Shown here piece after piece: positions 1-64,000 of a DNA stretch of 64,000 bases. Each line of letters begins with the position of its first letter. Position 1 is the stretch's first letter. Source of the stretch: Pectobacterium sp. PL152 (GTDB lineage Bacteria; Pseudomonadota; Gammaproteobacteria; Enterobacterales; Enterobacteriaceae). Where the stretch lies: positions 4,836,001-4,900,000 of the forward strand of contig CP091064.1 of assembly GCA_021907015.1 (NCBI GenBank), in the 5' to 3' direction. A program made the translations under genes and the position numbers. The notes beneath the pieces are model-generated. The model made no database searches and was not told the DNA's origin. It worked only from the letters and a program-made list of their open reading frames with translations.

Positions 1-15
1 TCCACACCAATGCGC

Positions 16-681
16 CTACATTACGTGTTCAGCGGCCAGTTGACCCAGAGAATCCAGCTTATAGTCGGCTAGCGTCCAGCGTGCGTCAGCGCGGAACTCG
101 GCCTGCGGAATAACGATGGAACGCATGCGTGCCGCTTTGGTGGCGATCATGCCATTCACCGAATCTTCCAGCGTCACGCATTGCGTGGGAGAAACGCCGA
201 GCGCATTTGCTGCATTCAAGTACACTTCAGGGTGCGGTTTGCTATACGGCAGCGCTTCGGCTGACATTAAGACATCAAAGTAGTGATCCAGGTTAAACAT
301 GCGCAGCACCTGCTGCTGCATGTGGAGCGGCGAAGCGGAAGCCAGTCCAATTTTGAGATTCTGTTCACGGCACAGCTGCAGCGCATGCTCGACACCGGGC
401 AGGAGCGGGCGCTGTTCGGCAACGAGTTCGGTAGCGCGAGCGATAATACGGCGAACAACCTCGTCCCGGCTTGGTGTCGTCCAGGGCGAGTGCTGATACC
501 AAAGTTCAACAACCATATCGATGCGCAGGCCCAGCGTGTCTTTCATTGTGTGTCGCAATGAAATATCAACGCCCAGGGAGGCGATCACTTCTAGCTCTGC
601 TTTATCCCACAATGGTTCTGAATCAATCAGCAGCCCATCCATATCGAAAATCGCCGCTCGTATAGAAGAATCAAAGGACAT
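16..681 (-). CDS. hxpB: Hexitol/sugar phosphatase, HAD superfamily (HxpB/YniC)
   Basis: Intact 221-residue protein. The HAD nucleophile motif FDMDGLLIDSE (Asp13/Asp15) opens the chain, followed by LASASP (motif II), SKPHPEVY (the motif III lysine) and LEDSVNG (motif IV), so all catalytic parts of a C1-cap HAD phosphatase are present. The family dephosphorylates 2-deoxyglucose-6-phosphate and other hexose and hexitol phosphates in the cytosol. It is divergent from yniB, and the E. coli order yniA-yniB-yniC is kept. The name rests on similarity to E. coli YniC and the neighbourhood; the exact substrate cannot be read from sequence. Confidence 0.92.
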   Translation of the reverse strand: MSFDSSIRAAIFDMDGLLIDSEPLWDKAELEVIASLGVDISLRHTMKDTLGLRIDMVVELWYQHSPWTTPSRDEVVRRIIARATELVAEQRPLLPGVEHALQLCREQNLKIGLASASPLHMQQQVLRMFNLDHYFDVLMSAEALPYSKPHPEVYLNAANALGVSPTQCVTLEDSVNGMIATKAARMRSIVIPQAEFRADARWTLADYKLDSLGQLAAEHVM

Positions 682-726
682 ACCACTGGCTCCGTCAGCA
701 AAGAAAAAGGAAATTTAATGGTAAAC

Positions 727-856
727 TATACCCTAAAGAAGTCGAGTTGCAGGATGAAATGCCAGCGCTTTGAATAAGGCGAAGCGCTGCCCCGTCTGGG
801 TGAGGCCCATGGGGCCGAATAACAACCAAAACATTCATGCAGAGTGAAGGATGACG
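727..856. repeat. MITE-like palindromic repeat, ~130-bp member
   Basis: Begins TATACCCTAAAGAAGTCGAG and ends GCAGAGTGAAGGATGACG. These are the same two termini as the elements at 8576-8622 and 55700-55898, with a different interior containing the hairpin arms AGCGCTT/AAGCGCT. It lies in the 307-bp hxpB-yniB divergent gap. The rest of the gap (857-988) presumably holds the yniB promoter; TTGACT at 903-908 is a possible -35 but no clear -10 follows. Family membership is inferred from the shared ends. Confidence 0.6.
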
Positions 857-988
857 AGGTTGCACCGCCATTGTGGCTGATCTGGCTGTGCGGGAGATAA
901 AGTGTTGACTGCGCGTAAACTTACAGTAGGCTACCCGTCGTACTAAAACGATATATTACCGATGTTGCGTCGCTAAGAAGGGGTTCTC

Positions 989-1540
989 ATGACGTATCAA
1001 CAGGCTGGCCGTATTGCCGTCGTTAAACGCATTGCCGGATGGATCCTTTTTATTCCCGCGCTGCTTTCAACTTTCGTCTCGCTGGCTAACTATCTCTACG
1101 CGTATACCCAGAAAAAACAGGGCATTGACGCTGTTCTCCTGGATTTCCTGCATTTGATGGTCGACATGGTGCGCTTTAATACACCTTTCCTGAACATTTT
1201 TTGGTTCAATTCGCCGGTGCCGGATTTTACGCGCTTTTTTAGTGCCGCGACGCTGATGTTTTGGCTGATCTACATCCTGATTTTTATTGGCCTGGCTTTG
1301 CAGGTTTCGGGTGCCCGGATGTCTCGTCAGGCGAAGGCAATAAAGGAAGGCATTGAAGATCAACTGATTCTGGAGAAGATGAAAGGGGATGGCGGGAACA
1401 CGCGTGAGACGTTGGAATCACGTGTCATTGTCCCGGGACATACGATTTTCGTGCAATTCTTTCCGCTTTATATTCTGCCGGTGATTATCGCTGGTGTCGG
1501 TTATCTGGTGCTGCGCTTGTTAGGACTACCGTCTGAGTGA
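989..1540 (+). CDS. yniB: YniB family inner-membrane protein
   Basis: 183 residues with four hydrophobic stretches (about 15-40, 60-75, 88-112, 155-178), so a polytopic inner-membrane protein. The start has an AAGAAGGGG Shine-Dalgarno sequence just upstream. It matches E. coli YniB in length, in its N-terminal MTYQQAGRIAV and in its position beside yniA and yniC. No biochemical function is known to me for this family. Confidence 0.88.
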   Translation: MTYQQAGRIAVVKRIAGWILFIPALLSTFVSLANYLYAYTQKKQGIDAVLLDFLHLMVDMVRFNTPFLNIFWFNSPVPDFTRFFSAATLMFWLIYILIFIGLALQVSGARMSRQAKAIKEGIEDQLILEKMKGDGGNTRETLESRVIVPGHTIFVQFFPLYILPVIIAGVGYLVLRLLGLPSE

Positions 1541-1542
1541 CG

Positions 1543-1567
1543 GTCTGGCGCAATCGCTGCGCCAGAC
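1543..1567 (+). terminator. Perfect 10-bp hairpin after yniB
   Basis: GTCTGGCGCA-atcgc-TGCGCCAGAC starts directly after the yniB stop and lies between convergent yniB and yniA. No long T-tract follows, so it may act as a bidirectional or processed 3' end. Confidence 0.6.
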
Positions 1568-1615
1568 TCCGTATCCTTCCTGTCCAACCTCTCATCTTAG
1601 AACAACAGTCTTTCA

Positions 1616-2474
1616 CTAAATTAAAAGCTGCCGCTCAATGAGCTGCTGCGCCTCAACGATGTGTTTACCGCCGAAAAGATTGGCGCGGTTCAGCAGATAA
1701 TAAATCTGGTAAATAGGCTGGCGATCGATAAAGCCTTTATCTAGCGGCCACACGCTCTGGTAGCCATCATAAATCTGTGCGGGCAGGGCCGGATAACGCG
1801 GCAACATCGCTAAGTCGCATTCTCTGTCCCCCAATAACAGGCCGGATCGAAAAGATAAGCGCCATCCTGACTATTCGCACAGTTATCTGGCCACAGGTCA
1901 CCGTGTAAGAGAGACGGCTGTGGCTGATGCCCCGCCAGACGTTCCTCAACGCGAGCGATCAGCGTTTCAATGTGACCAAAGTGCATCCCTTTTTCTGCTG
2001 CCAGCTGTAACTGCCATCCAATACGCTGTTCGGCAAAAAGGTCGCCCAGCGCCGCTGCCAGCTGTTTGGCTGAGGCGTGGTTGAGAGGTCGTTGTCGAAA
2101 TCCAGTCCAAATTGCGGCTGGTCGCTCCACTGGTGCAGATGCGCTAACTGCTCGCCCAGACACCAGGCACTGTGGGCATCCAACGGTTTAACGGGCAGGA
2201 ATTGCAGAAGCAGGAAGCTGTGATCGCGTGAACTACCGACACCGTAGACGGCTGGCACTCGCACGGTATTGCTGCGGCTTAGCAGGTGAAGCTGATCGGC
2301 TTCAGCGGTGAATTTGGCCAGCATTTCACGACTATCGCATTTCACGAAGACGTCATGCTCGCCGTAACGGACATACCAGGCTGGATGTATTTCACCGCCG
2401 GATAATTCGCGGTGTTCCTGAATATCCGCAGTACCGTGATGCTCTTCCAAAAGTCGGCTGATAGCTTGCCACAT
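1616..2474 (-). CDS. yniA: Fructosamine kinase family protein YniA (two apparent frameshifts)
   Basis: Three overlapping reading-frame pieces together give one YniA-like protein of about 286 residues. The N-terminal piece starts MWQAISRLLEEHHG, the middle carries the catalytic LLHGDLWPDN and LFDPACYWG motifs of aminoglycoside/fructosamine kinases, and the C-terminal piece ends IVEAQQLIERQLLI. The breaks fall at an A5 run (2035-2039) and a C5 run (1828-1832). Adding one base to each run restores WATFFAEQR and YWGDRECDLA. The family phosphorylates sugar adducts of amines; YniA's substrate is uncertain. The indels look like consensus errors since all motifs survive. Confidence 0.85.
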
Positions 2475-2685
2475 AAGGTCATCCTCCCGTTGATGTTGCC
2501 CGATACCCTGCTATTCACTGGGGTGATTCGCTTACGGTAACCCATTGAGTGCAATAAAAATGGAATCTATAGCACAGTGATAACCGATAGGCAGTGATAG
2601 CGAAAAACAAGTATAGCCGGAATTAAAAATAACGGAGTTAGGATGGCGCTCAATCCGCGGGGTGAGGATGTGAAATAGGCATAAG

Positions 2686-2719
2686 TGACGTAACCGGCGG
2701 TGGCTTTCCGGTTACGTCA
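2686..2719 (-). terminator. 12-bp perfect hairpin downstream of sitD
   Basis: TGACGTAACCGG and CCGGTTACGTCA are separated by 10 nt, 27 bp after the sitD stop in the direction of transcription. The T-tract is weak. It is probably the 3' end of the sit operon. Confidence 0.6.
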
Positions 2720-2746
2720 TGCTAAGAGCTCTGTGGCGTGTGGGGG

Positions 2747-3605
2747 TTACAGCGCGTCGGTGACAACCTGAGATGCCGCCTGACGACGCAGTTTAAGCTG
2801 GTGGTACGTCAGTGCCAGCGTAAAGAACAGGGCCTGAACGATGACGATACAAGGGCCAGTCGCGCCATCGATATAGAAACTGATCAAGGTGCCGGCAATA
2901 CAGGAAATGACGGAAACCAGCGTGGCGACAAGCACCATACGCTCGAAGCGCTTGCAGACCATAAAGGCAATAATGCCCGGCGCAATCAGCATCGCAATCA
3001 CCAGAATAACGCCGACGGCCTGTAATGATGCGACAATCGTCATTGCCAGCAGGCTCAGCAATCCATAGTGCAGCAGCTTAACGGGCAGGCCGATGACGCG
3101 GGCATGATTGGGGTCGAAGCAGTACAGCATGAAATCTCGCCGTTTCAATAACACAATACCCAGCGTCACCCCGGCAATCAGTAAGATTTGTGTCAGCTCT
3201 TGCTGGGTGATGCCCAGCACGTTACCAAACAAGATATGGTTTAGATGCTGATCGGTATCGATACGCGCGAACATGACGAGCCCCAGCGCAAACATACCTG
3301 AAAAGATGATCCCCATTACCGTATCTTCTTTGACCCGGCTGTGCTCTTTCACGTATCCCGTCGCTACCGCACAAAAAAATACCGGAAACGAAAGCCCCGA
3401 TGACCAGTGGAACCCCCAGTAAAAACGCGACAACGATACCGGGCAACACGGCATGGGAAATGGCATCACCCATTAGCGACCAGCCTTTCAGCACCAGATA
3501 GCATGATAAGACTGCGCAGACCGTACCCGTGACGACAGCGGCGAGTAACGCACGTTGCATGAACGGATAAGACAGGGGATCGAGTAACCAGCTCATTAGC
3601 GTCAT
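2747..3605 (-). CDS. sitD: Mn/Fe ABC transporter permease SitD (one apparent frameshift)
   Basis: ABC-3 family permease. The N-terminal piece (MTLMSWLLDPLSYPFMQ to GAFVSGIF) and the C-terminal piece (CAVATGYVKEHSRVKEDTVM to QVVTDAL) lie in different frames that meet at an A7 run (3373-3379). One extra base there restores a continuous SitD of about 286 residues with eight or so membrane segments. The C-terminal half has the LxALTIVASLQAVGVILVIAML segment typical of these permeases. It overlaps sitC by 4 bp, so it is translationally coupled as the last gene of sitABCD. It would pair with SitC to form the membrane channel. Confidence 0.9.
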
Positions 3606-4465
3606 AACGCATCTCCTGATTGATCGCGTAGCCGCAGGCGGCGCGATGCCAGCAACCCATGTTTGGGGGCAAAGACAAACGCCAACAGGAAGACGACGGT
3701 TTGCAAGGTGACAATCACGCCGCCGGTTGCGCCATCAAGGAAAAAGCTCAGATACGCGCCCACGGCGCTGGTAATGGCGCCCAGTGCAATAGAAATCACA
3801 ACCAGACGACCAAACCGATCGGTGAGCAGGTAAGCGGTGGCACCCGGTGTAATCACCATTGCGATTACCAAAATCGCCCCGACCGTTTGCAACGCCGCGA
3901 CAGTACAGGCGCTCAGCAGCGTAAAGAACAGAATTTTCAGCTTCAGCGGGGAAAGGCCAATCGAACGGGCGTGGTTCTCATCAAAGAACACGGCCAGCAG
4001 ATCTTTCCACAGCAGGCAGAGAATCAGGAACGTCACGCCGATGATGATTTCAACTTGCAGAATATCTTCGTCGGCAATGCCCAAAATATTGCCGAAAATG
4101 ATGGACTGCACGTTAACCGATGTCGGGTTGAGCGAAATAATCAGCAGGCCGACAGCGAAAAACGTTGAGAAAATAAAACCGATAATCGCATCTTCGCGCA
4201 ATCGGGTAATGTGACGGATGAGCGTCATTGCCAGCGCGGCGAGCATTCCGGTAAAAAATGCACCGGCAGCGTAGGGCAGGGCCAATGCATAGGCACCCGC
4301 GACACCGGGGACAACGGAGTGGGAGAGGGCATCGCCCATCAGCGACCAGCCTTTCAGCATCAGGTATGCCGAAAGAAAAGCGCACACGCCGCCGACAATC
4401 GCGCTGACCCAGATCGCTTTGACCATGTAGTTATAGCTGAATGGCTGCAACAGGATATCGATCAT
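3602..4465 (-). CDS. sitC: Mn/Fe ABC transporter permease SitC
   Basis: 287-residue hydrophobic permease of the ABC-3 family (ZnuB/SitC/YfeC type), intact. It has repeated membrane segments, the GWSLMGDALSHSVVPG motif near residues 40-55, and the VGAILVIAMVITPGATAYLL segment. Its start overlaps the sitB stop by one base and its end overlaps the sitD start, as in sitABCD of Salmonella and Yersinia (yfeABCD). With SitD it forms the pore for Mn2+/Fe2+ import across the inner membrane. Confidence 0.93.
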   Translation of the reverse strand: MIDILLQPFSYNYMVKAIWVSAIVGGVCAFLSAYLMLKGWSLMGDALSHSVVPGVAGAYALALPYAAGAFFTGMLAALAMTLIRHITRLREDAIIGFIFSTFFAVGLLIISLNPTSVNVQSIIFGNILGIADEDILQVEIIIGVTFLILCLLWKDLLAVFFDENHARSIGLSPLKLKILFFTLLSACTVAALQTVGAILVIAMVITPGATAYLLTDRFGRLVVISIALGAITSAVGAYLSFFLDGATGGVIVTLQTVVFLLAFVFAPKHGLLASRRLRLRDQSGDAL

Positions 4466-5355
4466 CAGGGCTGTTTCTCCTCCGGTATGGCGCGTGACGC
4501 AGGAGGATCGCTCTTGGTTGAACCATAAAACACGGCCGGACGTTCATCGTCTGTCAGCACCGTCACCGAGCGAACATCGTCATCATCGTGAAGATGAGAT
4601 CCTCCGAGATTGATGTGTCGCAGAACGCCACCGAACGTTTTCTCCAAATTGCTCTGGGTAAAGGTGCTGTGCGTGGGGCCTGCGGCTAAAACGGTACGAT
4701 TGACTAAAATAACGTTGTCGCAAAACTCAGGAACGCTGCCGAGGTTATGGGTCGCCACCAAAATCAAATGGCCTTCATCGCGCAAGGTGCGCAGCAGATC
4801 GATAATGGCGTTCTCCGTTTTAACGTCGACGCCGGTGAAAGGCTCATCCAGCAGCAATACGCTGCCTTGTTGAGCCAACGCCCGCGCCAGAAACACGCGT
4901 TTTTTCTGTCCGCCGGAGAGTTCACCGATTTGGCGATGTTGCAGCGTCGATAGCCCTACGCGCTCCAGCGATTCCGCCACAATGGTGCGATCTTGCTTAC
5001 TCGGGATGCGCAGGAAATTCATCCGCCCGTAGCGCCCCATCATGACGACGTCGGAAACCAGAACGGGAAAATTCCAGTCCACATCCTCTGTTTGTGGAAC
5101 ATAAGCAACCAGATTCTGTTTCAGCGCCTGATAAATGGGTTGCTGGTTGAGCAGTACCTGCCCTGAGGTTGGTTTGACCAATCCCATGATGCTTTTGAAC
5201 AACGTTGATTTTCCACTGCCGTTTACGCCAACCAAGGCGCAAATTGTACCGCCGGTCAGGGAAAAAGAAGCATGGCGAATAGCCTGATGCCCGTTGCTGT
5301 AAGTAACCGAAACATCATTGACTTCTAATGACTGTACTGCTCGATCGCTACTCAT
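4465..5355 (-). CDS. sitB: Mn/Fe ABC transporter ATP-binding protein SitB
   Basis: 296-residue ATPase with Walker [10 protein letters not shown], a Q-loop at [12 protein letters not shown] signature LSGGQKKRV, Walker [13 protein letters not shown] and the switch histidine in ATHN. The C-terminus has a histidine/aspartate-rich stretch ([11 protein letters not shown]), which may interact with metal. It overlaps sitA (stop at 5352) and sitC, so the four genes form one operon read leftwards from the Fur-like box near 6310. Confidence 0.94.
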
Positions 5356-6265
5356 TGATTAAATCCTTTCGCGATGGTTTCCACCGTCACTTTTAACAGG
5401 TCGATATAGGTTGGCACAGGGCCTTTTTCTGTAGACAGCGAATCAACATACAGCACACCGCCGTATTTCGCCCCCGTTTCTTTACTCACCTGTTTTGCCG
5501 GTTTATCGGAAACGGTGCTTTCGCTGAAGACCACAGGGATAGCCTTCTCACGCACGGTATCGATAACTCGACGTACCTGCTGTGGCGACCCTTGCTCGTC
5601 GGCATTGATTGGCCAGAGATAGACTTCATTGAACTGATAATCTTTCGCCAGATAGCTGAATGCACCTTCACTGGTGACTAACCAGCGCTGCTGTTCTGGG
5701 ATGCGGGAGAGACGCTCACGCAGCGGTGCGTCGAGAGCCTTAATTTTTTCCGCATAGGCTTTGGCGTTACGATTATACGTCTCTGCATTGGCTGGATCGG
5801 CTTGCACCAAGCCTTTGCGGATATTTTCAATATAGATTAATGCATTGGAGGGTGACATCCAGGCATGTGGGTTTGGATTGCCATTATAGGCACCTTCGCG
5901 GATAGGAAGTGGTGTGATGCCTTCCGTTACCACAACGGCGGGTACATTTTTACGTTTTCGAAAAAGCGCGTAAACCAGCGCTCAAGATTCATCCCATTCC
6001 ACAGTACCAACTGCGCAGACTGTGTTTTAACAATATCGCGCGGTGTCGGTTGATAATCATGAATTTCTGCGCCGGGCTTGGTGATGGACTCGACCGTTGC
6101 GGCATCGCCAGCAATATTCTGTGCGATATCCTGAATGATGGTAAAGGTGGTGATGACTTTAAGCTTTTCAGCCGCCTGAGCGGATGCATTGGCTAAAAGC
6201 AGTAAGGCGCACGGCAGCGCGATGCGACGGAACAGGGCAGGTAAACGGGCGTGAAAACCAATCAT
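5352..6265 (-). CDS. sitA: Mn/Fe-binding periplasmic protein SitA (one apparent frameshift)
   Basis: Metal-binding lipocalin-like cluster A-I solute-binding protein, first gene of the operon. The N-terminus has a signal peptide ending near [11 protein letters not shown]. Likely metal ligands are His in AEIHDYQPT, His in NPHAWMSP, Glu in FSESTVSDK and Asp in YVDSLS, the pattern of Mn/Fe-binding members; a His-rich zinc loop as in ZnuA is absent. The frame breaks at a T5 run (5947-5951). One more base restores [14 protein letters not shown] and a protein of about 304 residues. It delivers metal to SitCD. Confidence 0.9.
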
Positions 6266-6297
6266 GCGAATATCCTTACAAACCGTGAAAGTGTTAC

Positions 6298-6325
6298 TTG
6301 AGAATAGTTATCAATATCATTTAAG
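6298..6325. promoter_or_regulatory. Fur-like operator upstream of sitA
   Basis: The stretch GAATAGTTATCAATATCATT resembles the 19-bp Fur consensus (GATAATGATAATCATTATC) with several mismatches and lies about 30-60 bp upstream of sitA. Fur control of sit operons is established in enterobacteria. An MntR palindrome was not seen. From here to 6673 I see no gene. Confidence 0.5.
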
Positions 6326-6673
6326 TCAAGAGGCAGAGAAGGGCGGGGAGTCAATATTGAGGGTGTCTCATGACACAAAAATCACTGTTCGCAGGCTCGT
6401 AGCACGTGCTTGCGCGGGTAAGGAACGCATCATGCTCCTTTAGTAACAGAAATGTTGCTTTAATTTAATGAATCGTACTTAAGGTTACAACGAAAGTCTA
6501 ACGGTAACGGTAGTGAACTGTCGCGTGACTATACATAGTTATACACATGGCGAAATTTGCGTCAAAAAGAGAGGGGAAATCTGATGCAGCCTTAAGAAAA
6601 TAACAATGGCTGCCGATAAATCATAAAGATTGTGAGAGATGTCTCTAGTTTATACTAAAGGGTTGTAAGCGAT

Positions 6674-6769
6674 ATGAGCACAAAATCAGAACGACGTTGG
6701 AAGCTGGCAAGTTTAGTCTTATTGACTTTTTTGATAGCATTATTAGTGTTATTGGTTCAAACAAGTTAA
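6674..6769 (+). CDS. Small single-span membrane peptide, unidentified (31 aa)
   Basis: ATG AGC ACA... encodes 31 residues: a basic N-terminus (MSTKSERRWK) then about 20 hydrophobic residues (LASLVLLTFLIALLVLLVQ). This is a classic small inner-membrane peptide with N-in topology. It sits where E. coli carries yebO/mgrB upstream of yobF-cspC, but it matches neither MgrB (47 aa, with cysteines) nor YebO (95 aa). A TAAG stretch upstream could be a weak ribosome-binding site and a hairpin follows at 6878-6903. I do not recognise it and cannot exclude chance, though the composition is telling. Confidence 0.5.
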   Translation: MSTKSERRWKLASLVLLTFLIALLVLLVQTS

Positions 6770-6877
6770 TTCCTGACGCAACGAAAGGTTAGGGCATAAA
6801 TAATTTCTATTATGTAATGTATTAATGCAAAAGATATAGATAGCATAAAAATGACAATCGATTTTAAACATTGATAT

Positions 6878-6903
6878 AAGCGTGGCTGCTGTCGGACACG
6901 CTT
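6878..6903 (+). terminator. Hairpin after the 31-aa peptide gene
   Basis: AAGCGTG and CACGCTT are separated by 12 nt, then GTTGTTAATG follows. It has a modest T-tract and is a possible terminator or 5' structure for yobF-cspC. From 6904 to 7211 I see an A/T-rich leader or promoter region and no other gene. Confidence 0.35.
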
Positions 6904-7211
6904 GTTGTTAATGTTCAATATCCCTTCGTGGTTGCACACCAATTATAGCTTTTTGTTATGATTGCTGGTGCGCCTGTGCCAGAAATGGACGGCTGTCGCG
7001 TATTTTTTTGCATAATAGAATCTGCCGTGCGCTTATTGCGCGGTGCCAGAAGCAGCCTGTGAATATAGGCGTCAGCGAACATTATCGTGTATTAATGAAT
7101 CAGGGATGACGTGAATTTGTGCGGCATGTCCACGACTGATAAAAAAGGCCTTGCCATCGATTACATAGTGTGTAATAACGCTTCTGGGTAAAACGAGGTA
7201 CAGTTCTGTAT

Positions 7212-7328
7212 ATGAATGGCATTTTCAGTAAAGAAGACTTAAGTACAACCTTTAGCGTTGCATGCTGCTTCTCTGCCGATCCTTATCTTAGTGCCTCAAG
7301 CAGTAACGACTTTGGTTTGTCTGTATAA
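7212..7328 (+). CDS. yobF: YobF family small protein (38 aa)
   Basis: The 38-codon frame begins [16 protein letters not shown] and continues [15 protein letters not shown]. This aligns by eye with E. coli YobF (GIFSKEVLS..., FSAEPYIGASCSN), a small heat- and stress-accumulated protein of the DUF2527 family. It lies 41 bp upstream of cspC and is probably co-transcribed, exactly as yobF-cspC in E. coli. The sequence is shorter at the C-terminus than the 47-residue E. coli protein. Confidence 0.85.
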
Positions 7329-7369
7329 CGCCTTTTTGGCGGTTTAAACAATTAAAGGAAATATTTGAA

Positions 7370-7579
7370 ATGGCAAAGATTAAAGGTCAGGTTAAGTGGT
7401 TCAACGAGTCTAAAGGCTTTGGTTTCATCACTCCTGCTGACGGCAGCAAAGATGTATTCGTACACTTCTCTGCAATTCAAGGCAACGGCTTCAAAACTCT
7501 GGCTGAAGGCCAGAACGTAGAATTCGAAATTCAGGATGGCCAGAAAGGTCCTTCCGCAGTAAACGTCACTGCGCTGTAA
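7370..7579 (+). CDS. cspC: Cold-shock-like RNA chaperone CspC
   Basis: 69-residue single cold-shock domain with RNP1 KGFGFITP and RNP2 VFVHFSAI. The sequence is nearly identical to E. coli Csp[19 protein letters not shown] at the start and PSAVNVTAL in place of PAAVNVTAI at the end. CspC is a constitutive RNA chaperone and transcription antiterminator that stabilises stress mRNAs. AAAGGAAAT provides a good Shine-Dalgarno sequence. Synteny with yobF and rlmA supports the cspC assignment over other csp paralogues. Confidence 0.95.
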
Positions 7580-7596
7580 TTTTACAGCTCTGTTGC

Positions 7597-7622
7597 AAAA
7601 CCCGCCATGGTGCGGGTTTTTT
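7597..7622 (+). terminator. Rho-independent terminator of cspC
   Basis: AAAACCCGC-catggt-GCGGGTTTTTT: a GC stem with an A-tract before and a T6 tract after, 18 bp past the cspC stop. Confidence 0.9.
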
Positions 7623-7686
7623 GTTGTCTGCATTTTATCTTTACCCGTAACGCAATAAAGACGTTTTTAATGAGGAAAATGTGCCG

Positions 7687-8514
7687 ATGAGTTATCAGTG
7701 TCCGCTATGCCAGTTACCTCTGGAGCGACACCCGCGGCAATGGACGTGTGGTAAACATAGCTTTGACTGTGCGAAAGAAGGGTACGTCAACCTCTTGCCG
7801 GTACAGTTTAAGCGTTCAAAACAGCCAGGCGATAGTGCTGAAATGATGCAGGCACGGCGCAGCTTTCTGGAAGCCGGTCACTATCAACCGTTACGCGACG
7901 CCGTGGCGCAACACGTTGACGCTATTGTGGCGGATGACGCCGCTGCGCTGTTGGATATCGGCTGTGGCGAGGGGTATTACACCGCGGAACTGGCGCAGCG
8001 TCTTACCTCGCACAGAACGATGACGATTTACGGACTGGATGTGTCCAAAGCGGCGATTCAGCGTGCGGCAAAACGGTATGAAAACGTTGAGTTTTGCGTT
8101 GCATCCAGCCAGAGACTGCCTTTTCGCGACGCCTCCTTGATGCTGTGGTAAAATTTACGCGCCGTGTAACGACGCGGAGCTACAGCGCACCATTAAGGTT
8201 GGCGGTTGGGTGGTGACGGTGTCTCCAGGGCCTCGACATCTTTATCAACTGAAAGCGGAAGTCTACGATGAGGTGTTATTGCACCCGAGCAAAGACGAAG
8301 CGCTCGTCGGCTTTCAGCTTATGGATCAGCAAGTGCTCGCGTACCCGATGCAGCTATCCGGGAACGAGGCTGCGGCGCTATTGCAGATGACGCCTTTGCC
8401 TGGCGGGCAACGCCGGACGTTAGCGAGCGATTGCGTGCCGCTGCCGCATTTAGCTGTGAAACGGATTTTATTATCCGCTTGCATCAGCGTGTTGATAGCG
8501 ACGTCGTCGCTTAA
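7687..8514 (+). CDS. rlmA: 23S rRNA (guanine745-N1)-methyltransferase RlmA (three apparent frameshifts)
   Basis: The intact N-terminal part carries the four-cysteine zinc finger (CPLC...CGKHSFDC) and SAM motif [11 protein letters not shown]. Later pieces in other frames carry the C-terminal domain. Single-base losses near 8139, in the A4 run 8150-8153 and the T3 run 8395-8397 account for every break. Restoring them gives [16 protein letters not shown] and [13 protein letters not shown], ending VDSDVVA, as in E. coli RlmA. I chose ATG 7687 (MSYQCPLC) over the upstream GTG 7681 because it matches the family start. It methylates G745 of 23S rRNA. Confidence 0.88.
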
Positions 8515-8526
8515 TCGAGAAGAATA

Positions 8527-8559
8527 AAAACGGGCAGCGCGATAGTCGGGCTGCCCGTT
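8527..8559 (-). terminator. Terminator between convergent rlmA and mntP
   Basis: CGGGCAGC and GCTGCCCG flank an 11-nt loop. Read on the minus strand the stem is followed by TTTTTATTC, so it serves mntP best. Confidence 0.8.
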
Positions 8560-8575
8560 GATGTAAAATGTGTTT

Positions 8576-8622
8576 TATACCCTAAATACTTCACGTTTTG
8601 TCATGCAACGTGAAGTATGACG
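8576..8622. repeat. MITE-like palindromic repeat, minimal member
   Basis: Starts TATACCCTAAATACTTCACG and contains the perfect 12-bp inverted repeat ATACTTCACGTT (8586-8597) / AACGTGAAGTAT (8607-8618) around a 9-nt loop, then TGACGG. Its ends match the larger elements at 727-856 and 55700-55898, so it may be an interior-deleted copy. Confidence 0.6.
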
Positions 8623-8628
8623 GCGATA

Positions 8629-9201
8629 TCAGGCGGCGTAGCCGAGGTGCTCGTACAGGATGTTACAGCCGATACCAATCAGAACCAACCCGCCAATCAC
8701 TTCCGCTTTTTTACCGAGAATCGGGCCGATGTAGCGACCAATCATCATACCGAGTGTCACCATAATCATGGTGGCGCAGCCAATCACCATTGCGGTATGG
8801 AAAATATTTACCTGAAGGAAAGCCAGACCGACGCCGATTGCCATGGCATCTAAGCTGGTGGCGACCGCGGTGCAGATTAGCAACGCCAGACTATGATTTT
8901 TGACTTTTTCGCAGCGACAGTCTGAAGAACCTTTGAGCCCCTCAACGACCATACGGCCGCCAAGAATCAATAGCAGCGTAAACGCAACCCAGTGATCCCA
9001 TTCGAGAATATATTGGCTGGCAAAGAAACCCAGTGCCCAACCGATCAGCGGGGTGATTGCCTCGATAACGCCAAAAATGAGCCCGGTACGGATGGCATCG
9101 CGGAAACGAGGATTGTGCAGGACGGCACCTTTACCGATTGACGCGGCGAAGGCATCCATTGACATACCAAATGCTAGGATAAGTGTTGCTGACATATTCA
9201 T
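8629..9201 (-). CDS. mntP: Manganese efflux pump MntP
   Basis: 190-residue, six-helix membrane protein, intact. It has the family's two conserved acidic motifs, [16 protein letters not shown] near residues 10-25 and [15 protein letters not shown] near 110-125. It exports Mn2+ and protects against manganese toxicity. The leader contains a yybP-ykoY Mn2+ riboswitch and the promoter region a Fur-like box, matching the Mn/Fe control known in E. coli. The E. coli order mntP-rlmA-cspC is conserved. Confidence 0.95.
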
Positions 9202-9227
9202 TGTAAATAGCCTCGGCTGGACGATTA

Positions 9228-9425
9228 ACCATATACACGCAGATCATCCCCAACCCGAATGACGATCTTACGTGTCTATGGTCTCGCCTGCCAATCACGC
9301 TTGGCCGCCCGCACCACGTCTATGCTCCGATAACAGAAGATAAACGAGTATGTTGATACGAGCATTTCTGATGAATTATTGTGAGTATTAATTAATCAGA
9401 AATCGGCTACTCCCCAATGACGGCG
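9228..9425 (-). promoter_or_regulatory. yybP-ykoY (Mn2+) riboswitch in the mntP leader
   Basis: On the minus strand the leader reads TTGGGGAGTAGCCGATTTCT (9399-9418), then TCAACATACTCG, GGAGCATAGACGTGG, GCGGGCGGCC and GAGACCATAGACACGT before the mntP start. These are the conserved elements of the enterobacterial mntP riboswitch as I remember them. In this class Mn2+ binding raises expression of the exporter. Boundaries are approximate. Confidence 0.88.
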
Positions 9426-9486
9426 CAACCTTAACATATTATTTATGCGATAAACAACACTAAAAGTTTTACGTGTTAATGATGCA

Positions 9487-9508
9487 ATTGATAATTATTT
9501 TCATTTGG
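9487..9508. promoter_or_regulatory. Fur-like box upstream of the mntP riboswitch
   Basis: ATTGATAATTATTTTCATTT matches the Fur consensus well (GATAAT-TAT-TTCATT). E. coli mntP is known to be activated by MntR and Fur. The site lies about 70 bp upstream of the riboswitch and a short distance downstream of yobD. Confidence 0.5.
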
Positions 9509-9624
9509 TTATTGAAATTGACTAATCGTATAAAATAACGTCAAGGTTATTGGGGTTAAAATACCACCATAAAACGAGGTGTCTATTTGTGGTTATTTAA
9601 AATAATTCGCCTGATAAGTTTACC

Positions 9625-10082
9625 TTATTGATTCTCAATCATAAATTTATATATTTTTTCTAAATCATCGAGCTGGGTAACCTGTATCAATAAACGCCGT
9701 TTCTCAAGATCGATGACTAATATGCCATCCTCAGATAAATTCATATTTTTAATTCTGGTATAAGGAATGAATATATTCGCATAAAAGAAGCCGGTTGATT
9801 TAAAAACCAGTTTAGGGCGACGAATATAGGCTAGATAACACGCCATGAAGGCCAGAGAAATCAAAAGATAGGTGGTAAGAATAGCGCCATTACTCATCAC
9901 ATTCTGATAAATAAGAATCCCTACTAAGCCGATAAAAATTAGTGTATCGAGCCGATTCGTCCGTTTCAGAGGGACGAGGAGCTGGGTTTTCCCTTGAGTT
10001 TATCCATGATGAACTCATCATAGATGGCATAAACCAGTGCTAACGCAATCAACACGACCAGCGTAATATCCGTCATTGTCAT
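9625..10082 (-). CDS. yobD: YobD family (DUF986) membrane protein (one apparent frameshift)
   Basis: The reconstructed protein of about 152 residues starts [19 protein letters not shown] and ends [20 protein letters not shown], matching E. coli YobD over its whole length. It has an N-terminal membrane helix and two central helices. The frame is lost at a T4 run (9987-9990); one extra base gives [17 protein letters not shown] and joins the halves. It is downstream of manZ, as in E. coli manXYZ-yobD. Its function is unknown. Confidence 0.85.
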
Positions 10083-10127
10083 CCGTATTATCCTTGCTCG
10101 TTAAGCATCCATATTTGTCATAAAGAA

Positions 10128-10153
10128 TGGCCGGGCGTATTAGCACCCGGCCA
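10128..10153 (-). terminator. Hairpin between manZ and yobD
   Basis: TGGCCGGG-cgtattagca-CCCGGCCA. On the minus strand the stem is followed by the weakly T-rich ttctttatg. It lies 8 bp after the manZ stop and probably ends most manXYZ transcripts. Confidence 0.7.
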
Positions 10154-10160
10154 TTGACTA

Positions 10161-11012
10161 TTACACGCCGAGCAGGCCGATCCAGTATCCGAAGATACCA
10201 ATGGCGAAGAAGCCCATAATCAGCCACAGTGCGTTTACCTTGCGTCGTAACAGCCACATACAGCCGAACGTCAGCAGTAGGGGAACGAGCCCCGGCATAA
10301 GCTGGTCAAGGATAGACTGAACGGTGGTCACCGTGGTTTCCCCGTTCTGGTTCGTCACCGTCGACACCACCATCGGAATGTTGACGTGAGTCCATTTATT
10401 GACCAATGCCCCCATGACGAACAGGCCGAGAATAGAGGCTGACTCGGTCATTTTTTGCAGGAAACCGCCGCCCATATCGCTGACGATATCGATCCCTTTA
10501 CGGTAGCCATAGGCGACGCCGTAGTAACGAACCAGCAGGCGAACCAGGTTAAACAGAACGAAGAAGAGGACTGGCCCTAACAGGCTGCCGCTCATGGCAA
10601 TCCCCGCACCCAGTGCGGCGAATACCGGACGGGCGGTGCCCCAGAATATTGGGTCGCCGACGCCAGCCAGTGGCCCCATCAGCCCGACTTTCAGGCCGTT
10701 TATTGCCGCGTCATCAATGGGAGCGCCATTCGCGCGTTGCTCTTCCATCGCCATCGTTACGCCGAGTACCGGAGCCGCAACAAACGGCTGTGTATTGAAG
10801 AACTCCAGATGGCGCTTGATCGCCTGTTTACGCTCTTCCGAGTTTTCAGGATAAAGACGGCGAATTACCGGCACCATGGAAAAACAGAAGCCGAGTGCCT
10901 GCATACGTTCAAAGTTCCAGGAGCCTTGAAACAGGTTGGAACGGATAAACACCGCGCGGATGTCGCTGTCAGTGAGTTTTTTGACATTCGTGTTTTCGAC
11001 CATTTTGCTCAC
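10161..11012 (-). CDS. manZ: Mannose PTS permease component IID
   Basis: 283 residues, intact. The N-terminal part is cytoplasmic (LTDSDIRAVFIRSNLFQGSW, typical of IID) and the C-terminal part has membrane helices ending in ALWLIMGFFAIGIFGYWIG. With ManY it forms the membrane channel of the mannose/glucose/amino-sugar PTS. The operon order manX-manY-manZ is conserved and the gap to manY is 5 bp. Confidence 0.95.
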   Translation of the reverse strand: MSKMVENTNVKKLTDSDIRAVFIRSNLFQGSWNFERMQALGFCFSMVPVIRRLYPENSEERKQAIKRHLEFFNTQPFVAAPVLGVTMAMEEQRANGAPIDDAAINGLKVGLMGPLAGVGDPIFWGTARPVFAALGAGIAMSGSLLGPVLFFVLFNLVRLLVRYYGVAYGYRKGIDIVSDMGGGFLQKMTESASILGLFVMGALVNKWTHVNIPMVVSTVTNQNGETTVTTVQSILDQLMPGLVPLLLTFGCMWLLRRKVNALWLIMGFFAIGIFGYWIGLLGV

Positions 11013-11017
11013 TCCTG

Positions 11018-11814
11018 TTAATCCAGTTCGTTATCAAGGTCGTTATTGCCTGATGAAACCGGCTGACCTTGAACCTTGTTATATTTCGGGCTGAGCTGGA
11101 TATACAGCACCGCCATCACAATACCGATTACGCCCAGCGCCACCAGGTTAAACTGGGTGAACGCGGCGGTCACAAAGCCAAGATAGAAGAACGGCATCAG
11201 GTAGCCCGCGCGCATCATGTTGATGACCATCGCGTAACCGACGACGACAATCATGCCCCCGGCGATATTCAGACCGTTGGTCACCACTTCCGGGATGGAG
11301 TTCAGCAGCGCGTGAACGGCATCGGTACCAACGGAAACGGCAACGATTACTGCAGGAATCGCGATACGCATGGCCTGTAGCAGCAGGGCAGAGACGTGAA
11401 TCCAACTGATTGCCGTCAGGTTACCTCGCTCTGCTGCGCTGTCTGCCGCATGCTGGAACGCAACGGTGATGGTACGAACAATGATGGTTAATACTTGCCC
11501 AGCGGCAGCAAGCGGAATGGCCAGAGCAATCCCTGCGCCGATCCCCGACCACCGGCGATAACCAGAATGGTTGAAATAATGGAGGCCAGAGCCGCATCTG
11601 GTGCGACAGCTGCACCGATGTTCATCCAGCCTAACGCGATCATTTCCAGCGTACCGCCAATAATGATCCCGGTTTTTAAATCACCTAATACTGCGCCAAT
11701 CAGCGTACAGGCGACGAGTGGACGGTGGAATTGGAATTCATCAAGAATTGAACCCATCCCCGAAACACACGCGACGAGAAATATCAGCACAATTTGAAGT
11801 GTGGTAATCTCCAT
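11018..11814 (-). CDS. manY: Mannose PTS permease component IIC (one apparent frameshift)
   Basis: The reading frame starts MEITTLQIVLIFLVACVSG, exactly as in E. coli ManY, behind an AGGAGA Shine-Dalgarno sequence. It runs to ILVIAGGRG and then breaks at a C4 run (11543-11546). One more base restores GRGIGAGIALAIPLAAAGQ and the frame continues to the stop at 11018. The total of about 265 residues is the expected ManY length. This is the sugar-translocating subunit of the mannose PTS. Confidence 0.92.
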
Positions 11815-11873
11815 CGTACTTCTCCTATAAAATGTGTCTGAGTAAAAATAAATCGCCATCCCCGTTGTTTTTC

Positions 11874-11929
11874 AATGTCAACGTAAAGTTGTCTATGTCG
11901 GCATAAAGCTTTTCAATATCGACATAAAT
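11874..11929. repeat. Three phased 15-bp direct repeats in the manX-manY gap
   Basis: AATGTCAACGTAAAG (11874), TATGTCGGCATAAAG (11894) and AATATCGACATAAAT (11915) are spaced 20 and 21 bp apart, close to two helical turns, inside the 197-bp gap between manX and manY. The gap is long for a PTS operon. The repeats could be a binding site array, an mRNA feature, or residue of a small unannotated reading frame on the minus strand. Confidence 0.45.
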
Positions 11930-12011
11930 ACCTATCTTGAAAATCGTCAGGTCTATAAAGCTATTATCGATGGTGACGTTCGCGTTAATCACATTCGCAT
12001 TGCGATGGGGA

Positions 12012-12980
12012 TCAGCGCGGCATTTTGTTAATTAAATCCATCATTTTGAGCCGGGTATCGGTTGAAACTTTCCGAACCTCCAATTCAATTCCGCGTTTAT
12101 CTAATTCTCGGAATGCAGTGATATCCTTCTCATCGATAGAAACGGCATTATTGACCTGCGTTTTCCCCTGTTTGAATGCCATCCCGCCAATATTAACCGA
12201 GGTGATTTTTACGCCATTCTCGATCAGCGTTAATACATCCGTCGGATTGGTGAACAACAGCATCACCCGGTCGGCGGCATATTTGGGGTTGTCGTAGACA
12301 CGGACGGCTTTGGCGACATCCACCACGTGAGCGGTAACGCCCGGTGGCGCAACCTGAGTCAGCAACGTTTTACGCACGTTATCGGCGGCGACTTCATCGC
12401 TGACGACAATAATGCGCGAAACATTGGTTTCTTTCGTCCAGCGGGTGGCGACCTGACCATGAATCAGACGGTCATCGATACGCGCCAATCCGATCTTCAT
12501 GTGTTCACCGGAGCCTGCTGGTGTGGGGGCTGCCTTGGCTTTTGGCGGTGGTGGAGGAGAAGGGGGCGCGGCTTTGGGCGTATCCTGATGCTTCAGCGCT
12601 TTTACGCCATCCCTGCCAGCTTCCAGAGCGATAGAAACCAAATCGGAAAAGGACGGATTATCATCCCGAGCCATAAAGGTTTCCGCCAGCATGGGAATAT
12701 TGACGCCGGCGATAACGTCATGGTTTTCCTTACTGGTGACGAGACGGCTGGCCGCGTTGAATGGGCTACCGCCCCAGGTATCAACGAGAAACAGCACGCC
12801 TTGCGATGTGTCTAACTGCGTGAGTTTTTCCTGATATTTTTCTATCAATGTTTCGGCGTTTTCTCCAGGGACGAAATCGATCCAGGCGATATTGCTTTGC
12901 TCGCCAAGGATCATTTCTGCTGTCTTTAACAGCGGTCCCGCAGTGGCGCCGTGAGTGCATAACATGATTGCAATACTCAC
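12012..12980 (-). CDS. manX: Mannose PTS EIIAB component
   Basis: 322 residues. The IIA domain has phospho-acceptor His10 in MLCTHGATAG and spans about residues 1-135. A proline/alanine linker (KAAPPSPPPPPKAKAAP) precedes the IIB domain with RIDDRLIHGQVATRW carrying the IIB histidine. It receives phosphate from HPr and passes it to sugar entering via ManYZ. It is the first gene of the operon, with a palindrome (13033) and an Mlc-like site (13161) upstream. Confidence 0.96.
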   Translation of the reverse strand: MSIAIMLCTHGATAGPLLKTAEMILGEQSNIAWIDFVPGENAETLIEKYQEKLTQLDTSQGVLFLVDTWGGSPFNAASRLVTSKENHDVIAGVNIPMLAETFMARDDNPSFSDLVSIALEAGRDGVKALKHQDTPKAAPPSPPPPPKAKAAPTPAGSGEHMKIGLARIDDRLIHGQVATRWTKETNVSRIIVVSDEVAADNVRKTLLTQVAPPGVTAHVVDVAKAVRVYDNPKYAADRVMLLFTNPTDVLTLIENGVKITSVNIGGMAFKQGKTQVNNAVSIDEKDITAFRELDKRGIELEVRKVSTDTRLKMMDLINKMPR

Positions 12981-13032
12981 TTGCTACCTCCTCACGTTCA
13001 CGATCAAAAAGAGTCAATGTGTCAGGAAACAG

Positions 13033-13061
13033 GGTTAACGTTCAGCCACTGAACGTTAACC
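13033..13061. promoter_or_regulatory. Perfect 12-bp palindrome upstream of manX
   Basis: GGTTAACGTTCA-gccac-TGAACGTTAACC lies 53-81 bp upstream of the manX start codon, with no T-tract. It could be a 5'-UTR hairpin or a regulator's operator. I cannot name a binding protein. Confidence 0.45.
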
Positions 13062-13160
13062 GTCGCGGTATTAGTATGGCTGCAAGAAAAAAATTTACCG
13101 TGGATTCATGACATTCACTGTGTTCCTCCAGGTTGTCAGGCGAGAAATCGTGACTGACAG

Positions 13161-13187
13161 ATTTATTTTAGTTATCGAAAAATAAAT
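13161..13187. promoter_or_regulatory. Candidate Mlc operator for manXYZ
   Basis: ATTTATTTT-agttatcga-AAAATAAAT is an AT-rich inverted repeat resembling the Mlc operators of ptsG/manX in E. coli. It is about 180 bp upstream of the manX start. Mlc control of manXYZ is established in E. coli; the match here is by eye. Confidence 0.4.
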
Positions 13188-13309
13188 AGTGTGATGATGC
13201 TCTAATGCTGACCAGTTAAGCGGGAGGCTAAAAGAGTGCAGAAGCGGAAAATTTGAGCGTGTTATCAATGCGAAGCCGGACGACGAAATTCTTTGTGAAA
13301 ATTGGTAAC

Positions 13310-13546
13310 AACCTGTTAGAGTAAACGTCCCTTAAATTGCTTAGGAGCACCGGGCATCAGCCCTTCCCATGGACTGTCACCGACAAAACGTTCTCTGTTT
13401 CCCCGCTAATGCTGGCGGTTTTCTGTACTCAGCTGGTCACTCAGACCACATTCAGAATCTCTCTGATTCATATCAACTCTTTTTATTACCATTCAATGCG
13501 GCTCATGCATTGATGTCATCTGCTCGTTCATTTTCTGGAGTCTGAC
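13310..13546 (+). other. Long untranslated leader of yoaE, possible structured RNA
   Basis: About 235 bp without a reading frame precede yoaE. The leader includes CTTAGGAGCACCGGGCATCA, a stem CCGC-taatgctg-GCGG followed by TTTTC (terminator-like) and a pyrimidine-rich stretch before the TGGAG ribosome-binding site. Other TerC-family genes (alx) carry Mn riboswitches, but I do not see the yybP-ykoY signature here. A regulatory role is only a suggestion. Confidence 0.3.
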
Positions 13547-15101
13547 ATGGAATTTTTGCTAGATCCTTCAATCTGGGCAGGCTTATTGACGCTGGTGGTA
13601 CTTGAAATTGTTCTGGGTATCGACAATTTGGTGTTTATCGCCATTTTGGCGGATAAATTACCCCCCAAACAGCGAGATAAAGCCCGCATTATCGGTTTAA
13701 GCCTGGCGCTGTTAATGCGTCTGGGCCTGTTGTCTTTGATTTCCTGGATGGTCACACTGACGCGTCCACTGTTTAGCCTTGGTGATTTCAGCTTCTCGGG
13801 TCGTGACCTGATTTTGCTGTTCGGCGGTGTGTTCCTCTTGTTCAAAGCTACGATGGAGCTACATGAACGGCTAGAGAATAAAACGCACGACGGCAATGGG
13901 AATCGCGCCCATGCGAGTTTCTGGGCCGTGGTGGCGCAGATTGTCGTGCTGGATGCCGTGTTCTCGCTGGATGCCGTGATTACCGCGGTGGGCATGGTCG
14001 ATCATCTGGGCGTGATGATGACGGCAGTGATCATCGCGATGGGTGTCATGCTGATTGCTTCTAAGCCACTGACCCGATTCGTCAACGAGCATCCAACGGT
14101 GGTTGTCCTGTGTCTCAGCTTCTTGCTGATGATTGGTTTGAGCCTGATGGCGGAAGGTCTTGGCTTCCACATTCCGAAAGGCTACCTGTACGCTGCGATT
14201 GGTTTCTCTATTCTGATCGAACTGTTTAACCAGATTGCCCGTCATAACTTTATGAAACACCAGTCGCATCGTCCTTTGCGTGAGCGTACCGCAGAGGCCA
14301 TTCTGCGCCTGATGGGGTCACGGAAAAACACGGACGATCTGGATGCGGATGAACCTCAGAAGAAGCTCACGACAGAAGAGTTTGCTGAGGAAGAGCGCAA
14401 TATGATCAGCGGCGTGCTGACATTAGCGTCGCGTTCACTGCGCAGCGTGATGACGCCACGTACGGAAATTTCCTGGGTGGATAGTGAAAGTTCTGTCGAG
14501 CAGATCCGTATGCAATTGCTGGATACACCTCACAGCCTGTTCCCAATATGCCGCGGTTCTCTGGATGAACTGATCGGCGTCGTCCGTGCCAAGGATTTGT
14601 TGGTGGCGCTGGAAACACAGACGGATGTAGAAAGCTTCGCTGCGGCGAATCCGCCCATCGTCGTACCCGAAACGCTGGATGTGATTAACCTGTTGCCCGT
14701 TCTGCGTCGTGCGAAAGGCAGCCTGGTTATCATCACCAACGAGTTTGGCGTGGTGCAAGGGTTGGTTACGCCGCTGGATGTGCTGGAAGCGATTGCGGGG
14801 AGTTCCCGGATGAAGACGAAACGCTGGATATCATTCCAGACGGCGAAGGCTGGCTGGTGAAAGCGGAACAGACCTGCATGCCTTGCAGCAGGTCGTGGAT
14901 AGCAGCGATCTGGTTGACCCGAAGGAAGATTACGCTTCACTGGCTGGCCTGTTGCTGGCGCACAGTGATGAGTTCCCGAAAGTCGGCGAGATCATCGAAT
15001 TGCACCACCTGCGCTTCCATATCGTTGAGGTTTCCGAATACCGTATCGATCTAGTGCGTGTAGAACGCATTGTGGATGAGGACGACGCTGAAGAAGCGTA
15101 A
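13547..15101 (+). CDS. yoaE: TerC-family membrane protein with CBS domains, YoaE (two apparent frameshifts)
   Basis: The first 215 residues form a TerC membrane domain with [17 protein letters not shown] and [17 protein letters not shown], the acidic motifs of this metal-linked family. A CBS pair follows ([27 protein letters not shown]), then a CorC/HlyC-like C-terminal domain ending [14 protein letters not shown]. The frame is lost at G4 14797-14800 and again at AA 14867-14868. One base at each restores [20 protein letters not shown] and [12 protein letters not shown]. The whole is about 519 residues, as in E. coli YoaE. A role in metal export is inferred. Confidence 0.88.
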
Positions 15102-15130
15102 TGCGATTCGCTAAGTCATTGCAAAATAAA

Positions 15131-15155
15131 GCCCCGCCAATTGGCGGGGCTTTTT
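15131..15155 (+). terminator. Terminator of yoaE
   Basis: GCCCCGCCAATTGGCGGGGC followed by TTTTT and preceded by AAATAAA: a strong, nearly loopless stem between convergent yoaE and sdaA, usable in both directions. Confidence 0.9.
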
Positions 15156-15188
15156 GTGAACGGAGCTAAAAGCTGTGATGAGAACGGA

Positions 15189-15222
15189 TTAATCACACTG
15201 TACTTTTAATCACACTGTACTT
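15189..15222. repeat. 17-bp tandem duplication at the sdaA stop codon
   Basis: TTAATCACACTGTACTT occurs twice in direct contact (15189-15205, 15206-15222). The second copy begins exactly with the complement of the sdaA stop codon, so the C-terminal VQCD coding end is duplicated just after the gene without changing the protein. It looks like a replication-slippage event. Confidence 0.9.
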
Positions 15223-16570
15223 TGATCGCCAGCCCACCTCGTGAGGTTTCGCGGTATTTGGCGTTCATGTCTTTACCCGTTTCGTACATGGTTTCAATCA
15301 CCTTATCCAGCGAGACGCGAGGTTCGCTGGTACGGCGGGTTGCCATGCGAGCAGCGTTAATCGCCTTAACGGAAGCAATGGCGTTACGTTCGATGCACGG
15401 AACCTGTACCTGACCAGCAACCGGATCGCAGGTTAAGCCCAGGTTGTGTTCCATACCGATCTCGGCGGCGACGCAAACTTGTTCCGGACTGGCCCCCATC
15501 AGTTCTGCCAGCCCGGCGGCGGCCATCGAGCAGGCCACGCCGACTTCACCCTGACAGCCCACTTCGGCACCGGAGATGGAAGCGTTCATTTTATACAGAA
15601 TGCCTACCGCGCCTGCCGCGAGGAAATAACGAATATAAATAGTCGGGCTAACCGGTTCGATAAAGTGGTCGTAATAAGCGAGAACGGCAGGGACGATGCC
15701 GCACGCGCCGTTTGTTGGCGCGGTCACCACGCGGCCACCTGCGGCGTTTTCTTCATTTACCGCCAGCGCGAACATATTAACCCAGTCCACCACGTTCATC
15801 GGGTCGTTAGACAGCTTGTCGGAAGACACCAGCATACGGCGCAGCGCAGAAGCACGACGTGGTACGCGCAGTGGGCCGGGTAAAACACCTTCGGTGTTCA
15901 TGCCGCGATCGATACAGGCACGCATGGTCTGCCAGATATCGGCGAAGTACGCATCAATATCCTGACGGCTGTGCAGCGCCAGCTCGTTACGCATCACCAT
16001 CCCGGAAAGCGACAGGCCACTCTGTTTACAGTGCTCCAGCATCTCTTTAGCGGAATGGAATGTGTAAGGAACGGAGACGTCAGCGGCGGTGTCTTTGCCA
16101 AAATGCTCTTCATCGACGATAAAACCACCGCCGATGGAGTAATAGGTTTTGCTATAAATTTCTTTATTGCCGGCAAAGGCGGTGATGGTCATGCCGTTTT
16201 CGTGCAATGGCAAATTTTCACTGCGGAAAACCATGCCGCCTTCGCGTGGGAAATCGACTTCATGCTGCCCATTAGCCAGCAGCAGGCGTTCGCGTTGCTC
16301 AACATCGCGGATGAAACCGGGAATGGCATCAATATCAACCGTATCCGGCATGTTACCCGCCAGACCCATGATGATGGCGATGTCTGTGTGGTGACCTTTA
16401 CCCGTTAGCGACAGCGAGCCATACACATCGACGGCAATACGCGTCGTCGCGGTCAGTAAATCCTGGTTGATCAATTCATCGACAAATTGCTTACCGGCTT
16501 TCATCGGTCCAACCGTATGAGAGCTAGAGGGGCCAATACCGATCTTAAACATGTCGAAAACGCTTATCAC
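15206..16570 (-). CDS. sdaA: L-serine ammonia-lyase (deaminase) SdaA
   Basis: 454-residue, single-chain, [4Fe-4S]-dependent L-serine dehydratase. The N-terminal beta domain starts MISVFDMFKIGIGPSSSHTVGP and the C-terminal alpha domain has GCQGEVGVACSMAAAGLAELMG and LTCDPVAGQVQVPCIERN with the cluster cysteines. The chain ends VQCD; a C-terminal cysteine of this kind enters the active site in type 2 enzymes. It converts L-serine to pyruvate and ammonia. Position beside nudL-pabB favours sdaA over sdaB. Confidence 0.95.
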   Translation of the reverse strand: MISVFDMFKIGIGPSSSHTVGPMKAGKQFVDELINQDLLTATTRIAVDVYGSLSLTGKGHHTDIAIIMGLAGNMPDTVDIDAIPGFIRDVEQRERLLLANGQHEVDFPREGGMVFRSENLPLHENGMTITAFAGNKEIYSKTYYSIGGGFIVDEEHFGKDTAADVSVPYTFHSAKEMLEHCKQSGLSLSGMVMRNELALHSRQDIDAYFADIWQTMRACIDRGMNTEGVLPGPLRVPRRASALRRMLVSSDKLSNDPMNVVDWVNMFALAVNEENAAGGRVVTAPTNGACGIVPAVLAYYDHFIEPVSPTIYIRYFLAAGAVGILYKMNASISGAEVGCQGEVGVACSMAAAGLAELMGASPEQVCVAAEIGMEHNLGLTCDPVAGQVQVPCIERNAIASVKAINAARMATRRTSEPRVSLDKVIETMYETGKDMNAKYRETSRGGLAIKVQCD

Positions 16571-16932
16571 GCGAAACTCCTCAAAGACTTAGGGCTGTAT
16601 CCACCCTCTATTTTCCGATCGTCCGTGTCCGGTTCCTTTACCACAATCAGATAGTGATGCTGCGAATTATCTGGTGTTTTCGGTTCTGGCGAGACATGAC
16701 CTGAATTTTAGTGGATATCTACCCAAAGATTAGAATAAAACTCGTCAAATCGCGCTATTGTAGTGTGGAATATGTTGTGTGGCTTTCTTTTTCGCATGAA
16801 ATAAACTTATGGCACAGCACAATTTAACTTATCTCAAATATGCGCTAAGTCATTGTAAAGTCTATAAGTGAATGCTTTTTGAACGGAAAGGCCGCTTTTA
16901 CGTTAGGGATATTTAGTGAAGGAAAAAGTAGA
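16571..16932. other. sdaA upstream region, no gene seen
   Basis: About 360 bp of AT-rich sequence between the sdaA start and the nudL terminator. No reading frame, tRNA or clear operator was found. It should contain the sdaA promoter; Lrp-type sites are too degenerate to call by eye. Confidence 0.5.
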
Positions 16933-16965
16933 AAACCCAAAGCCGCGCTATGCGGCTTTGGGTTT
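16933..16965 (-). terminator. Strong terminator overlapping the nudL stop codon
   Basis: AAACCCAAAGCCGC-gctat-GCGGCTTTGGGTTT, a 14-bp perfect stem. The nudL stop codon (16964-16966) lies in its right arm, so termination begins at the very end of the gene. Confidence 0.85.
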
Positions 16966-17557
16966 AGGGCCTGTCGGAAATCTGTAAGGCGAGCTGGTGG
17001 ATGATGGCAGCCGTCAGCCCCCAGACAAACTGTTGCTGATACCAGGAGAGGTAAACCCGATGGCGCTGCTGTTTGCGCTCGATATCCAGTGGGTAATAGC
17101 GCGTTAGCGCGAAGGCCTCGTCCAACGGCATTTCAAACAGCTCGGCGACTTCGTCTTCATTAGGATGGAAGCGGGTCTGGGCGGCGATGAGCCCGATAAC
17201 CGGCGTGACCTGAAAGCCACTGACGCTGTCCAGCGGCGGTAATACGCCCAACACCTGAACGTTTTCTGGTGGGATAGCCACTTCTTCCTGCGCTTCACGC
17301 AGTGCCGTTTCGATGAGCGAACGATCGGTTTTGTCTGCCGCCCCGCCGGGGAACGCCACTTGGCCTGCATGCTTACGCAGGTCGGCAGAACGTCGGGTCA
17401 ATAACAGCGTGGGTGTAGGATGGCAAATAATGGGCACCAGAACCGCTGCCTGGCGCTGCTGGTGCACAGGTCGCAGCGCTGGCGGAAGCTGTAGCTGAAA
17501 ACGGGTAATAAAATCGTTCAGCGCAAAAGCCGTTGGCGGCAAGACGATCTCACTCAT
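16964..17557 (-). CDS. nudL: Nudix CoA/nucleotide pyrophosphatase NudL
   Basis: 197 residues. The Nudix box reads [25 protein letters not shown], with the REXXEE core intact and Val in place of the last Gly. It is preceded by the UPF0035 signature [21 protein letters not shown]. The family hydrolyses CoA derivatives or related dinucleotides. The start overlaps the pabB stop by 4 bp, and the order pabB-nudL-sdaA is that of E. coli. The preferred substrate is not established from sequence. Confidence 0.92.
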
Positions 17558-18979
17558 TGATTCGGTACCTGAATTGTCTGAGAGCCATCCAATAGGGGAA
17601 GGATACGGCCCACTTTATCAAACGTTTCCTGATATTCAGCCTGTTCCTGACTGTCGGCAACGATGCCGCCGCCCGCCCAGCAGTAAATTCTGCCGCGTTC
17701 GGTCAATAACGTCCTGATGGTGATATTGGTGTCCATGGTGCCGCATAGGCTGATATAGCCGACGCTGCCGCAGTAGGCATTGCGACGCTGAGGTTCCAGC
17801 TCTTCAATGATCTGCATGGCGCGGATTTTGGGCGCACCGGTAATCGAGCCCCGGGGAAGCAGGCACGTAGCAGCGTGGTGGCGGGGCAATCATCCGGTAG
17901 CCGTGCTTCAATCGTACTGACCAGATGGTGCACCGCGGGAAAAGGTTCGACGACGAACAGCTCCGGCACGCGGACGCTGCCCGGCACCGCGACGCGGCCA
18001 ATATCGTTACGCAGGAGATCGACGATCATCAGGTTTTCTGAGCGGTCTTTATCCGAATTAGCGAGCCGCACCGCCTGTTGTTTATCAGCCTCTGGGTCTA
18101 CGAGGCGTGGCAGCGTGCCTTTAATCGGGCGGGTTTGAATACGGTGTTCTTCCAGCCAGAGAAAACGTTCCGGCGATACGCTGATGACGGTATTTTCCGG
18201 CAGACGGAGGAAGGCAGAAAAGGGTGCCTTATTGCCTGCTGACAGCCGTAAAAACGCCTGCCATTCATCGCCATGATAAGCCGCAGAAAACGCTGCGCCA
18301 GATTAACCTGATAACAGTCTCCCGCCAGAAGGTAGTCCTGTATTTTGCGGAATTTTTCGCCGTACGCCTCGCGTGACATATTCGGCTGCCAGGTGCCGGT
18401 GAGGCTGAAATCGTCTTGCGGAGCGCTAACGGGCAGATTGGCTAACCAGTCGAGCCGCGCCTGAAGGGAATGATGTACGATCAGCGTTAACGTCTGTCGC
18501 TGGTGGTCGGCAACCAGCGCCCAGTCGTATAAACCGACTGCCATATCCGGCAGGTCGATGTCCCGTTCAGCCTGAGTAGGCAGCGTTTCAATCTGACGTC
18601 CCAAATCATAGCCGAACAGGCCCAGTGCGCCGCCCTGAAAGGGGAAGTCAGGATGCACTTCCGTGGGTAACGCCAGCGTATCAAGCTGCTGTTGCAGTAG
18701 AGCAAAGGGATCGCCGTCCACGATGCTCGTTACACCGTCACGCATGATTTCCGTTTTGCTTCCGCGCGTGCAAAGCGTGACTCGCGGGTCAGCGACCATG
18801 ATATCGAAGCGATTGTGCGGATGATCGGCAAACCCAGAATGCAGCAACATCGCCCATGGCTGTTGGGAAAAGGGCGCAAAGCGATCGAGCAGCACCGTCG
18901 GATAGTAAGGCAGCGAGTGATAGCGAACGGTGGCCGAGTCGCTGATGTTGGTTACATGGGTCGTATTGGCGGCAGTCAT
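17554..18979 (-). CDS. pabB: Aminodeoxychorismate synthase component I PabB (two apparent frameshifts)
   Basis: Chorismate-binding enzyme of p-aminobenzoate/folate synthesis; PabA supplies ammonia. Conserved blocks: [77 protein letters not shown] and [21 protein letters not shown]. The frame breaks at A4 18287-18290 and C4 17849-17852. Adding one base to each restores [19 protein letters not shown] and ACFPGGSITGAP. I chose the start at 18979 (MTAANTTHV), since the longer upstream extension runs into the yoaH side. About 475 residues. Confidence 0.88.
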
Positions 18980-19122
18980 GTTCTTCGTGTTGTGTCTACA
19001 GTGTGGTTGTGTTGATAGCGTGTCGATTTCACTGACCACAGCGTACCACAAAGCAGAAATGCTGGTGTATGCCGAAGCGGGCATGCGATGATACGTGCGA
19101 ATTTATCAACCAGGAAACCACC

Positions 19123-19362
19123 ATGATTGCAGGTATGCCCGCGCTGACGCACAAACAACAGCAAGATGCCGTAGAGCGTATTCAGGAACTGATGTCTGAG
19201 GGTATGAGCAGCGGCCAGGCGATAGCGCAGGTTGCGGCGGAGATTCGTCAGGAACATCAGGGCGGCAATGTCGCGGTGATGTTTGACGAAGACGATGACA
19301 CCGTGAATGACAGCGACGAAGAACACTATTTTGACGATGGTGAAGAGGAAGACGAGCAGTAA
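19123..19362 (+). CDS. yoaH: YoaH family protein (UPF0181), 79 aa
   Basis: Starts [20 protein letters not shown] after AGGAAACC and matches E. coli YoaH (MFAGLPSLTHEQQQ...) through [15 protein letters not shown]. The C-terminus is longer than in E. coli and almost purely acidic ([13 protein letters not shown]...GEEEDEQ). It is divergent from pabB across 143 bp, as in E. coli. Function unknown. The frame stays open upstream, but homology fixes the start here. Confidence 0.88.
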
Positions 19363-19403
19363 CGTCCATCCTCTTCGTTAGGACATGAAAAAGGGATATA
19401 CGG

Positions 19404-19746
19404 TTATATCGCTGCAATCGCTTTGATTTCGACTCTAAATTTCGGATGCATCAGCTTAGCCTGCACAGTGCAGCGTACAGGTGCGCTGCCCGCCACGACC
19501 CAGGCATCCCACGCGGCGTTCATCGCGGCAAAGTCATCCGCGTCGGCAAGAAAAATCGTCACGTCCAACAGCTTACTCTTATCTGTTCCCGCCTGTTGCA
19601 GGATCGCATCCAGTGCGCCCAGTGCGTTCTCCGTTTGCGCCTGTGCACCGTCATCCAGATTCTCCGGCACGCTGGTGTAATACAGCGTGTTGTTGTGGAT
19701 GACGGCGTCTGACCAGCGGGCTTCAGGATTAATACGTGATCGCCAT
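19404..19746 (-). CDS. yoaB: RidA/YjgF family protein YoaB (N-terminal indel)
   Basis: Small RidA-fold protein with PENLDDGAQAQTENALGALD, TIFLADADDFAAMNAAWDAW and the substrate-binding arginine motif SAPVRCTVQAKLMHPKFRVE. The N-terminus (INPEARWSDAVIHNNTLYYT) is open upstream but its frame meets the ATG at 19746 only if two bases are missing near 19735-19738. MAITRINPEARW would then match E. coli MTIVRIDAEARW. RidA homologues hydrolyse reactive enamine/imine intermediates; YoaB's own role is unproven. Confidence 0.82.
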
Positions 19747-19956
19747 GAGGTGGGGTTTCTCCATTGTGGGGATAGTTAAAATAGTGACATCAATCAATAC
19801 CAGCCGCCAAGCCTAACACAGCAGATTGCGGCACGCTTTCCTGATTTAAGGTGGTAGCGTCGGGTGACTCTTGGCATAATCAGCGCGATATTTTGCCACG
19901 ACCTGAAACGGTTAGCGGCTTACAGATACAGCATTTCCTTGAACAAGAGAGCAGGC

Positions 19957-21876
19957 GTGACGAACGATCGGGTAATTGATGATTTTGCGAATGACGGCGC
20001 GCTGGCGAAAGCGATCACGGGCTTCAAACCGCGTGAGCCACAGCGGCAGATGGCGCAGGCGGTAACGCGAGCCATTGACGATAAAACGGCGCTGGTGGTG
20101 GAAGCGGGAACCGGAACCGGTAAAACCTATGCCTACCTTGCGCCCGCCTTGCGTGCTGATAAAAAAGTCATCATCTCGACAGGTTCAAAAGCGCTACAGG
20201 ATCAGCTCTACAGTCGCGATTTACCGACGATTGCGCAGGCGCTGAAGTACAAAGGTAAACTCGCGCTGCTGAAAGGTCGCTCGAACTATCTCTGTCTGGA
20301 ACGGCTCGAACAGCAGTCGCTGGGCGGCGGTGATTTACCCGCCGAAACGCTGAGCGAACTGGTCAGGCTGCGCGGCTGGTCATCGGAAACGACGGAAGGC
20401 GATGTCACGACCTGTTCAGGCGTTGCGGAAGACAGTGCGATCTGGCCGTTAGTGACCAGTACCAACGATAACTGTCTGGGCAGCGACTGTCCGCACTACA
20501 AAGAGTGCTTCGTGGTGAAAGCGCGACGCAAGGCGATGGATGCCGACATCGTGGTGGTTAACCACCATCTTTATCTGGCGGATATGGTGGTCAAGGAGAC
20601 CGGTTTTGCTGAGCTGATCCCGGAAAGTGATGTCGTGATTTTCGATGAAGCCCACCAGATACCTGACATTGCCAGCCAATATTTCGGTCAGCAGCTTTCG
20701 AGCCGCCAACTGCTGGATTTGGCAAAAGACATCATCATTGCTTACCGCACTGAAGTGCGAGATGCCTCTCAACTGCAAAAAAGTGCCGACCGCCTGACGC
20801 AAAGTACGCAGGATTTTCGGCTGGCGCTGGGCGATCCGGGGTTTCGCGGTAACCTTCGCGATGTGCTCGAACAACCGTCGCTTCAGCGTGCGCTGGTGTT
20901 GCTGGATGATGCATTAGAACTGTGTTACGACGTCGCGAAACTGTCGCTGGGGCGCTCTGCGCTGCTGGATGCCGCTTTTGAGCGCGCCACGCTCTATCGC
21001 AACCGCCTGAAGCGACTGAAAGAAGTACAACAGCCGGGTTATAGCTACTGGTATGAATGCAATTCGCGCCATTTCGTGTTGGCACTGACGCCGCTGTCCG
21101 TCGCCGATCGTTTTCGCGAACTGATGAAGGACAAGCCTGCCGCCTGGATATTTACCTCCGCCACCCTGTCTGTTAACGATCAACTCTTCCATTTCACCGA
21201 TAGGCTGGGGTTGGATAACGCGAACACGCTCCTGTTGCCCAGCCCGTTTGATTATGCCAATCAGGCGCTGCTCTGCGTTCCCCGTCATTTGCCGGAAACC
21301 AATCGTCCCGGTGCGGCGAAAAGGCTGGCGACGATGCTGCAACCGTTGATTGAAGCGAATCAGGGACGCTGCTTTATGCTGTGTACCTCGCATCAGATGA
21401 TGCGCGATTTGGCCGCTGAATTCCGCGCCATGCTGACGCTACCGGTGCTGCTACAGGGGGAGACCGGCAAGGCGCAGTTGCTGTCACAGTTTGTGTCGGC
21501 GGGCAATGCTTTACTGGTGGCAACCAGCAGTTTCTGGGAAGGCGTGGACGTGCGTGGTGATACGCTCTCCTGCGTCATTATCGATAAACTGCCGTTTACC
21601 TCGCCAGACGACCCGCTGCTGAAGGCGCGTATCGAAGACTGTCGGCTGCGCGGCGGCGAGCCTTTTGACGATGTACAGGTTCCCGATGCGGTAATTACCC
21701 TGAAGCAAGGCGTGGGTCGCCTCATCCGTGACGTTGAGGATCGCGGTGTGATTGTGATTTGCGATAATCGACTGGTGATGCGCCCGTATGGCGCCGTGTT
21801 CCTTAACAGCCTGCCGCCAACGCCGCGGACCCGCGATATTAGGCAGGCGATTAATTTCCTGACGCGTAACACATAA
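19957..21876 (+). CDS. yoaA: XPD/DinG-family ATP-dependent helicase YoaA
   Basis: Superfamily 2 DNA helicase with an iron-sulfur cluster. Walker A EAGTGTGKTYAY, cysteines of the Fe-S domain (CLERL..., C...CLGSDCPHYKEC), DEAH box VIFDEAHQIPDI and the C-terminal motif KQGVGRLIRDVEDRGVIVICD are all present. I placed the start at GTG 19957 (VTNDRVIDDFANDG) by comparison with E. coli YoaA; the frame extends further upstream. In E. coli YoaA works with HolC in tolerance of replication-chain terminators. tsaB follows closely and is probably co-transcribed. Confidence 0.92.
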   Translation: MTNDRVIDDFANDGALAKAITGFKPREPQRQMAQAVTRAIDDKTALVVEAGTGTGKTYAYLAPALRADKKVIISTGSKALQDQLYSRDLPTIAQALKYKGKLALLKGRSNYLCLERLEQQSLGGGDLPAETLSELVRLRGWSSETTEGDVTTCSGVAEDSAIWPLVTSTNDNCLGSDCPHYKECFVVKARRKAMDADIVVVNHHLYLADMVVKETGFAELIPESDVVIFDEAHQIPDIASQYFGQQLSSRQLLDLAKDIIIAYRTEVRDASQLQKSADRLTQSTQDFRLALGDPGFRGNLRDVLEQPSLQRALVLLDDALELCYDVAKLSLGRSALLDAAFERATLYRNRLKRLKEVQQPGYSYWYECNSRHFVLALTPLSVADRFRELMKDKPAAWIFTSATLSVNDQLFHFTDRLGLDNANTLLLPSPFDYANQALLCVPRHLPETNRPGAAKRLATMLQPLIEANQGRCFMLCTSHQMMRDLAAEFRAMLTLPVLLQGETGKAQLLSQFVSAGNALLVATSSFWEGVDVRGDTLSCVIIDKLPFTSPDDPLLKARIEDCRLRGGEPFDDVQVPDAVITLKQGVGRLIRDVEDRGVIVICDNRLVMRPYGAVFLNSLPPTPRTRDIRQAINFLTRNT

Positions 21877-21991
21877 TTCCCAACTGGCGATTGCTGCATG
21901 ACCTTACCGATGGCGGGAAGGGCTGCGGCACGACAGGGGCTTATGCTATGATACGGGTTGTTAAGATTTATTTATCCTGCCTGAGGTTGGC

Positions 21992-22693
21992 ATGTCTACG
22001 CGAATTCTAGCGCTTGATACCGCAACGGAAGCCTGTTCCGTCGCACTCTGGAATGAAGGCGAAATTCATTCTCTGTTCGAAATTTGTCCCCGTGAGCACA
22101 CACAACGTATTCTGCCGATGGTTCAGCAGGTGCTGGCCGACAGCGGCTTGACGCTTAACGATCTTGATGCGCTGGCTTTTGGCCAAGGGCCGGGAAGTTT
22201 TACCGGCGTGCGGATTGGTATCGGCATTGCACAAGGGCTGGCGTTGGGCGCGGATTTACCGATGCTCGGCGTATCGTCACTGGCGACGATGGCGCAGGGC
22301 GCTTTCCGCCTGACGCAGGCGACGCAAGTGCTGGCGGCCATTGATGCGCGAATGGGTGAAGTGTACTGGGGCTGCTATCAGCGCGATGCTGACGGTAGCT
22401 GGCAGGGCGAATCCGAGGAAGCCGTATTGAAACCTGAACAGGTGCAGGCCTTAACCGCTGAGCTGTCAGGCGAATGGACCACGGTCGGAACCGGATGGGA
22501 AACCTATCCTGAACTGGTCAGCCATTCTTCGCTGGTGTTAGCGAAGGGCAATGTGCTGCTGCCGCAGGCGCAGGATATGTTGCCGCTGGCCTGTCAGCTA
22601 TGGCAGGCAGGAAAGGCGGTCAGCGTCGAGAATGCGCAACCGCGCTATCTGCGCAATGAAGTGACCTGGAAAAAACTTCCCGGCCGCGAATAA
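21992..22693 (+). CDS. tsaB: tRNA t6A synthesis protein TsaB (YeaZ)
   Basis: 233 residues of the ASKHA fold, starting [20 protein letters not shown], with [13 protein letters not shown] and [19 protein letters not shown]. It partners TsaD, TsaC and TsaE to make N6-threonylcarbamoyl-adenosine on ANN-decoding tRNAs and is usually essential. It is intact here. The order yoaA-tsaB-slp-fadD-rnd is that of E. coli. Confidence 0.95.
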
Positions 22694-22833
22694 ACAGACT
22701 ACTTATTTGGTGCGGTGTATAACTTCTGTAAACAGCAACTTATTCGATGCTGAGCAGTCTAACTATCAGATATCCGAAGAGGGGTTGTGCCATGTTTGTA
22801 CCCATGAAGCATGTACAGATAAAAAGTGTGCGA

Positions 22834-23435
22834 ATGAAAAATCTGCATCTGAATCAGAAAAAGCACGACTCTGTCTGGTAGCGGCGGCAGCGCTGCTGCT
22901 TTCGGGCTGTGTCACGATACCGGATGCGATTAAAGGCACGTCGCCAACGCCACAGGACGATCTGGTGCGAGTGATGAATGCGCCGCAGATTTATGTCGGT
23001 CAGGAATCGCGCTTTGGCGGGCGGGTGGTTGGCATCCGCAATGAAGCGAATAAAACGCGCCTGGAGATTGCCAGCATGCCGCTGGATAGCGGGGCGAAAC
23101 CGCTGCTGGATATGCCATCAGAAGGGCGTTTTATTGCCTATGTGAATCGCTTTCTGGAACCTGTCGATTTTAAAGACCAATTGGTCACCGTTGTCGGGCC
23201 GATTGTCGGCACCGAACAGGGGGCTATCGGCGATAAGCCTTATCGCTACGTCGTGATCGACGCACAAGGCTACAAACGCTGGAATGTCGTGCAGCGTCTG
23301 ATGATGCCACCCGGCGGCTATGGTTATGGCCCATGGGGATGGCGTGCGGGTTACGGCTATGGCTGGGGCCCAGGATGGGGATTTGACGGTGGGTGGTCTG
23401 GTCCGGCGCGGGTTGAGAATGTCGTGACAGAATAA
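22834..23435 (+). CDS. Slp family outer-membrane lipoprotein (one apparent frameshift)
   Basis: After a hydrophobic signal ([14 protein letters not shown]) the lipobox cysteine starts a mature Slp/YeaY-like protein ([34 protein letters not shown]). It ends in a Gly/Tyr/Trp-rich tail ([19 protein letters not shown]). The frame through the lipobox has no good start. One extra A in the A5 run 22858-22862 joins it to ATG 22834 ([18 protein letters not shown]), a proper type II signal peptide. An in-frame ATG at 22792 behind GAGGGG is an alternative start. Slp proteins are starvation or stationary-phase induced lipoproteins. Confidence 0.8.
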
Positions 23436-23459
23436 AATTATTTCGTTCGGAGTGAAGAG

Positions 23460-23490
23460 ATCAGGCGACGCAGGTTGCCTGATTTTTTTT
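23460..23490 (+). terminator. Terminator of the slp gene
   Basis: ATCAGGC-gacgcaggtt-GCCTGAT followed by T8. Confidence 0.9.
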
Positions 23491-23544
23491 GAATAAAGAA
23501 TAAATTAGTGATCGCTCTCGCAACCTTAAGATTGTTTGTTAGCT

Positions 23545-23561
23545 AACTGGTAGGCTGAGTT
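23545..23561. promoter_or_regulatory. FadR operator upstream of fadD
   Basis: AACTGGTAGGCTGAGTT closely matches the FadR operator of E. coli fadD as I remember it (AGCTGGTATGATGAGTT). It lies 42 bp before the fadD start, overlapping the likely promoter. fadR itself is at 33937 in this window. Confidence 0.65.
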
Positions 23562-23602
23562 AAAATAATGTTAATAACAATAAGCCTCTGAGGGCGACGA
23601 CG

Positions 23603-25320
23603 ATGCCACTAAAAAAATATCTCGGGAGTGACGTCTTGGAAAAAATTTGGTTATCACGCTATCCGGCGGACGTGCCGGCGGAAATCGATCCGGATCGCTA
23701 TTCGTCGTTGATTGAAATGTTTGAGAATAGCGTGAGGCGCTATGCCGACCGACCTGCCTTCGTCAACATGGGGGAAGTGATGACGTTTCGTAAGCTGGAA
23801 GAGCGGAGTCGGGCATTTGCGGCCTATCTGCAAAACCAGCTTAAATTGCAAAAGGGCGATCGTGTCGCGCTGATGATGCCCAATCTACTGCAATATCCCG
23901 TTGCGCTGTTTGGTGTGTTGCGCGCGGGTCTGGTGGTGGTTAACGTTAACCCACTGTATACGCCGCGTGAGTTGGAACATCAGCTAAAAGACAGTGGGGC
24001 CAGCGCGATTGTCATCGTGTCTAACTTTGCGCATACGCTGGAAAAAGTCGTCCATAACACGGCGGTGAAGCACGTAATCCTGACCCGTATGGGAGATCAG
24101 CTCTCCACGGCAAAAGGCACGCTGGTCAACTTCGTGGTGAAGTACATTAAGCGACTGGTGCCTAAATACCATCTGCCGGATGCGATATCGTTTCGTCGTG
24201 TTTTGCAGGAAGGACGGCGTCAGCAATATATTCGCCCCGATATTATCAATACCGATCTGGCATTTCTGCAATATACCGGCGGCACTACGGGTGTCGCTAA
24301 AGGTGCCATGCTCACGCATCGCAATATGCTGGCGAATCTCGAACAGTGTAAAGGGGCATACGGCGCTATTCTGCAAGAAGGCAATGAACTGGTGGTCACG
24401 GCGTTGCCGCTCTATCATATTTTCGCACTTACGGTAAACGGCCTTCTGTTTCTTGAATTGGGCGGGAAGAACTTGCTGATCACCAACCCCGTGATATCCC
24501 GGCGGTCGTGAAAGAAATGAAGCAATACCCGTTCACGGCAATCACCGGCGTCAATACGTTATTTAATGCGTTGCTCAACAACAAAGAGTTCCACGAGCTG
24601 GATTTCTCAACGCTGCGTTTATCGGTGGGTGGTGGCGCATCGGTTCAGCAAGCGGTGGCAGAACGTTGGGAAAAGCTAACGGGTAAACATCTGCTTGAGG
24701 GATATGGACTAACGGAAAGTTCACCTCTGGTGTCCGTAAACCCCTACGATCTCAAACATTACAGCGGCAGTATTGGGCTACCGGTGTCATCAACGGATGT
24801 CCGAATCATTGACGATGACGGCAACGACGCTGGGCCGGGTGAGTCCGGTGAACTGTGGGTGCGCGGGCCGCAGGTGATGTTAGGGTACTGGCAGCAGCCT
24901 GCCGCGACGGATGATGTGTTAAAAGACGGCTGGCTGGCAACGGGTGACATTGTCACGTCTGATGACGAAGGGTTCCTGCGGGTCATCGATCGTAAGAAAG
25001 ACATGATTCTGGTTTCCGGCTTTAACGTCTATCCGACGGAAATTGAAGATGTCATCAGCCGCCATCCCAAAGTGTCCGAGTCGGCGGTGGTTGGGGTAGC
25101 GAATGAGGTGTCCGGCGAGGCAGTCAAAGCTTTTGTGGTCAGGCGCGATAACTCGTTAACGAAAGAGGAACTCATTACCCACTGTCGCCGAAATCTTACC
25201 GGCTATAAAGTGCCGAAAGAGGTCGAATTCTGCGACGACTTGCCGAAATCTAATGTGGGGAAAATCCTGCGTCGCGAATTGCGCGACGATAAGAAGGTGA
25301 AGAAAGACGCTGCCGCCTGA
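23603..25320 (+). CDS. fadD: Long-chain acyl-CoA synthetase FadD (one apparent frameshift)
   Basis: AMP-forming ligase of about 572 residues. ATP/AMP motif [16 protein letters not shown], then [11 protein letters not shown], the FACS signature [37 protein letters not shown] and the C-terminal catalytic lysine region [12 protein letters not shown]. The frame is lost at C4 24487-24490; one extra C gives [19 protein letters not shown]. It activates exogenous fatty acids to acyl-CoA at the inner membrane, feeding beta-oxidation. TTATTT-type spacing and a FadR operator precede it. The 60-bp N-terminal region matches the short E. coli isoform start. Confidence 0.92.
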
Positions 25321-25375
25321 CGATTTTCCACGAAAACGACTGCCAGAGAGCGGCAGGACGCGATATGATGTTTTC

Positions 25376-25400
25376 ACGCCGGTTTATCCGGCGTTCTTTT
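25376..25400 (+). terminator. Terminator of fadD
   Basis: ACGCCGG-tttat-CCGGCGT then TCTTTTTAT. Confidence 0.85.
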
Positions 25401-25535
25401 TATGTTTATGGCGAACGTAGCGTCGTCATCCTATGGGCCGTCGCTTGCGATGTTAAAAATGTCCGCCGGGAATTTTTACGGCGATACGGATTTGACCCAG
25501 AACCGTAAAGTAAAAACAACCAAGAGAATGACGTT

Positions 25536-26660
25536 TTGAATTATCAGTTGATCACTTCCGACATCGGGTTACAACAGGTTTGCTCCCAGGCGCGACGCTT
25601 TCCGCAGGTGGCATTGGACACGGAGTTCGTCAGAACCCGCACGTACTACCCGCAATTGGGGTTGATTCAATTGTATGACGGCGAACAGCTTTCACTTATC
25701 GACCCGTTAACGATTACCGACTGGGCACCTTTTCAGGCGTTACTGCGTGACGAACAGGTCACTAAATTCCTGCATGCAGGCAGCGAAGATCTGGAAGTGT
25801 TTCTCAATGCGTTTGGAACACTGCCGACGCCGTTCATTGATACACAGATTCTGGCCGCATTTTTAGGCAAGCCGCTTTCTTATGGTTTCGCTGCGCTGGT
25901 GGCTGACTATATGGGCGTGACGCTGGATAAAAGCGAATCGAGAACGGACTGGCTGGCCCGTCCGCTGAGTGAAAAACAGTGTGATTACGCGGCCGCCGAT
26001 GTGTTCTACCTGTTGCCAATGGCAGCCAAGCTGGTGGCGGATACGCAAGCCGCAGGGTGGATGAACGCTGCGCTGGACGAATGTCTCCTGCTTTGTCAGC
26101 GTAAACAGGATATTTTGGCACCGGCACTGGCCTATCGCGAATTTGGCAATGCCTGGCAGCTGCGTGGCCGGCATCTGGCTTGTCTACAGCGTCTGGCTGA
26201 GTGGCGTTTGCGTAAAGCGCGTGAGCGAGACAGCGCGGTGAATTTTGTCGTACGTGAAGAGAACCTGTTGCAGGTGGCGCGTTGTCTGCCGACTTCGCTG
26301 GGTGAACTGAGCTCACTGGGGCTGAGCGGCCCGGAAATTCGCTACCACGGGAAAACGCTGCTGGACTGTGTTGCACAAACGGACGGTATTACTGACGCGG
26401 ATTGCCCGCCACCGGTCATTAATTTGATCGACTATCCCGGCTATAAAAAAGCGTTTAAAGATATCAAAGCGCTGGTACAGCGCGTGAGCGAACAGAGTGG
26501 ATTATCCGCCGAGTTATTGGCATCGCGTCGTCAAATTAACCGTCTGCTGAACTGGCACTGGAAATTAAGTGGGCAAGACGCAGGAATGCCGGAAATGTTA
26601 TCTGGCTGGCGCAGTCAGTTATATGGCGATGAACTACGCGACATTGTGCAGCGCTATTAA
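25536..26660 (+). CDS. rnd: Ribonuclease D (UUG start)
   Basis: 374 residues. DEDD exonuclease motifs: LDTEFVRTRTYYPQ (Exo I), LHAGSEDLEVFL (Exo II) and CDYAAADVFYL (Exo III). Two HRDC domains follow (LAEWRLRKARERD..., SAELLASRRQINRLLNWHW). It trims the 3' ends of tRNA and other stable RNAs. The start codon is TTG with AAGAGAA upstream; E. coli rnd also begins with UUG, and no in-frame ATG precedes it. The eight-U tract known upstream of the E. coli start is absent. Confidence 0.94.
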   Translation: MNYQLITSDIGLQQVCSQARRFPQVALDTEFVRTRTYYPQLGLIQLYDGEQLSLIDPLTITDWAPFQALLRDEQVTKFLHAGSEDLEVFLNAFGTLPTPFIDTQILAAFLGKPLSYGFAALVADYMGVTLDKSESRTDWLARPLSEKQCDYAAADVFYLLPMAAKLVADTQAAGWMNAALDECLLLCQRKQDILAPALAYREFGNAWQLRGRHLACLQRLAEWRLRKARERDSAVNFVVREENLLQVARCLPTSLGELSSLGLSGPEIRYHGKTLLDCVAQTDGITDADCPPPVINLIDYPGYKKAFKDIKALVQRVSEQSGLSAELLASRRQINRLLNWHWKLSGQDAGMPEMLSGWRSQLYGDELRDIVQRY

Positions 26661-26817
26661 TCCCCGCTAAACACGCCTTATCAATACGCCTTATTTACTG
26701 TGATGATGCCATCATGGAAAAGCAGTAAATAGGGTGATGAAAATGCGGCGAAAAAAACAAAATAAGCAATGAAAGACTGGCTAAATATACAGTCCATTGT
26801 GGAATGAAACGCACGTA

Positions 26818-26837
26818 ATTTGAAGTACGACGGGAAT
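26818..26837. repeat. Fragment of the MITE-like repeat terminus
   Basis: ATTTGAAGTACGACGGGAAT resembles the right terminus TTGAAGTATGACGGGTATA of the element at 55700-55898, but no opposite end is visible. It is followed by the hairpin ATCCCCTGC-gtaaaa-GCAGGGGAT (26842-26865) just past the minE stop. The 220-bp rnd-minE gap contains no gene. Confidence 0.4.
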
Positions 26838-26880
26838 AGCTATCCCCTGCGTAAAAGCAGGGGATATCACAGCAGAAAAA

Positions 26881-27150
26881 TCATTTAGGCGTTTCTTCCG
26901 CTTCCGGTAATGTCACGTTCAACTCAAGCACGGAAATATCATCTCCTTTTTGCTCAAGTTGAACCGTCACCATCTCAGGATCAATCTGTACATATTTACA
27001 GATAACCTCAAGAATATCCCGCTTTAGCTGCGGCAGATAATGGGGTTCACTATCTCCCCGGCGTCGCTCCGCGACAATAATTTGCAGCCGTTCCTTGGCA
27101 ATATTGGCTGTCGTTTTTTTGCGGGACAGAAAGAAGTCCAGTAAAGCCAT
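26881..27150 (-). CDS. minE: Cell division topological specificity factor MinE
   Basis: 89 residues. The N-terminal membrane-targeting and anti-MinCD helix [23 protein letters not shown] is intact and is followed by the dimerisation domain with [12 protein letters not shown]. It stimulates the MinD ATPase and drives pole-to-pole oscillation so that MinC blocks septation only at poles. The gap to minD is 3 bp; last gene of minCDE. Confidence 0.96.
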
Positions 27151-27153
27151 AAT

Positions 27154-27966
27154 TTATCCCCCAAAAAGTCGTTTAAGGAAACCCTTCTTCTCTTCTTCAA
27201 CAAAACGGAAAGGACGCTCTTCGCCAAGCAGACGTTCAACGGTGTCCGCGTAGGCTTTGCCGGCATCGGCTTCAGTATCCAGAATGACAGGTTCGCCCTG
27301 GTTAGAAGCGCGGAGTACAGATTGGTCTTCTGGGATCACGCCAACCAGTGGAATCCGCAGAATTTCAAGCACGTCTTCCATGCTTAGCATATCGCCACGG
27401 CTCACACGGCCTGGGTTGTAGCGCGTCAGCAGCAGATGCTCTTTGATCGGGTCTTCAGAACGTTCAGCGCGGCGTGACTTCGAGGACAGAATGCCAAGGA
27501 TGCGGTCAGAGTCGCGAACGGAAGAGACTTCCGGGTTGGTGGTGATAATCGCTTCGTCGGCGAAATAGAGCGCCATCAGCGCACCGGTTTCAATCCCGGC
27601 GGGTGAATCACACACGATAAAATCGAATTCCATGTCGCCCAGATCGTTGAGCACTTTTTCTACGCCTTCATGCGTTAAGGCATCTTTATCACGCGTTTGT
27701 GATGCCGGCAGAATGTAGAGATTGTCCGTTCTCTTATCTTTGATCAGCGCCTGATTCAGCGTGGCATCACCCTGAATAACGTTCACGAAGTCATACACTA
27801 CGCGACGTTCACATCCCATGATCAGGTCGAGGTTACGCAGACCAATGTCAAAATCGATGACAACCGTCTTCTTTCCTTTCTGGGCTAAACCGGTAGCAAT
27901 GGCCGCGCTTGATGTGGTCTTGCCAACGCCCCCTTTACCCGATGTAACAACAATGATGCGTGCCAT
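27154..27966 (-). CDS. minD: Septum site-determining ATPase MinD
   Basis: 270 residues. Deviant Walker A GKGGVGKTTS with signature Lys11 and Lys16, Walker B FIVCDSPAGIE, and the C-terminal amphipathic membrane-targeting helix EEKKGFLKRLFGG. It binds membrane in the ATP form and recruits MinC and MinE. Intact and almost identical to E. coli MinD. Confidence 0.97.
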   Translation of the reverse strand: MARIIVVTSGKGGVGKTTSSAAIATGLAQKGKKTVVIDFDIGLRNLDLIMGCERRVVYDFVNVIQGDATLNQALIKDKRTDNLYILPASQTRDKDALTHEGVEKVLNDLGDMEFDFIVCDSPAGIETGALMALYFADEAIITTNPEVSSVRDSDRILGILSSKSRRAERSEDPIKEHLLLTRYNPGRVSRGDMLSMEDVLEILRIPLVGVIPEDQSVLRASNQGEPVILDTEADAGKAYADTVERLLGEERPFRFVEEEKKGFLKRLFGG

Positions 27967-27986
27967 AAATGTTTCCTTGGGAGATT

Positions 27987-28673
27987 CTAGTCTAGAGGTT
28001 TTATCGTTAAAACATTGTCCAGCTGGTTCAGGTTGATCCGTGCTGGCTGCCCAAAATACGGTTCAGGAATCTGGTCGCTCAGCCAGTAACGGCCAGCGAT
28101 AGAGACCAGTTCTGCGGCCAGATGCGTACAGAATATCTGGCTCTGAACATCGCCAGAAACGCCTGCGAGGGCTCGGCCGCGCATCATGCCGTAAATATGA
28201 ATATTGCCATCGGCAATCACCTCAGCACCCGCGCTGACGCTGCTTGTGACAATCAAGTCACTGTTCCGGGCATAAATCTGTTGGCCGGAGCGAACGGGGG
28301 TGTTGATGACTTTCGTTTTCACCACCGCAGGAACGGCGGCGACGGGTTCGACTACCCGGCGTTGTGCTTTACCTTCGCTCAGAAGGGGAAGCCCCGCCTG
28401 CGCAATGGCTTTCTTTAATGCATCGTCGGTGCATCCACTGACGCCAACGACATGCAGGCCGGTTGACGAAATGGCCTGCTGTAATTTTATCCAGTCAGTT
28501 TCCGCAGTTAAGGCGGCAACGTTAATGACAACGGGGGCATTTTTCAGGAAAGCAGGCGCCTGCTCTATTTTTTCCTGTAGTGCCTGGTAAATTACCTCGG
28601 GTTGGGAATCATGCAAATGAACAACCGATAAGGTAAAGCTGCTGCCTTTTAACTCTATTGGCGTTTGTGACAT
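27987..28673 (-). CDS. minC: Septum formation inhibitor MinC
   Basis: 228 residues. The N-terminal FtsZ-inhibiting domain starts [20 protein letters not shown]. The C-terminal beta-helix domain, which binds MinD, contains [20 protein letters not shown] and [11 protein letters not shown]. First gene of minCDE, divergent from ycgL. Confidence 0.96.
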
Positions 28674-28809
28674 CTATCCTGACTCAGTTTCAGCATCTTT
28701 TAATCCCTAGAGTAACATTTAAGGCATGATATTCCAGAGCGCTGTAAGCATGTTATAGTCACAATTATATACAGGCAAGATGGCATTCCCATCAAATAGA
28801 GTAAAAAAA

Positions 28810-29067
28810 ATGTTTTGTGTGATCTATCGAAGTGCCAAACGCGATCAGACCTATCTTTATGTTGAAAAAAAAGACGATTTCTCGCGCGTGCCGGAAGAAT
28901 TAATGAAAAGTTTTGGCACGCCGCAGTTAGCCATGGTCTTACCGTTGGATGGTCGTAAAAAACTGGCGAATGCCGATATAGAAAAAGTGAAACTTGCGCT
29001 ACAGGAACAGGGTTTTTATCTGCAAGTTCCACCTCCGGTCGAGAGCTTATTAAACACCCCGATGTAA
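28810..29067 (+). CDS. ycgL: YcgL family protein (85 aa)
   Basis: The start at ATG 28810 ([20 protein letters not shown]) is preferred over the in-frame ATG 30 bp upstream because family members begin close to this point. Conserved [15 protein letters not shown] and [16 protein letters not shown]. This is a small YcgL-domain fold with no established function. Position next to minC is conserved across enterobacteria. Confidence 0.9.
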
Positions 29068-29122
29068 GTGTAAAAAAATAATACCAGCGCGTACTTTCAG
29101 ATAAAGCCGCAAACATAATTTG

Positions 29123-29160
29123 GCGTGGAATATCTCGACCATTTACATGATATTCCGCGC
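29123..29160. repeat. Long imperfect hairpin after ycgL
   Basis: GCGTGGAATATC and GATATTCCGCGC (11 of 12 pairs) are separated by 14 nt. No T-tract follows. It may be a 3' end structure or a degenerate intergenic repeat. The remaining ycgL-ycgM gap shows no gene. Confidence 0.4.
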
Positions 29161-29362
29161 GATAAATATTCATCTTCCACGTTTTACTCCGTCATCATTT
29201 AATTGTTTCCATTTTTGATGAGTTATAACGTCTTCTCCAGACCACGCGATCGCCAGCCTTGCTCTCCTGAAATCTGTTGGGGTAACCCCGTTGCGATGAT
29301 ATAACGATGGTTTTGCACCACGAAGACAGCGATCATCCAACAGACAGGGCAGGAGAATACCC

Positions 29363-30019
29363 ATGTACCAACACAGAGACTGGCAGGGCGCGCTGCTTGA
29401 TTTCCCAGTAAATAAAGTCGTTTGCGTCGGAAGCAACTATTCAGAACACATCAAAGAAATGGGCAGTGCGACCCCTGGCGAGCCCGTGTTATTCATCAAA
29501 CCTGAAACCGCACTGTGTGATTTACGCCAGCCCGTTGCCATTCCTAAAAACCTGGGCTCGGTTCACCACGAAGTTGAACTGGCGGTGCTGATTGGTACGC
29601 CGTTAAAGCAGGCGAATGAAGAACGCGTCGCCCGGGCGATTGCGGGTTACGGTGTGGCGCTGGATCTGACGCTGCGTGACTTGCAGTCCGAATTCAAAAA
29701 AAGCGGGCCAGCCGTGGGAAAAAGCCAAGGCGTTTGACGGTTCCTGCCCGATCTCCGGTTTCATTCCGGTTGCTGAGTTTGGCGATCCGCAGCAAACCGA
29801 ACTGGGTGTAAAAGTGAATGATGAAGTGCGCCAGCAGGGTAATACGCGTGATATGATTACGCCGATTCTGCCGCTGATCGCCTACATGAGCCGTTTCTTT
29901 ACGCTGCGCGCGGGCGATATTATTTTGACGGGTACGCCAAAGGGGTCGGTCCGATCCTGTCTGGCGATATGCTGACGATTACGGTGAATGACCGGACGTT
30001 GAGCACACGTATTATCTAA
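29363..30019 (+). CDS. ycgM: Fumarylacetoacetate hydrolase family protein YcgM (two apparent frameshifts)
   Basis: FAH-fold hydrolase/isomerase of about 218 residues. KVVCVGSNYSEHIKEMG, VLFIKPETALCDL and SVHHEVELAVLIG carry the metal-binding acidic residues, followed by DLTLRDLQSEFKK. The first break is an extra A in the A7 run 29696-29702 (A6 gives KKAGQPWEKAKAFD). The second is a missing G at 29942-29945 (GTPKGVGPILSGDM). The protein then ends LSTRII. FAH-family enzymes cleave acylpyruvates or decarboxylate oxaloacetate; the substrate here is not decided by sequence. Confidence 0.88.
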
Positions 30020-30136
30020 TGCCCCGGCTGCCCGTGTTGAACGACGGGCAGCAAAATCTCCCCGCCGCGCCTGCCAGAATCACGAGTCTTATTTACAACG
30101 CTATTGATTTATCAACTTAAGTTAACTGGAAGAAAC

Positions 30137-30582
30137 ATGACTGAACGCCCTTTTTGGCAGCAAAAACGTTGTCTGAGATGTCTGACGATGAATGGGAGTC
30201 GCTGTGCGATGGCTGCGGTCAGTGCTGTTTGCATAAACTGATTGATGAGGATACGGAGGAAATCTATTTTACCAACGTCGCCTGTAATCAACTGAATATT
30301 AAAAGCTGCCAGTGCCGTAACTATGAGAAACGCTTCGAGTACGAACCGGACTGCATCAAGCTGACGCGTGAAAACCTGCTGACGTTTAACTGGCTACCGG
30401 CGACCTGTGCATATCGCCTGATTCATGAACGTGAAGATTTACCGCAGTGGCATCCGTTGGTCTGCGGCACCAAGACAGCCATGCACCGGGAGCGTATCTC
30501 CGTGCGCCATATCGCTGTACGTGAGAGTGAAGTGGTGGACTGGCAGGATCATATACTGAACAAACCTGAGTGGGCGAGATAA
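30137..30582 (+). CDS. ycgN: YcgN family cysteine-cluster protein (one apparent frameshift)
   Basis: YkgJ/YcgN-type protein of about 148 residues rich in cysteine: [33 protein letters not shown] and [10 protein letters not shown] suggest a metal or Fe-S site. The true start is ATG 30137 ([10 protein letters not shown]). A missing A in the A5 run 30162-30166 separates it from the rest, and adding it gives [16 protein letters not shown] as in E. coli. Function is unknown. It follows ycgM in the usual order. Confidence 0.87.
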
Positions 30583-30638
30583 TGATGGTTTGGCGTGGTC
30601 AGTTGCCCGATTGAAACTGTTTACTGGTGAAAATAAGA

Positions 30639-30675
30639 AGCCCCTCAGCTGAATCACTCAGAAGAGGGGCTTTTT
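30639..30675 (+). terminator. Terminator between convergent ycgN and mgtS
   Basis: AGCCCCTC and GAGGGGCT around a 17-nt loop, then TTTTTAT. Confidence 0.8.
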
Positions 30676-30695
30676 ATCGGGGGAGTCAGTGTTCA

Positions 30696-30790
30696 TTAGT
30701 CATCCCATTTGGGGCTCAGGTACGCCGCCAGGAAACTGAGAAAAGAATGCCGCCCAATATGGCGATGAAGAGATTGATATTGCCTAACAT
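30696..30790 (-). CDS. mgtS: Small membrane protein MgtS (31 aa; one apparent frameshift)
   Basis: After GGAGAAACAACC the minus strand encodes MLGNINLFIAILGGILFS. If one base is restored near 30735 it continues GFLAAYLSPKWDD and stops. E. coli MgtS (YneM) is MLGNMNVFMAVLGIILFS then GFLAAYFSHKWDD: the same length with only a handful of differences. MgtS is a PhoPQ-induced single-span peptide that protects the Mg2+ importer MgtA from degradation. The gene is below normal length cut-offs and broken in this sequence, so automated annotation would miss it. Confidence 0.85.
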
Positions 30791-31099
30791 GGTTGTTTCT
30801 CCTGAATAAATCAATTGCGATAGAAATACCTCATAGGGTGAAAAGTCATCGTTGACCTGCAGTAGGTACTATAGTCTTGGGGGCATGTTTATGAAGAAAA
30901 AACGAGCAGAAAGAGGTTGGTGGTTTATATATCGTTGAGGTGAAACACTGCACTTCACTGCCGGAACTGGAACGCTCATCTGCTTTTGCACGTCACTTCA
31001 CACTTTTCTTTTTCCTTGTGCGAATCATGCTGTCATCTCCGGCATAAATCGTGACGTGCTGTATAATTTTAAAGCAATGTAAACAGAGAGGGGGTGCAT
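30791..31099. other. Intergenic region upstream of mgtS
   Basis: About 310 bp without a gene. On the minus strand CTATAGT near 30870 could be a -10 for mgtS. GGTTTA-tatat-CGTTGA (30926-30942, plus strand) is a weak PhoP-box-like direct repeat. Neither is strong. Confidence 0.3.
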
Positions 31100-31293
31100 G
31101 TGATTAACTTTGAGAAAATCATTCTTGAGTACAGCGAGCACTACACTGATTTTGCCGCATCCACGATTGCTTTTATGGAGAGTCAGGAAAAAGATCGACG
31201 CTGATGAAATATCACGAAGTGTTTCGCAGGAAAAAGGCCTTTTTCAACGAGCGATTAGGCCATTATCGCGATATCTACAGACCACAGCAGTGA
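31100..31293 (+). CDS. Hypothetical small protein, about 64 aa (one apparent frameshift)
   Basis: A GTG start behind GAGGGGG opens VINFEKIILEYSEHYTDFAA-STIAFMESQEK. The frame then stops unless one A is added to the A5 run 31188-31192. With it the protein continues RSTLMKYHEVFRRKKAFFNE and RLGHYRDIYRPQQ, and a good terminator follows 40 bp later. The repaired protein is charged and amphipathic with no membrane span. I do not recognise the family. The case for a gene is the ribosome-binding site, the terminator and the shared error type. Confidence 0.5.
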
Positions 31294-31333
31294 GCGTTGA
31301 CGCAAGTCTGTGAGGCGTAGAAACGGTTACCAG

Positions 31334-31360
31334 AAGCCCGACATAGTGTCGGGCTTTTCG
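31334..31360 (+). terminator. Terminator after the 64-aa hypothetical gene
   Basis: AAGCCCGACA-tag-TGTCGGGCTT then TTCGG: a stable stem between this gene and convergent dsbB. Confidence 0.8.
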
Positions 31361-31401
31361 GTTTCTGTGTGAATCGCCTTCCGTATTAATCCGCTTATTG
31401 A

Positions 31402-31930
31402 TTAACGGCTGAAGAGATCGCGGCGCTTAGGACGGAAAGGTTGAGCGATCAATACCAGCACGGCAATCACCAGATAAGCGACAAAGATGCCAAGTAGCCA
31501 CTGGGGCATTTCCAGAGAGAAATTCCCACTGACGCACTGAGCAATCACCTGTCGCATTGAAAATGGCCGGAAGCCATTTGTCTAAAGGCAACCATGACGG
31601 GAAGCTGACAAAGAAATCACAGGTGGTAAACGGCGACGGATTCAACAAGATATCCGTGTGTTTCCAGGCCAGTCGAACGCCTTCGTAAGAACTGTATATC
31701 CATAACGCGATGGCCGGATAACGCAACGCCGTTGATGGCGCGATGGCACCAACAATACCCGCGGCGAACACGCCCCATAGCGCACAGCGCTGATAGATAC
31801 ACAGCACGCACGGTTTTAATAGCATAACGTGCTGAAAATAGAGCGCGGTCAATTCCAACGCTAAAGCAGTAAACGCCAGCAGCAGCCACGCACCACGCCC
31901 GCGTGAGCAACGATTAAGAAATCGCAACAT
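31402..31930 (-). CDS. dsbB: Disulfide bond formation protein DsbB (C-terminal indel)
   Basis: Four-helix inner-membrane oxidase that reoxidises DsbA using quinone. The first cysteine pair is in [11 protein letters not shown], the second is the Cys in FTTCDFF and the Cys in TGDCSVRQW. After QWEFLS the frame goes wrong at a CT dinucleotide run (31514-31520). Restoring two bases gives [20 protein letters not shown] and the usual end [10 protein letters not shown] at 31402. About 177 residues. Confidence 0.9.
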
Positions 31931-32125
31931 AAAAATATTCCATGCTAAACATGATTAAAGCAGCAGTGTAAACCGTTCTGGCTTCACTGCCATCATTTCA
32001 CTGTGCAAAACGTAACGATATGTTTATTTAATGCTTTTTCTGTCATTCTACGGCGGCGAACATCGTATTGATAACGTCATCAACGCGGAAATGGTCGCTG
32101 CCGTGATTACTATACACGATCGTGA

Positions 32126-33705
32126 TTATGAGTGACTGCCCGATAGGGTCAAATTTGGCAAAGAAATCCAGTGATTATTCATCAAAAAGTCAGTAAACGG
32201 TACTAGCGTGAACTCAACGCAAAGCAACCCGACCAGTGTCATCACAATGGTGTAAGGCAGCGCCATCACCACCATGCGCCCGTAAGACAGACGGATAAGT
32301 GGTGCCAGCGCAGATGTCAGCAGAAACAGAAACGCCGCTTGCCCATTCGGCGTGGCGACAGAGGGCAGGTTGGTGCCGGTATTGATCGCCACGGCGAGCA
32401 ACTCAAACTGAGGTAACGAAATTTTACCGTTTTCAAAGGCGCTGCGCGCTTCGTTGATATAAACCGAACCAACAAAGACGTTATCCGATATCGATGAGAG
32501 CAGGCCATTAAACAGGTAAAACTGCGTCAGTTGTGCACTCTCAGAAGATTGCAGGACGTAATGGATAATTGGTGAAAACAGCTGTTGATCGATAATGACG
32601 GCGACGATGGCAAAGAAAACCGTCAGCAGCGCGGTAAACGGCATGGCATCCTGAAACGCTTTACCGATGGCATGTTCTTCGGTCACGCCGCAGAACGTCG
32701 TGGCCATAATAATCACGGAAAGGCCAATCAATCCGACCTCAGCCAGATGAAACGCCAGCGCGACAATAAGCCAAACACCAATCACTGCCTGTACGAGTAA
32801 ACGCACTTTATCCTGCGGCGTGCGCTTTTCTGTCATGTCACGATCGTAATCCTCAAGCACGCGGCGCACGTTGTTCGGCAGATTTACGCCATAGCCGAAG
32901 AGTTTAAAACGCTCAACCAGCACGCAGGTCAGGATACCGCAAATAAATACGGGGACGGTGACCGGCGACATGCGCAGGAAGAAGCTGACGAAATCCCAGC
33001 CTGCGCTTTTCGCGATAATCAGGTTCTGAGGCTCGCCAACCATCGTCATCACCCCACCCAGTGCGGTGCCGACGCCGGCATGCATGAGCAGGCTACGCAA
33101 GAATGCCCGAAACTGCTCCAGCGTACGATGATGTTCCTCGCTGCTTAGTGCGCTGTCGTCGCTGATATCGGCCTCGTCCTCGCGTTGTTGGGAGGCGAAA
33201 CGGTGGTAAATACCATAAAACCCAATAGCAACGCTGATAACGACGGCAATCACGGTCAGTGCATCAAGGAACGCGGAAAGGAACGCGGCGGCGCCGCAGA
33301 AGGCAAGCGACAGCAGCGTCTTTGAATGGATACGCAGCAGCAGTTTGGTAAAGACAAAGAGCAGCAGTTGCTTCATGAAATAGATGCCCGTCACCATAAA
33401 CACTAGCAGCATGAGGACTTCAATATTCCTGTAACCTCATGCCACACCTGTTGCGGGCTGGTCATCCCGATGAGGATGGCCTGAAGCGCCAGCAGGCCGC
33501 CGGGCTGTAGCGGATAACATTTCAGCGCCATGCCTAGCGTAAAAATAAACTCCACGACCAATAACCAACCGGCCCAAAACGGGCTGACAAAATAGAACAG
33601 CAGCGGATTAACCAGCAAGAAGCAAAAAATAGTCAGTTTGTACCAGTCTGGCGCGTATCCCAGGAAATTTTTTAATAGCGCACGGTGGAGGGGCATGTCG
33701 ATCAT
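32126..33705 (-). CDS. nhaB: Na+/H+ antiporter NhaB (one apparent frameshift)
   Basis: Polytopic antiporter of about 526 residues. The N-terminal piece starts [20 protein letters not shown] and the main piece has [40 protein letters not shown] and [20 protein letters not shown], all hallmark NhaB segments. The join is broken by one missing base at 33428 ([15 protein letters not shown] when repaired). It exports Na+ in exchange for H+ at alkaline pH. Divergent from fadR, as in E. coli. Confidence 0.92.
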
Positions 33706-33936
33706 AATGGGAAGGGAATCCTTATTCGTTAGAATAGTTTGATGGTTTTCATCATATCGTAAAAACTTTACAAACGGTCAGAAGTCTAGCGTTCTACGTG
33801 GTGAGAGGGCGGTTTGCAGTCACAATTTTTCATTGAAATTGTTCGGTGCCTGAGTGCGGCGCTATATCATGATTCTTTCGTCTGGTATTATGGTTCGGCT
33901 TTTTTTCGGCAATCACCGCTACGGATTATCAAACAC

Positions 33937-34656
33937 ATGGTTATAAAGGCGCAAAGTCCGGCTGGATTCGCGGAAGAATACATTATCGAAAGTATATGGA
34001 ATAACCGCTTTCCTCCCGGCTCTATTTTGCCCGCGGAAAGAGAGCTTTCCGAACTGATCGGCGTAACCCGTACTACTCTGCGCGAAGTGCTTCAGCGCCT
34101 GGCTCGCGATGGTTGGCTAACGATACAGCACGGGAAGCCAACAAAAATTAACAATTTTTGGGAAACATCCGGGCTCAATATTCTGGAAACGCTGGCACGA
34201 CTCGATCACGATAGCGTGCCGCAACTGATCGATAACCTGCTGGCCGTGCGAACCAACATCGCCGCCATCTTTATTCGGACGGCGTTACGGCATAACCCGG
34301 AGAAGGTGCGTGATGTGTTGACTCAGGCCAATGCGGTAGACGATAGCGCAGAAGCCTTTGCGCAACTGGATTACAACGTGTTCCGCGGTCTGGCTTTTGC
34401 TTCCGGCAATCCAATTTATGGCCTGATCCTGAACGGTTTGAAGGGGTTATATATTCGCGTAGGGCGCTACTATTTTTCCAACCCCGAAGCCCGCAAGCTG
34501 GCGGTGAATTTTTACGGTCGGTTGGAAACGTTGCGCAGCGAAGAGCTGTACGATCAGGTAATGGATGTCGTCAGACATTACGGTAAAGAAAGCGGAGCGA
34601 TCTGGCACAGTATGCAGAGCGCTATCCCACGGGATATCGCAGAAGTACGCCGCTAG
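33937..34656 (+). CDS. fadR: Fatty acid metabolism regulator FadR
   Basis: 239 residues from ATG 33937 ([20 protein letters not shown]). The N-terminal GntR winged helix has [20 protein letters not shown] and [20 protein letters not shown]; the C-terminal acyl-CoA-binding FCD domain follows. FadR represses fad genes and activates fabA/fabB, and releases DNA on binding long-chain acyl-CoA. A FadR-type operator is visible before fadD. The reading frame is open upstream but family members start here. Confidence 0.96.
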
Positions 34657-34697
34657 GGCTCATACCGCGTCGTTGCATTGCTAAACGGAACAGGTGA

Positions 34698-34731
34698 AAA
34701 GGGGATTCAGGTAACAACCTGAATCCCCTTT
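34698..34731 (+). terminator. Terminator between convergent fadR and spoVR
   Basis: AAAGGGGATTCAGGT-aaca-ACCTGAATCCCCTTT: a perfect 15-bp stem with A and T tracts in both directions. Confidence 0.9.
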
Positions 34732-34757
34732 GTCTTTGGCTGTGTAGCCACGTTCCG

Positions 34758-36299
34758 CTATGTGGATGCCGTTCCGTTACGCGGCGGGCAGCGTTCAAGT
34801 AGCTCAACGCTGCCATCCGCGTTAGCCTGTTCCAGATAGACGTCGAAGCCCCACAGGCGATGGACGTGCTTCAATACTTCCTGACTGCTTTTATCCAGCG
34901 GGGCGCGATTGTGCGGAACATAGCGCAGCGTCAGCGCCCGATTACCGCGCAAATCCACATTCCAGACCTGAATATTCGGCTCCAGATGGCTCAGGTTGTA
35001 CTGTGCGGAGAGTTCCTGCCGGATCAGGCGATAGCCTTCTTCGTCGTGAATCGCCGCGATTTCCAGATAGTTGTTTCGATCGTCGTCCAGCACCGTAAAT
35101 AGCCGGAAATCACGCATCAGCTTAGGCGACAGGAACTGGCTGATGAAGCTCTCGTCCTTGAAGTTCTGCATCGCAAAATGCAGCGTATCGAGCCAGTCTT
35201 TACCGGCAATATCGGGGAACCAGTAACGGTCTTCGTCCGTCGGCGACTGGCAAATGCGCTTGATATCCTGAAACATCGCGAAGCCCAGCGCATAGGGGTT
35301 GATTCCGCTGTAATACGGGCTGTTATACGGCGGTTGATAGATCACGTTGGTATGGCTGTGCAGGAATTCCATCATGAAGCGCTCAGTGACCCGGCCTTCA
35401 TCATAGAGATGGTTCAGAATAGTGTAGTGCCAGAACGTCGCCCAGCCTTCATTCATCACCTGCGTCTGCTTCTGCGGATAGAAATACTGGCTGACTTTCC
35501 GCACGATACGCAGAACCTCACGCTGCCAGGGCTCCAGCAGCGGCGCGTTCTTCTCCATAAAATAGAGCAGATTTTCCTGCGGCTCTTGTGGAAAGCGTCT
35601 CGCTTGCTCCGGTGCGGCACCTTGTTCACGCCGTGGTAATGTCTTCCAGAGATCGTTAACCTGGCTTTGCAGGTAGGCCTCGCGGCTTTTCTGGCGGGAC
35701 TTTTCCTCTTCAAGCGAAATTTTTTGCGGACGCTTATAGCGGTCAACGCCGTAATTCATGAGCGCATGGCAGGAATCTAACAGGCGTTCGACTTCGTCCA
35801 CGCCATAACGCTCTTCGCATTGCGCGATATATTGCCGGGCAAACAGCAGATAATCGACGATGGAGCTGGCATCGGTCCAACTGCGAAACAGGTAATTACC
35901 TTTGAAGAATGAGTTGTGTCCGTAGCAGGCATGCGCCATGACCAGCGCCTGCATCGGCAGCGTGTTCTCCTCCATCAAATACGCGATACAGGGATCGGAG
36001 TTAATGACGATTTCGTACGCCAGCCCCTGCTGCCCGTGTTTGTAGCGCTGTTCGGTTTCGATAAATTTCTTCCCGAACGACCAGTGGGCATAGTTGATCG
36101 GCATTCCTATACTGGAATAGGCGTCCATCATTTGTTCTGAGGTGATGACTTCGATCTGATGAGGATAGGTCGACAGACGATACAACTTGCCCACCCGATC
36201 AATTTCATCAAGGTAAACCTGCAATAACTCAAACGTCCAGTCCGGTCCATCACTCAGGCGAAGTGTTTTTTTTACCTGATTACCCGTGGATATAGCCAT
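34758..36299 (-). CDS. ycgB: SpoVR family protein YcgB
   Basis: 513 residues, intact. Conserved SpoVR blocks: NYAHWSFGKKF, QALVMAHACYGHNSFFKGNY, MNEGWATFWHYTILNHLYDE and YQPPYNSPYYSGINPYALGF. Its partners in many genomes are YeaG (PrkA-type kinase) and YeaH. In this window those two lie 9 kb away on the same strand, with an accessory block in between. In E. coli ycgB is RpoS-linked. The molecular function is not known; the HxxxH-like histidines suggest a metal site. Confidence 0.93.
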   Translation of the reverse strand: MAISTGNQVKKTLRLSDGPDWTFELLQVYLDEIDRVGKLYRLSTYPHQIEVITSEQMMDAYSSIGMPINYAHWSFGKKFIETEQRYKHGQQGLAYEIVINSDPCIAYLMEENTLPMQALVMAHACYGHNSFFKGNYLFRSWTDASSIVDYLLFARQYIAQCEERYGVDEVERLLDSCHALMNYGVDRYKRPQKISLEEEKSRQKSREAYLQSQVNDLWKTLPRREQGAAPEQARRFPQEPQENLLYFMEKNAPLLEPWQREVLRIVRKVSQYFYPQKQTQVMNEGWATFWHYTILNHLYDEGRVTERFMMEFLHSHTNVIYQPPYNSPYYSGINPYALGFAMFQDIKRICQSPTDEDRYWFPDIAGKDWLDTLHFAMQNFKDESFISQFLSPKLMRDFRLFTVLDDDRNNYLEIAAIHDEEGYRLIRQELSAQYNLSHLEPNIQVWNVDLRGNRALTLRYVPHNRAPLDKSSQEVLKHVHRLWGFDVYLEQANADGSVELLERCPPRNGTAST

Positions 36300-36539
36300 C
36301 AGCGCGCCCCCTAATATAGCAAACCTGTACGTGAGATTCCGTTTACTGCCTTCCGGTTGGCCCAGCCCAAAAAACCATCGTTGTTCATTTAGTTATAGCT
36401 GAGCTTTGGAGGAGCGGCAATTGAGGGATCGAACGTGTGTGATGGTAAAAGGTTGTCGGTAAGGTAAAAAATGCACGCATATGTACGGGAGGAGAGGGAA
36501 GTGCGCTCTCCTGAGAGAGCGCAAAAAATGCAGGCTGGA
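36300..36539. other. Gap between the PTS operon end and spoVR
   Basis: Contains the hairpin GCGCTCTC-ctga-GAGAGCGC (36503-36522), a plausible 3' end of the leftward PTS operon though without a T-tract after it, and the spoVR promoter region. No gene seen. Confidence 0.4.
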
Positions 36540-37442
36540 TTAGGGCCGTTGATAGCGTTTTAGGAGTGCCTGAATATCTCTGAGTCGCGAGACGGCGACG
36601 GTAGACAGTTTCTCTTTTGAAATTGCACGCTCGAGGGATATACAGTCTTTCCAGAGTGAACGTCCTGCAATGACGCCAGATGCGCCATTTTTCAACGCGC
36701 TTTCTACCTGAGGGAGAAACGTTGCGTGATCGACACCCGCCGAGAGGACTGCCCAGGGGATGCTACCGCAGAGCGCGGTAACGTGCGCGCAGGCTTCATC
36801 AGATCCAGGATAAGGAATTTTTAAAACCTTTGCGCCTGCCTCGATACAGGCCTGACAGCCTGCTGGAATGAGTTCGGGCAGGAGACGCGTGTAGGTGTCG
36901 CGAGATTCATCTTCCAGAGAGTAGGTCAGAAATTCGACGACGAGCAGTAAATCTTCCTGCGCAAAGTCTTGTATCACGGTACGGAGTGTTTCAAGGTTAC
37001 GGGTATTGGCATCCGGTCTATCCGGACGCAGGTAAATCATAATTTTCCCCCCTGTCGCTCCCCATTCCCTCACTTTGCGCGCCGTGACGCCCTCAACCAG
37101 CGTGGAGATCCGATACCCTTCTGGCGTCGTTTCCCAGCCTGACGCATCAAGCCCAATGAGCAGACCGGTATCACGAGGCAAAATGTTGTCATCGATCAGA
37201 CCGGGTATGGCGCAAATCGGATCAACCAGCACGCATCCTGCCTCTGCCGCCAGATAACGCGTGATGTCATATTTTGTTTTTCCTAATGTTTCATTAGTAA
37301 TGGCCGCCTGTGCTTCAGGGGTCGATGCTAATAATGTTCGCATCCCGCCACGTTGATCGCAGGCAATAACCATCATTGAGCCCGTTGCATCACAAATTAA
37401 TTGATATCCCCGGTATTCAGCCGTGGTCATGGTGTTCATCAT
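36540..37442 (-). CDS. Class I ketose-bisphosphate aldolase, LacD/YihT type
   Basis: 300 residues from ATG 37442, where GAGGA gives a correct ribosome-binding site; an ATG four codons upstream lies within that site. The chain resembles tagatose-1,6-bisphosphate aldolase LacD and sulfofructose-phosphate aldolase YihT: an early VIACDQRGGMR, acidic LVDPICAI, VVEFLTYSLED and AGAKVLKIPYPGS with the probable Schiff-base lysine, then WAVLSAGVDH and GASGVIAGRSLWKD. It is the last gene of the PTS operon. Likely reaction: cleavage of a ketohexose 1,6-bisphosphate to triose phosphates. The exact sugar is not known. Confidence 0.8.
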   Translation of the reverse strand: MMNTMTTAEYRGYQLICDATGSMMVIACDQRGGMRTLLASTPEAQAAITNETLGKTKYDITRYLAAEAGCVLVDPICAIPGLIDDNILPRDTGLLIGLDASGWETTPEGYRISTLVEGVTARKVREWGATGGKIMIYLRPDRPDANTRNLETLRTVIQDFAQEDLLLVVEFLTYSLEDESRDTYTRLLPELIPAGCQACIEAGAKVLKIPYPGSDEACAHVTALCGSIPWAVLSAGVDHATFLPQVESALKNGASGVIAGRSLWKDCISLERAISKEKLSTVAVSRLRDIQALLKRYQRP

Positions 37443-37475
37443 AATTATCCTCATAAAATTAATATCAATAATCGA

Positions 37476-38009
37476 TTAATCCAGGTGGTTTTTAATCCAT
37501 TGAATGAGTTCCTGATAATTAATGTCCTTATCCTGATCAACCGTGTAGCACTTACCAATACTCATCGGGTGAGCCTGATGTGCGAGTGCCATTAATTCCG
37601 GCAGGTACTCATCACCGGGATGGCCTTTTATTCTTTTATGCACTCTGGCCTGATAACGTTCTGCTACTCGTTCGGGGGAAATTGCATTCCATATTTCAAG
37701 TGTGTGGTGGATATCACACGCGGTGATATATTCTTGTAATCGTGATTTTTCGCGAAACCCGAACCAGGCATCAAGAATAGTAGTGCTATTTTTCGGTGCC
37801 TGCTGAACGATATTAAACATGGCTTGGTATGCGGCGTACCCTAGCTTTCTGTTTAACTTTCTATCAATCGTGTCACAAAGTTGCACCATGAAAGGCTCTT
37901 TTATTTCATCGAGGCTTAACAGCGGGAGATGGAATTCATCTGCAATGACTCGAGCTACCGTACTTTTCCCCGATGCTGGTATACCATTTACTAAAATAAG
38001 TTTTTTCAT
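37476..38009 (-). CDS. P-loop kinase of unknown substrate in the PTS operon
   Basis: 177 residues. Walker A VNGIPASGKSTVARVIADEF at residues 7-26, then LLSLDEIKEPF, TTILDAWFGFREKSRLQEYI and an arginine-rich lid-like VAERYQARVHKRIKGHPGDE. The fold matches small AAA_33/gluconokinase-like kinases. The start overlaps the end of the IIA gene by 4 bp (ATGA), so it is translationally coupled to it. A sugar, polyol or other small-molecule kinase is possible; nothing in the sequence decides which. It has no close E. coli counterpart that I recognise. Confidence 0.7.
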   Translation of the reverse strand: MKKLILVNGIPASGKSTVARVIADEFHLPLLSLDEIKEPFMVQLCDTIDRKLNRKLGYAAYQAMFNIVQQAPKNSTTILDAWFGFREKSRLQEYITACDIHHTLEIWNAISPERVAERYQARVHKRIKGHPGDEYLPELMALAHQAHPMSIGKCYTVDQDKDINYQELIQWIKNHLD

Positions 38010-38443
38010 AATACCCCGGCAATGTCATCGGATGTGATGGCGGTTCGAATACGAGAGATCATGTCGTCTTTTTCCAGTAAATTGACGATAGAGGCAATGC
38101 CTTCCGTAATATGTGCATCACTGCTAACGCCGCCGAACATAATTAAAATATCCACGGGTTCACTTCCCTGAATAGAGATCGGTGCTTGTAACGTCAGTAA
38201 ACTGAAACAATTCACCCGCACCCCGCATTCAGGGCGAGCATGTGGAATCGCGATGCCTTCATCAAAAACATAATAAGGACCATATTCCTTCGTGTTTTTT
38301 ATCACCGCGATGGGATACTCCTCCGTGATAAATTTTGCGTCAATTAATGGTTGTGCGGCACAATAGATTGCGTCTTCCCACGTTTTACATACCACGCCAA
38401 GTTGAATACAGTTATGTTGTAACAGGAAGTTTTTTATGCTCAT
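38006..38443 (-). CDS. PTS EIIA component, ascorbate/fructose-mannitol type
   Basis: 145 residues with the phospho-acceptor histidine in EGIAIPHARPECG, the signature of PTS_EIIA_2. Sequence and partners (UlaA-type IIC, UlaB-type IIB) place it in the ascorbate-Ula/Sga group. It passes phosphate from HPr to the separate IIB subunit. The start codon comes 6 bp after the stop of the 92-aa hypothetical gene. Confidence 0.85.
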   Translation of the reverse strand: MSIKNFLLQHNCIQLGVVCKTWEDAIYCAAQPLIDAKFITEEYPIAVIKNTKEYGPYYVFDEGIAIPHARPECGVRVNCFSLLTLQAPISIQGSEPVDILIMFGGVSSDAHITEGIASIVNLLEKDDMISRIRTAITSDDIAGVL

Positions 38444-38449
38444 AACGCC

Positions 38450-38728
38450 TCATATACTTTTACGAATGGTATTTCTGAGTTCATCAATTTTGATAAAAAT
38501 ATCATCAACGCGATGTCGATAATCAGGATGCCCAGAAAATAACTGGATGGCCTGGTTGTATTTAATCATTAACATTTTCTGTGTTTCACTATGGCTCGGA
38601 TCTTGTACTAAGCGAGATTCCAGTTCTGCTAATTCTTTTTCCATTTCTTTGGCAATGTTGTCATTCACATGACTACGACGATCGGCAGAAAATCCGGAAG
38701 ATAAAAAACGCCTGAGAAAAGAAAACAT
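38450..38728 (-). CDS. Hypothetical 92-aa protein within the PTS operon
   Basis: A basic N-terminus (MFSFLRRFLSSGFSADRR) that could bind membrane, then a helical charged region (NIAKEMEKELAELESRLVQD) and a second helix (YNQAIQLFSG...DDIFIKIDELRNTIRKS). It has no motif I know. Placement between IIC and IIA genes with 6- and about 60-bp gaps suggests an accessory protein of this transporter. Confidence 0.7.
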   Translation of the reverse strand: MFSFLRRFLSSGFSADRRSHVNDNIAKEMEKELAELESRLVQDPSHSETQKMLMIKYNQAIQLFSGHPDYRHRVDDIFIKIDELRNTIRKSI

Positions 38729-38788
38729 AGTGACCCCTTAACCCGTTTGCATAATATTAATGACGACAGACCATCGAAAGGTCATGCG

Positions 38789-40126
38789 CTATTGCGATAA
38801 TTTCCGGTTCGCAATAAAGGCAATAAATGCAACGAATGCGACAAACGCAGCGACAAATAACCAATCTTGTTGGAATGCGTGCCCTAATATCAGACCTGTA
38901 CTGATGACATCAGAATCACTAAAGGTCACACCGGTAAACCCGAAGACTTCCAGTAATGGCACCAGAATGGCGGGTAATAGGGTAATGAAAAGACCATGAA
39001 CGACGCCTCCGATGATGGCACCACGACGCCCTCCGAGTGCGTTGCCGAAAATACCCGCTGTCCCGCCGGCAAAGAAGTTGGTCAATAACCCCGGCAGAAT
39101 CATCGCCAACCCAAACATTGGGAAGATCAGCATTCCCAGAACAGAACCGACGGTGGTAGCAAGAAAGCCGACAATCACGGCGTTGGGCGCGTAAGGGAAG
39201 AGCACCGGGCAATCCAGCGCGGGTTTGGCGTTGGGTACCAGACGCATCGCGATACCGCGGAATGCCGGAACTAATTCATTAAGCAGCAGACGCACACCGC
39301 TGTAGAGAACAAACACCCCTGCGACAAATTGCATGGACTGCATGAAGGAATACATCAGATAGTTAACGCCGTTGGCATATTGCGCGATATAGGCCGGCCC
39401 AGCCGCCACGGCCGGGATGAGGTACATCGGTACCATAACCACGGCCATTGACAGGTAGGTATCCTGCAAGAACTTGAAGTTATCGGGTAGCGTTAAATCC
39501 TCGGTGGATTTGGAGTTTTTACCGACTACGCGGGCGACGGCAGCCTGTACCAGATACCCGATGGTACAAAAATGCCCGAGTGCCACATCATCAGAATTCG
39601 TGATTTTACGTACAATGGGTTGTGCTAGCGCGGGCATCAGCACCGCCATAATGCCGCCAAATATGCCTCCGGTGAGGATCAGTGTTGCGCCGGTTAAACC
39701 CGATTTATAGCCGATCACGGTACCGATTGTTGCCATCCACAGCAGGGCTTGCCCGGTCAGGAAGATATATTTAAAGGGAGTAATGCGCGCAATAAGGATG
39801 TTGACCGCAAAGATCACCATAAGCGTCAATGCCACTTCTGACCCGAGTTCGCGGTTGGCCAGCCCGGCGATGGCTGCAACATCGGTGATGTAGCCTGTCA
39901 TGCCAAACCCCTGGGTAAAGATGCTATTCAAATACGTCAGGGTGTCGACGATAATGTTAATCCCCGCCATCATGATGAGGAAACCCAGCAGAGTCTTGAA
40001 CGTTCCTTCCGCAATTTTTCCGACTGATTTTTTCTGTAGAATCAAACCAATCATGGCGATCAGTGCGATTAATATGGATGCCTGGCCTAATAAATCTTTC
40101 ACAATGAAATTGATAACGGTGTTCAT
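38789..40126 (-). CDS. PTS EIIC component, ascorbate-specific (UlaA/SgaT) family
   Basis: 445 residues, about ten membrane segments, intact. It starts MNTVINFIVKDLLGQASILI and contains GILRE-like loops such as GGRRGAIIGGVVHGLFITLL and NFFAGGTAGIFGNALGG, typical of the UlaA family. In that family the sugar is phosphorylated during import with help from IIB and IIA. The family name says ascorbate, but the operon's PFK and aldolase argue for a hexose. Confidence 0.88.
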   Translation of the reverse strand: MNTVINFIVKDLLGQASILIALIAMIGLILQKKSVGKIAEGTFKTLLGFLIMMAGINIIVDTLTYLNSIFTQGFGMTGYITDVAAIAGLANRELGSEVALTLMVIFAVNILIARITPFKYIFLTGQALLWMATIGTVIGYKSGLTGATLILTGGIFGGIMAVLMPALAQPIVRKITNSDDVALGHFCTIGYLVQAAVARVVGKNSKSTEDLTLPDNFKFLQDTYLSMAVVMVPMYLIPAVAAGPAYIAQYANGVNYLMYSFMQSMQFVAGVFVLYSGVRLLLNELVPAFRGIAMRLVPNAKPALDCPVLFPYAPNAVIVGFLATTVGSVLGMLIFPMFGLAMILPGLLTNFFAGGTAGIFGNALGGRRGAIIGGVVHGLFITLLPAILVPLLEVFGFTGVTFSDSDVISTGLILGHAFQQDWLFVAAFVAFVAFIAFIANRKLSQ

Positions 40127-40139
40127 TTTTCACCTCATG

Positions 40140-40433
40140 TTATTTATGAGCCTGAATATACGCTAAGATTTTTTCTTCTATTTCGTCTTTGTCGGTCAAT
40201 TTATTAAGAATGATGATTCTTTTTCTCTCATCCTCATTGGCATCACTAGTCAGAATATCCGCAAATATTTTCTGCGTTAAAATGACGTCATAACGGAAGG
40301 CAGAGGCTTCTGAAATCGTGGTGTGATTTATTTCTGCATCAATGCCCAGTTTTTTTAGTACGGATTTGGCACTCATTTCGATAGCGAAACTGGAGCCTAA
40401 TCCACAGCCGCATACGCAAAGAACTTTCAACAT
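40140..40433 (-). CDS. PTS EIIB component (lactose/ascorbate type)
   Basis: 97 residues. The phospho-acceptor cysteine lies in the N-terminal loop VCGCGLGSSFAIEM, the CxxGxGSS form of PTS_IIB in UlaB/GatB-type systems. The gap to IIC is 13 bp and to the upstream PFK gene 10 bp. Confidence 0.87.
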   Translation of the reverse strand: MLKVLCVCGCGLGSSFAIEMSAKSVLKKLGIDAEINHTTISEASAFRYDVILTQKIFADILTSDANEDERKRIIILNKLTDKDEIEEKILAYIQAHK

Positions 40434-40443
40434 AATAATGGCC

Positions 40444-41424
40444 TCATATAAGATGATGAGCTTTCGCGAGCTTATAAAAATGACTTTCTACATCGACTAA
40501 GCGGCGTTCGGACTCCTCTAAGTCGATGGGAATAGCTTTGTTGTTGTTATTAATAATAATGATTTTATTTGTCAGCCCAGTGTTGATACACCGAACGACT
40601 TCCTCTGCTAAAAGGGTGCCCTGAATAATTTCTTCCCCGGTGGGCGCGCCATTTCGTAAACCATATCCCAAAATAGTCTTTCGGATACGGATTCCAATTT
40701 TGTGCTCTAGCTTCTTGATAATGGTGTCGATCGCGCCCTGAAAGCCGGGTGTATATTCCTGGGTATAGCCTTCAGAGCATAAAATAATCACGCTGTTCTG
40801 TTCTGTAATCTTCTCCCGAATACATTGTGATAACGTATCCATGTCCCAGGGCGATTCTGGAATAAGCGCAATATCAGCATTGCTTTTCAACGCCGCCTGT
40901 AATGTTAATTCCCCGCAATAACCGCCCAGCAGTTCAATCATGAATACTCGGCCTTGTAATCCCCGACCCGTATTACGTAACTTTTCTACTTCACTCATTA
41001 CCTGTTCGCAGGCGGTAGAAAAACCAATTGTGTAGCTATTGCCTGAAATATCATTATCAATCGTCATTCCTACACCGTAGCAATGAACACCGTAGTGGCT
41101 GAGCTTCTTGAGGAATTGGAAGGATCCATCTCCTCCAGCCATGATGAGCGCATCGAGTTTTTGTTTTTGTATATTTTTGACGATTTTCTCATAATCAGCT
41201 TTTCTGCATTTTCCGGCTCTTCTCCCTGACGTCATCAACGGCATTGATGAGATGGAATAATCAACCAGATCGCGGCGAGTAATCGCTTTGCAGCAATTGT
41301 CAATAAGGCCATTAATTCCACCATCAAAAATAACGATGTCAGCATCTGTCATTCTGTTCACCTGAAAGATGAAGTTATTTATTCCGCTAACATCGCCGCC
41401 ACTAATGACTAATCCAATTTTCAT
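40444..41424 (-). CDS. 6-phosphofructokinase (PfkA family) of the PTS operon
   Basis: 326 residues, first gene of the operon, start preceded by AGAGGTCA. PfkA-family blocks: GLVISGGDVSGINNFIF, IMAGGDGSFQFLKKL (Gly after Asp, so ATP rather than pyrophosphate type), GMTIDNDISGNSYTIGFSTA with the catalytic Asp, and ILGYGLRNGAPT. By hand alignment to remembered E. coli PfkA, sugar-phosphate contacts Arg162, Glu222, Arg243 and Arg252 are kept, while Met169, Arg171 and His249 become Leu, Gly and Tyr. It likely makes a ketohexose 1,6-bisphosphate from a 6-phosphate; tagatose-6-phosphate is one candidate. Confidence 0.8.
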   Translation of the reverse strand: MKIGLVISGGDVSGINNFIFQVNRMTDADIVIFDGGINGLIDNCCKAITRRDLVDYSISSMPLMTSGRRAGKCRKADYEKIVKNIQKQKLDALIMAGGDGSFQFLKKLSHYGVHCYGVGMTIDNDISGNSYTIGFSTACEQVMSEVEKLRNTGRGLQGRVFMIELLGGYCGELTLQAALKSNADIALIPESPWDMDTLSQCIREKITEQNSVIILCSEGYTQEYTPGFQGAIDTIIKKLEHKIGIRIRKTILGYGLRNGAPTGEEIIQGTLLAEEVVRCINTGLTNKIIIINNNNKAIPIDLEESERRLVDVESHFYKLAKAHHLI

Positions 41425-41686
41425 CGTTGACCTCTGAAATATGAATAATTATCGTGTGAACACAATGTTATTAAACTGATAAAGCATTTTTTTGATGAAT
41501 ATCGCAATTTTGTATTTAATTACGGGGTTTCGCAGCTTGACAGGGATGAATAGGGATGGGTTTCTGTGATGGTTATCATGATTTTAAAATGTGCGATTGG
41601 GCTAACATCTTCATTCATTTGAGTTTTAACATTTTCGTCTTTTTTATCTTTTCTGCCGTTTCTTCCTAAAAAACGAATGCCTATTT

Positions 41687-41702
41687 TGTGAATGGTTTCA
41701 CA
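41687..41702. promoter_or_regulatory. Consensus CRP site between the PTS operon and dadA
   Basis: TGTGA-ATGGTT-TCACA is a perfect cAMP-CRP core. It lies 263 bp upstream of the PFK start and 208 bp upstream of dadA, so it could serve either; dadA is CRP-regulated in E. coli. The 485-bp gap also has an imperfect dyad (AATAATTATCGTGT...ACACAATGTTATT, 41444-41472) close to the PFK start. No gene seen in the gap. Confidence 0.75.
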
Positions 41703-41909
41703 GTTATTTCGTTACCAACGTCCTGGAGAAGCTTGCTTGAGGTGAGAAGTAACAATAGATAAATGCTATCGTTGAGACGGGTGACAATTCCTTCCCAAAT
41801 GCTAGAGTAGTCTCCAGTTTCACCTGTTACCTAGTGTTTTATTCCATTAAATAAACAGTTTTCTAGCAGATTAGACGGTCTTTAGCGGAGAGAAAGGGAG
41901 AGCGGTAGC

Positions 41910-43162
41910 ATGCGGGTTGTGATTCTGGGAAGTGGCGTAGTTGGCGTGAGTACCGCCTGGTATCTTGCGCAGGCAGGGCATGATGTCACCGTTATCGACA
42001 GGCAACCGGAGCCCGCGTTAGAAACCAGCGCCGGTAATGCTGGGCAGATTTCTCCCGGCTATGCTGCGCCCTGGGCGGCGCCGGGAATACCGCTGAAAGC
42101 GATCAAATGGATGTTTCAGCGCCATGCGCCGCTGGCTATCCGGCCCGATTTCACGGCTGCGCAGTTATGCTGGATGTGGCAAATGTTGCTCAATTGCGAT
42201 GCGCGCCACTATAAGACCAATAAAGCGCGGATGGTGCGTCTGGCGGAGTACAGCCGTGACTGTTTGCAACAGCTGCGGCGAGATACCGGTATTCAGTACG
42301 AAGGTCGGCAGGGCGGAACGCTGCAACTGTTCCGTACCGAACAGCAATATGACAATGCAACTCGGGATATCGCCGTGCTGGAAGAAGCTGGCGTGCCATA
42401 TCAACTGCTGACGCGTCATGAGCTGGCCTCCGTTGAACCTGCGCTGGCGAATGTGGCGGAGAAACTGACCGGCGGGCTGCGCTTACCACATGATGAGACA
42501 GGGGACTGTCAACTGTTCACTCGTCAACTGGCGGCGATGGCTGCCGATGCGGGCGTCACCTTTAAGCTGGGACGTAACGTCCGCCAACTACGGGTGGAAG
42601 GCCAAAACGTAACGGGCGTACAGTGTGACGATGAAATGATCGTGGCTGACGTCTATGTGATGGCCTGCGGTTCCTATTCTACGGGGCTACTGCGCCAGTG
42701 GTTCGACATTCCGGTTTATCCGCTGAAAGGCTATTCACTGACGATCCCGCTGGCGGATGATGCCTCCGCGCCAGTTTCTACCGTGCTGGATGAAACCTAC
42801 AAAGTGGCAATCACGCGTTTCGATCGTCGCATCCGCGTTGGAGGAATGGCTGAGGTGGTGGGCTTCAACACCGATCTGAATCCTAAACGGCGTGAGACGT
42901 TGGAGATGGTCGTGCGCGATCTGTATCCCCATTGTGGTCCGATTGAACAAGCGACATTCTGGACGGGGCTGCGTCCGATGACGCCAGACGGCACGCCGCT
43001 GGTGGGGCGTTCTCCGCTGAAAAATCTGTATCTGAATACCGGACATGGCACGTTAGGCTGGACGATGGCCTGCGGGTCAGAAAGGTACTGGCGGATATTC
43101 TGTCGGACAAATCACCGGAGATTGAGGCCGATGATTTGTCCGTGGAAAGATACGTGCGTTAG
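41910..43162 (+). CDS. dadA: D-amino acid dehydrogenase DadA (one apparent frameshift)
   Basis: FAD-dependent, about 417 residues. It starts [20 protein letters not shown] with the Rossmann GxGxxG motif and has [19 protein letters not shown] and [20 protein letters not shown]. It oxidises D-alanine and other D-amino acids to oxo acids, passing electrons to the respiratory chain. One missing G near 43080 throws off the last 27 residues; repaired it reads [20 protein letters not shown] and ends VERYVR at 43162. A good ribosome-binding site (GGGAGAG) precedes the start. The usual partner dadX does not follow. Confidence 0.9.
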
Positions 43163-43231
43163 TATCGCTGTTCTGTTTTTTGAAGTAATGGATGTTTTGA
43201 ACTCATTAATGTTTTGAACATCACCGAGATT

Positions 43232-44433
43232 TTACTCAGTGCGGGGCAGTGATGTAATGCTGCCCTTGTGGTGCCGCGTGAGCAGGCGGGCGCGTATTGC
43301 CAGCAGTGCGGCACAGAGCATCACCAGCGCCAGCGATATTTTTGATGGCAGAGGGAGCGCCATCGCAATTAACCCCAGCGCCGCACCGCCTGCCATTTGC
43401 ACGAATCCTACCATCGCCGACGCAATCCCCGCCTCATTCGAATAAGGCTCCAGCGCATAGCTGGTGGAGGGCCGATCAAAAATGCCAGACCGGCGCAGGC
43501 CAGCGCGACGGGCAGCATGTAAGTCGGCCAGGTGTTTTGCAGCGTTTCAGGTAAGAGCACGACACCACCAAGCAGCGAAAGGAAACCTGCGCCCATCAGC
43601 AGGCTACCTACAGCGAGACAGCGTGGTCGGCCGACTTTGCGGATAATGCGGTTCGCAAAAAAGCTGACCAGCATGATCCAAAAGCCGTTTGCGCCGAAGG
43701 CAATCGAAAATTCAAGCGGCGTCAGCTGTGCTTGATTCATCAGCACCACAGGGGAAAAAGTGACGTAGGTTAACGCCATCCCCATTGCGCCTGCGTTGAC
43801 TGACGCGAACCCTAGAAAGTGGCGATCGGATAACAGACGTGCGTATTGGCGCAGCGGCAAGCCGTGTACGGGCAGCGTCGAGTCGGGGCGCGTCTCAGGC
43901 AGAAAACGGATAACGAGTGCCAGAACCAGAATGCTGTAGCCTGCGAGGAACCAGAAGGGAGCGCGCCAGCCGAAAGCTTCAGCCAACAGACCGCCCAAGA
44001 GCGGCGCCAGCGCTGGCACAATATTCAGCGTGCCGTTGAGAAAACCATAGGTTCTGGCGGCATCGTCGCCGTTTAGCTTGTCACGGACGCTGCTGAAAAT
44101 GGCAACGGCGGTGCAGCAGACAGCCATACCCTGAAAAAGGCGTGAAAGAACAAATAGCGTAGCGCTGGTCGCCAGCGCAGCCATGATGGCTCCGATGATA
44201 TAGATAATCACGCCAGCCAACGCCATCGGGCGACGACCGTACTTGTCGACCAGCGGCCCAGCCAGAAGCTGGCCTAATCCCATGATCAGAATAAACAGAG
44301 CGACGGTGGATTGAATCAGCGATTCAGGGCTGTTTAGCGCCACGGCGATGGCAGGAATAAGCGGCAAATAGATGTCGATACCCAGAGGGCCGAGCAGAAC
44401 CAGGGTCAGTAAAATCAGAACAAATCGTTGCAT
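43232..44433 (-). CDS. MFS drug-resistance transporter, Bcr/CflA family (one apparent frameshift)
   Basis: Twelve-helix exporter of about 400 residues. It starts MQRFVLILLTLVLLGPLGID-IYLPLIPAI, the N-terminus of the Bcr/CflA group, with GPLVDKYGRRPMALAG (motif A), SRLFQGMAVCCTAVA and LNGTLNIVPALAPLLGG (motif C). One missing base at 43469-43471 breaks the last quarter; repaired it gives GPSTSYALEPYSNEAGIASA and ends HHKGSITSLPRTE. Substrates cannot be predicted from sequence. Confidence 0.86.
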
Positions 44434-44562
44434 AACAAAAACAGAAATCTACGTTTTATGGGGTCGATAGGGTAATGCGCACGCGGGCGGAAAGAAAGTG
44501 TTATCTTTGTGACATTGTCACGCTAATGTGACGAAAAAGGGCGTTGTAAGGCCGAATGAACG

Positions 44563-44596
44563 GGGCGGAGTTGTTGTCTGTCAGCGTTCTCCGCCC
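44563..44596 (-). terminator. Hairpin downstream of the hemerythrin gene
   Basis: GGGCGGAG and CTCCGCCC with an 18-nt loop, 25 bp past the gene's stop. No clear T-tract. Confidence 0.5.
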
Positions 44597-44620
44597 TGTA
44601 GCCAGGTGTGCTTAATCTAC

Positions 44621-45031
44621 TCAGGCCGTTTCAATGCGGGGATAAAAATCATGGTTCTCCCGCTGCATACGCTCGTAGACCTTCCGCAATACGTGATTGG
44701 CATCTGCCCGGAAATCCCGGTCATGACCCATCAACTGTGAAGCCGTATTCCAGCGACGGGAAAAGGCATCGTAATCGGCGGCAATGGTTTGCATTTCATC
44801 CTGATAATGCTGGCTCATTTTCGTTAACTGTTCATCACCGCTGCGCTGAAGCGAAGGGTAAAGTACGCGATCTTCTGCGGACAGGTGCAATTTGATGGTG
44901 GAACTCATGGCGACGATGGCGCGGGCGATGTCAGCGGCATTCTCCGTCACGCCAGCCCGAGATAGCTGGCGCAGGGTATCAATGCTTTCGAGTATCTCGG
45001 TGTGCTGGTGTTTGAATTTATCAATGTTCAT
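44621..45031 (-). CDS. Hemerythrin (HHE) domain protein under a likely NsrR operator
   Basis: 136 residues from ATG 45031 (MNIDKFKHQHTEILESIDTL). The four-helix hemerythrin pattern is visible: HQHTEIL, IKLHLSAEDRVLYP, MSQHYQDEM and ENHDFYPRIE carry the His/Asp/Glu ligands of a diiron site. It is not YtfE/RIC, which is longer with an extra N-terminal domain. An NsrR-type palindrome overlaps its promoter (45069-45089), pointing to a nitric-oxide response. Possible roles are NO/O2 binding or repair of damaged iron centres. Confidence 0.85.
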   Translation of the reverse strand: MNIDKFKHQHTEILESIDTLRQLSRAGVTENAADIARAIVAMSSTIKLHLSAEDRVLYPSLQRSGDEQLTKMSQHYQDEMQTIAADYDAFSRRWNTASQLMGHDRDFRADANHVLRKVYERMQRENHDFYPRIETA

Positions 45032-45068
45032 AAGTGATTCTCTGTGCAGGTATAATGTCATTTATAAT

Positions 45069-45089
45069 ACATGTATTTTAAATGCATGT
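45069..45089. promoter_or_regulatory. NsrR-type operator for the hemerythrin gene
   Basis: ACATGTATTTTAAATGCATGT has the form ATGyATTT-N-AAATrCAT, the palindrome described for the NO-sensing repressor NsrR. It is about 40-60 bp upstream of the start codon, with TATTAT (minus strand, 45064-45069) as a -10 candidate touching it. Confidence 0.7.
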
Positions 45090-45189
45090 TTATGAAAAAA
45101 TGCGCAGAGAAAGAAAATCAGCCAGCTAACTGTTGATCATCAATGACTATCATCATCAACGGCTAACAGATAACTGGCTGGAGAGGTGG

Positions 45190-46464
45190 CTAATGCCCTA
45201 CGGTTTGTTTACGGAAAAGTTCACGGAAGACAGGGTAGATATCATCCTGATCGCGAATATGCTGCATAGCGAAATTATCGAATGTATCGCGCAGCGTTTC
45301 ATATTCGCGCCAGAGCGTCTGGTGTGAACGTCGGGTGATCTCAATATAGCTGTAGTAGCGCACCATCGGCAGAAGCTGATTCGCCAGAATCTGGTGGCAC
45401 AGCGGGGAATCATCAGCCCAGTTATCGCCATCCGACGCCTGTGCCGCATAGATATTCCACTGTGACGGATCGTAGCGCTCGCGTACGACTTCCTCCATCA
45501 GCTTTAACGCACTGGAGACAATGGTGCCGCCGGTTTCCTGAGAGTAGAAGAACTCTTGTTCATCGACCTCTTTTGCCTGCGTGTGATGGCGAATATAGAC
45601 AACGTCCACGTTTTTGTAATTTCTGCTGAGGAACAGATACAGCAGAATATAAAAGCGCTTCGCCATGTCTTTTGTCGCCTGATCCATGGAGCCGGATACG
45701 TCCATCAAACAAAACATCACGGCCTGGCTCGATGGTTCGGCCCGGCGCTCGTAGTTCTTGTAGCGAAGGTCAAACGTATCGATAAACGGCACGCGTGCAA
45801 TTTTCTGGCGCAGTTCGGTAATTTCCTGCCGCAGCCGTTCCTCTTCCAGCAATTGTGCGGGCTCGGTATGCGCCAGCTGTTCCAGCGACTCTTCCAACTC
45901 ATGTAGCGTCCGGCGTTTACCCGCCGTCATCGCCATACGGCGTGCCAGCGAGTTTTGCAGCGACCGTACTACGCTGATATTGGCGGGAACGCCGTTAGCG
46001 GTGTAGCCAGCGCGGTGCGTTTTGTACTCGGTCATCTGCCGATGCTGGGTTTTCTTCAGGTTAGGCAGCGCCAGATCTTCAAACAGCAGATCCAGATATT
46101 CGTCTTTGGAGATCTGAAAGACAAACTCATCCTCGCCTTCGCCATCTTTACTGGCATCCCCCTGACCGGAACCACCGCCGCCACCTCCTTGTGGCCGCTC
46201 GATTTTGTCGTTCTGTACGAAGTGATCGTTGCCCGGGTGGACGCGGTGGCGGCGTCCTCCACGGCCCTGATGGAACATCGGTTCGTTGATGTCTGCATTG
46301 GGGATCGACACTGACTCCCCGCTTTCGATGTCGGTCACCGAACGCTTATTAATGGCCTCGGAAATCGACTGTTTTATTTGCGACTTATAGCGGCGCAAAA
46401 AGCGTTGGCGGTTCACCGTGCTTTTGTTTTTGCCGTTTAGCCGTCGATCAATAAAATAGGCCAT
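45190..46464 (-). CDS. yeaH: UPF0229 protein YeaH (von Willebrand A type)
   Basis: 424 residues from ATG 46464 ([20 protein letters not shown]), preceded by GGGGGA. A Gly-rich linker ([20 protein letters not shown]) precedes the C-terminal von Willebrand A-like domain with MIDAS motif [11 protein letters not shown]. In many bacteria yeaH sits with prkA (yeaG) and spoVR; here it is 36 bp after yeaG. The E. coli operon yeaGH responds to nitrogen limitation and stationary phase. Its biochemical action is unknown. Confidence 0.93.
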
Positions 46465-46500
46465 GTTTCCCCCAAACGCTGTTGCCAGCATCGTGCGTCA

Positions 46501-48435
46501 TTATGATGATTTCCTCACCCGCAGATACCATTCGCACAGCAAACGTACCTGTTTCCGGGTGTAGCCTTTCTCCATCATACGATCGACGAAGTCATCATGT
46601 TTTTTCTGTTCATCCGTTGAGGTTTTGGTATTAAACGAAATCACTGGCAGCAGCTCTTCGGTGTTGGAGAACATTTTCTTCTCAATGACCGTGCGCAGTT
46701 TTTCATAACTGGTCCAGTTTGGATTCCGGCCGCTATTATTGGCACGGGCGCGCAGGACAAAGTTGACGATCTCGTTACGGAAGTCTTTAGGGTTGCTGAT
46801 ACCCGCAGGCTTCTCGATCTTTTCCAGCTCGGCGTTTAGCGATTCACGGTCAAACAGTTGGCCGGTATCCGGGTCACGGTACTCCTGATCCTGAATCCAG
46901 AAATCCGCATAGGTAACATAACGGTCAAAAATGTTCTGGCCGTATTCGGAATAGGATTCGAGATAGGCGGTCTGGATCTCTTTACCGATAAACTCCGCGT
47001 ATTTCGGCGTCAGATAGCCTTTCAGGTGCTCCAGATACTTCTCTGCCTGCTCTTGTGGGAACTGTTCGCGCTCGATCTGCTGTTCCAGTACGTAGAACAG
47101 GTGTACCGGGTTAGCCGCGACTTCACTGTGATCGAAGTTAAAGACACGTGACAGAATCTTGAACGCGAAGCGGGTCGACAGGCCGTTCATCCCTTCATCT
47201 ACGCCTGCGTAGTCGCGGTACTCCTGATAGGATTTCGCCTTCGGATCGGTATCTTTCAGGCTTTCCCCGTCATAAACCCGCATCTTGGAATAGATGCTGG
47301 AGTTTTCGGGGTCTTTCAGGCGCGACAGAATGGAGAAGCGAGCCAGCGTTTCCAGCGTGCCGGGGGCGCAAGGCGCATGCGTCAGCTCACTGTGGTTAAG
47401 CAGCTTGTCGTAAATTTTGACCTCTTCGGATACGCGCAGGCAGTACGGCACCTTCACGATATACACACGGTCAAGAAACGCCTCATTGTTCTTGTTGTTA
47501 CGGAATTGCACCCATTCGGATTCATTGGAGTGCGCCAGAATAATCCCGTTGAACGGCAGGGCAGCAATACCTTCCGTCCCGTTGTAGTTGCCTTCCTGTG
47601 TCGCGGTCAGCAACGGGTGGAGCACCTTGATCGGCGCTTTGAACATCTCGACGAATTCCATAATGCCCTGATTCGCACGGCACAATGCGCCAGAGTAACC
47701 GTAGGCATCAGGATCGTTCTGGGCATAATGCTCCAGCTTGCGGATATCGACCTTGCCGACCAGCGCTGAAATATCCTGATTGTTCTCATCGCCGGGTTCG
47801 GTTTTCGCGATCCCGACCTGCGCCAGAATCGATGGCCATACTTTGACGACTTTGAATTTGGAAATGTCTCCACCAAATTCCTGCAGGCGTTTGGCTGCCC
47901 ACGGTGACATGATGGTGCCGAGATAGCGCCGTGGAATGGCGTACTCTTTTTCGAGTATTGCGGCATCTTCCAACGGGTTGAACAGGCAGAGCGGGTGATC
48001 ATTCACCGGACTGCGCTCGCCGTTGGCACTGAGGATGTAAATCGGTACACGTTGCATCAGCGCTTTCAAGCGTTCGGCCAGAGAGGATTTCCCGCCGCCG
48101 ACCGGCCCCAACAGATACAGGATCTGTTTCTTCTCTTCTAACCCCTGCGCGGCATGTTTCAGGTAAGAAACAATTTGTTCGATGGCCTCTTCCATACCGT
48201 AAAATTCTTCAAAAGCCGGATAGCGAGCAATCACCCGGTTCGAGAATAGGCGCGACATTCGTGATTCTTGGGCGGTATCCACCATTACAGGCTCACCGAT
48301 AGCCGTTAACAATCGTTCAGCGGCGTTCGCATAAGCATTGCGATCCTGCTGACAGATGGTAAGGAATTCCTGCAGAGTGAACTCTTCGTCCTTGGCAGCG
48401 TCGTAGCGCTGGCGGTAGTGATCAAATATGTTCAT
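46501..48435 (-). CDS. yeaG: Serine protein kinase YeaG (PrkA family)
   Basis: 644 residues, intact. An AAA+ ATPase core with Walker A YLLGPVGGGKSSLAERL (about residue 110) lies in the N-terminal half, a PrkA C-terminal kinase-like domain follows and the chain ends VRLLCEWYLRVRKSS. E. coli YeaG helps persistence under nitrogen starvation. Upstream is a consensus sigma-54 promoter (48536-48551), which fits NtrC/RpoN control. yeaH follows in the same operon. Confidence 0.95.
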   Translation of the reverse strand: MNIFDHYRQRYDAAKDEEFTLQEFLTICQQDRNAYANAAERLLTAIGEPVMVDTAQESRMSRLFSNRVIARYPAFEEFYGMEEAIEQIVSYLKHAAQGLEEKKQILYLLGPVGGGKSSLAERLKALMQRVPIYILSANGERSPVNDHPLCLFNPLEDAAILEKEYAIPRRYLGTIMSPWAAKRLQEFGGDISKFKVVKVWPSILAQVGIAKTEPGDENNQDISALVGKVDIRKLEHYAQNDPDAYGYSGALCRANQGIMEFVEMFKAPIKVLHPLLTATQEGNYNGTEGIAALPFNGIILAHSNESEWVQFRNNKNNEAFLDRVYIVKVPYCLRVSEEVKIYDKLLNHSELTHAPCAPGTLETLARFSILSRLKDPENSSIYSKMRVYDGESLKDTDPKAKSYQEYRDYAGVDEGMNGLSTRFAFKILSRVFNFDHSEVAANPVHLFYVLEQQIEREQFPQEQAEKYLEHLKGYLTPKYAEFIGKEIQTAYLESYSEYGQNIFDRYVTYADFWIQDQEYRDPDTGQLFDRESLNAELEKIEKPAGISNPKDFRNEIVNFVLRARANNSGRNPNWTSYEKLRTVIEKKMFSNTEELLPVISFNTKTSTDEQKKHDDFVDRMMEKGYTRKQVRLLCEWYLRVRKSS

Positions 48436-48535
48436 AGCGATGCCCGTCCTTCGTCGATTAGCACAGATTAAGAGAGCGCGTGGAATATATGCCTATTAAT
48501 GTATTGCCCTCCGAAAGAAGAAATCTCCTGAGTCC

Positions 48536-48551
48536 AGCAACCCTTATGCCA
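48536..48551 (-). promoter_or_regulatory. Sigma-54 promoter of yeaGH
   Basis: On the minus strand TGGCATAAGGGTTGCT fits the -24/-12 consensus TGGCAyr-N4-TTGCw at every defined position. A start site near 48524 would leave an 88-nt leader before yeaG. E. coli yeaGH is known to depend on NtrC/RpoN. I could not see a clear NtrC enhancer. The rest of the 455-bp yeaG-mipA gap has no gene; a small dyad TATCATG-ttt-CATGATA (48847-48863) lies before mipA. Confidence 0.85.
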
Positions 48552-48890
48552 ACTTGTTGCGTCAGGGCGTCGTGATTTTATTCATGCCTGCTGGTCAGGG
48601 AGACGTCACCTTCTGTATTAAAGCGTAGTTTGCATCCGTAAAATTTCCTCTAGTCCACAGACGTATTTTTAAGATATTTCAAGGACTCACTTTCAGGAAA
48701 ATCCGTGTACCATTATAGAGAATAGGCGCTCAGCCTTAAGGACACTGCCTATTACCGACGTTAGCGCACGTAAAACCTATCGAATAGTTAGGTTATTCGT
48801 TAAGGTTATTTTTATATAACCTGAACGCGAACGTGTGTAATTGGCTTATCATGTTTCATGATATTTATCTGTAATAGGAAATAGAAAACT

Positions 48891-49640
48891 GTGAAAAAAC
48901 CTCAACTATGTATGCTGGCCGCACTGATTTCTGGTGCTGTGCTCCTGCCTTCAGCCTATGCCGCAGATGTCTCTCTGGGCCTTGGCGCTGCGGGTTCAAC
49001 GTCTGTATACCGTGGTGTTGATAATGACGTTTATCCGCTTCCTGTACTGAATTATGAAAGTGAAAATTTTTATTTCCGCGGGCTGGGTGGTGGATACTAC
49101 CTGTGGAATGACGGCGCAAATCGTCTCTCTTTAACGGCTTACTACCTGCCTTTAGGGTTTAAACCGGGAGATAGCGACGATCTGCGTATGAAGCAGTTAG
49201 ATAAACGCCGCGGTACGCTGATGGCGGGCGCGGCCTACCGTCATATCGCCGACTGGGGCGAAATCCGTACCGTACTGGCAGGCGACACGCTGGATTACAG
49301 CAACGGTTTTGCGTGGGATACCGCTTACCTTTACCGTTTCTCAATGGGCGATTTGAGCATCACCCCAGGTATTGGTGCGACCTGGTTTAGTGAAAACATG
49401 AACCAGTATTACTACGGCGTGAGTGCGCAAGAATCTGCGCGTTCTGGTTTTAACCAATACAGCCCTGGTGATGGCTGGGCGCCGTACCTTGAACTGAGCG
49501 CCGGTTATCAGATTAACCAAAGCTGGAGTGCCTGGGCGGTGGGTCGTTACACGCGTTTGTCTGACGAAATGAAGGACAGCCCGATTGTCGATAGTAACCA
49601 CAGCATTTTAATGAGCGCAGGTGTCAGCTATCGCTTCTGA
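48891..49640 (+). CDS. mipA: MipA/OmpV family outer-membrane protein
   Basis: 249 residues starting at GTG 48891, with signal peptide MKKPQLCMLAALISGAVLLP...AYA, then a beta-barrel of alternating segments ending in the outer-membrane C-terminal signature LMSAGVSYRF. E. coli MipA is a scaffold protein that links MltA with PBP1B. Located next to yeaG and yeaE, as in E. coli. Confidence 0.9.
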   Translation: MKKPQLCMLAALISGAVLLPSAYAADVSLGLGAAGSTSVYRGVDNDVYPLPVLNYESENFYFRGLGGGYYLWNDGANRLSLTAYYLPLGFKPGDSDDLRMKQLDKRRGTLMAGAAYRHIADWGEIRTVLAGDTLDYSNGFAWDTAYLYRFSMGDLSITPGIGATWFSENMNQYYYGVSAQESARSGFNQYSPGDGWAPYLELSAGYQINQSWSAWAVGRYTRLSDEMKDSPIVDSNHSILMSAGVSYRF

Positions 49641-49676
49641 TGCTTTTCGTGAGCATGGTGCATTTGCCGTACAATA

Positions 49677-49696
49677 ATGGGGTGATATCACCCCAT
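49677..49696. terminator. 20-bp perfect palindrome after mipA
   Basis: ATGGGGTGATATCACCCCAT followed by TTGC. The stem has no free loop and only a minimal T-tract; a terminator or protein-binding dyad. Confidence 0.45.
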
Positions 49697-49776
49697 TTGC
49701 ACGTTTATGGTGCGCAGAATGCCATGTTAGGTTGACGACAAACACGTTACGTTGACGGTAAACAAGGGAGAAGCGC

Positions 49777-50628
49777 GTGACAAAAACGATTCGTTTTCCA
49801 GATGACACCTGCGTACCGGCGATCGGTCAGGGAACATGGTACATGGGTGAAGATGCCCGAATGAAGGCGCAGGAAGTGACGGCGCTGCAAGCGGGGATCG
49901 ACCTCGGATTAACATTGATTGATACAGCCGAAATGTATGCGGACGGCAGAGCCGAGGATGTTGTCGGCGAAGCAATACGCGGCCGTCGTGACAGCGTTTA
50001 TCTGGTGTCTAAAGTCTACCCGCACAATGCGGGAGGCGAGAAGGCGATACAGGCGTGTGAACGCAGCCTGAAGCGGCTGCAAACCGATCGTATCGATCTG
50101 TATCTGTTGCACTGGCGTGGTGGCATCCCGTTAGTGGATACGATCGCCGCAATGGAACGATTGCAGCAGGCGGGTAAAATCGGCCAGTGGGGCGTCTCCA
50201 ACCTTGATCTTGAGGACATGCAGGAGCTGTGGTCGCTGAACGGCGGACAACGCTGTATGACCAATCAGGTGCTTTACCATTTGGCATCGCGCGGTATTGA
50301 GTTTGATTTGCTGCCGTGGTGTCAGCAACAGCAGCTTCCCATCATGGCATATTGTCCGCTAGCGCAGGCTGGGCGCCTCCGTGACGGGTTATTCTCGCAT
50401 CCGGTAGTGAAGCGCATTGCGCACGAACAGAACATCACGCCTGCTCAGCTATTATTGGCGTGGGCTATTCGTCAGCCGGGTGTGATCGCGATACCTAAAG
50501 CAAGTTCTGTCACGCATGTTCAGGAAAATGCGCAAGCACTGGACGTGCTGTTGTCTGATGAAGATATTGCGCAGTTAGATCAGGCCTTCCCTCCGCCGAC
50601 GTGCAAACAGCATCTGGATGTGGTGTAG
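49777..50628 (+). CDS. yeaE: Aldo/keto reductase YeaE
   Basis: 283 residues. The AKR catalytic tetrad is visible as Asp in LIDTAEMYADG with Tyr, Lys in LVSKVYP and His in LYLLHWRGG; the NADPH-binding IAIPKASSVTHVQENA is near the C-terminus. E. coli YeaE reduces methylglyoxal and other carbonyls. Intact; AGGGAGAAG ribosome-binding site. Convergent with yeaD. Confidence 0.92.
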   Translation: MTKTIRFPDDTCVPAIGQGTWYMGEDARMKAQEVTALQAGIDLGLTLIDTAEMYADGRAEDVVGEAIRGRRDSVYLVSKVYPHNAGGEKAIQACERSLKRLQTDRIDLYLLHWRGGIPLVDTIAAMERLQQAGKIGQWGVSNLDLEDMQELWSLNGGQRCMTNQVLYHLASRGIEFDLLPWCQQQQLPIMAYCPLAQAGRLRDGLFSHPVVKRIAHEQNITPAQLLLAWAIRQPGVIAIPKASSVTHVQENAQALDVLLSDEDIAQLDQAFPPPTCKQHLDVV

Positions 50629-50652
50629 TTGAGGCGAAAGGATTGGCAGAAT

Positions 50653-50680
50653 AGGTGTATGGCGAAATCGCCATACACCT
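50653..50680 (+). terminator. Terminator between convergent yeaE and yeaD
   Basis: AGGTGTATGGCG-aaat-CGCCATACACCT then TAAT: a 12-bp perfect stem usable both ways. Confidence 0.75.
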
Positions 50681-50709
50681 TAATAGTTTGGATATCGCTA
50701 TAGCGGTGA

Positions 50710-51579
50710 TTATTTCTTGATGCGGATAACCGTTGCCAAACGCGCTGGCGCGTTGGCGGATGCGACAAACGGTTGATTAATTCGTGCAGTTTCCACGCAC
50801 ACGAACGTTTTATAGCCTTCATCGGTCATATCGCTAATCGTACGAGAGAGTTCTGCACCTGGGTTCCATGACACGACATCGCTATGGTGCGTATGGTGTA
50901 CTTCGATGCTGCGTTTCAGGGCTGCGTCATGTACTACGCTGGTATCCTGTGGCTGGGTATAGATGCGGTCTGTACGGTCGGTAAAGACCAGATCGCCTTG
51001 CTGTGTAGACAGCTTGCCCTGATTCACCTTATCAATGAATGACTCACCCAGACCGGTAATACGGATATCGCTGATGTCGCCGATATTGAAATAGGTGTGC
51101 AGCGCGCTGGTAATGCTGTAATCACCCTGTGCTTCCAATTCAATGCCACATTCTTTGCCCAGCTTGAAGCGGGCGATGAGCGTGAACGCATGCGGCCAGC
51201 TCTTCCGTGTTTCTTCATTGTCTTGCAGCGTGAACGTGAGCTGCACACCGTGCTCATCTTCGCTGTGGGCGGTAAATTCCCACGGCAGCAGACGGGCGAA
51301 ACCATGGTTAGGATCGGCGAAAGGACCAAACCAAGGGAAACAGATCGGTACACCGCCGCGAATCGCCACGTGATGAGTAAACGGCGTATTGTCGCTTAGC
51401 CAGAGTACCGGCTCTTCATTGGTCGGTTGCCAACTGAGTAAGTGCGCCCCTTGTAACGCTACTGCCGCCCGCACTTCAGGATGATCAACGACGACGATGG
51501 GGAGTTGGTCCAACTGACGCTGGCTGAGAGTGGCGCTAATTTGTTTCGTGACGGGGAGTGAGAACATTGTGTTATGCAT
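50710..51579 (-). CDS. yeaD: Glucose-6-phosphate 1-epimerase-like protein YeaD
   Basis: 289 residues from ATG 51579 (MHNTMFSLPVTKQISATLSQ). Aldose-1-epimerase fold with LQGAHLLSWQPTNEEPVLWL, AIRGGVPICFPWFGPFADP and HTYFNIGDISDIRITGLG. The conserved histidines and Glu of hexose-6-phosphate mutarotases are present. It catalyses the alpha/beta interconversion of glucose-6-phosphate. Downstream of gapA on the same strand, separated by a terminator. Confidence 0.9.
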   Translation of the reverse strand: MHNTMFSLPVTKQISATLSQRQLDQLPIVVVDHPEVRAAVALQGAHLLSWQPTNEEPVLWLSDNTPFTHHVAIRGGVPICFPWFGPFADPNHGFARLLPWEFTAHSEDEHGVQLTFTLQDNEETRKSWPHAFTLIARFKLGKECGIELEAQGDYSITSALHTYFNIGDISDIRITGLGESFIDKVNQGKLSTQQGDLVFTDRTDRIYTQPQDTSVVHDAALKRSIEVHHTHHSDVVSWNPGAELSRTISDMTDEGYKTFVCVETARINQPFVASANAPARLATVIRIKK

Positions 51580-51635
51580 GATAGTGCCTTTTTTTGATTG
51601 TTTTTCGTGGTAAAAAGAAATCTGCAATAAACAAT

Positions 51636-51666
51636 AAAAAAGGGCGACATCACGTCGCCCTTTTTT
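51636..51666 (-). terminator. Terminator of gapA
   Basis: A6-GGGCGAC-atcac-GTCGCCC-T6. It works in both directions and lies 21 bp beyond the gapA stop. Confidence 0.92.
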
Positions 51667-51686
51667 CACCGAATCATCGCTGAAGC

Positions 51687-52694
<1,008 letters not shown>

Positions 52695-52892
52695 CTATGG
52701 GTTTGTGAATAAAAGGTTGGTTGTAAAATTACAAAAACCTTGCTGAGCGTCAAGCGGAATCGTGTCAATAGTTGCTGTAAGTCAAACCTATGACCAATCT
52801 TTGTGCGAAAACCGCCTGAGCCTGTAACTAAGTAACATCTAAGACTGATATGAGGGCAGAATGCATCATATAAAGCCTGTGTTATCTCAATA

Positions 52893-52908
52893 TGTGACAT
52901 GCATCACA
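52893..52908. promoter_or_regulatory. CRP site in the gapA-msrB divergent region
   Basis: TGTGA-CATGCA-TCACA, a perfect CRP core, 211 bp upstream of gapA and 118 bp upstream of msrB. CRP activation of gapA is known in E. coli. The rest of this 343-bp gap holds no gene. Confidence 0.75.
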
Positions 52909-53025
52909 ATTAAATGTTCATGCTAATAACATTCCTAATATTAGGCCAGAACGGCCTGTCAGGTTGTTAATTTTTTGTTATAATCAATGATTAATTGAAT
53001 TGATAACACCCGCTGTGAGACTTCC

Positions 53026-53445
53026 ATGACTAACGACTCTGCTTCGCGTACCCCGTCCGATAATACTGAACTGACAGAGATGCAGCGCTATGTCACCCAG
53101 CAACGCGGTACGGAGCCTGCATTTTCAGGCAGACTGCTGCATAACAAGCGCACCGGCGTTTATCACTGCCTGTGCTGCCAGGCCCCGCTGTTTTACTCCG
53201 ACAGCAAATATGACTCCGGCTGTGGCTGGCCGAGCTTTGATCAGCCTGTCTCCTCAGAAGCGATCCGCTATCTGGAAGATGATTCACACAATATGCGCCG
53301 TATCGAGATCCGCTGTGGGCAGTGTGATGCGCATCTGGGCCACGTTTTCCCTGATGGCCCGAAAACCACGGGCGAACGCTACTGTGTAAATTCTGCCTCG
53401 CTGAGCTTCATTGATGACGTTGATGGCGAGCGCGTTGACGGGTAA
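53026..53445 (+). CDS. msrB: Peptide-methionine (R)-S-oxide reductase MsrB
   Basis: 139 residues. Two CxxC pairs (CLCCQAPLF and [12 protein letters not shown]) bind structural zinc, and the catalytic Cys is in [15 protein letters not shown]. It repairs oxidised methionine in proteins. Divergent from gapA and followed by yeaC, as in E. coli. Confidence 0.96.
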
Positions 53446-53594
53446 TCTGTGTGTGATGAATAGGGCAGTGGCAGGCTGATACTGTATAGCTTTAAACGAT
53501 TCAGCTACTAAGTGCTCTTGCTAGTACAGGTCTTCCTGTCAATAACAGAACTCAGTAAGAATAACTCTGACCTTTTTCGGAGCAGAAACCGGAT

Positions 53595-53873
53595 ATGGAA
53601 CTCAATGATCTGATCGACGCCATGACGCCAGAAATTTACCAGCGGTTAGTCACGGCGGTAGAGCTGGGCAAATGGCCAGACGGTGTCGCGTTGACGGCTG
53701 AACAGAAAGAAAACTGCCTGCAAATGGTGATGATGTGGCAGGCTCGCCATAACGAACAGGCTGAACACATGACGATTGGCACTGATGGTGAAATCGTGAT
53801 GAAGAGCAAGCAGGAGCTGAAGCGTGAGTTTAACATCGCTGACGCGATCGTTACGCTGAAGCCCGATGCCTAA
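53595..53873 (+). CDS. yeaC: YeaC family protein (DUF1315)
   Basis: 92 residues starting MELNDLIDAMTPEIYQRLVT, matching E. coli YeaC (MNLDDIINSMTPEVYQRL...). Small soluble helical protein with no known activity. 149 bp after msrB. Confidence 0.9.
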   Translation: MELNDLIDAMTPEIYQRLVTAVELGKWPDGVALTAEQKENCLQMVMMWQARHNEQAEHMTIGTDGEIVMKSKQELKREFNIADAIVTLKPDA

Positions 53874-53883
53874 CGTGTAAGCA

Positions 53884-53902
53884 GGCAGCCTTATTGGCTG
53901 CC
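53884..53902 (+). terminator. Hairpin between convergent yeaC and pncA
   Basis: GGCAGCC-ttatt-GGCTGCC, starting 10 bp after the yeaC stop, without a clear T-tract. Confidence 0.6.
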
Positions 53903-53928
53903 GTGATGCTGGGCGACAGTGAAGATAG

Positions 53929-54575
53929 TTAGTGCGCTGAAGACAGCGTGGCAAGAAACTGCGTCATATCCGTCAGTATCGCCCCACGCTGCACCATTTC
54001 CCGCAATGCAGAGTCGCTGTCGTCGGGCAAAAGGTTAACCCCGCGACAGCCGTCCACCAAGACTTCGGTGTGATAACCCAGCGCAATGGCATCCAACACG
54101 CTGAACTTAACGCAATAATCTGTTGCCAGTCCCAAAATGGTCAAATGGGTGATGTGGTTGGCGTGTAGCCACGCATCCAATTCAGTTTTAAGCCGATGTC
54201 CGTTATCGAAAAAAGCGCTATAGCTATCGATCTCTGGCTGAGTCCCTTTTGTACGATCCATTGAATGGCCGACTGATTAAGTGCTGGATGAAAATCAGCG
54301 CCGGTGGTTCCCTGCACGCAGTGAACGGGCCACCAGATCTGCGGCCATCCGTTTAACTCACCGATTTCTCCGACCTTGGTATTCGCATTAACGGCAAAGC
54401 TACCGTGATTATTGGGGTGCCAATCCTGGCTGGCGATTACGGTAACGCCAGCGGCCACACAGGCCTCAATCGCACGGTTTGCAACCGCAACAACGCGATC
54501 GCCTTCATGAACGGCCAATGCCCCGCCGGGACAAAAATCATTTTGTAAATCAACTAATAGCAATGCTTTTTTCAT
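53929..54575 (-). CDS. pncA: Nicotinamidase PncA (one apparent frameshift)
   Basis: Cysteine hydrolase of about 215 residues that converts nicotinamide to nicotinate for NAD salvage. It starts MKKALLLVDLQNDFCPGGAL with the catalytic Asp, has metal-binding DWHPNNHGSF, a Lys in QKGTQPEIDSYS and catalytic Cys in GLATDYCVKFSVLDA. One missing base in a C3 run (54244-54246) breaks the middle; repaired it reads WIVQKGTQPEIDSYSAFFD. It lies 19 bp after ansA, and the two probably form an operon. Confidence 0.92.
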
Positions 54576-54594
54576 TACCGACTCCGTGATTAAC

Positions 54595-55614
54595 TCAATC
54601 TTTATCGCTCAATTCCCCATGCAGGTTCTGCTGCATCAAATGGCGAATGTCATCGGCGCTTAACTCTTGCTGGCTCAATAAGTAATGCAGTTTGGTCAAT
54701 GCGGCTTCAACGGTCATGTCAAAGCCACTGATAACGCCCGCATGTGCCAACGCATTACCTGTCGCATAGCCACCCATGTTCACACGCCCGGAAATACACT
54801 GCGTCAGGTTGACAACCACAATGCCGCGCGCGGAGGCTTCACGTAATTCGTGCAGTAAGCCGGGGCTTTGCGGCGCGTTGCCAACGCCGTAGGAACGCAG
54901 GATGAGCGCTTTCACTGGCTGGCGGAGAAAATTACTGATGACATCGGCAGAAATGCCGGGATAAATCGTAATCACCCCGATAGGCTGCGGCGTTATGTGG
55001 TGCACTTTTAGCGGCGGGCAGTTGCTGCATTCCACGGTGGGGGCCAGCCGACGAATATGGATACCCGCTTCCAGCAGTGGCGGATAATTATGGGAGGCGA
55101 AAGCATCAAAACCATCCGCATGGGCCTTGGTGGTGCGATTGCCGCGTAGCAGTTTATTATTGAAGAAGAGGGCAACTTCATTAATCGGATGATTAGCCGC
55201 AACATACAGCGCGTTCAGCAGGTTGGTCTGGCCGTCCGAGCGCAACTCCGCCAACGGAATCTGTGACCCTGTCACGATAACCGGCTTGGCAAGATTTTCC
55301 AGCATAAACGAGAGCGCAGAGGCGGTGAACGCCATCGTGTCAGTACCATGCAGAATCACGAAACCGTCGTAATCATCGTAGTGATCTTGAATATCGTCCG
55401 CGATGGATTGCCAGTCTGCTGGCGTCATGTCGGACGAATCGATCAGCGGGTCATATTCATGAATCGTGAACGATGGCATCTCTTCGCGGTGGAATTCAGG
55501 CATTTTTGCCAACTGCTGCTGTAAATGACCGGATACCGGTACATAACCATTAGCAGATCGCTGCATGCCGATGGTGCCGCCCGTATAGGCGACATAAATG
55601 GATTTCTTTCGCAT
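54595..55614 (-). CDS. ansA: L-asparaginase I (cytoplasmic)
   Basis: 339 residues, intact, no signal peptide. Starts MRKKSIYVAYTGGTIGMQRS with the first catalytic Thr; second motif FVILHGTDTMAFTASALSFM with the Thr-Asp pair. Type I asparaginase hydrolyses asparagine to aspartate and ammonia. Upstream of pncA on the same strand as in E. coli. Confidence 0.95.
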   Translation of the reverse strand: MRKKSIYVAYTGGTIGMQRSANGYVPVSGHLQQQLAKMPEFHREEMPSFTIHEYDPLIDSSDMTPADWQSIADDIQDHYDDYDGFVILHGTDTMAFTASALSFMLENLAKPVIVTGSQIPLAELRSDGQTNLLNALYVAANHPINEVALFFNNKLLRGNRTTKAHADGFDAFASHNYPPLLEAGIHIRRLAPTVECSNCPPLKVHHITPQPIGVITIYPGISADVISNFLRQPVKALILRSYGVGNAPQSPGLLHELREASARGIVVVNLTQCISGRVNMGGYATGNALAHAGVISGFDMTVEAALTKLHYLLSQQELSADDIRHLMQQNLHGELSDKD

Positions 55615-55699
55615 GGTGATGTGAGTAAGGAGTAAACCGAGAATTATAGAGGGAAAAACAGCCCGATAATACTATCATAAGCAATGACTATTACCGGGC

Positions 55700-55898
55700 T
55701 ATACCCGTCATACTTCAAGCTGCTTGTGCGTTGACAATACTCGGCTCATTTCTGAGCCTCGCCCTGAAGGGCCGCCGCAAGCGGCGTTCAAATCGGCTAA
55801 GCCGATTTGTCCTTACTCACCCCAGTCACTTACTGGTGTAAGCTCCTGGGGATTCGTTCGGTTGCCGCCTTCACGCAACTCGAATTATTTAGGGTATA
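55700..55898. repeat. MITE-like palindromic repeat, ~199-bp full member
   Basis: Terminal inverted repeats TATACCCGTCATACTTCAAG at the left and the complement of TATACCCTAAATAATTCGAG at the right. The interior contains the palindrome AATCGGCTTAGCCGATT (as AATCGGCTAAGCCGATT) and other stem-loops, and no reading frame. Sits between ansA and sppA. The same ends occur at 727-856 and 8576-8622. Such elements are common in soft-rot enterobacteria, to my knowledge. Confidence 0.75.
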
Positions 55899-55919
55899 TA
55901 TGTGCGCTTACTGTAAACG

Positions 55920-57769
55920 CTACCGGACTTCTCCGCAGTTAAGGCAAAATGCGTACCGGTTCTGCGGGTCGTTCAGGTTATTCATGATAGACGGCTGTGA
56001 CCGCACGGCCTCCGCCAGCTGTGCGACCGGTGCCGGCAACATAGACTGAACGGCAACGGGCAGCAGGGCGTAAACGGAAGCGTTCACCTGATTCAGCATG
56101 GTATCGAGCAGGCCAGGCTGTTCGGCATACCAGTTCAATTGATATTGTCCCAGTTTGGCCAACTCAGCGGCTTTCTTCACGGCGTCATCAAAATCACCGA
56201 TCTGATCGACCAGACCATTTTCTTTTGCGTCACTACCGACCCAGACGTGACCTTGCGCGATCTGATCGATTTGCTCCGGCGTTTTCTTACGTGCCTGTGC
56301 CACGATATCAATAAAGTTCTTATAGCCGCGTTCAATACTCAGTTGCATCATCTGCGAGAATTCAGGCGGCAGCGATTTCGTAATCGACAAATCGGCCAGC
56401 GGGGAAGTGGCAACACCATCCGTATGCACGCCAAGGCTTTCCAGCGAGTTCTCGAACGTGGTAATCACGCCAAAGATGCCGATAGAACCTGTCAGCGTAC
56501 TGGCGCTGGAGATGATCGCATTTGCTGGCGTTGAGATCCAATAGCCGCCCGATGCCGCCATACCGCCCATGGAGACCACGATCGGTTTGCCCGCCAGACG
56601 GAGCGCCATCAGTTCCGAGCGAATCAGCTCCGACGCAGTGACGCTACCACCAGGGCTATTGACGCGCAGTACCAGCGCTTTGACTTTAGGATCGAGGCGT
56701 GCGGCACGAATTTGTGCTGCCGTGGTATCGCCACCGACCATTCCTGGTGTTTCCGGCCCGTCAATGATTGCACCATTAGCAAACACAACCGCGATCTGAT
56801 TGTTGTTTTGCACTGGCGGTTTGATAACGTAATCGTAGATGCTGATGAAATTAAAGTTGTTCTTCTGGCTATTCCAGCCGAATGCTTTAACCAGCGATTG
56901 TTCGGTCACGGAACGTGATGCCACTTCATCAACCAGCTTGTTGTCCAGCGCATAGCGTGCGGTATCGCCCTGAACGGACTGTAAGCCTGCAATGATGCCC
57001 GCTGCACCTGGGAAAAGCTGCTGAGGTGTAATCTGGCGGTTAGCGGAAACCGTATTTAAATACTGCTGCCACAGCGCATTGATCCAGCGGCCATCGGCAT
57101 CGCGCGCAGCAGGAGACATATCGTCACGCAGATACGGTTCAACGGCTGATTTATAGGTTCCCACACGGAAGATATTGGTGGTCACTTTCAGCTTATCGAG
57201 CATGGATTTAAAGTAGAGGTTGTTGGTCGCAAAACCGTGCAGATCTACACTGCCTTGTGGCGTCAACGACACCGTATTGGCAAAACTGGCCAAATAATAT
57301 TGAGACTGATTGTAGCTGTCGCCGACGGCATAAATGGGTTTACCGCTATCGCGGAATTCGCGCAGCGCCTTGCCGATATATTGCAGAGACGGCTGATCGG
57401 CACCGGTAAAGTCGCTGAGATCCAGCACTATTCCCGTGATGTTGTCGTCACTCTTTGCCTGACGAATACTATCAACGATATCGAACAATGAATTTTCCTG
57501 ACGACGGTTGTTCGATGCACCGAAGAATTCGCGCCCTAATTGACGCAGTTTATTATTGACGGTGGGTTGATCAACAACCACGCCCGTTAGATCGACCAAC
57601 AGCGCACCCTTCGTGACCACTTCCGGTGTTGTTTTTACCTGTGAGTAGATTCCAACGCCAACCAGAATCAGGGCGATAAGAAAAATATTGAGAATAAATT
57701 CTCTGATAAAATTAAGCAGACGCCATGTCCACTTAAAAATCCGCTAAAAATTCGCCACAATGTGCGCAT
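55920..57769 (-). CDS. sppA: Signal peptide peptidase SppA (one apparent frameshift)
   Basis: Inner-membrane serine protease of about 616 residues that degrades cleaved signal peptides. The N-terminus MRTLWRIFSGFF then KWTWRLLNFIREF carries the membrane anchor. The catalytic Lys is in FRVGTYKSAVEPYLRDD and the Ser in VSMGGMAASGGYWIS. A missing base at A5 57735-57739 separates the first 12 residues from the rest. The start at 57769 (ATG CGC ACA) matches E. coli. Otherwise intact, 22 bp beyond the repeat element. Confidence 0.93.
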
Positions 57770-58037
57770 GATATCTCCATGAACGGGTAAACAACGTGTG
57801 CTCTACGTCCTTCAACTCGCCTCTGGCAAGTGATGAAGCACAGGTAGTGATAGTATCCCTAATGAGCGGACAGTAAAAAGTCAGCATTAAATCGCCGCGG
57901 AAGCGCACCCTGTCGGGGTTATCTTGTAACAAAACTTCTACTTGTGCTAACGTGGCGCGCAACGTTGCCGTACAGTCGTTTCTACCGCAGAAATGGCGTG
58001 TATTGCAGAAATTATATTGCCAGACAGGAGATGTGCG

Positions 58038-58588
58038 ATGGATGCTCTTGAATTGCTATTGAATCGTCGTTCGGCCTCGCGCCTGACCGCACCGGCACCG
58101 GCGGGTGACGCATTGAATAACATTATCCACGCGGGTATGCGTGCACCGGATCATGGTGCCATGCAGCCGTGGCGCTTTTTATGATCGAAAATGACGGTCT
58201 GGATCGTTTTAGTGCGCTGCTGACCCGTGCGGCGCAGCAGGAGGGCTTGGACGACGCTGGGATCGATAAAGCGCGTCAGGCACCTTATCGTGCTCCGCTG
58301 ATTATCACCGTCGTTGCGCATTGTGAAGAAAACCCGAAAGTCCCGCTGTGGGAGCAAATTGTCTCCGCAGGCTGTGCGGTTCAGGCCATGCAGATGGCGG
58401 CACTGGCGCAGGGTTTTAACGGTATCTGGCGCAGCGGTGCCTGGACGCACAATGCGCTGGTGCGCGAAGCGTTCAACTGTCGTGAACAGGATGAAATTGT
58501 TGGTTTCCTCTATCTGGGGACGCCGCAGCTCAAAGCCTCAACTACGGTCACGCCGCTTGATACCGACACGTTTGTTCACTACTTCTGA
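58038..58588 (+). CDS. ydjA: Nitroreductase family protein YdjA (one apparent frameshift)
   Basis: FMN-binding nitroreductase-fold protein of about 183 residues, starting [20 protein letters not shown] with the conserved Arg-Arg-Ser of the flavin site. A missing T in the T5 run 58176-58180 interrupts QPWRFF; repaired it reads [17 protein letters not shown] and continues to FVHYF. The later [17 protein letters not shown] motif is intact. E. coli YdjA is the smallest of the family with weak nitroreductase activity. In E. coli selD follows; here it does not. Confidence 0.9.
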
Positions 58589-58688
58589 TCGTCATCTTTT
58601 GAAGAATATCGACTTCCCACCCGTTTTACAGTGTGCTTTCCCGCGAGTTACGCGGGAAATGCCCAGCTTGTGTGCGATAGGGTGAATA

Positions 58689-60614
58689 ATGCGACTTTTT
58701 ATTGCCGAAAAGCCCAGCCTTGCGCGGGCGATTGCAGACGTGTTACCCAAACCGCATCGACGCGGCGACGGCTTTATTGCCTGCGGTCAGAATGATGTCG
58801 TGACGTGGTGCGTGGGGCACCTGCTGGAGCAGGCGCAGCCGGATGTTTATGATGCGCGCTATGCACGGTGGTCGCTTGCCGATTTACCTATCATCCCTCA
58901 AAATGGTTGCTGCAACCGCGTCCCTCGGTCAGCAAGCAGCTGAACACCATTAAAAAGCTCCTGAATGATGCCAACGAAGTGATCCACGCGGGAGACCCCG
59001 ATCGTGAAGGGCAACTGCTGGTGGATGAGGTGCTGGAATATCTGGCTCTGCCGGAAGAGAAACGCCAGCAGGTGCGTCGTTGTCTGATCAACGACCTCAA
59101 CCCACAGGCGGTAGAGCGTGCGGTTTCTCGTTTGCGTGAGAACAGAGAGTTCATTCCCTTGTGCGTGTCGGCGCTGGCGCGTTCCCGTGCGGATTGGCTC
59201 TACGGCATTAACATGACCCGCGCCTATACGATATTAGGACGCAATGCTGGCTATGACGGCGTGCTGTCGGTTGGCCGTGTGCAAACGCCGGTGCTGGGGC
59301 TGGTGGTGCGGCGGGATGAAGAGATAGAAAACTTCGTCCCCAAAGATTATTTTGAAGTGAAAGCCCATATCGTGACGCCTGCCGATGAGCGTTTTGTCGC
59401 GCTCTGGCAACCCAGCGAATCCTGTGAACCGTATCAGGATGAAGAAGGGCGCTTATTGCATCGTTCTCTGGCGGAACATGTTGTCAAACGTATCGAAGGG
59501 CAGCCCGCATTTGTCACCAGCTATAATGATAAACGGGAATCGGAAACTGCACCGCTGCCTTATTCGCTGTCGACGCTACAGATCGAGGCCGCAAAACGTT
59601 TCGGGCTCAGCGCGCAGCAGGTGCTGGACGTGTGCCAGAAGCTCTATGAAACCCATAAGCTGATCACCTACCCACGTTCTGACTGTCGCTATCTGCCAGA
59701 GGAGCATTTTGCCGGGCGTCATGCCGTCTTAAACGCGATATCCGTGCACCAGCCCGACCTGCTGCCACAGCCGGTTATGGACGTGGATCGGCGTAACCGC
59801 TGCTGGGATGACGGTAAGGTCGATGCCCACCACGCGATTATTCCTACCGCCCGTAGCGCAAGCGCCTCGCTGACGGAGAATGAACGTAAAGTGTATGGTT
59901 TAGTTGCACGGCAATACATCATGCAATTTTGCCCAGACGCCGTGTTCCGCAAGTGTGTCATTGAACTGGATATTGCGGGGGGTAAGTTTATTGCCAAGGC
60001 GCGGTTTCTGGCCGAAGCCGGGTGGCGTACGCTGCTGGGCGGTAAAGAGCGGGACGAAGAAAACGAAGGCATGCCATTGCCCGTGGTGGCAAAAGGTGAT
60101 GAGTTACTGTGTGAGCGCGGTGAAGTGGTTGAGCGCCAAACGCAGCCGCCGCGACCATTTACCGATGCAACGCTGCTATCGGCGATGACGGGTATCGCGC
60201 GTTTTGTGCAGGATAAGGAACTGAAGAAAATTCTGCGGGCGACCGATGGATTAGGCACAGAGGCCACGCGAGCAGGTATCATCGAGTTATTGTTTAAACG
60301 GACGTTTCTGTTTAAGAAAGCGCGCTATATTCACGCGAGCGAGGCGGGGCGAGCGTTGATTCATTCACTGCCTGCCAGCGCGGCACACCCCGACATGACT
60401 GCGCATTGGGAAGCCACGTTGACGCAAATCAGCGAGAAGAAATGCCGCTATCAGGATTTTATGCAGCCGCTGACCTATTCCTTACAGGAATTGATTCAGC
60501 AGGCTAAACAAAACGGTGCGGTGAGAGCGTTTAAAGGGCTTTCTGCGCCGCCGTCAGGTGCCACAAAACGGCGCAAGCCTCAGACTAAAAAAAGCGAAGG
60601 AGCAGGAGCAATGA
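58689..60614 (+). CDS. topB: DNA topoisomerase III (two apparent frameshifts)
   Basis: Type IA topoisomerase of about 642 residues. Starts [20 protein letters not shown] (Toprim), with [15 protein letters not shown] metal-binding acids, [20 protein letters not shown] and catalytic Tyr in [17 protein letters not shown] missing base in C3 58895-58897 breaks the N-terminal part ([15 protein letters not shown] when repaired). Near the C-terminus the A7 run 60587-60593 lets the frame run into ynjH; with A6 the protein ends TKKAKEQEQ at a TGA overlapping the ynjH start. It decatenates replication intermediates. Confidence 0.88.
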
Positions 60615-60900
60615 AATCGTTAGTGTCTTTGTGTTTCGCCAGTGTGATGCTGGTGCTGCCCACGTTGGCGCAGGCTAATCGTGGCGGAACGGATATTGTG
60701 GTTCCCGTGCCACCGGAAGTGTGGGGGCAGGGACGACGGTACGGGAGCAAAATAATAGCTGCCTGCAATGCTGTGTGTATGAAAATCGCAACTATTCTGA
60801 AGGCGCGGTGCTAAAGGTCGAAGGGGTAATTCTGCAATGCGTGCGGGACAAGCAAACGCTGGGAACAAACAACCTGATATGGCAGTTGGTTAAGCAATAA
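60611..60900 (+). CDS. ynjH: YnjH family (DUF1496) secreted protein (one apparent frameshift)
   Basis: Behind AAGGAG, ATG 60611 opens a signal peptide [22 protein letters not shown] and a mature domain [13 protein letters not shown] missing G at 60730-60732 shifts the frame; repaired it reads [20 protein letters not shown] and [16 protein letters not shown], ending WQLVKQ at 60900. That is the YnjH/DUF1496 pattern with conserved cysteines. Overlaps the predicted topB stop. Periplasmic; function unknown. Confidence 0.82.
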
Positions 60901-60948
60901 CGGTGCGTCAAGCAAGTATGACGTTTAATGCTTCCGCCGCTTATTCAT

Positions 60949-60976
60949 CCCCGTCGTGCTTTGATGCACGGCGGGG
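60949..60976. terminator. Bidirectional terminator between ynjH and xthA
   Basis: CCCCGTCGTGC-tttgat-GCACGGCGGGG: 11-bp stem with one G-T wobble, then AGAGTCTTTT. Confidence 0.75.
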
Positions 60977-61018
60977 AGAGTCTTTTACAACGTACACTTT
61001 CTACAGAGTAACCTGTTC

Positions 61019-61824
61019 CTACAGCGCAAACTCTGCCCAGATTGGCGCATGGTCGGACGGTTTTTCCATTCCCCGGATATCGTAATCAATACCGGTACCA
61101 ACGCAGCGTTCTGCCAGGAATGTGCTGGCGAGAATCAGGTCGATACGCAGGCCGCGGTTGTCATCAAACCCGGCTGAGCGGTAATCAAACCATGAGAAAC
61201 GATCGTTGCTCTCGGGGTTGGCGGCACGGAAGGTGTCAATAAGTCCCCAGCCTTGCAAACGCGCCATCCATTCACGCTCTTCCGGCAGGAAAGAACATTT
61301 CCCCGTGCGTAGCCAGCGCTTGCGATTCTCCTCGCCAATGCCGATATCCAGATCGGTGGGGCTGATATTGACATCACCCATTACGATCAGCGGCTGTGTG
61401 GCGCTGTGGTGCTGTTCCAGATAGGTTTGCAGATCCTGATAAAAACGCGTTTTCGCAGGGAATTTCACCGGATGGTCGCGGCTTTCCCCCTGAGGGAAAT
61501 ACCCGTTAACGATCGTGAAGGTGCCGTGTTCCGTGGCGAAATCCGCCATGATAATTCGGCGCTGTGCATCTTCTTCATCCGTTGGGAAACCGCGACGTAC
61601 CGCAATCGGCTGCGATTTACACAGCAGGGCGACGCCGTAGTGCCCCTTCTGCCCATGATAATAAACGTGGTAGCCGTACTGGCTGACATCCTCTAACGGA
61701 AACATGTCATCGTGGACTTTGGTTTCCTGCAACCCGATCACATCCGGCTGGTGTTGTTCGATAATGGCGGCCAACTGATGAGGGCGCGCCCGCAGGCCAT
61801 TGATATTAAAGATACAACTTTCAT
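61019..61824 (-). CDS. xthA: Exodeoxyribonuclease III (one apparent frameshift)
   Basis: Class II AP endonuclease of about 268 residues. Blocks: [69 protein letters not shown] and the catalytic His in [14 protein letters not shown]. The first residues (MKVVSF) are separated by a missing base in the A3 run 61808-61810; repaired it reads [20 protein letters not shown]. It repairs abasic sites and has 3'-5' exonuclease activity. Confidence 0.94.
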
Positions 61825-61990
61825 GTTCGCTGCCATTCGCTAAAAAATGTGACCAGATGGTAGCAGAAAATGAGGTATGCCGTCACGGCGAGGCTACGCT
61901 TTCGGGCTGTGCGAATGAACGTCTTGCCGTGGCTTCAGAGACGATTAGCGCAGATGAGACTCGTTGAAAATAAGATTCACTTATATTCAG

Positions 61991-62020
61991 TTGAACCTAA
62001 GGCTTGTCGGCCGTTATACT
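61991..62020 (+). promoter_or_regulatory. Sigma-70 promoter before the glycine riboswitch
   Basis: TTGAAC (61991-61996) and TATACT (62015-62020), 18 bp apart, placed so that transcription starts at about 62027, right at the first aptamer. Inferred by eye. Confidence 0.55.
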
Positions 62021-62021
62021 C

Positions 62022-62220
62022 CGCTCCTCGCAGGAGAGAGGGCGTATAGTATCAGTAATACTATGGCGCTCCGCCGAAGGCGCAAACTCCCATAATCGCT
62101 CAGGTTCCCCTAACTGCGAATTCCATTGAAGCCAACTGAGAGAGGTTGCGATGCAACCCACCGAAGGGGCAAGCAGCACTGCTGCGTAAACTCTCAGGTA
62201 AAGCGGACAGAGGGAGTGGC
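62022..62220 (+). promoter_or_regulatory. Tandem glycine riboswitch (gcvT type)
   Basis: The second aptamer (about 62133-62220) is textbook: ACTGAGAGAGGTTGCG, CACCGAAGGGGCAAGC, CTGCTGCGTAAACTCTCAGG, TAAAGCGGACAGAGGGAG. The first (about 62022-62123) has GCAGGAGAGAGGGCG, CGCCGAAGGCGCAAACTCCC and GCTCAGGTTCCCCTAACTGC, so it keeps the overall form but its 3' conserved segment is degenerate. Glycine binding controls the TRIC/YicG-like gene that starts 22 bp later; whether on or off cannot be told without folding. Confidence 0.9.
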
Positions 62221-62241
62221 ACATTTCACAGGATAACTTGT

Positions 62242-62864
62242 GTGCTGACTTACATCTATCTGATCGCGATTACGGCAGAGGGGATGTCCGGGGCGCTGGC
62301 CGCCGGACGTCGCAATATGGACATTTTGGCGTAGGCATGATTGCCTTTATCACCGCGCTTGGTGGTGGCACCGTTCGCGATATTCTCCTCGGTAATTATC
62401 CCATCGGCTGGACACAACACCCCGGCTATATCTACCTCACCATTGGTGCGGGTCTTTTCACGATTATCATTGCGCGCTTTATGCACCATTTGCATCGCCT
62501 CTTTCTGGTACTGGATGCGATGGGACTCATTGCCTTTACCATTATTGGCTGCAATGTGGCGCTGAAGCTGAATTATTCGATGACGGTGGTGGTCATGGCG
62601 GGTATCGTGACCGGCATTTTCGGTGGAATATTGCGTGATATTTTCTGCAACCGTACACCAATGGTGCTGAAGAAAGAGCTGTACGCCAGCGTCTCACTTT
62701 TAGTCGCACTTTTATATCTGGGGCTCAAGTCGCTTAACATCAACCACGATATTAACCTGTTGGTGTCATTCACTATTGGTTTGGCGGTGCGTCTGGCAGC
62801 AATTCGCTGGTCATGGCGCCCGGTGTTCTCTTATGTTCCGGGGCGCTGGAAAGGCAAAGCGTAA
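62242..62864 (+). CDS. TRIC/UPF0126 (YicG-like) membrane protein, riboswitch-controlled (one apparent frameshift)
   Basis: About 207 residues from GTG 62242 behind AGGATAAC. Two repeats of the TRIC bundle are visible: LIAITAEGMSGALAAGRRNM with ALGGGTVRDILLGNYPIGW, then FLVLDAMGLIAFTIIGCNVA with GIFGGILRDIFCNRTPMVL. A missing T at 62324-62327 interrupts NMDIFGVGMIAF. It resembles E. coli YicG. Because a glycine riboswitch precedes it, glycine or a related small molecule is the probable cargo; proteins of this family are annotated as cation channels or glycine transporters. Confidence 0.85.
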
Positions 62865-62911
62865 GGCTATATTTTCCCCATCGCTTATATTGCGCTGATT
62901 ATCTGTGTGAA

Positions 62912-63394
62912 TGGTGGTGGGGTAAATAACGCTGCGCGTTGCTCAAAACCGTGCCTGTTTTGTCGAACCTTGGTCGAAGGTTCTCACCTTCCCCTGACGG
63001 AAATCTGATGCTTTGGCGTTGGGAGAAAGTTCAGAAATACTGCTGTGAAATGGTGGTGGGGAAGGATAATTCGGTGCTTCGCATCTCACCCTTCGGGTCA
63101 ACGCTGCGCGTTGCTCAAAACCGTGCCGGTTTTGTCGAACCTTGGTCGAAGGTTCTCACCTTCCCCTGACGGGAATCTGATGCTTTGGAGTTGGGAGAAA
63201 GTTCAGAAATACTGCTGTGAAATGGTGGTGGGGAAGGATAATTCGGTGCTTCGCACCTCACCCTTCGGGTCAACGCTGCGCGTTGCTCAAAACCGTGCCG
63301 GTTTTGTCGAACCTTGGTCGAAGGTTCTCACCTTCCCCTAACGGGAATCTGATGCTTTGGAGTTGAGAGATAGTTCAGAAATACTTCTTTGAAA
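62912..63394 (-). repeat. rtT-type tandem repeats of the tRNA-Tyr 3' end
   Basis: Three units start with the tRNA 3' sequence TGGTGGTGGGG at 62912, 63051 and 63223; the true tRNA end is at 63395. The last two intervals are exactly 172 bp; the outermost copy is about 33 bp shorter because a stretch after TGGTGGTGGGG is lost. Each unit contains the hairpin CGAACCTTGGTCGAAGGTTC. E. coli tyrT has the same arrangement of about 178-bp repeats that yield rtT RNA and can encode Tpr. Units differ by a few bases. Confidence 0.85.
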
Positions 63395-63478
<84 letters not shown>

Positions 63479-63511
63479 ACTGGCCTTGCTGCAAGACGCT
63501 TTCGCTTCAAG

Positions 63512-63547
63512 CGGGGCGCATCATATCAAATGACGCGCCCCTGTAAA
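63512..63547 (-). promoter_or_regulatory. tyrT promoter
   Basis: On the minus strand TTTACA (63542-63547), 16 nt, TATGAT (63520-63525), then GCGCCCCGC, a GC-rich discriminator that gives stringent control. It matches the classic E. coli tyrT promoter almost base for base as I remember it. The leader to the mature tRNA 5' end is about 34 nt. Confidence 0.92.
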
Positions 63548-63631
63548 GCGGTATATATCAAAAATAAATGCGGTTGACGTTTTTTATTCCGTTCGGCGCA
63601 TCCTTATACAAAAAGATGCCCGATCAACCAA

Positions 63632-64000
63632 TTACAGAATAATGGTGCGGTTACCGTAGACAAAAACACGCTGTCCGAGCACGCGATACAGCGCACGACT
63701 CAGGACATTTTTCTCAACGTCACGGCCTGCACGCATCATGTCATCTGCTGAGTACGTATGGTCGACGTGAATAACGTCCTGCATGATGATGGGACCTTCA
63801 TCCAGGTTATCGTTGACGTAGTGTGCCGTCGCGCCAATGATTTTCACACCGCGTTCGTAAGCCTGATGGTACGGGCGAGCACCGATAAAGGCAGGTAAGA
63901 ACGAGTGGTGAATGTTGATCACCTGATTCGGGTAGTGCTGAACAAACGCTGGCGTCAGAACTCGCATATATTTCGCCAGTACGACGTAATCGGGTTTGTA
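63632..64000 (-). CDS. purU: Formyltetrahydrofolate deformylase PurU (5' end beyond window)
   Basis: The frame runs off the right edge; the 122 residues present start YKPDYVVLAKYMRVLTPAFV and end QRVFVYGNRTIIL. The formyltransferase-like catalytic region NIHHSFLPAFIGARPYHQAY is intact, as is GATAHYVNDNLDEGPIIMQD. PurU hydrolyses 10-formyl-THF to formate and THF, supplying formate for PurT. It is next to tyrT, as in E. coli. Confidence 0.96.
   Translation of the reverse strand, partial: YKPDYVVLAKYMRVLTPAFVQHYPNQVINIHHSFLPAFIGARPYHQAYERGVKIIGATAHYVNDNLDEGPIIMQDVIHVDHTYSADDMMRAGRDVEKNVLSRALYRVLGQRVFVYGNRTIIL

Follow-up and report, generated by a model that had tools for sequence, protein, structure and literature searches.

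The window analyzed here, a stretch of 64,000 nt of DNA from Pectobacterium sp. PL152, contains an operon that we regard, with moderate confidence, as a catabolic operon for a ketose with the C3–C5 configuration of D-tagatose, in which a small P-loop kinase would generate the bisphosphate, and which would be the PTS-fed counterpart of a predicted mannoheptulose pathway. As an earlier note on this DNA had stated, the operon consists of seven tightly spaced, leftward open reading frames on the minus strand between positions 36540 and 41424 (Table 1). They encode, in this order, a PFK, IIB, IIC, a 92-aa protein, IIA, the P-loop kinase, and an aldolase, and are separated by gaps of 10, 13, 60, 6, −4, and 21 bases, the negative value being the 4-base overlap of the IIA gene with the P-loop kinase gene. 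Also as noted before, Pfam matches revealed no isomerase, epimerase, or regulator among the seven genes. The gene set is not a product of chance clustering, because plasmid pHS1 of Sodalis praecaptivus carries all seven genes in an identical arrangement; the set was also found in 19 of the 80 loci described below, in each case with a class I aldolase.

Table 1. The seven genes of the operon and putative CRP sites upstream of it (positions in the window).
Feature	Positions	Strand	Remarks
PfkA-family kinase, not the housekeeping PfkA of this genome	40444..41424	-	PF00365, 207 bits
PTS enzyme IIB	40140..40433	-	PTS_IIB PF02302
PTS enzyme IIC, EIIC-GAT/UlaA superfamily	38789..40126	-	PF03611, 405 bits; NF009551
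92-aa small protein, associated with the PTS form	38450..38728	-	no Pfam match
PTS enzyme IIA	38006..38443	-	PTS_EIIA_2 PF00359
P-loop small-molecule kinase, putative ketose-phosphate 1-kinase	37476..38009	-	AAA_33 PF13671
Class I aldolase, DeoC/LacD superfamily	36540..37454	-	PF01791
CRP-type consensus site, perfect, upstream of the operon	41687..41702		0 mismatches; counterpart in relatives
Second, weaker CRP-like site	41565..41580		2 mismatches; better-kept aligned block in type A relatives
Possible third CRP-like site	41491..41506		2 mismatches, as often arises by chance in the window; aligned block

According to the favored reading, the PTS (IIA, IIB, and IIC) would import the sugar and phosphorylate it at the terminal carbon, the P-loop kinase would phosphorylate C1, yielding a 1,6- or 1,7-bisphosphate, and the aldolase, which is of the tagatose-bisphosphate type, would cleave the bisphosphate to DHAP and an aldose phosphate, that is, erythrose-4-phosphate in the case of D-mannoheptulose and glyceraldehyde-3-phosphate in the case of D-tagatose. 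The PFK paralogue could catalyze this second phosphorylation alongside the P-loop kinase, or carry it out on another sugar. We infer the reaction order, the position phosphorylated, the sugar, and the roles of the PFK and of the 92-aa protein; the candidate sugars would be D-mannoheptulose, which is a rare sugar of plants, D-tagatose, which resembles it but is smaller, or another ketose. The earlier note had proposed the entry of a ketohexose as the 6-phosphate, which fits, but a seven-carbon ketose fits equally well. The excerpt of PMC10101011 describes E. coli evolved to use tagatose.

Relatives of the P-loop kinase are encoded at 319 genome loci, and the neighborhood counts refer to the best 80 of these 319, all of which were picked by the P-loop kinase. 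Exactly one aldolase was found nearby in all 80 loci, belonging to class I in 33 cases and to class II in 47. A PTS with a IIC was present in 75 loci, and the same 75 loci contain a counterpart of the 92-aa protein; the remaining five have a ROK kinase and an ABC binding protein instead. The operon PFK was found in 68 of the 80 loci; among those without it are the five ROK/ABC loci and five SorC-type PTS loci. Five PTS loci within the 80 (L077, L106, L117, L118, and L119) and one outside (L044) have no operon PFK but retain the P-loop kinase. Judged by these gene contents, the transporter and the class of the aldolase interchange between loci. The distribution points to the small P-loop kinase, and not to the phosphofructokinase, as the most constant second enzyme of the putative pathway. 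The window-type PTS family occurs across many enterics and in some vibrios. Taken together, the conserved neighborhoods support the previously suggested logic of PTS import with phosphorylation, a second phosphorylation, and aldol cleavage.

The residues of the aldolase are in line with the last of these steps. K212, D33, Q34, K137, E174, S238, and R265, which we take to be LacD-like catalytic positions, were invariant in all 37 aligned rows, as would be expected if, as had been claimed, the enzyme carries out an aldol cleavage. The excerpt of PMC9007349 bears on aldolase kinship only.

The closest link to a described pathway is provided by rhizobial loci, most of which encode the P-loop kinase and the ROK kinase as one fusion protein, an arrangement consistent with consecutive steps. 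The P-loop kinase of the window is 41–43% identical to the fused domain, and its aldolase is 71–72% identical to the rhizobial aldolases of L005 and L006. In two genomes of the rhizobial family (G133 and G196) the ROK frame comprises 340–361 aa, and therefore the two kinases seem to be unfused there, which counts against the favored reading. The rhizobial binding protein matches PDB 5dkv_A with 548 and 537 bits, and such a 5dkv-like protein adjoins the aldolase, the ROK kinase, and the P-loop kinase in 12 of 13 further loci of the rhizobial family. The structure model of the binding protein was poor (mean pLDDT 40.4), and the resulting Foldseek list was used solely for the title of 5dkv, which names Avis_5339 and EFI-511225; 5dkv is the Agrobacterium vitis protein Avi_5339. 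This structure was reportedly modelled with tagatose.

In the excerpt of PMC5507952, Avi_5339 is said to bind mannoheptulose, an unpublished observation of others, and a pathway is proposed in which a ROK kinase generates the 7-phosphate, a COG0529-family kinase generates the 1,7-bisphosphate, and an aldolase releases DHAP and erythrose-4-phosphate. The corresponding mannoheptulose locus of Rhodobacteraceae bin08 is presented there as hypothetical. From the context, the COG0529 kinase of PMC5507952 would be a member of the P-loop kinase family of the window. That the printed claim goes back to an unpublished observation counts against the assignment of the sugar. The designation of the pathway as undescribed was thus half right, as its ABC/ROK form has been printed, in the excerpted part of PMC5507952, as a hypothetical mannoheptulose pathway. 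The ROK kinase, the ABC transporter, and the Avi_5339-like binding protein are absent from the window operon, in which the PTS genes take their place. More specifically, the operon may encode a PTS for D-mannoheptulose that is widespread among enterics, with the P-loop kinase forming the 1,7-bisphosphate, the PFK paralogue acting as heptulose-7-phosphate or tagatose-6-phosphate kinase, and interchangeable class I and class II aldolases producing DHAP and erythrose-4-phosphate; in this precise form, we consider the assignment possible, but doubtful.

The alternatives concern mainly the enzyme that makes the bisphosphate. Considerably less probable than the favored reading is that a ketohexose enters as the 6-phosphate and the PFK is the committing kinase, with the P-loop kinase being accessory and the aldolase cutting a 1,6-bisphosphate. 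E. coli uses PfkA on tagatose-6-phosphate, which speaks for this possibility, as does the retention, in all 72 aligned PFK rows, of D127, D129, R162, E222, R243, and R252, which we take to have catalytic or 6-phosphate-binding roles. The occurrence of the operon PFK in 68 of the best 80 loci likewise favors it and argues against the P-loop kinase as the bisphosphate maker. However, the five ROK/ABC loci and the six PTS loci named above keep the P-loop kinase without an operon PFK, D103 is missing in the three type C PFKs, and the nucleotide-side residues of the operon PFKs are throughout unlike those of the own PfkA. The earlier note had assigned the second phosphorylation to the PFK; its frequency agrees with such a function, but a key role is less well supported, given the loci that dispense with it.

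The PFK is indeed a paralogue, since the genome contains a second PF00365 gene, and it differs from the own PfkA at residues 73, 77, 107, 108, 124, 169, 171, and 249. Its score against the PfkA equivalog model TIGR02482 was 170 bits, below the cut-off of 371.35. In the PFK tree, which drew long-branch warnings and contained one badly placed row (L195), the operon PFKs did not group with the sampled other PFKs, with modest support; a single PFK clade of operon types A/B and C was neither supported nor rejected (p-AU 0.261).

Quite improbable, in our view, is a scheme in which the P-loop kinase acts on a downstream product or on the free sugar, or is regulatory, and the PFK of the host or the operon generates the bisphosphate. 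All nine tested genomes with PFK-less operons encode another PF00365 protein elsewhere, and therefore PFK activity is not absent there; similarly, the possibility that rhizobia lack PF00365 proteins was ruled out, as five of five tested have one. The model of the P-loop kinase (mean pLDDT 93.4) had as nearest solved folds the putative kinase 2rhm, the sugar kinase 4eun, adenylate kinases, and PFKFB3, and the varied acceptors among these relatives would also be compatible with such a role. In contrast, the fusion to ROK and the occurrence without PTS genes nearby suggest that the P-loop kinase acts on sugars, in a step adjacent to the initial phosphorylation.

The IIC belongs to the UlaA superfamily, and the question of ascorbate therefore arises. 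Its best model was the generic NF009551 (823 bits, cut-off 657); of the NCBIfam ascorbate models, NF006919 was exceeded (479.8 bits, cut-off 380), and the scores for NF009549 and NF007094 were below the cut-offs. The excerpt of PMC6048161 names 11 ascorbate-contact residues of UlaA, eight of which are replaced in the IIC (T86, Y87, H135, I136, Q139, Q195, I358, and M410), and three of which are kept (H194, D314, and F362). The pocket is near-invariant in 81 rows that span operons with aldolases of either class. A PTS for ascorbate or a similar compound is very improbable, as the note had also argued: superfamily membership, the score above one ascorbate cut-off, and UlaA (4rp8) as the nearest solved structure by sequence speak for it, but the altered pocket and the lack of matches to ascorbate-pathway enzymes among the seven genes speak against it.

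With respect to regulation, 40 of 44 operons have an upstream CRP-type site that deviates from the consensus at no more than one position, compared to 0 of 44 in the control. Probably, the operon is under the control of CRP, which would bind at a putative site of the kind listed in Table 1. An Rfam search of positions 36300–41920 for a leader RNA yielded a single match, Xist, with an E value of 0.46 and under the gathering score.

The operon lies between ycgB (SpoVR) and dadA, so that the claim that it splits SpoVR from YeaGH was wrong; in five of eight same-genus genomes lacking the aldolase, ycgB and dadA are spaced by about 345 bp. Five of the genes are AT-richer than the window (GC 0.36–0.44 versus 0.511), as had been claimed for the operon, but the IIC (0.507) and aldolase (0.519) genes are not. 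Acquisition within the genus was not borne out, since in Samsonia the operon occupies the corresponding position, and G017, a genome that lacks the operon, retains a part of its upstream region, which suggests loss in that genome. Megablast against E. coli genomes gave no match to the operon, and tblastn detected the P-loop kinase in none of 49 pattern-matching stretches of viral contigs.

If the favored reading holds, a PTS family lacking an assigned substrate would be connected with one predicted alphaproteobacterial pathway and with a few sugars that can be tested, and might include a PTS for a heptulose. In addition, it would be a case of replacement between class I and class II aldolases inside one pathway, and a kinase family now named only AAA ATPase would gain a function.

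Several known systems resemble the operon. In the pathways for galactitol (Gat) and for lactose and tagatose-6-phosphate (LacC-LacD), a ketose-6-phosphate is converted to the 1,6-bisphosphate and cleaved by an aldolase, class I and class II enzymes serving one reaction. The operon would share this scheme; however, LacC-, GatZ-, and dehydrogenase-like genes are absent among the seven, the window aldolase scored 46.1 bits against the lacD equivalog TIGR01232 (cut-off 432.2), and the class II aldolases of related loci stayed under the GatY and FBP equivalog cut-offs; these low scores also count against the favored reading. PTS-Asc (UlaABC) has in common with the operon the IIC superfamily and separate IIA, IIB, and IIC proteins, whereas the substrate-contact residues and the partner enzymes differ. 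A PTS locus of Enterococcus gilvus and E. raffinosus contains IIB, a IIC with a near-identical pocket, a TPR-like small protein, a class II aldolase, and a P-loop kinase; the counterparts of the 92-aa protein in Enterococcus and L044 have weak, sub-cut-off TPR matches. Unlike the operon, this locus includes a regulator with a IIA domain and no PFK, and its P-loop kinase is unmatched by that of the window. The Rhodobacteraceae bin08 locus, as presented in the excerpt of PMC5507952, whose genes are also contained in the rhizobial loci, shares with the operon the tagatose-bisphosphate-family aldolase, the P-loop kinase, and the scheme of two phosphorylations, but combines them with an ABC transporter and a ROK kinase; a PTS, a PFK paralogue, and a small protein take the place of these in the window.

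The open reading frames in the window bore out the earlier note in order, strand and coordinates: genes for a phosphofructokinase (PFK), a IIB and a IIC, a small protein of 92 aa, a IIA, a P-loop kinase and an aldolase, separated by 10, 13, 60, 6, −4, and 21 bases. Six of the seven proteins were assigned by Pfam, and the 92-aa protein had no Pfam match. The P-loop kinase has a relative in P. aroidearum (97%). An aldolase search of 98 genomes (own genome included, E 0.001) gave matches in 25, some of them merely remote paralogues with 20–34% identity; copies with at least 90% identity were found in 16 of the 24 same-genus relatives.

Positions of the features in the window, in fetched loci (L numbers) and in the strain's own genome
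Source	Position	Strand	Feature
Window	34758–36299	−	Outside the operon; presumably ycgB/SpoVR, by its E. coli name
Window	36540–41424	−	Seven-gene operon
Window	41491–41702		Control region; CRP-type sites, one perfect, two weaker
Window	41910–43217	+	Outside the operon; presumably dadA, by its E. coli name; its end appears unlike that of E. coli DadA
Window	43408–44433		MFS gene; relatives matched in two frames around residue 322; 341 aa vs. a median of 399 in relatives
L003	13976–14674		HAD phosphatase 3′ of class I aldolase, as in 11 of the best 80 loci
L004 (Klebsiella pneumoniae strain 176)	8929–12494		PFK broken across two frames; class II aldolase short (234 aa vs. 282 in L105); either decay or sequencing error
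L037 (G012)	6255–7588		IIC match in two overlapping pieces (264 + 204 residues), possibly a frame change or repeat; other same-genus loci differ
L226	C1:1569029–1570219		Second UlaA-like PTS (IIA, IIB, IIC)
L228	C1:2916337–2918114		Tandem pair of class II aldolase-like genes

SpoVR and DadA flank the operon in 14 of the 16 same-genus loci; in the other two (L040 and L041), DadA is present and SpoVR was not found within 4 kb. Eight same-genus genomes have no operon. In five of these (G004, G009, G010, G016, and G020), ycgB and dadA are spaced by about 345 bp, and in the remaining three (G006, G011, and G017) different genes adjoin dadA. In G017 (locus L223), similarity beside dadA extends to window position 41674, spanning the place of the CRP-type site; beyond it are large ORFs, apparently part of a mobile element. 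This retained upstream region suggests that the operon was lost in G017. Samsonia carries the operon at the same site as the window. For some species, loss of the operon is no less probable than its recent acquisition.

A scan of genome contigs with the P-loop kinase alignment yielded 319 encoding loci, of which the best 80 were examined; these are closest to the query, so that close relatives are over-represented. For the best 80 of 319 loci, genes up to 6.5 kb away from the kinase were counted: the aldolase was of class I in 33 and of class II in 47, with no locus having both classes or neither. The IIC was present in 75, IIB in 74, the small protein in 75, PFK in 68, a SorC-type regulator in 13, a HAD hydrolase in 11, and ROK and a binding protein in five each; a PTS and ROK never occurred together. 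PTS loci lacking PFK were L063 (a 6 kb contig), L077, L090, L106, L117, L118, and L119, as well as L044 outside the 80. In an even draw across the phylum, the P-loop kinase was found at E 1e-12 in 11 of 398 genomes, own genome included.

The loci differ in gene order and content. Type A has the order PFK-IIB-IIC-small protein-IIA-kinase-class I aldolase, with HAD added in some, and type B has PFK-IIB-IIC-class II aldolase-small protein-IIA-kinase. Type C comprises a SorC-type regulator and class I aldolase-kinase-IIA-(PFK)-IIB-IIC-TPR-like small protein. Type D, from rhizobia, combines a SorC-type regulator, class I aldolase, ROK with kinase, and an ABC transporter. Type E, from Enterococcus, has a regulator with IIA, IIB, IIC, a TPR-like protein, class II aldolase, and a different P-loop kinase. 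In the rhizobial loci L111, L114, L120, L121, and L124, a nearby HAD gene is of another kind.

No regulator gene lies inside the type A and B operons. Upstream of their PFK genes, TGTGA-N6-TCACA was found with no mismatch in 25 of 44 regions and with at most one in 40, compared to none of 44 for a control of 450 bp within the PFK gene. Type C, L004, unanchored PFK starts, and loci with less than 450 bp upstream were excluded, and one genome (L028 and L048) was counted twice. The site is located at −278 to −295 in 30 of the 40 cases and at −145 to −174 in 10. Judging from the consensus, CRP would bind this site. Besides this site, the aligned upstream regions of 14 type A loci share another conserved site and, less strongly, a third; in the window, these two further sites deviate from the consensus at two positions each, and matches of that quality numbered 33 vs. 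26 expected.

PMC6048161 names eleven core ascorbate contacts of UlaA, the ascorbate IIC; in the window IIC, eight of these are changed and three kept, the I358 to L change being mild and the M410 match sitting in a weakly aligned part. The equivalent pocket residues are nearly invariant across 81 IIC rows, the chief outlier being the second IIC of L074. The type C IIC differs from that of the window at UlaA positions 59 and 87, and the Enterococcus IIC at positions 59, 86, 87, and 410. The simplest reading is a single substrate common to all forms; a point against it is that the window IIC scores above the threshold of one NCBIfam model that bears the name ascorbate IIC.

The own genome encodes a second EIIC-GAT permease, in the IIA-IIB-IIC set L226; the next gene resembles one for a fructose-6-phosphate aldolase/transaldolase, a further PTS-aldolase pairing. 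It has three class II aldolase-family genes. At L228, two class II aldolase-like genes in tandem lie next to a probable gene for a fructose-type PTS permease.

The predicted model of the P-loop kinase (pLDDT 93.4) has as nearest solved folds an unassigned kinase (2rhm), a sugar kinase (4eun), adenylate kinases, and PFKFB3, which would fit a small-molecule kinase, the acceptor not being named by the fold. In the operon PFKs, what we take to be the catalytic and 6-phosphate residues are kept in 72 rows (the window plus 71 operon proteins, among them a fragment, L004, and a single genome represented by both L028 and L048), and the presumed nucleotide-side residues are changed relative to the own genome's PfkA. 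The three type C PFKs (L109, L122, and L125) lack D103, with GGGGS vs. GGDGS in the window PFK and own PfkA. Tree building separated the operon PFKs from 29 other sampled PFKs, with modest support and long branches flagged. One other PF00365 protein was present in all nine tested genomes with PFK-less operons (five rhizobia and four enterics), which weakens, but does not remove, the case for the P-loop kinase producing the bisphosphate.

The ROK-kinase protein was found at E 1e-60 in 14 of 151 genomes of the rhizobial family group. Aldolase, ROK and kinase occur together in all 13 fetched loci, and the binding protein adjoins them in 12; in the exception, L180, only transporter genes are seen towards the end of the stretch. 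ROK and the P-loop kinase are fused in L005 and L006 and, judged by frame length, in most others, but the ROK frames of G133 and G196 have just 340–361 aa. Pfam places ROK at residues 8–287 of the fused protein and AAA_33, under its cut-off, at 307–427. Against PDB 5dkv_A, the type D binding proteins of L005 and L111 score 548 and 537 bits, respectively; the truncated 5dkv title in Foldseek names Agrobacterium vitis Avis_5339, EFI-511225, and the ligand of 5dkv is probably alpha-D-tagatopyranose. D-manno-heptulose and D-tagatose have identical C3–C5 configurations, so that a tagatose-bisphosphate-type aldolase suits both sugars.

The operon is real and conserved, and its pathway, a candidate undescribed one in the earlier note, has a partial precedent of a different form in the literature. 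According to PMC5507952, genes for a tagatose-bisphosphate-family aldolase, an ABC transporter and two kinases, one ROK and one of the COG0529 family, are present in a Rhodobacteraceae genome; the binding protein there shares 83% similarity with Avi_5339, "previously found to bind mannoheptulose" (an unpublished observation of others), and a hypothetical route is proposed that passes through mannoheptulose-7-phosphate and the 1,7-bisphosphate to DHAP and erythrose-4-phosphate. Candidate sugars for the window operon are D-mannoheptulose, D-tagatose, and other ketoses, and the operon is best read as a PTS-fed variant of the hypothetical pathway outlined in PMC5507952.
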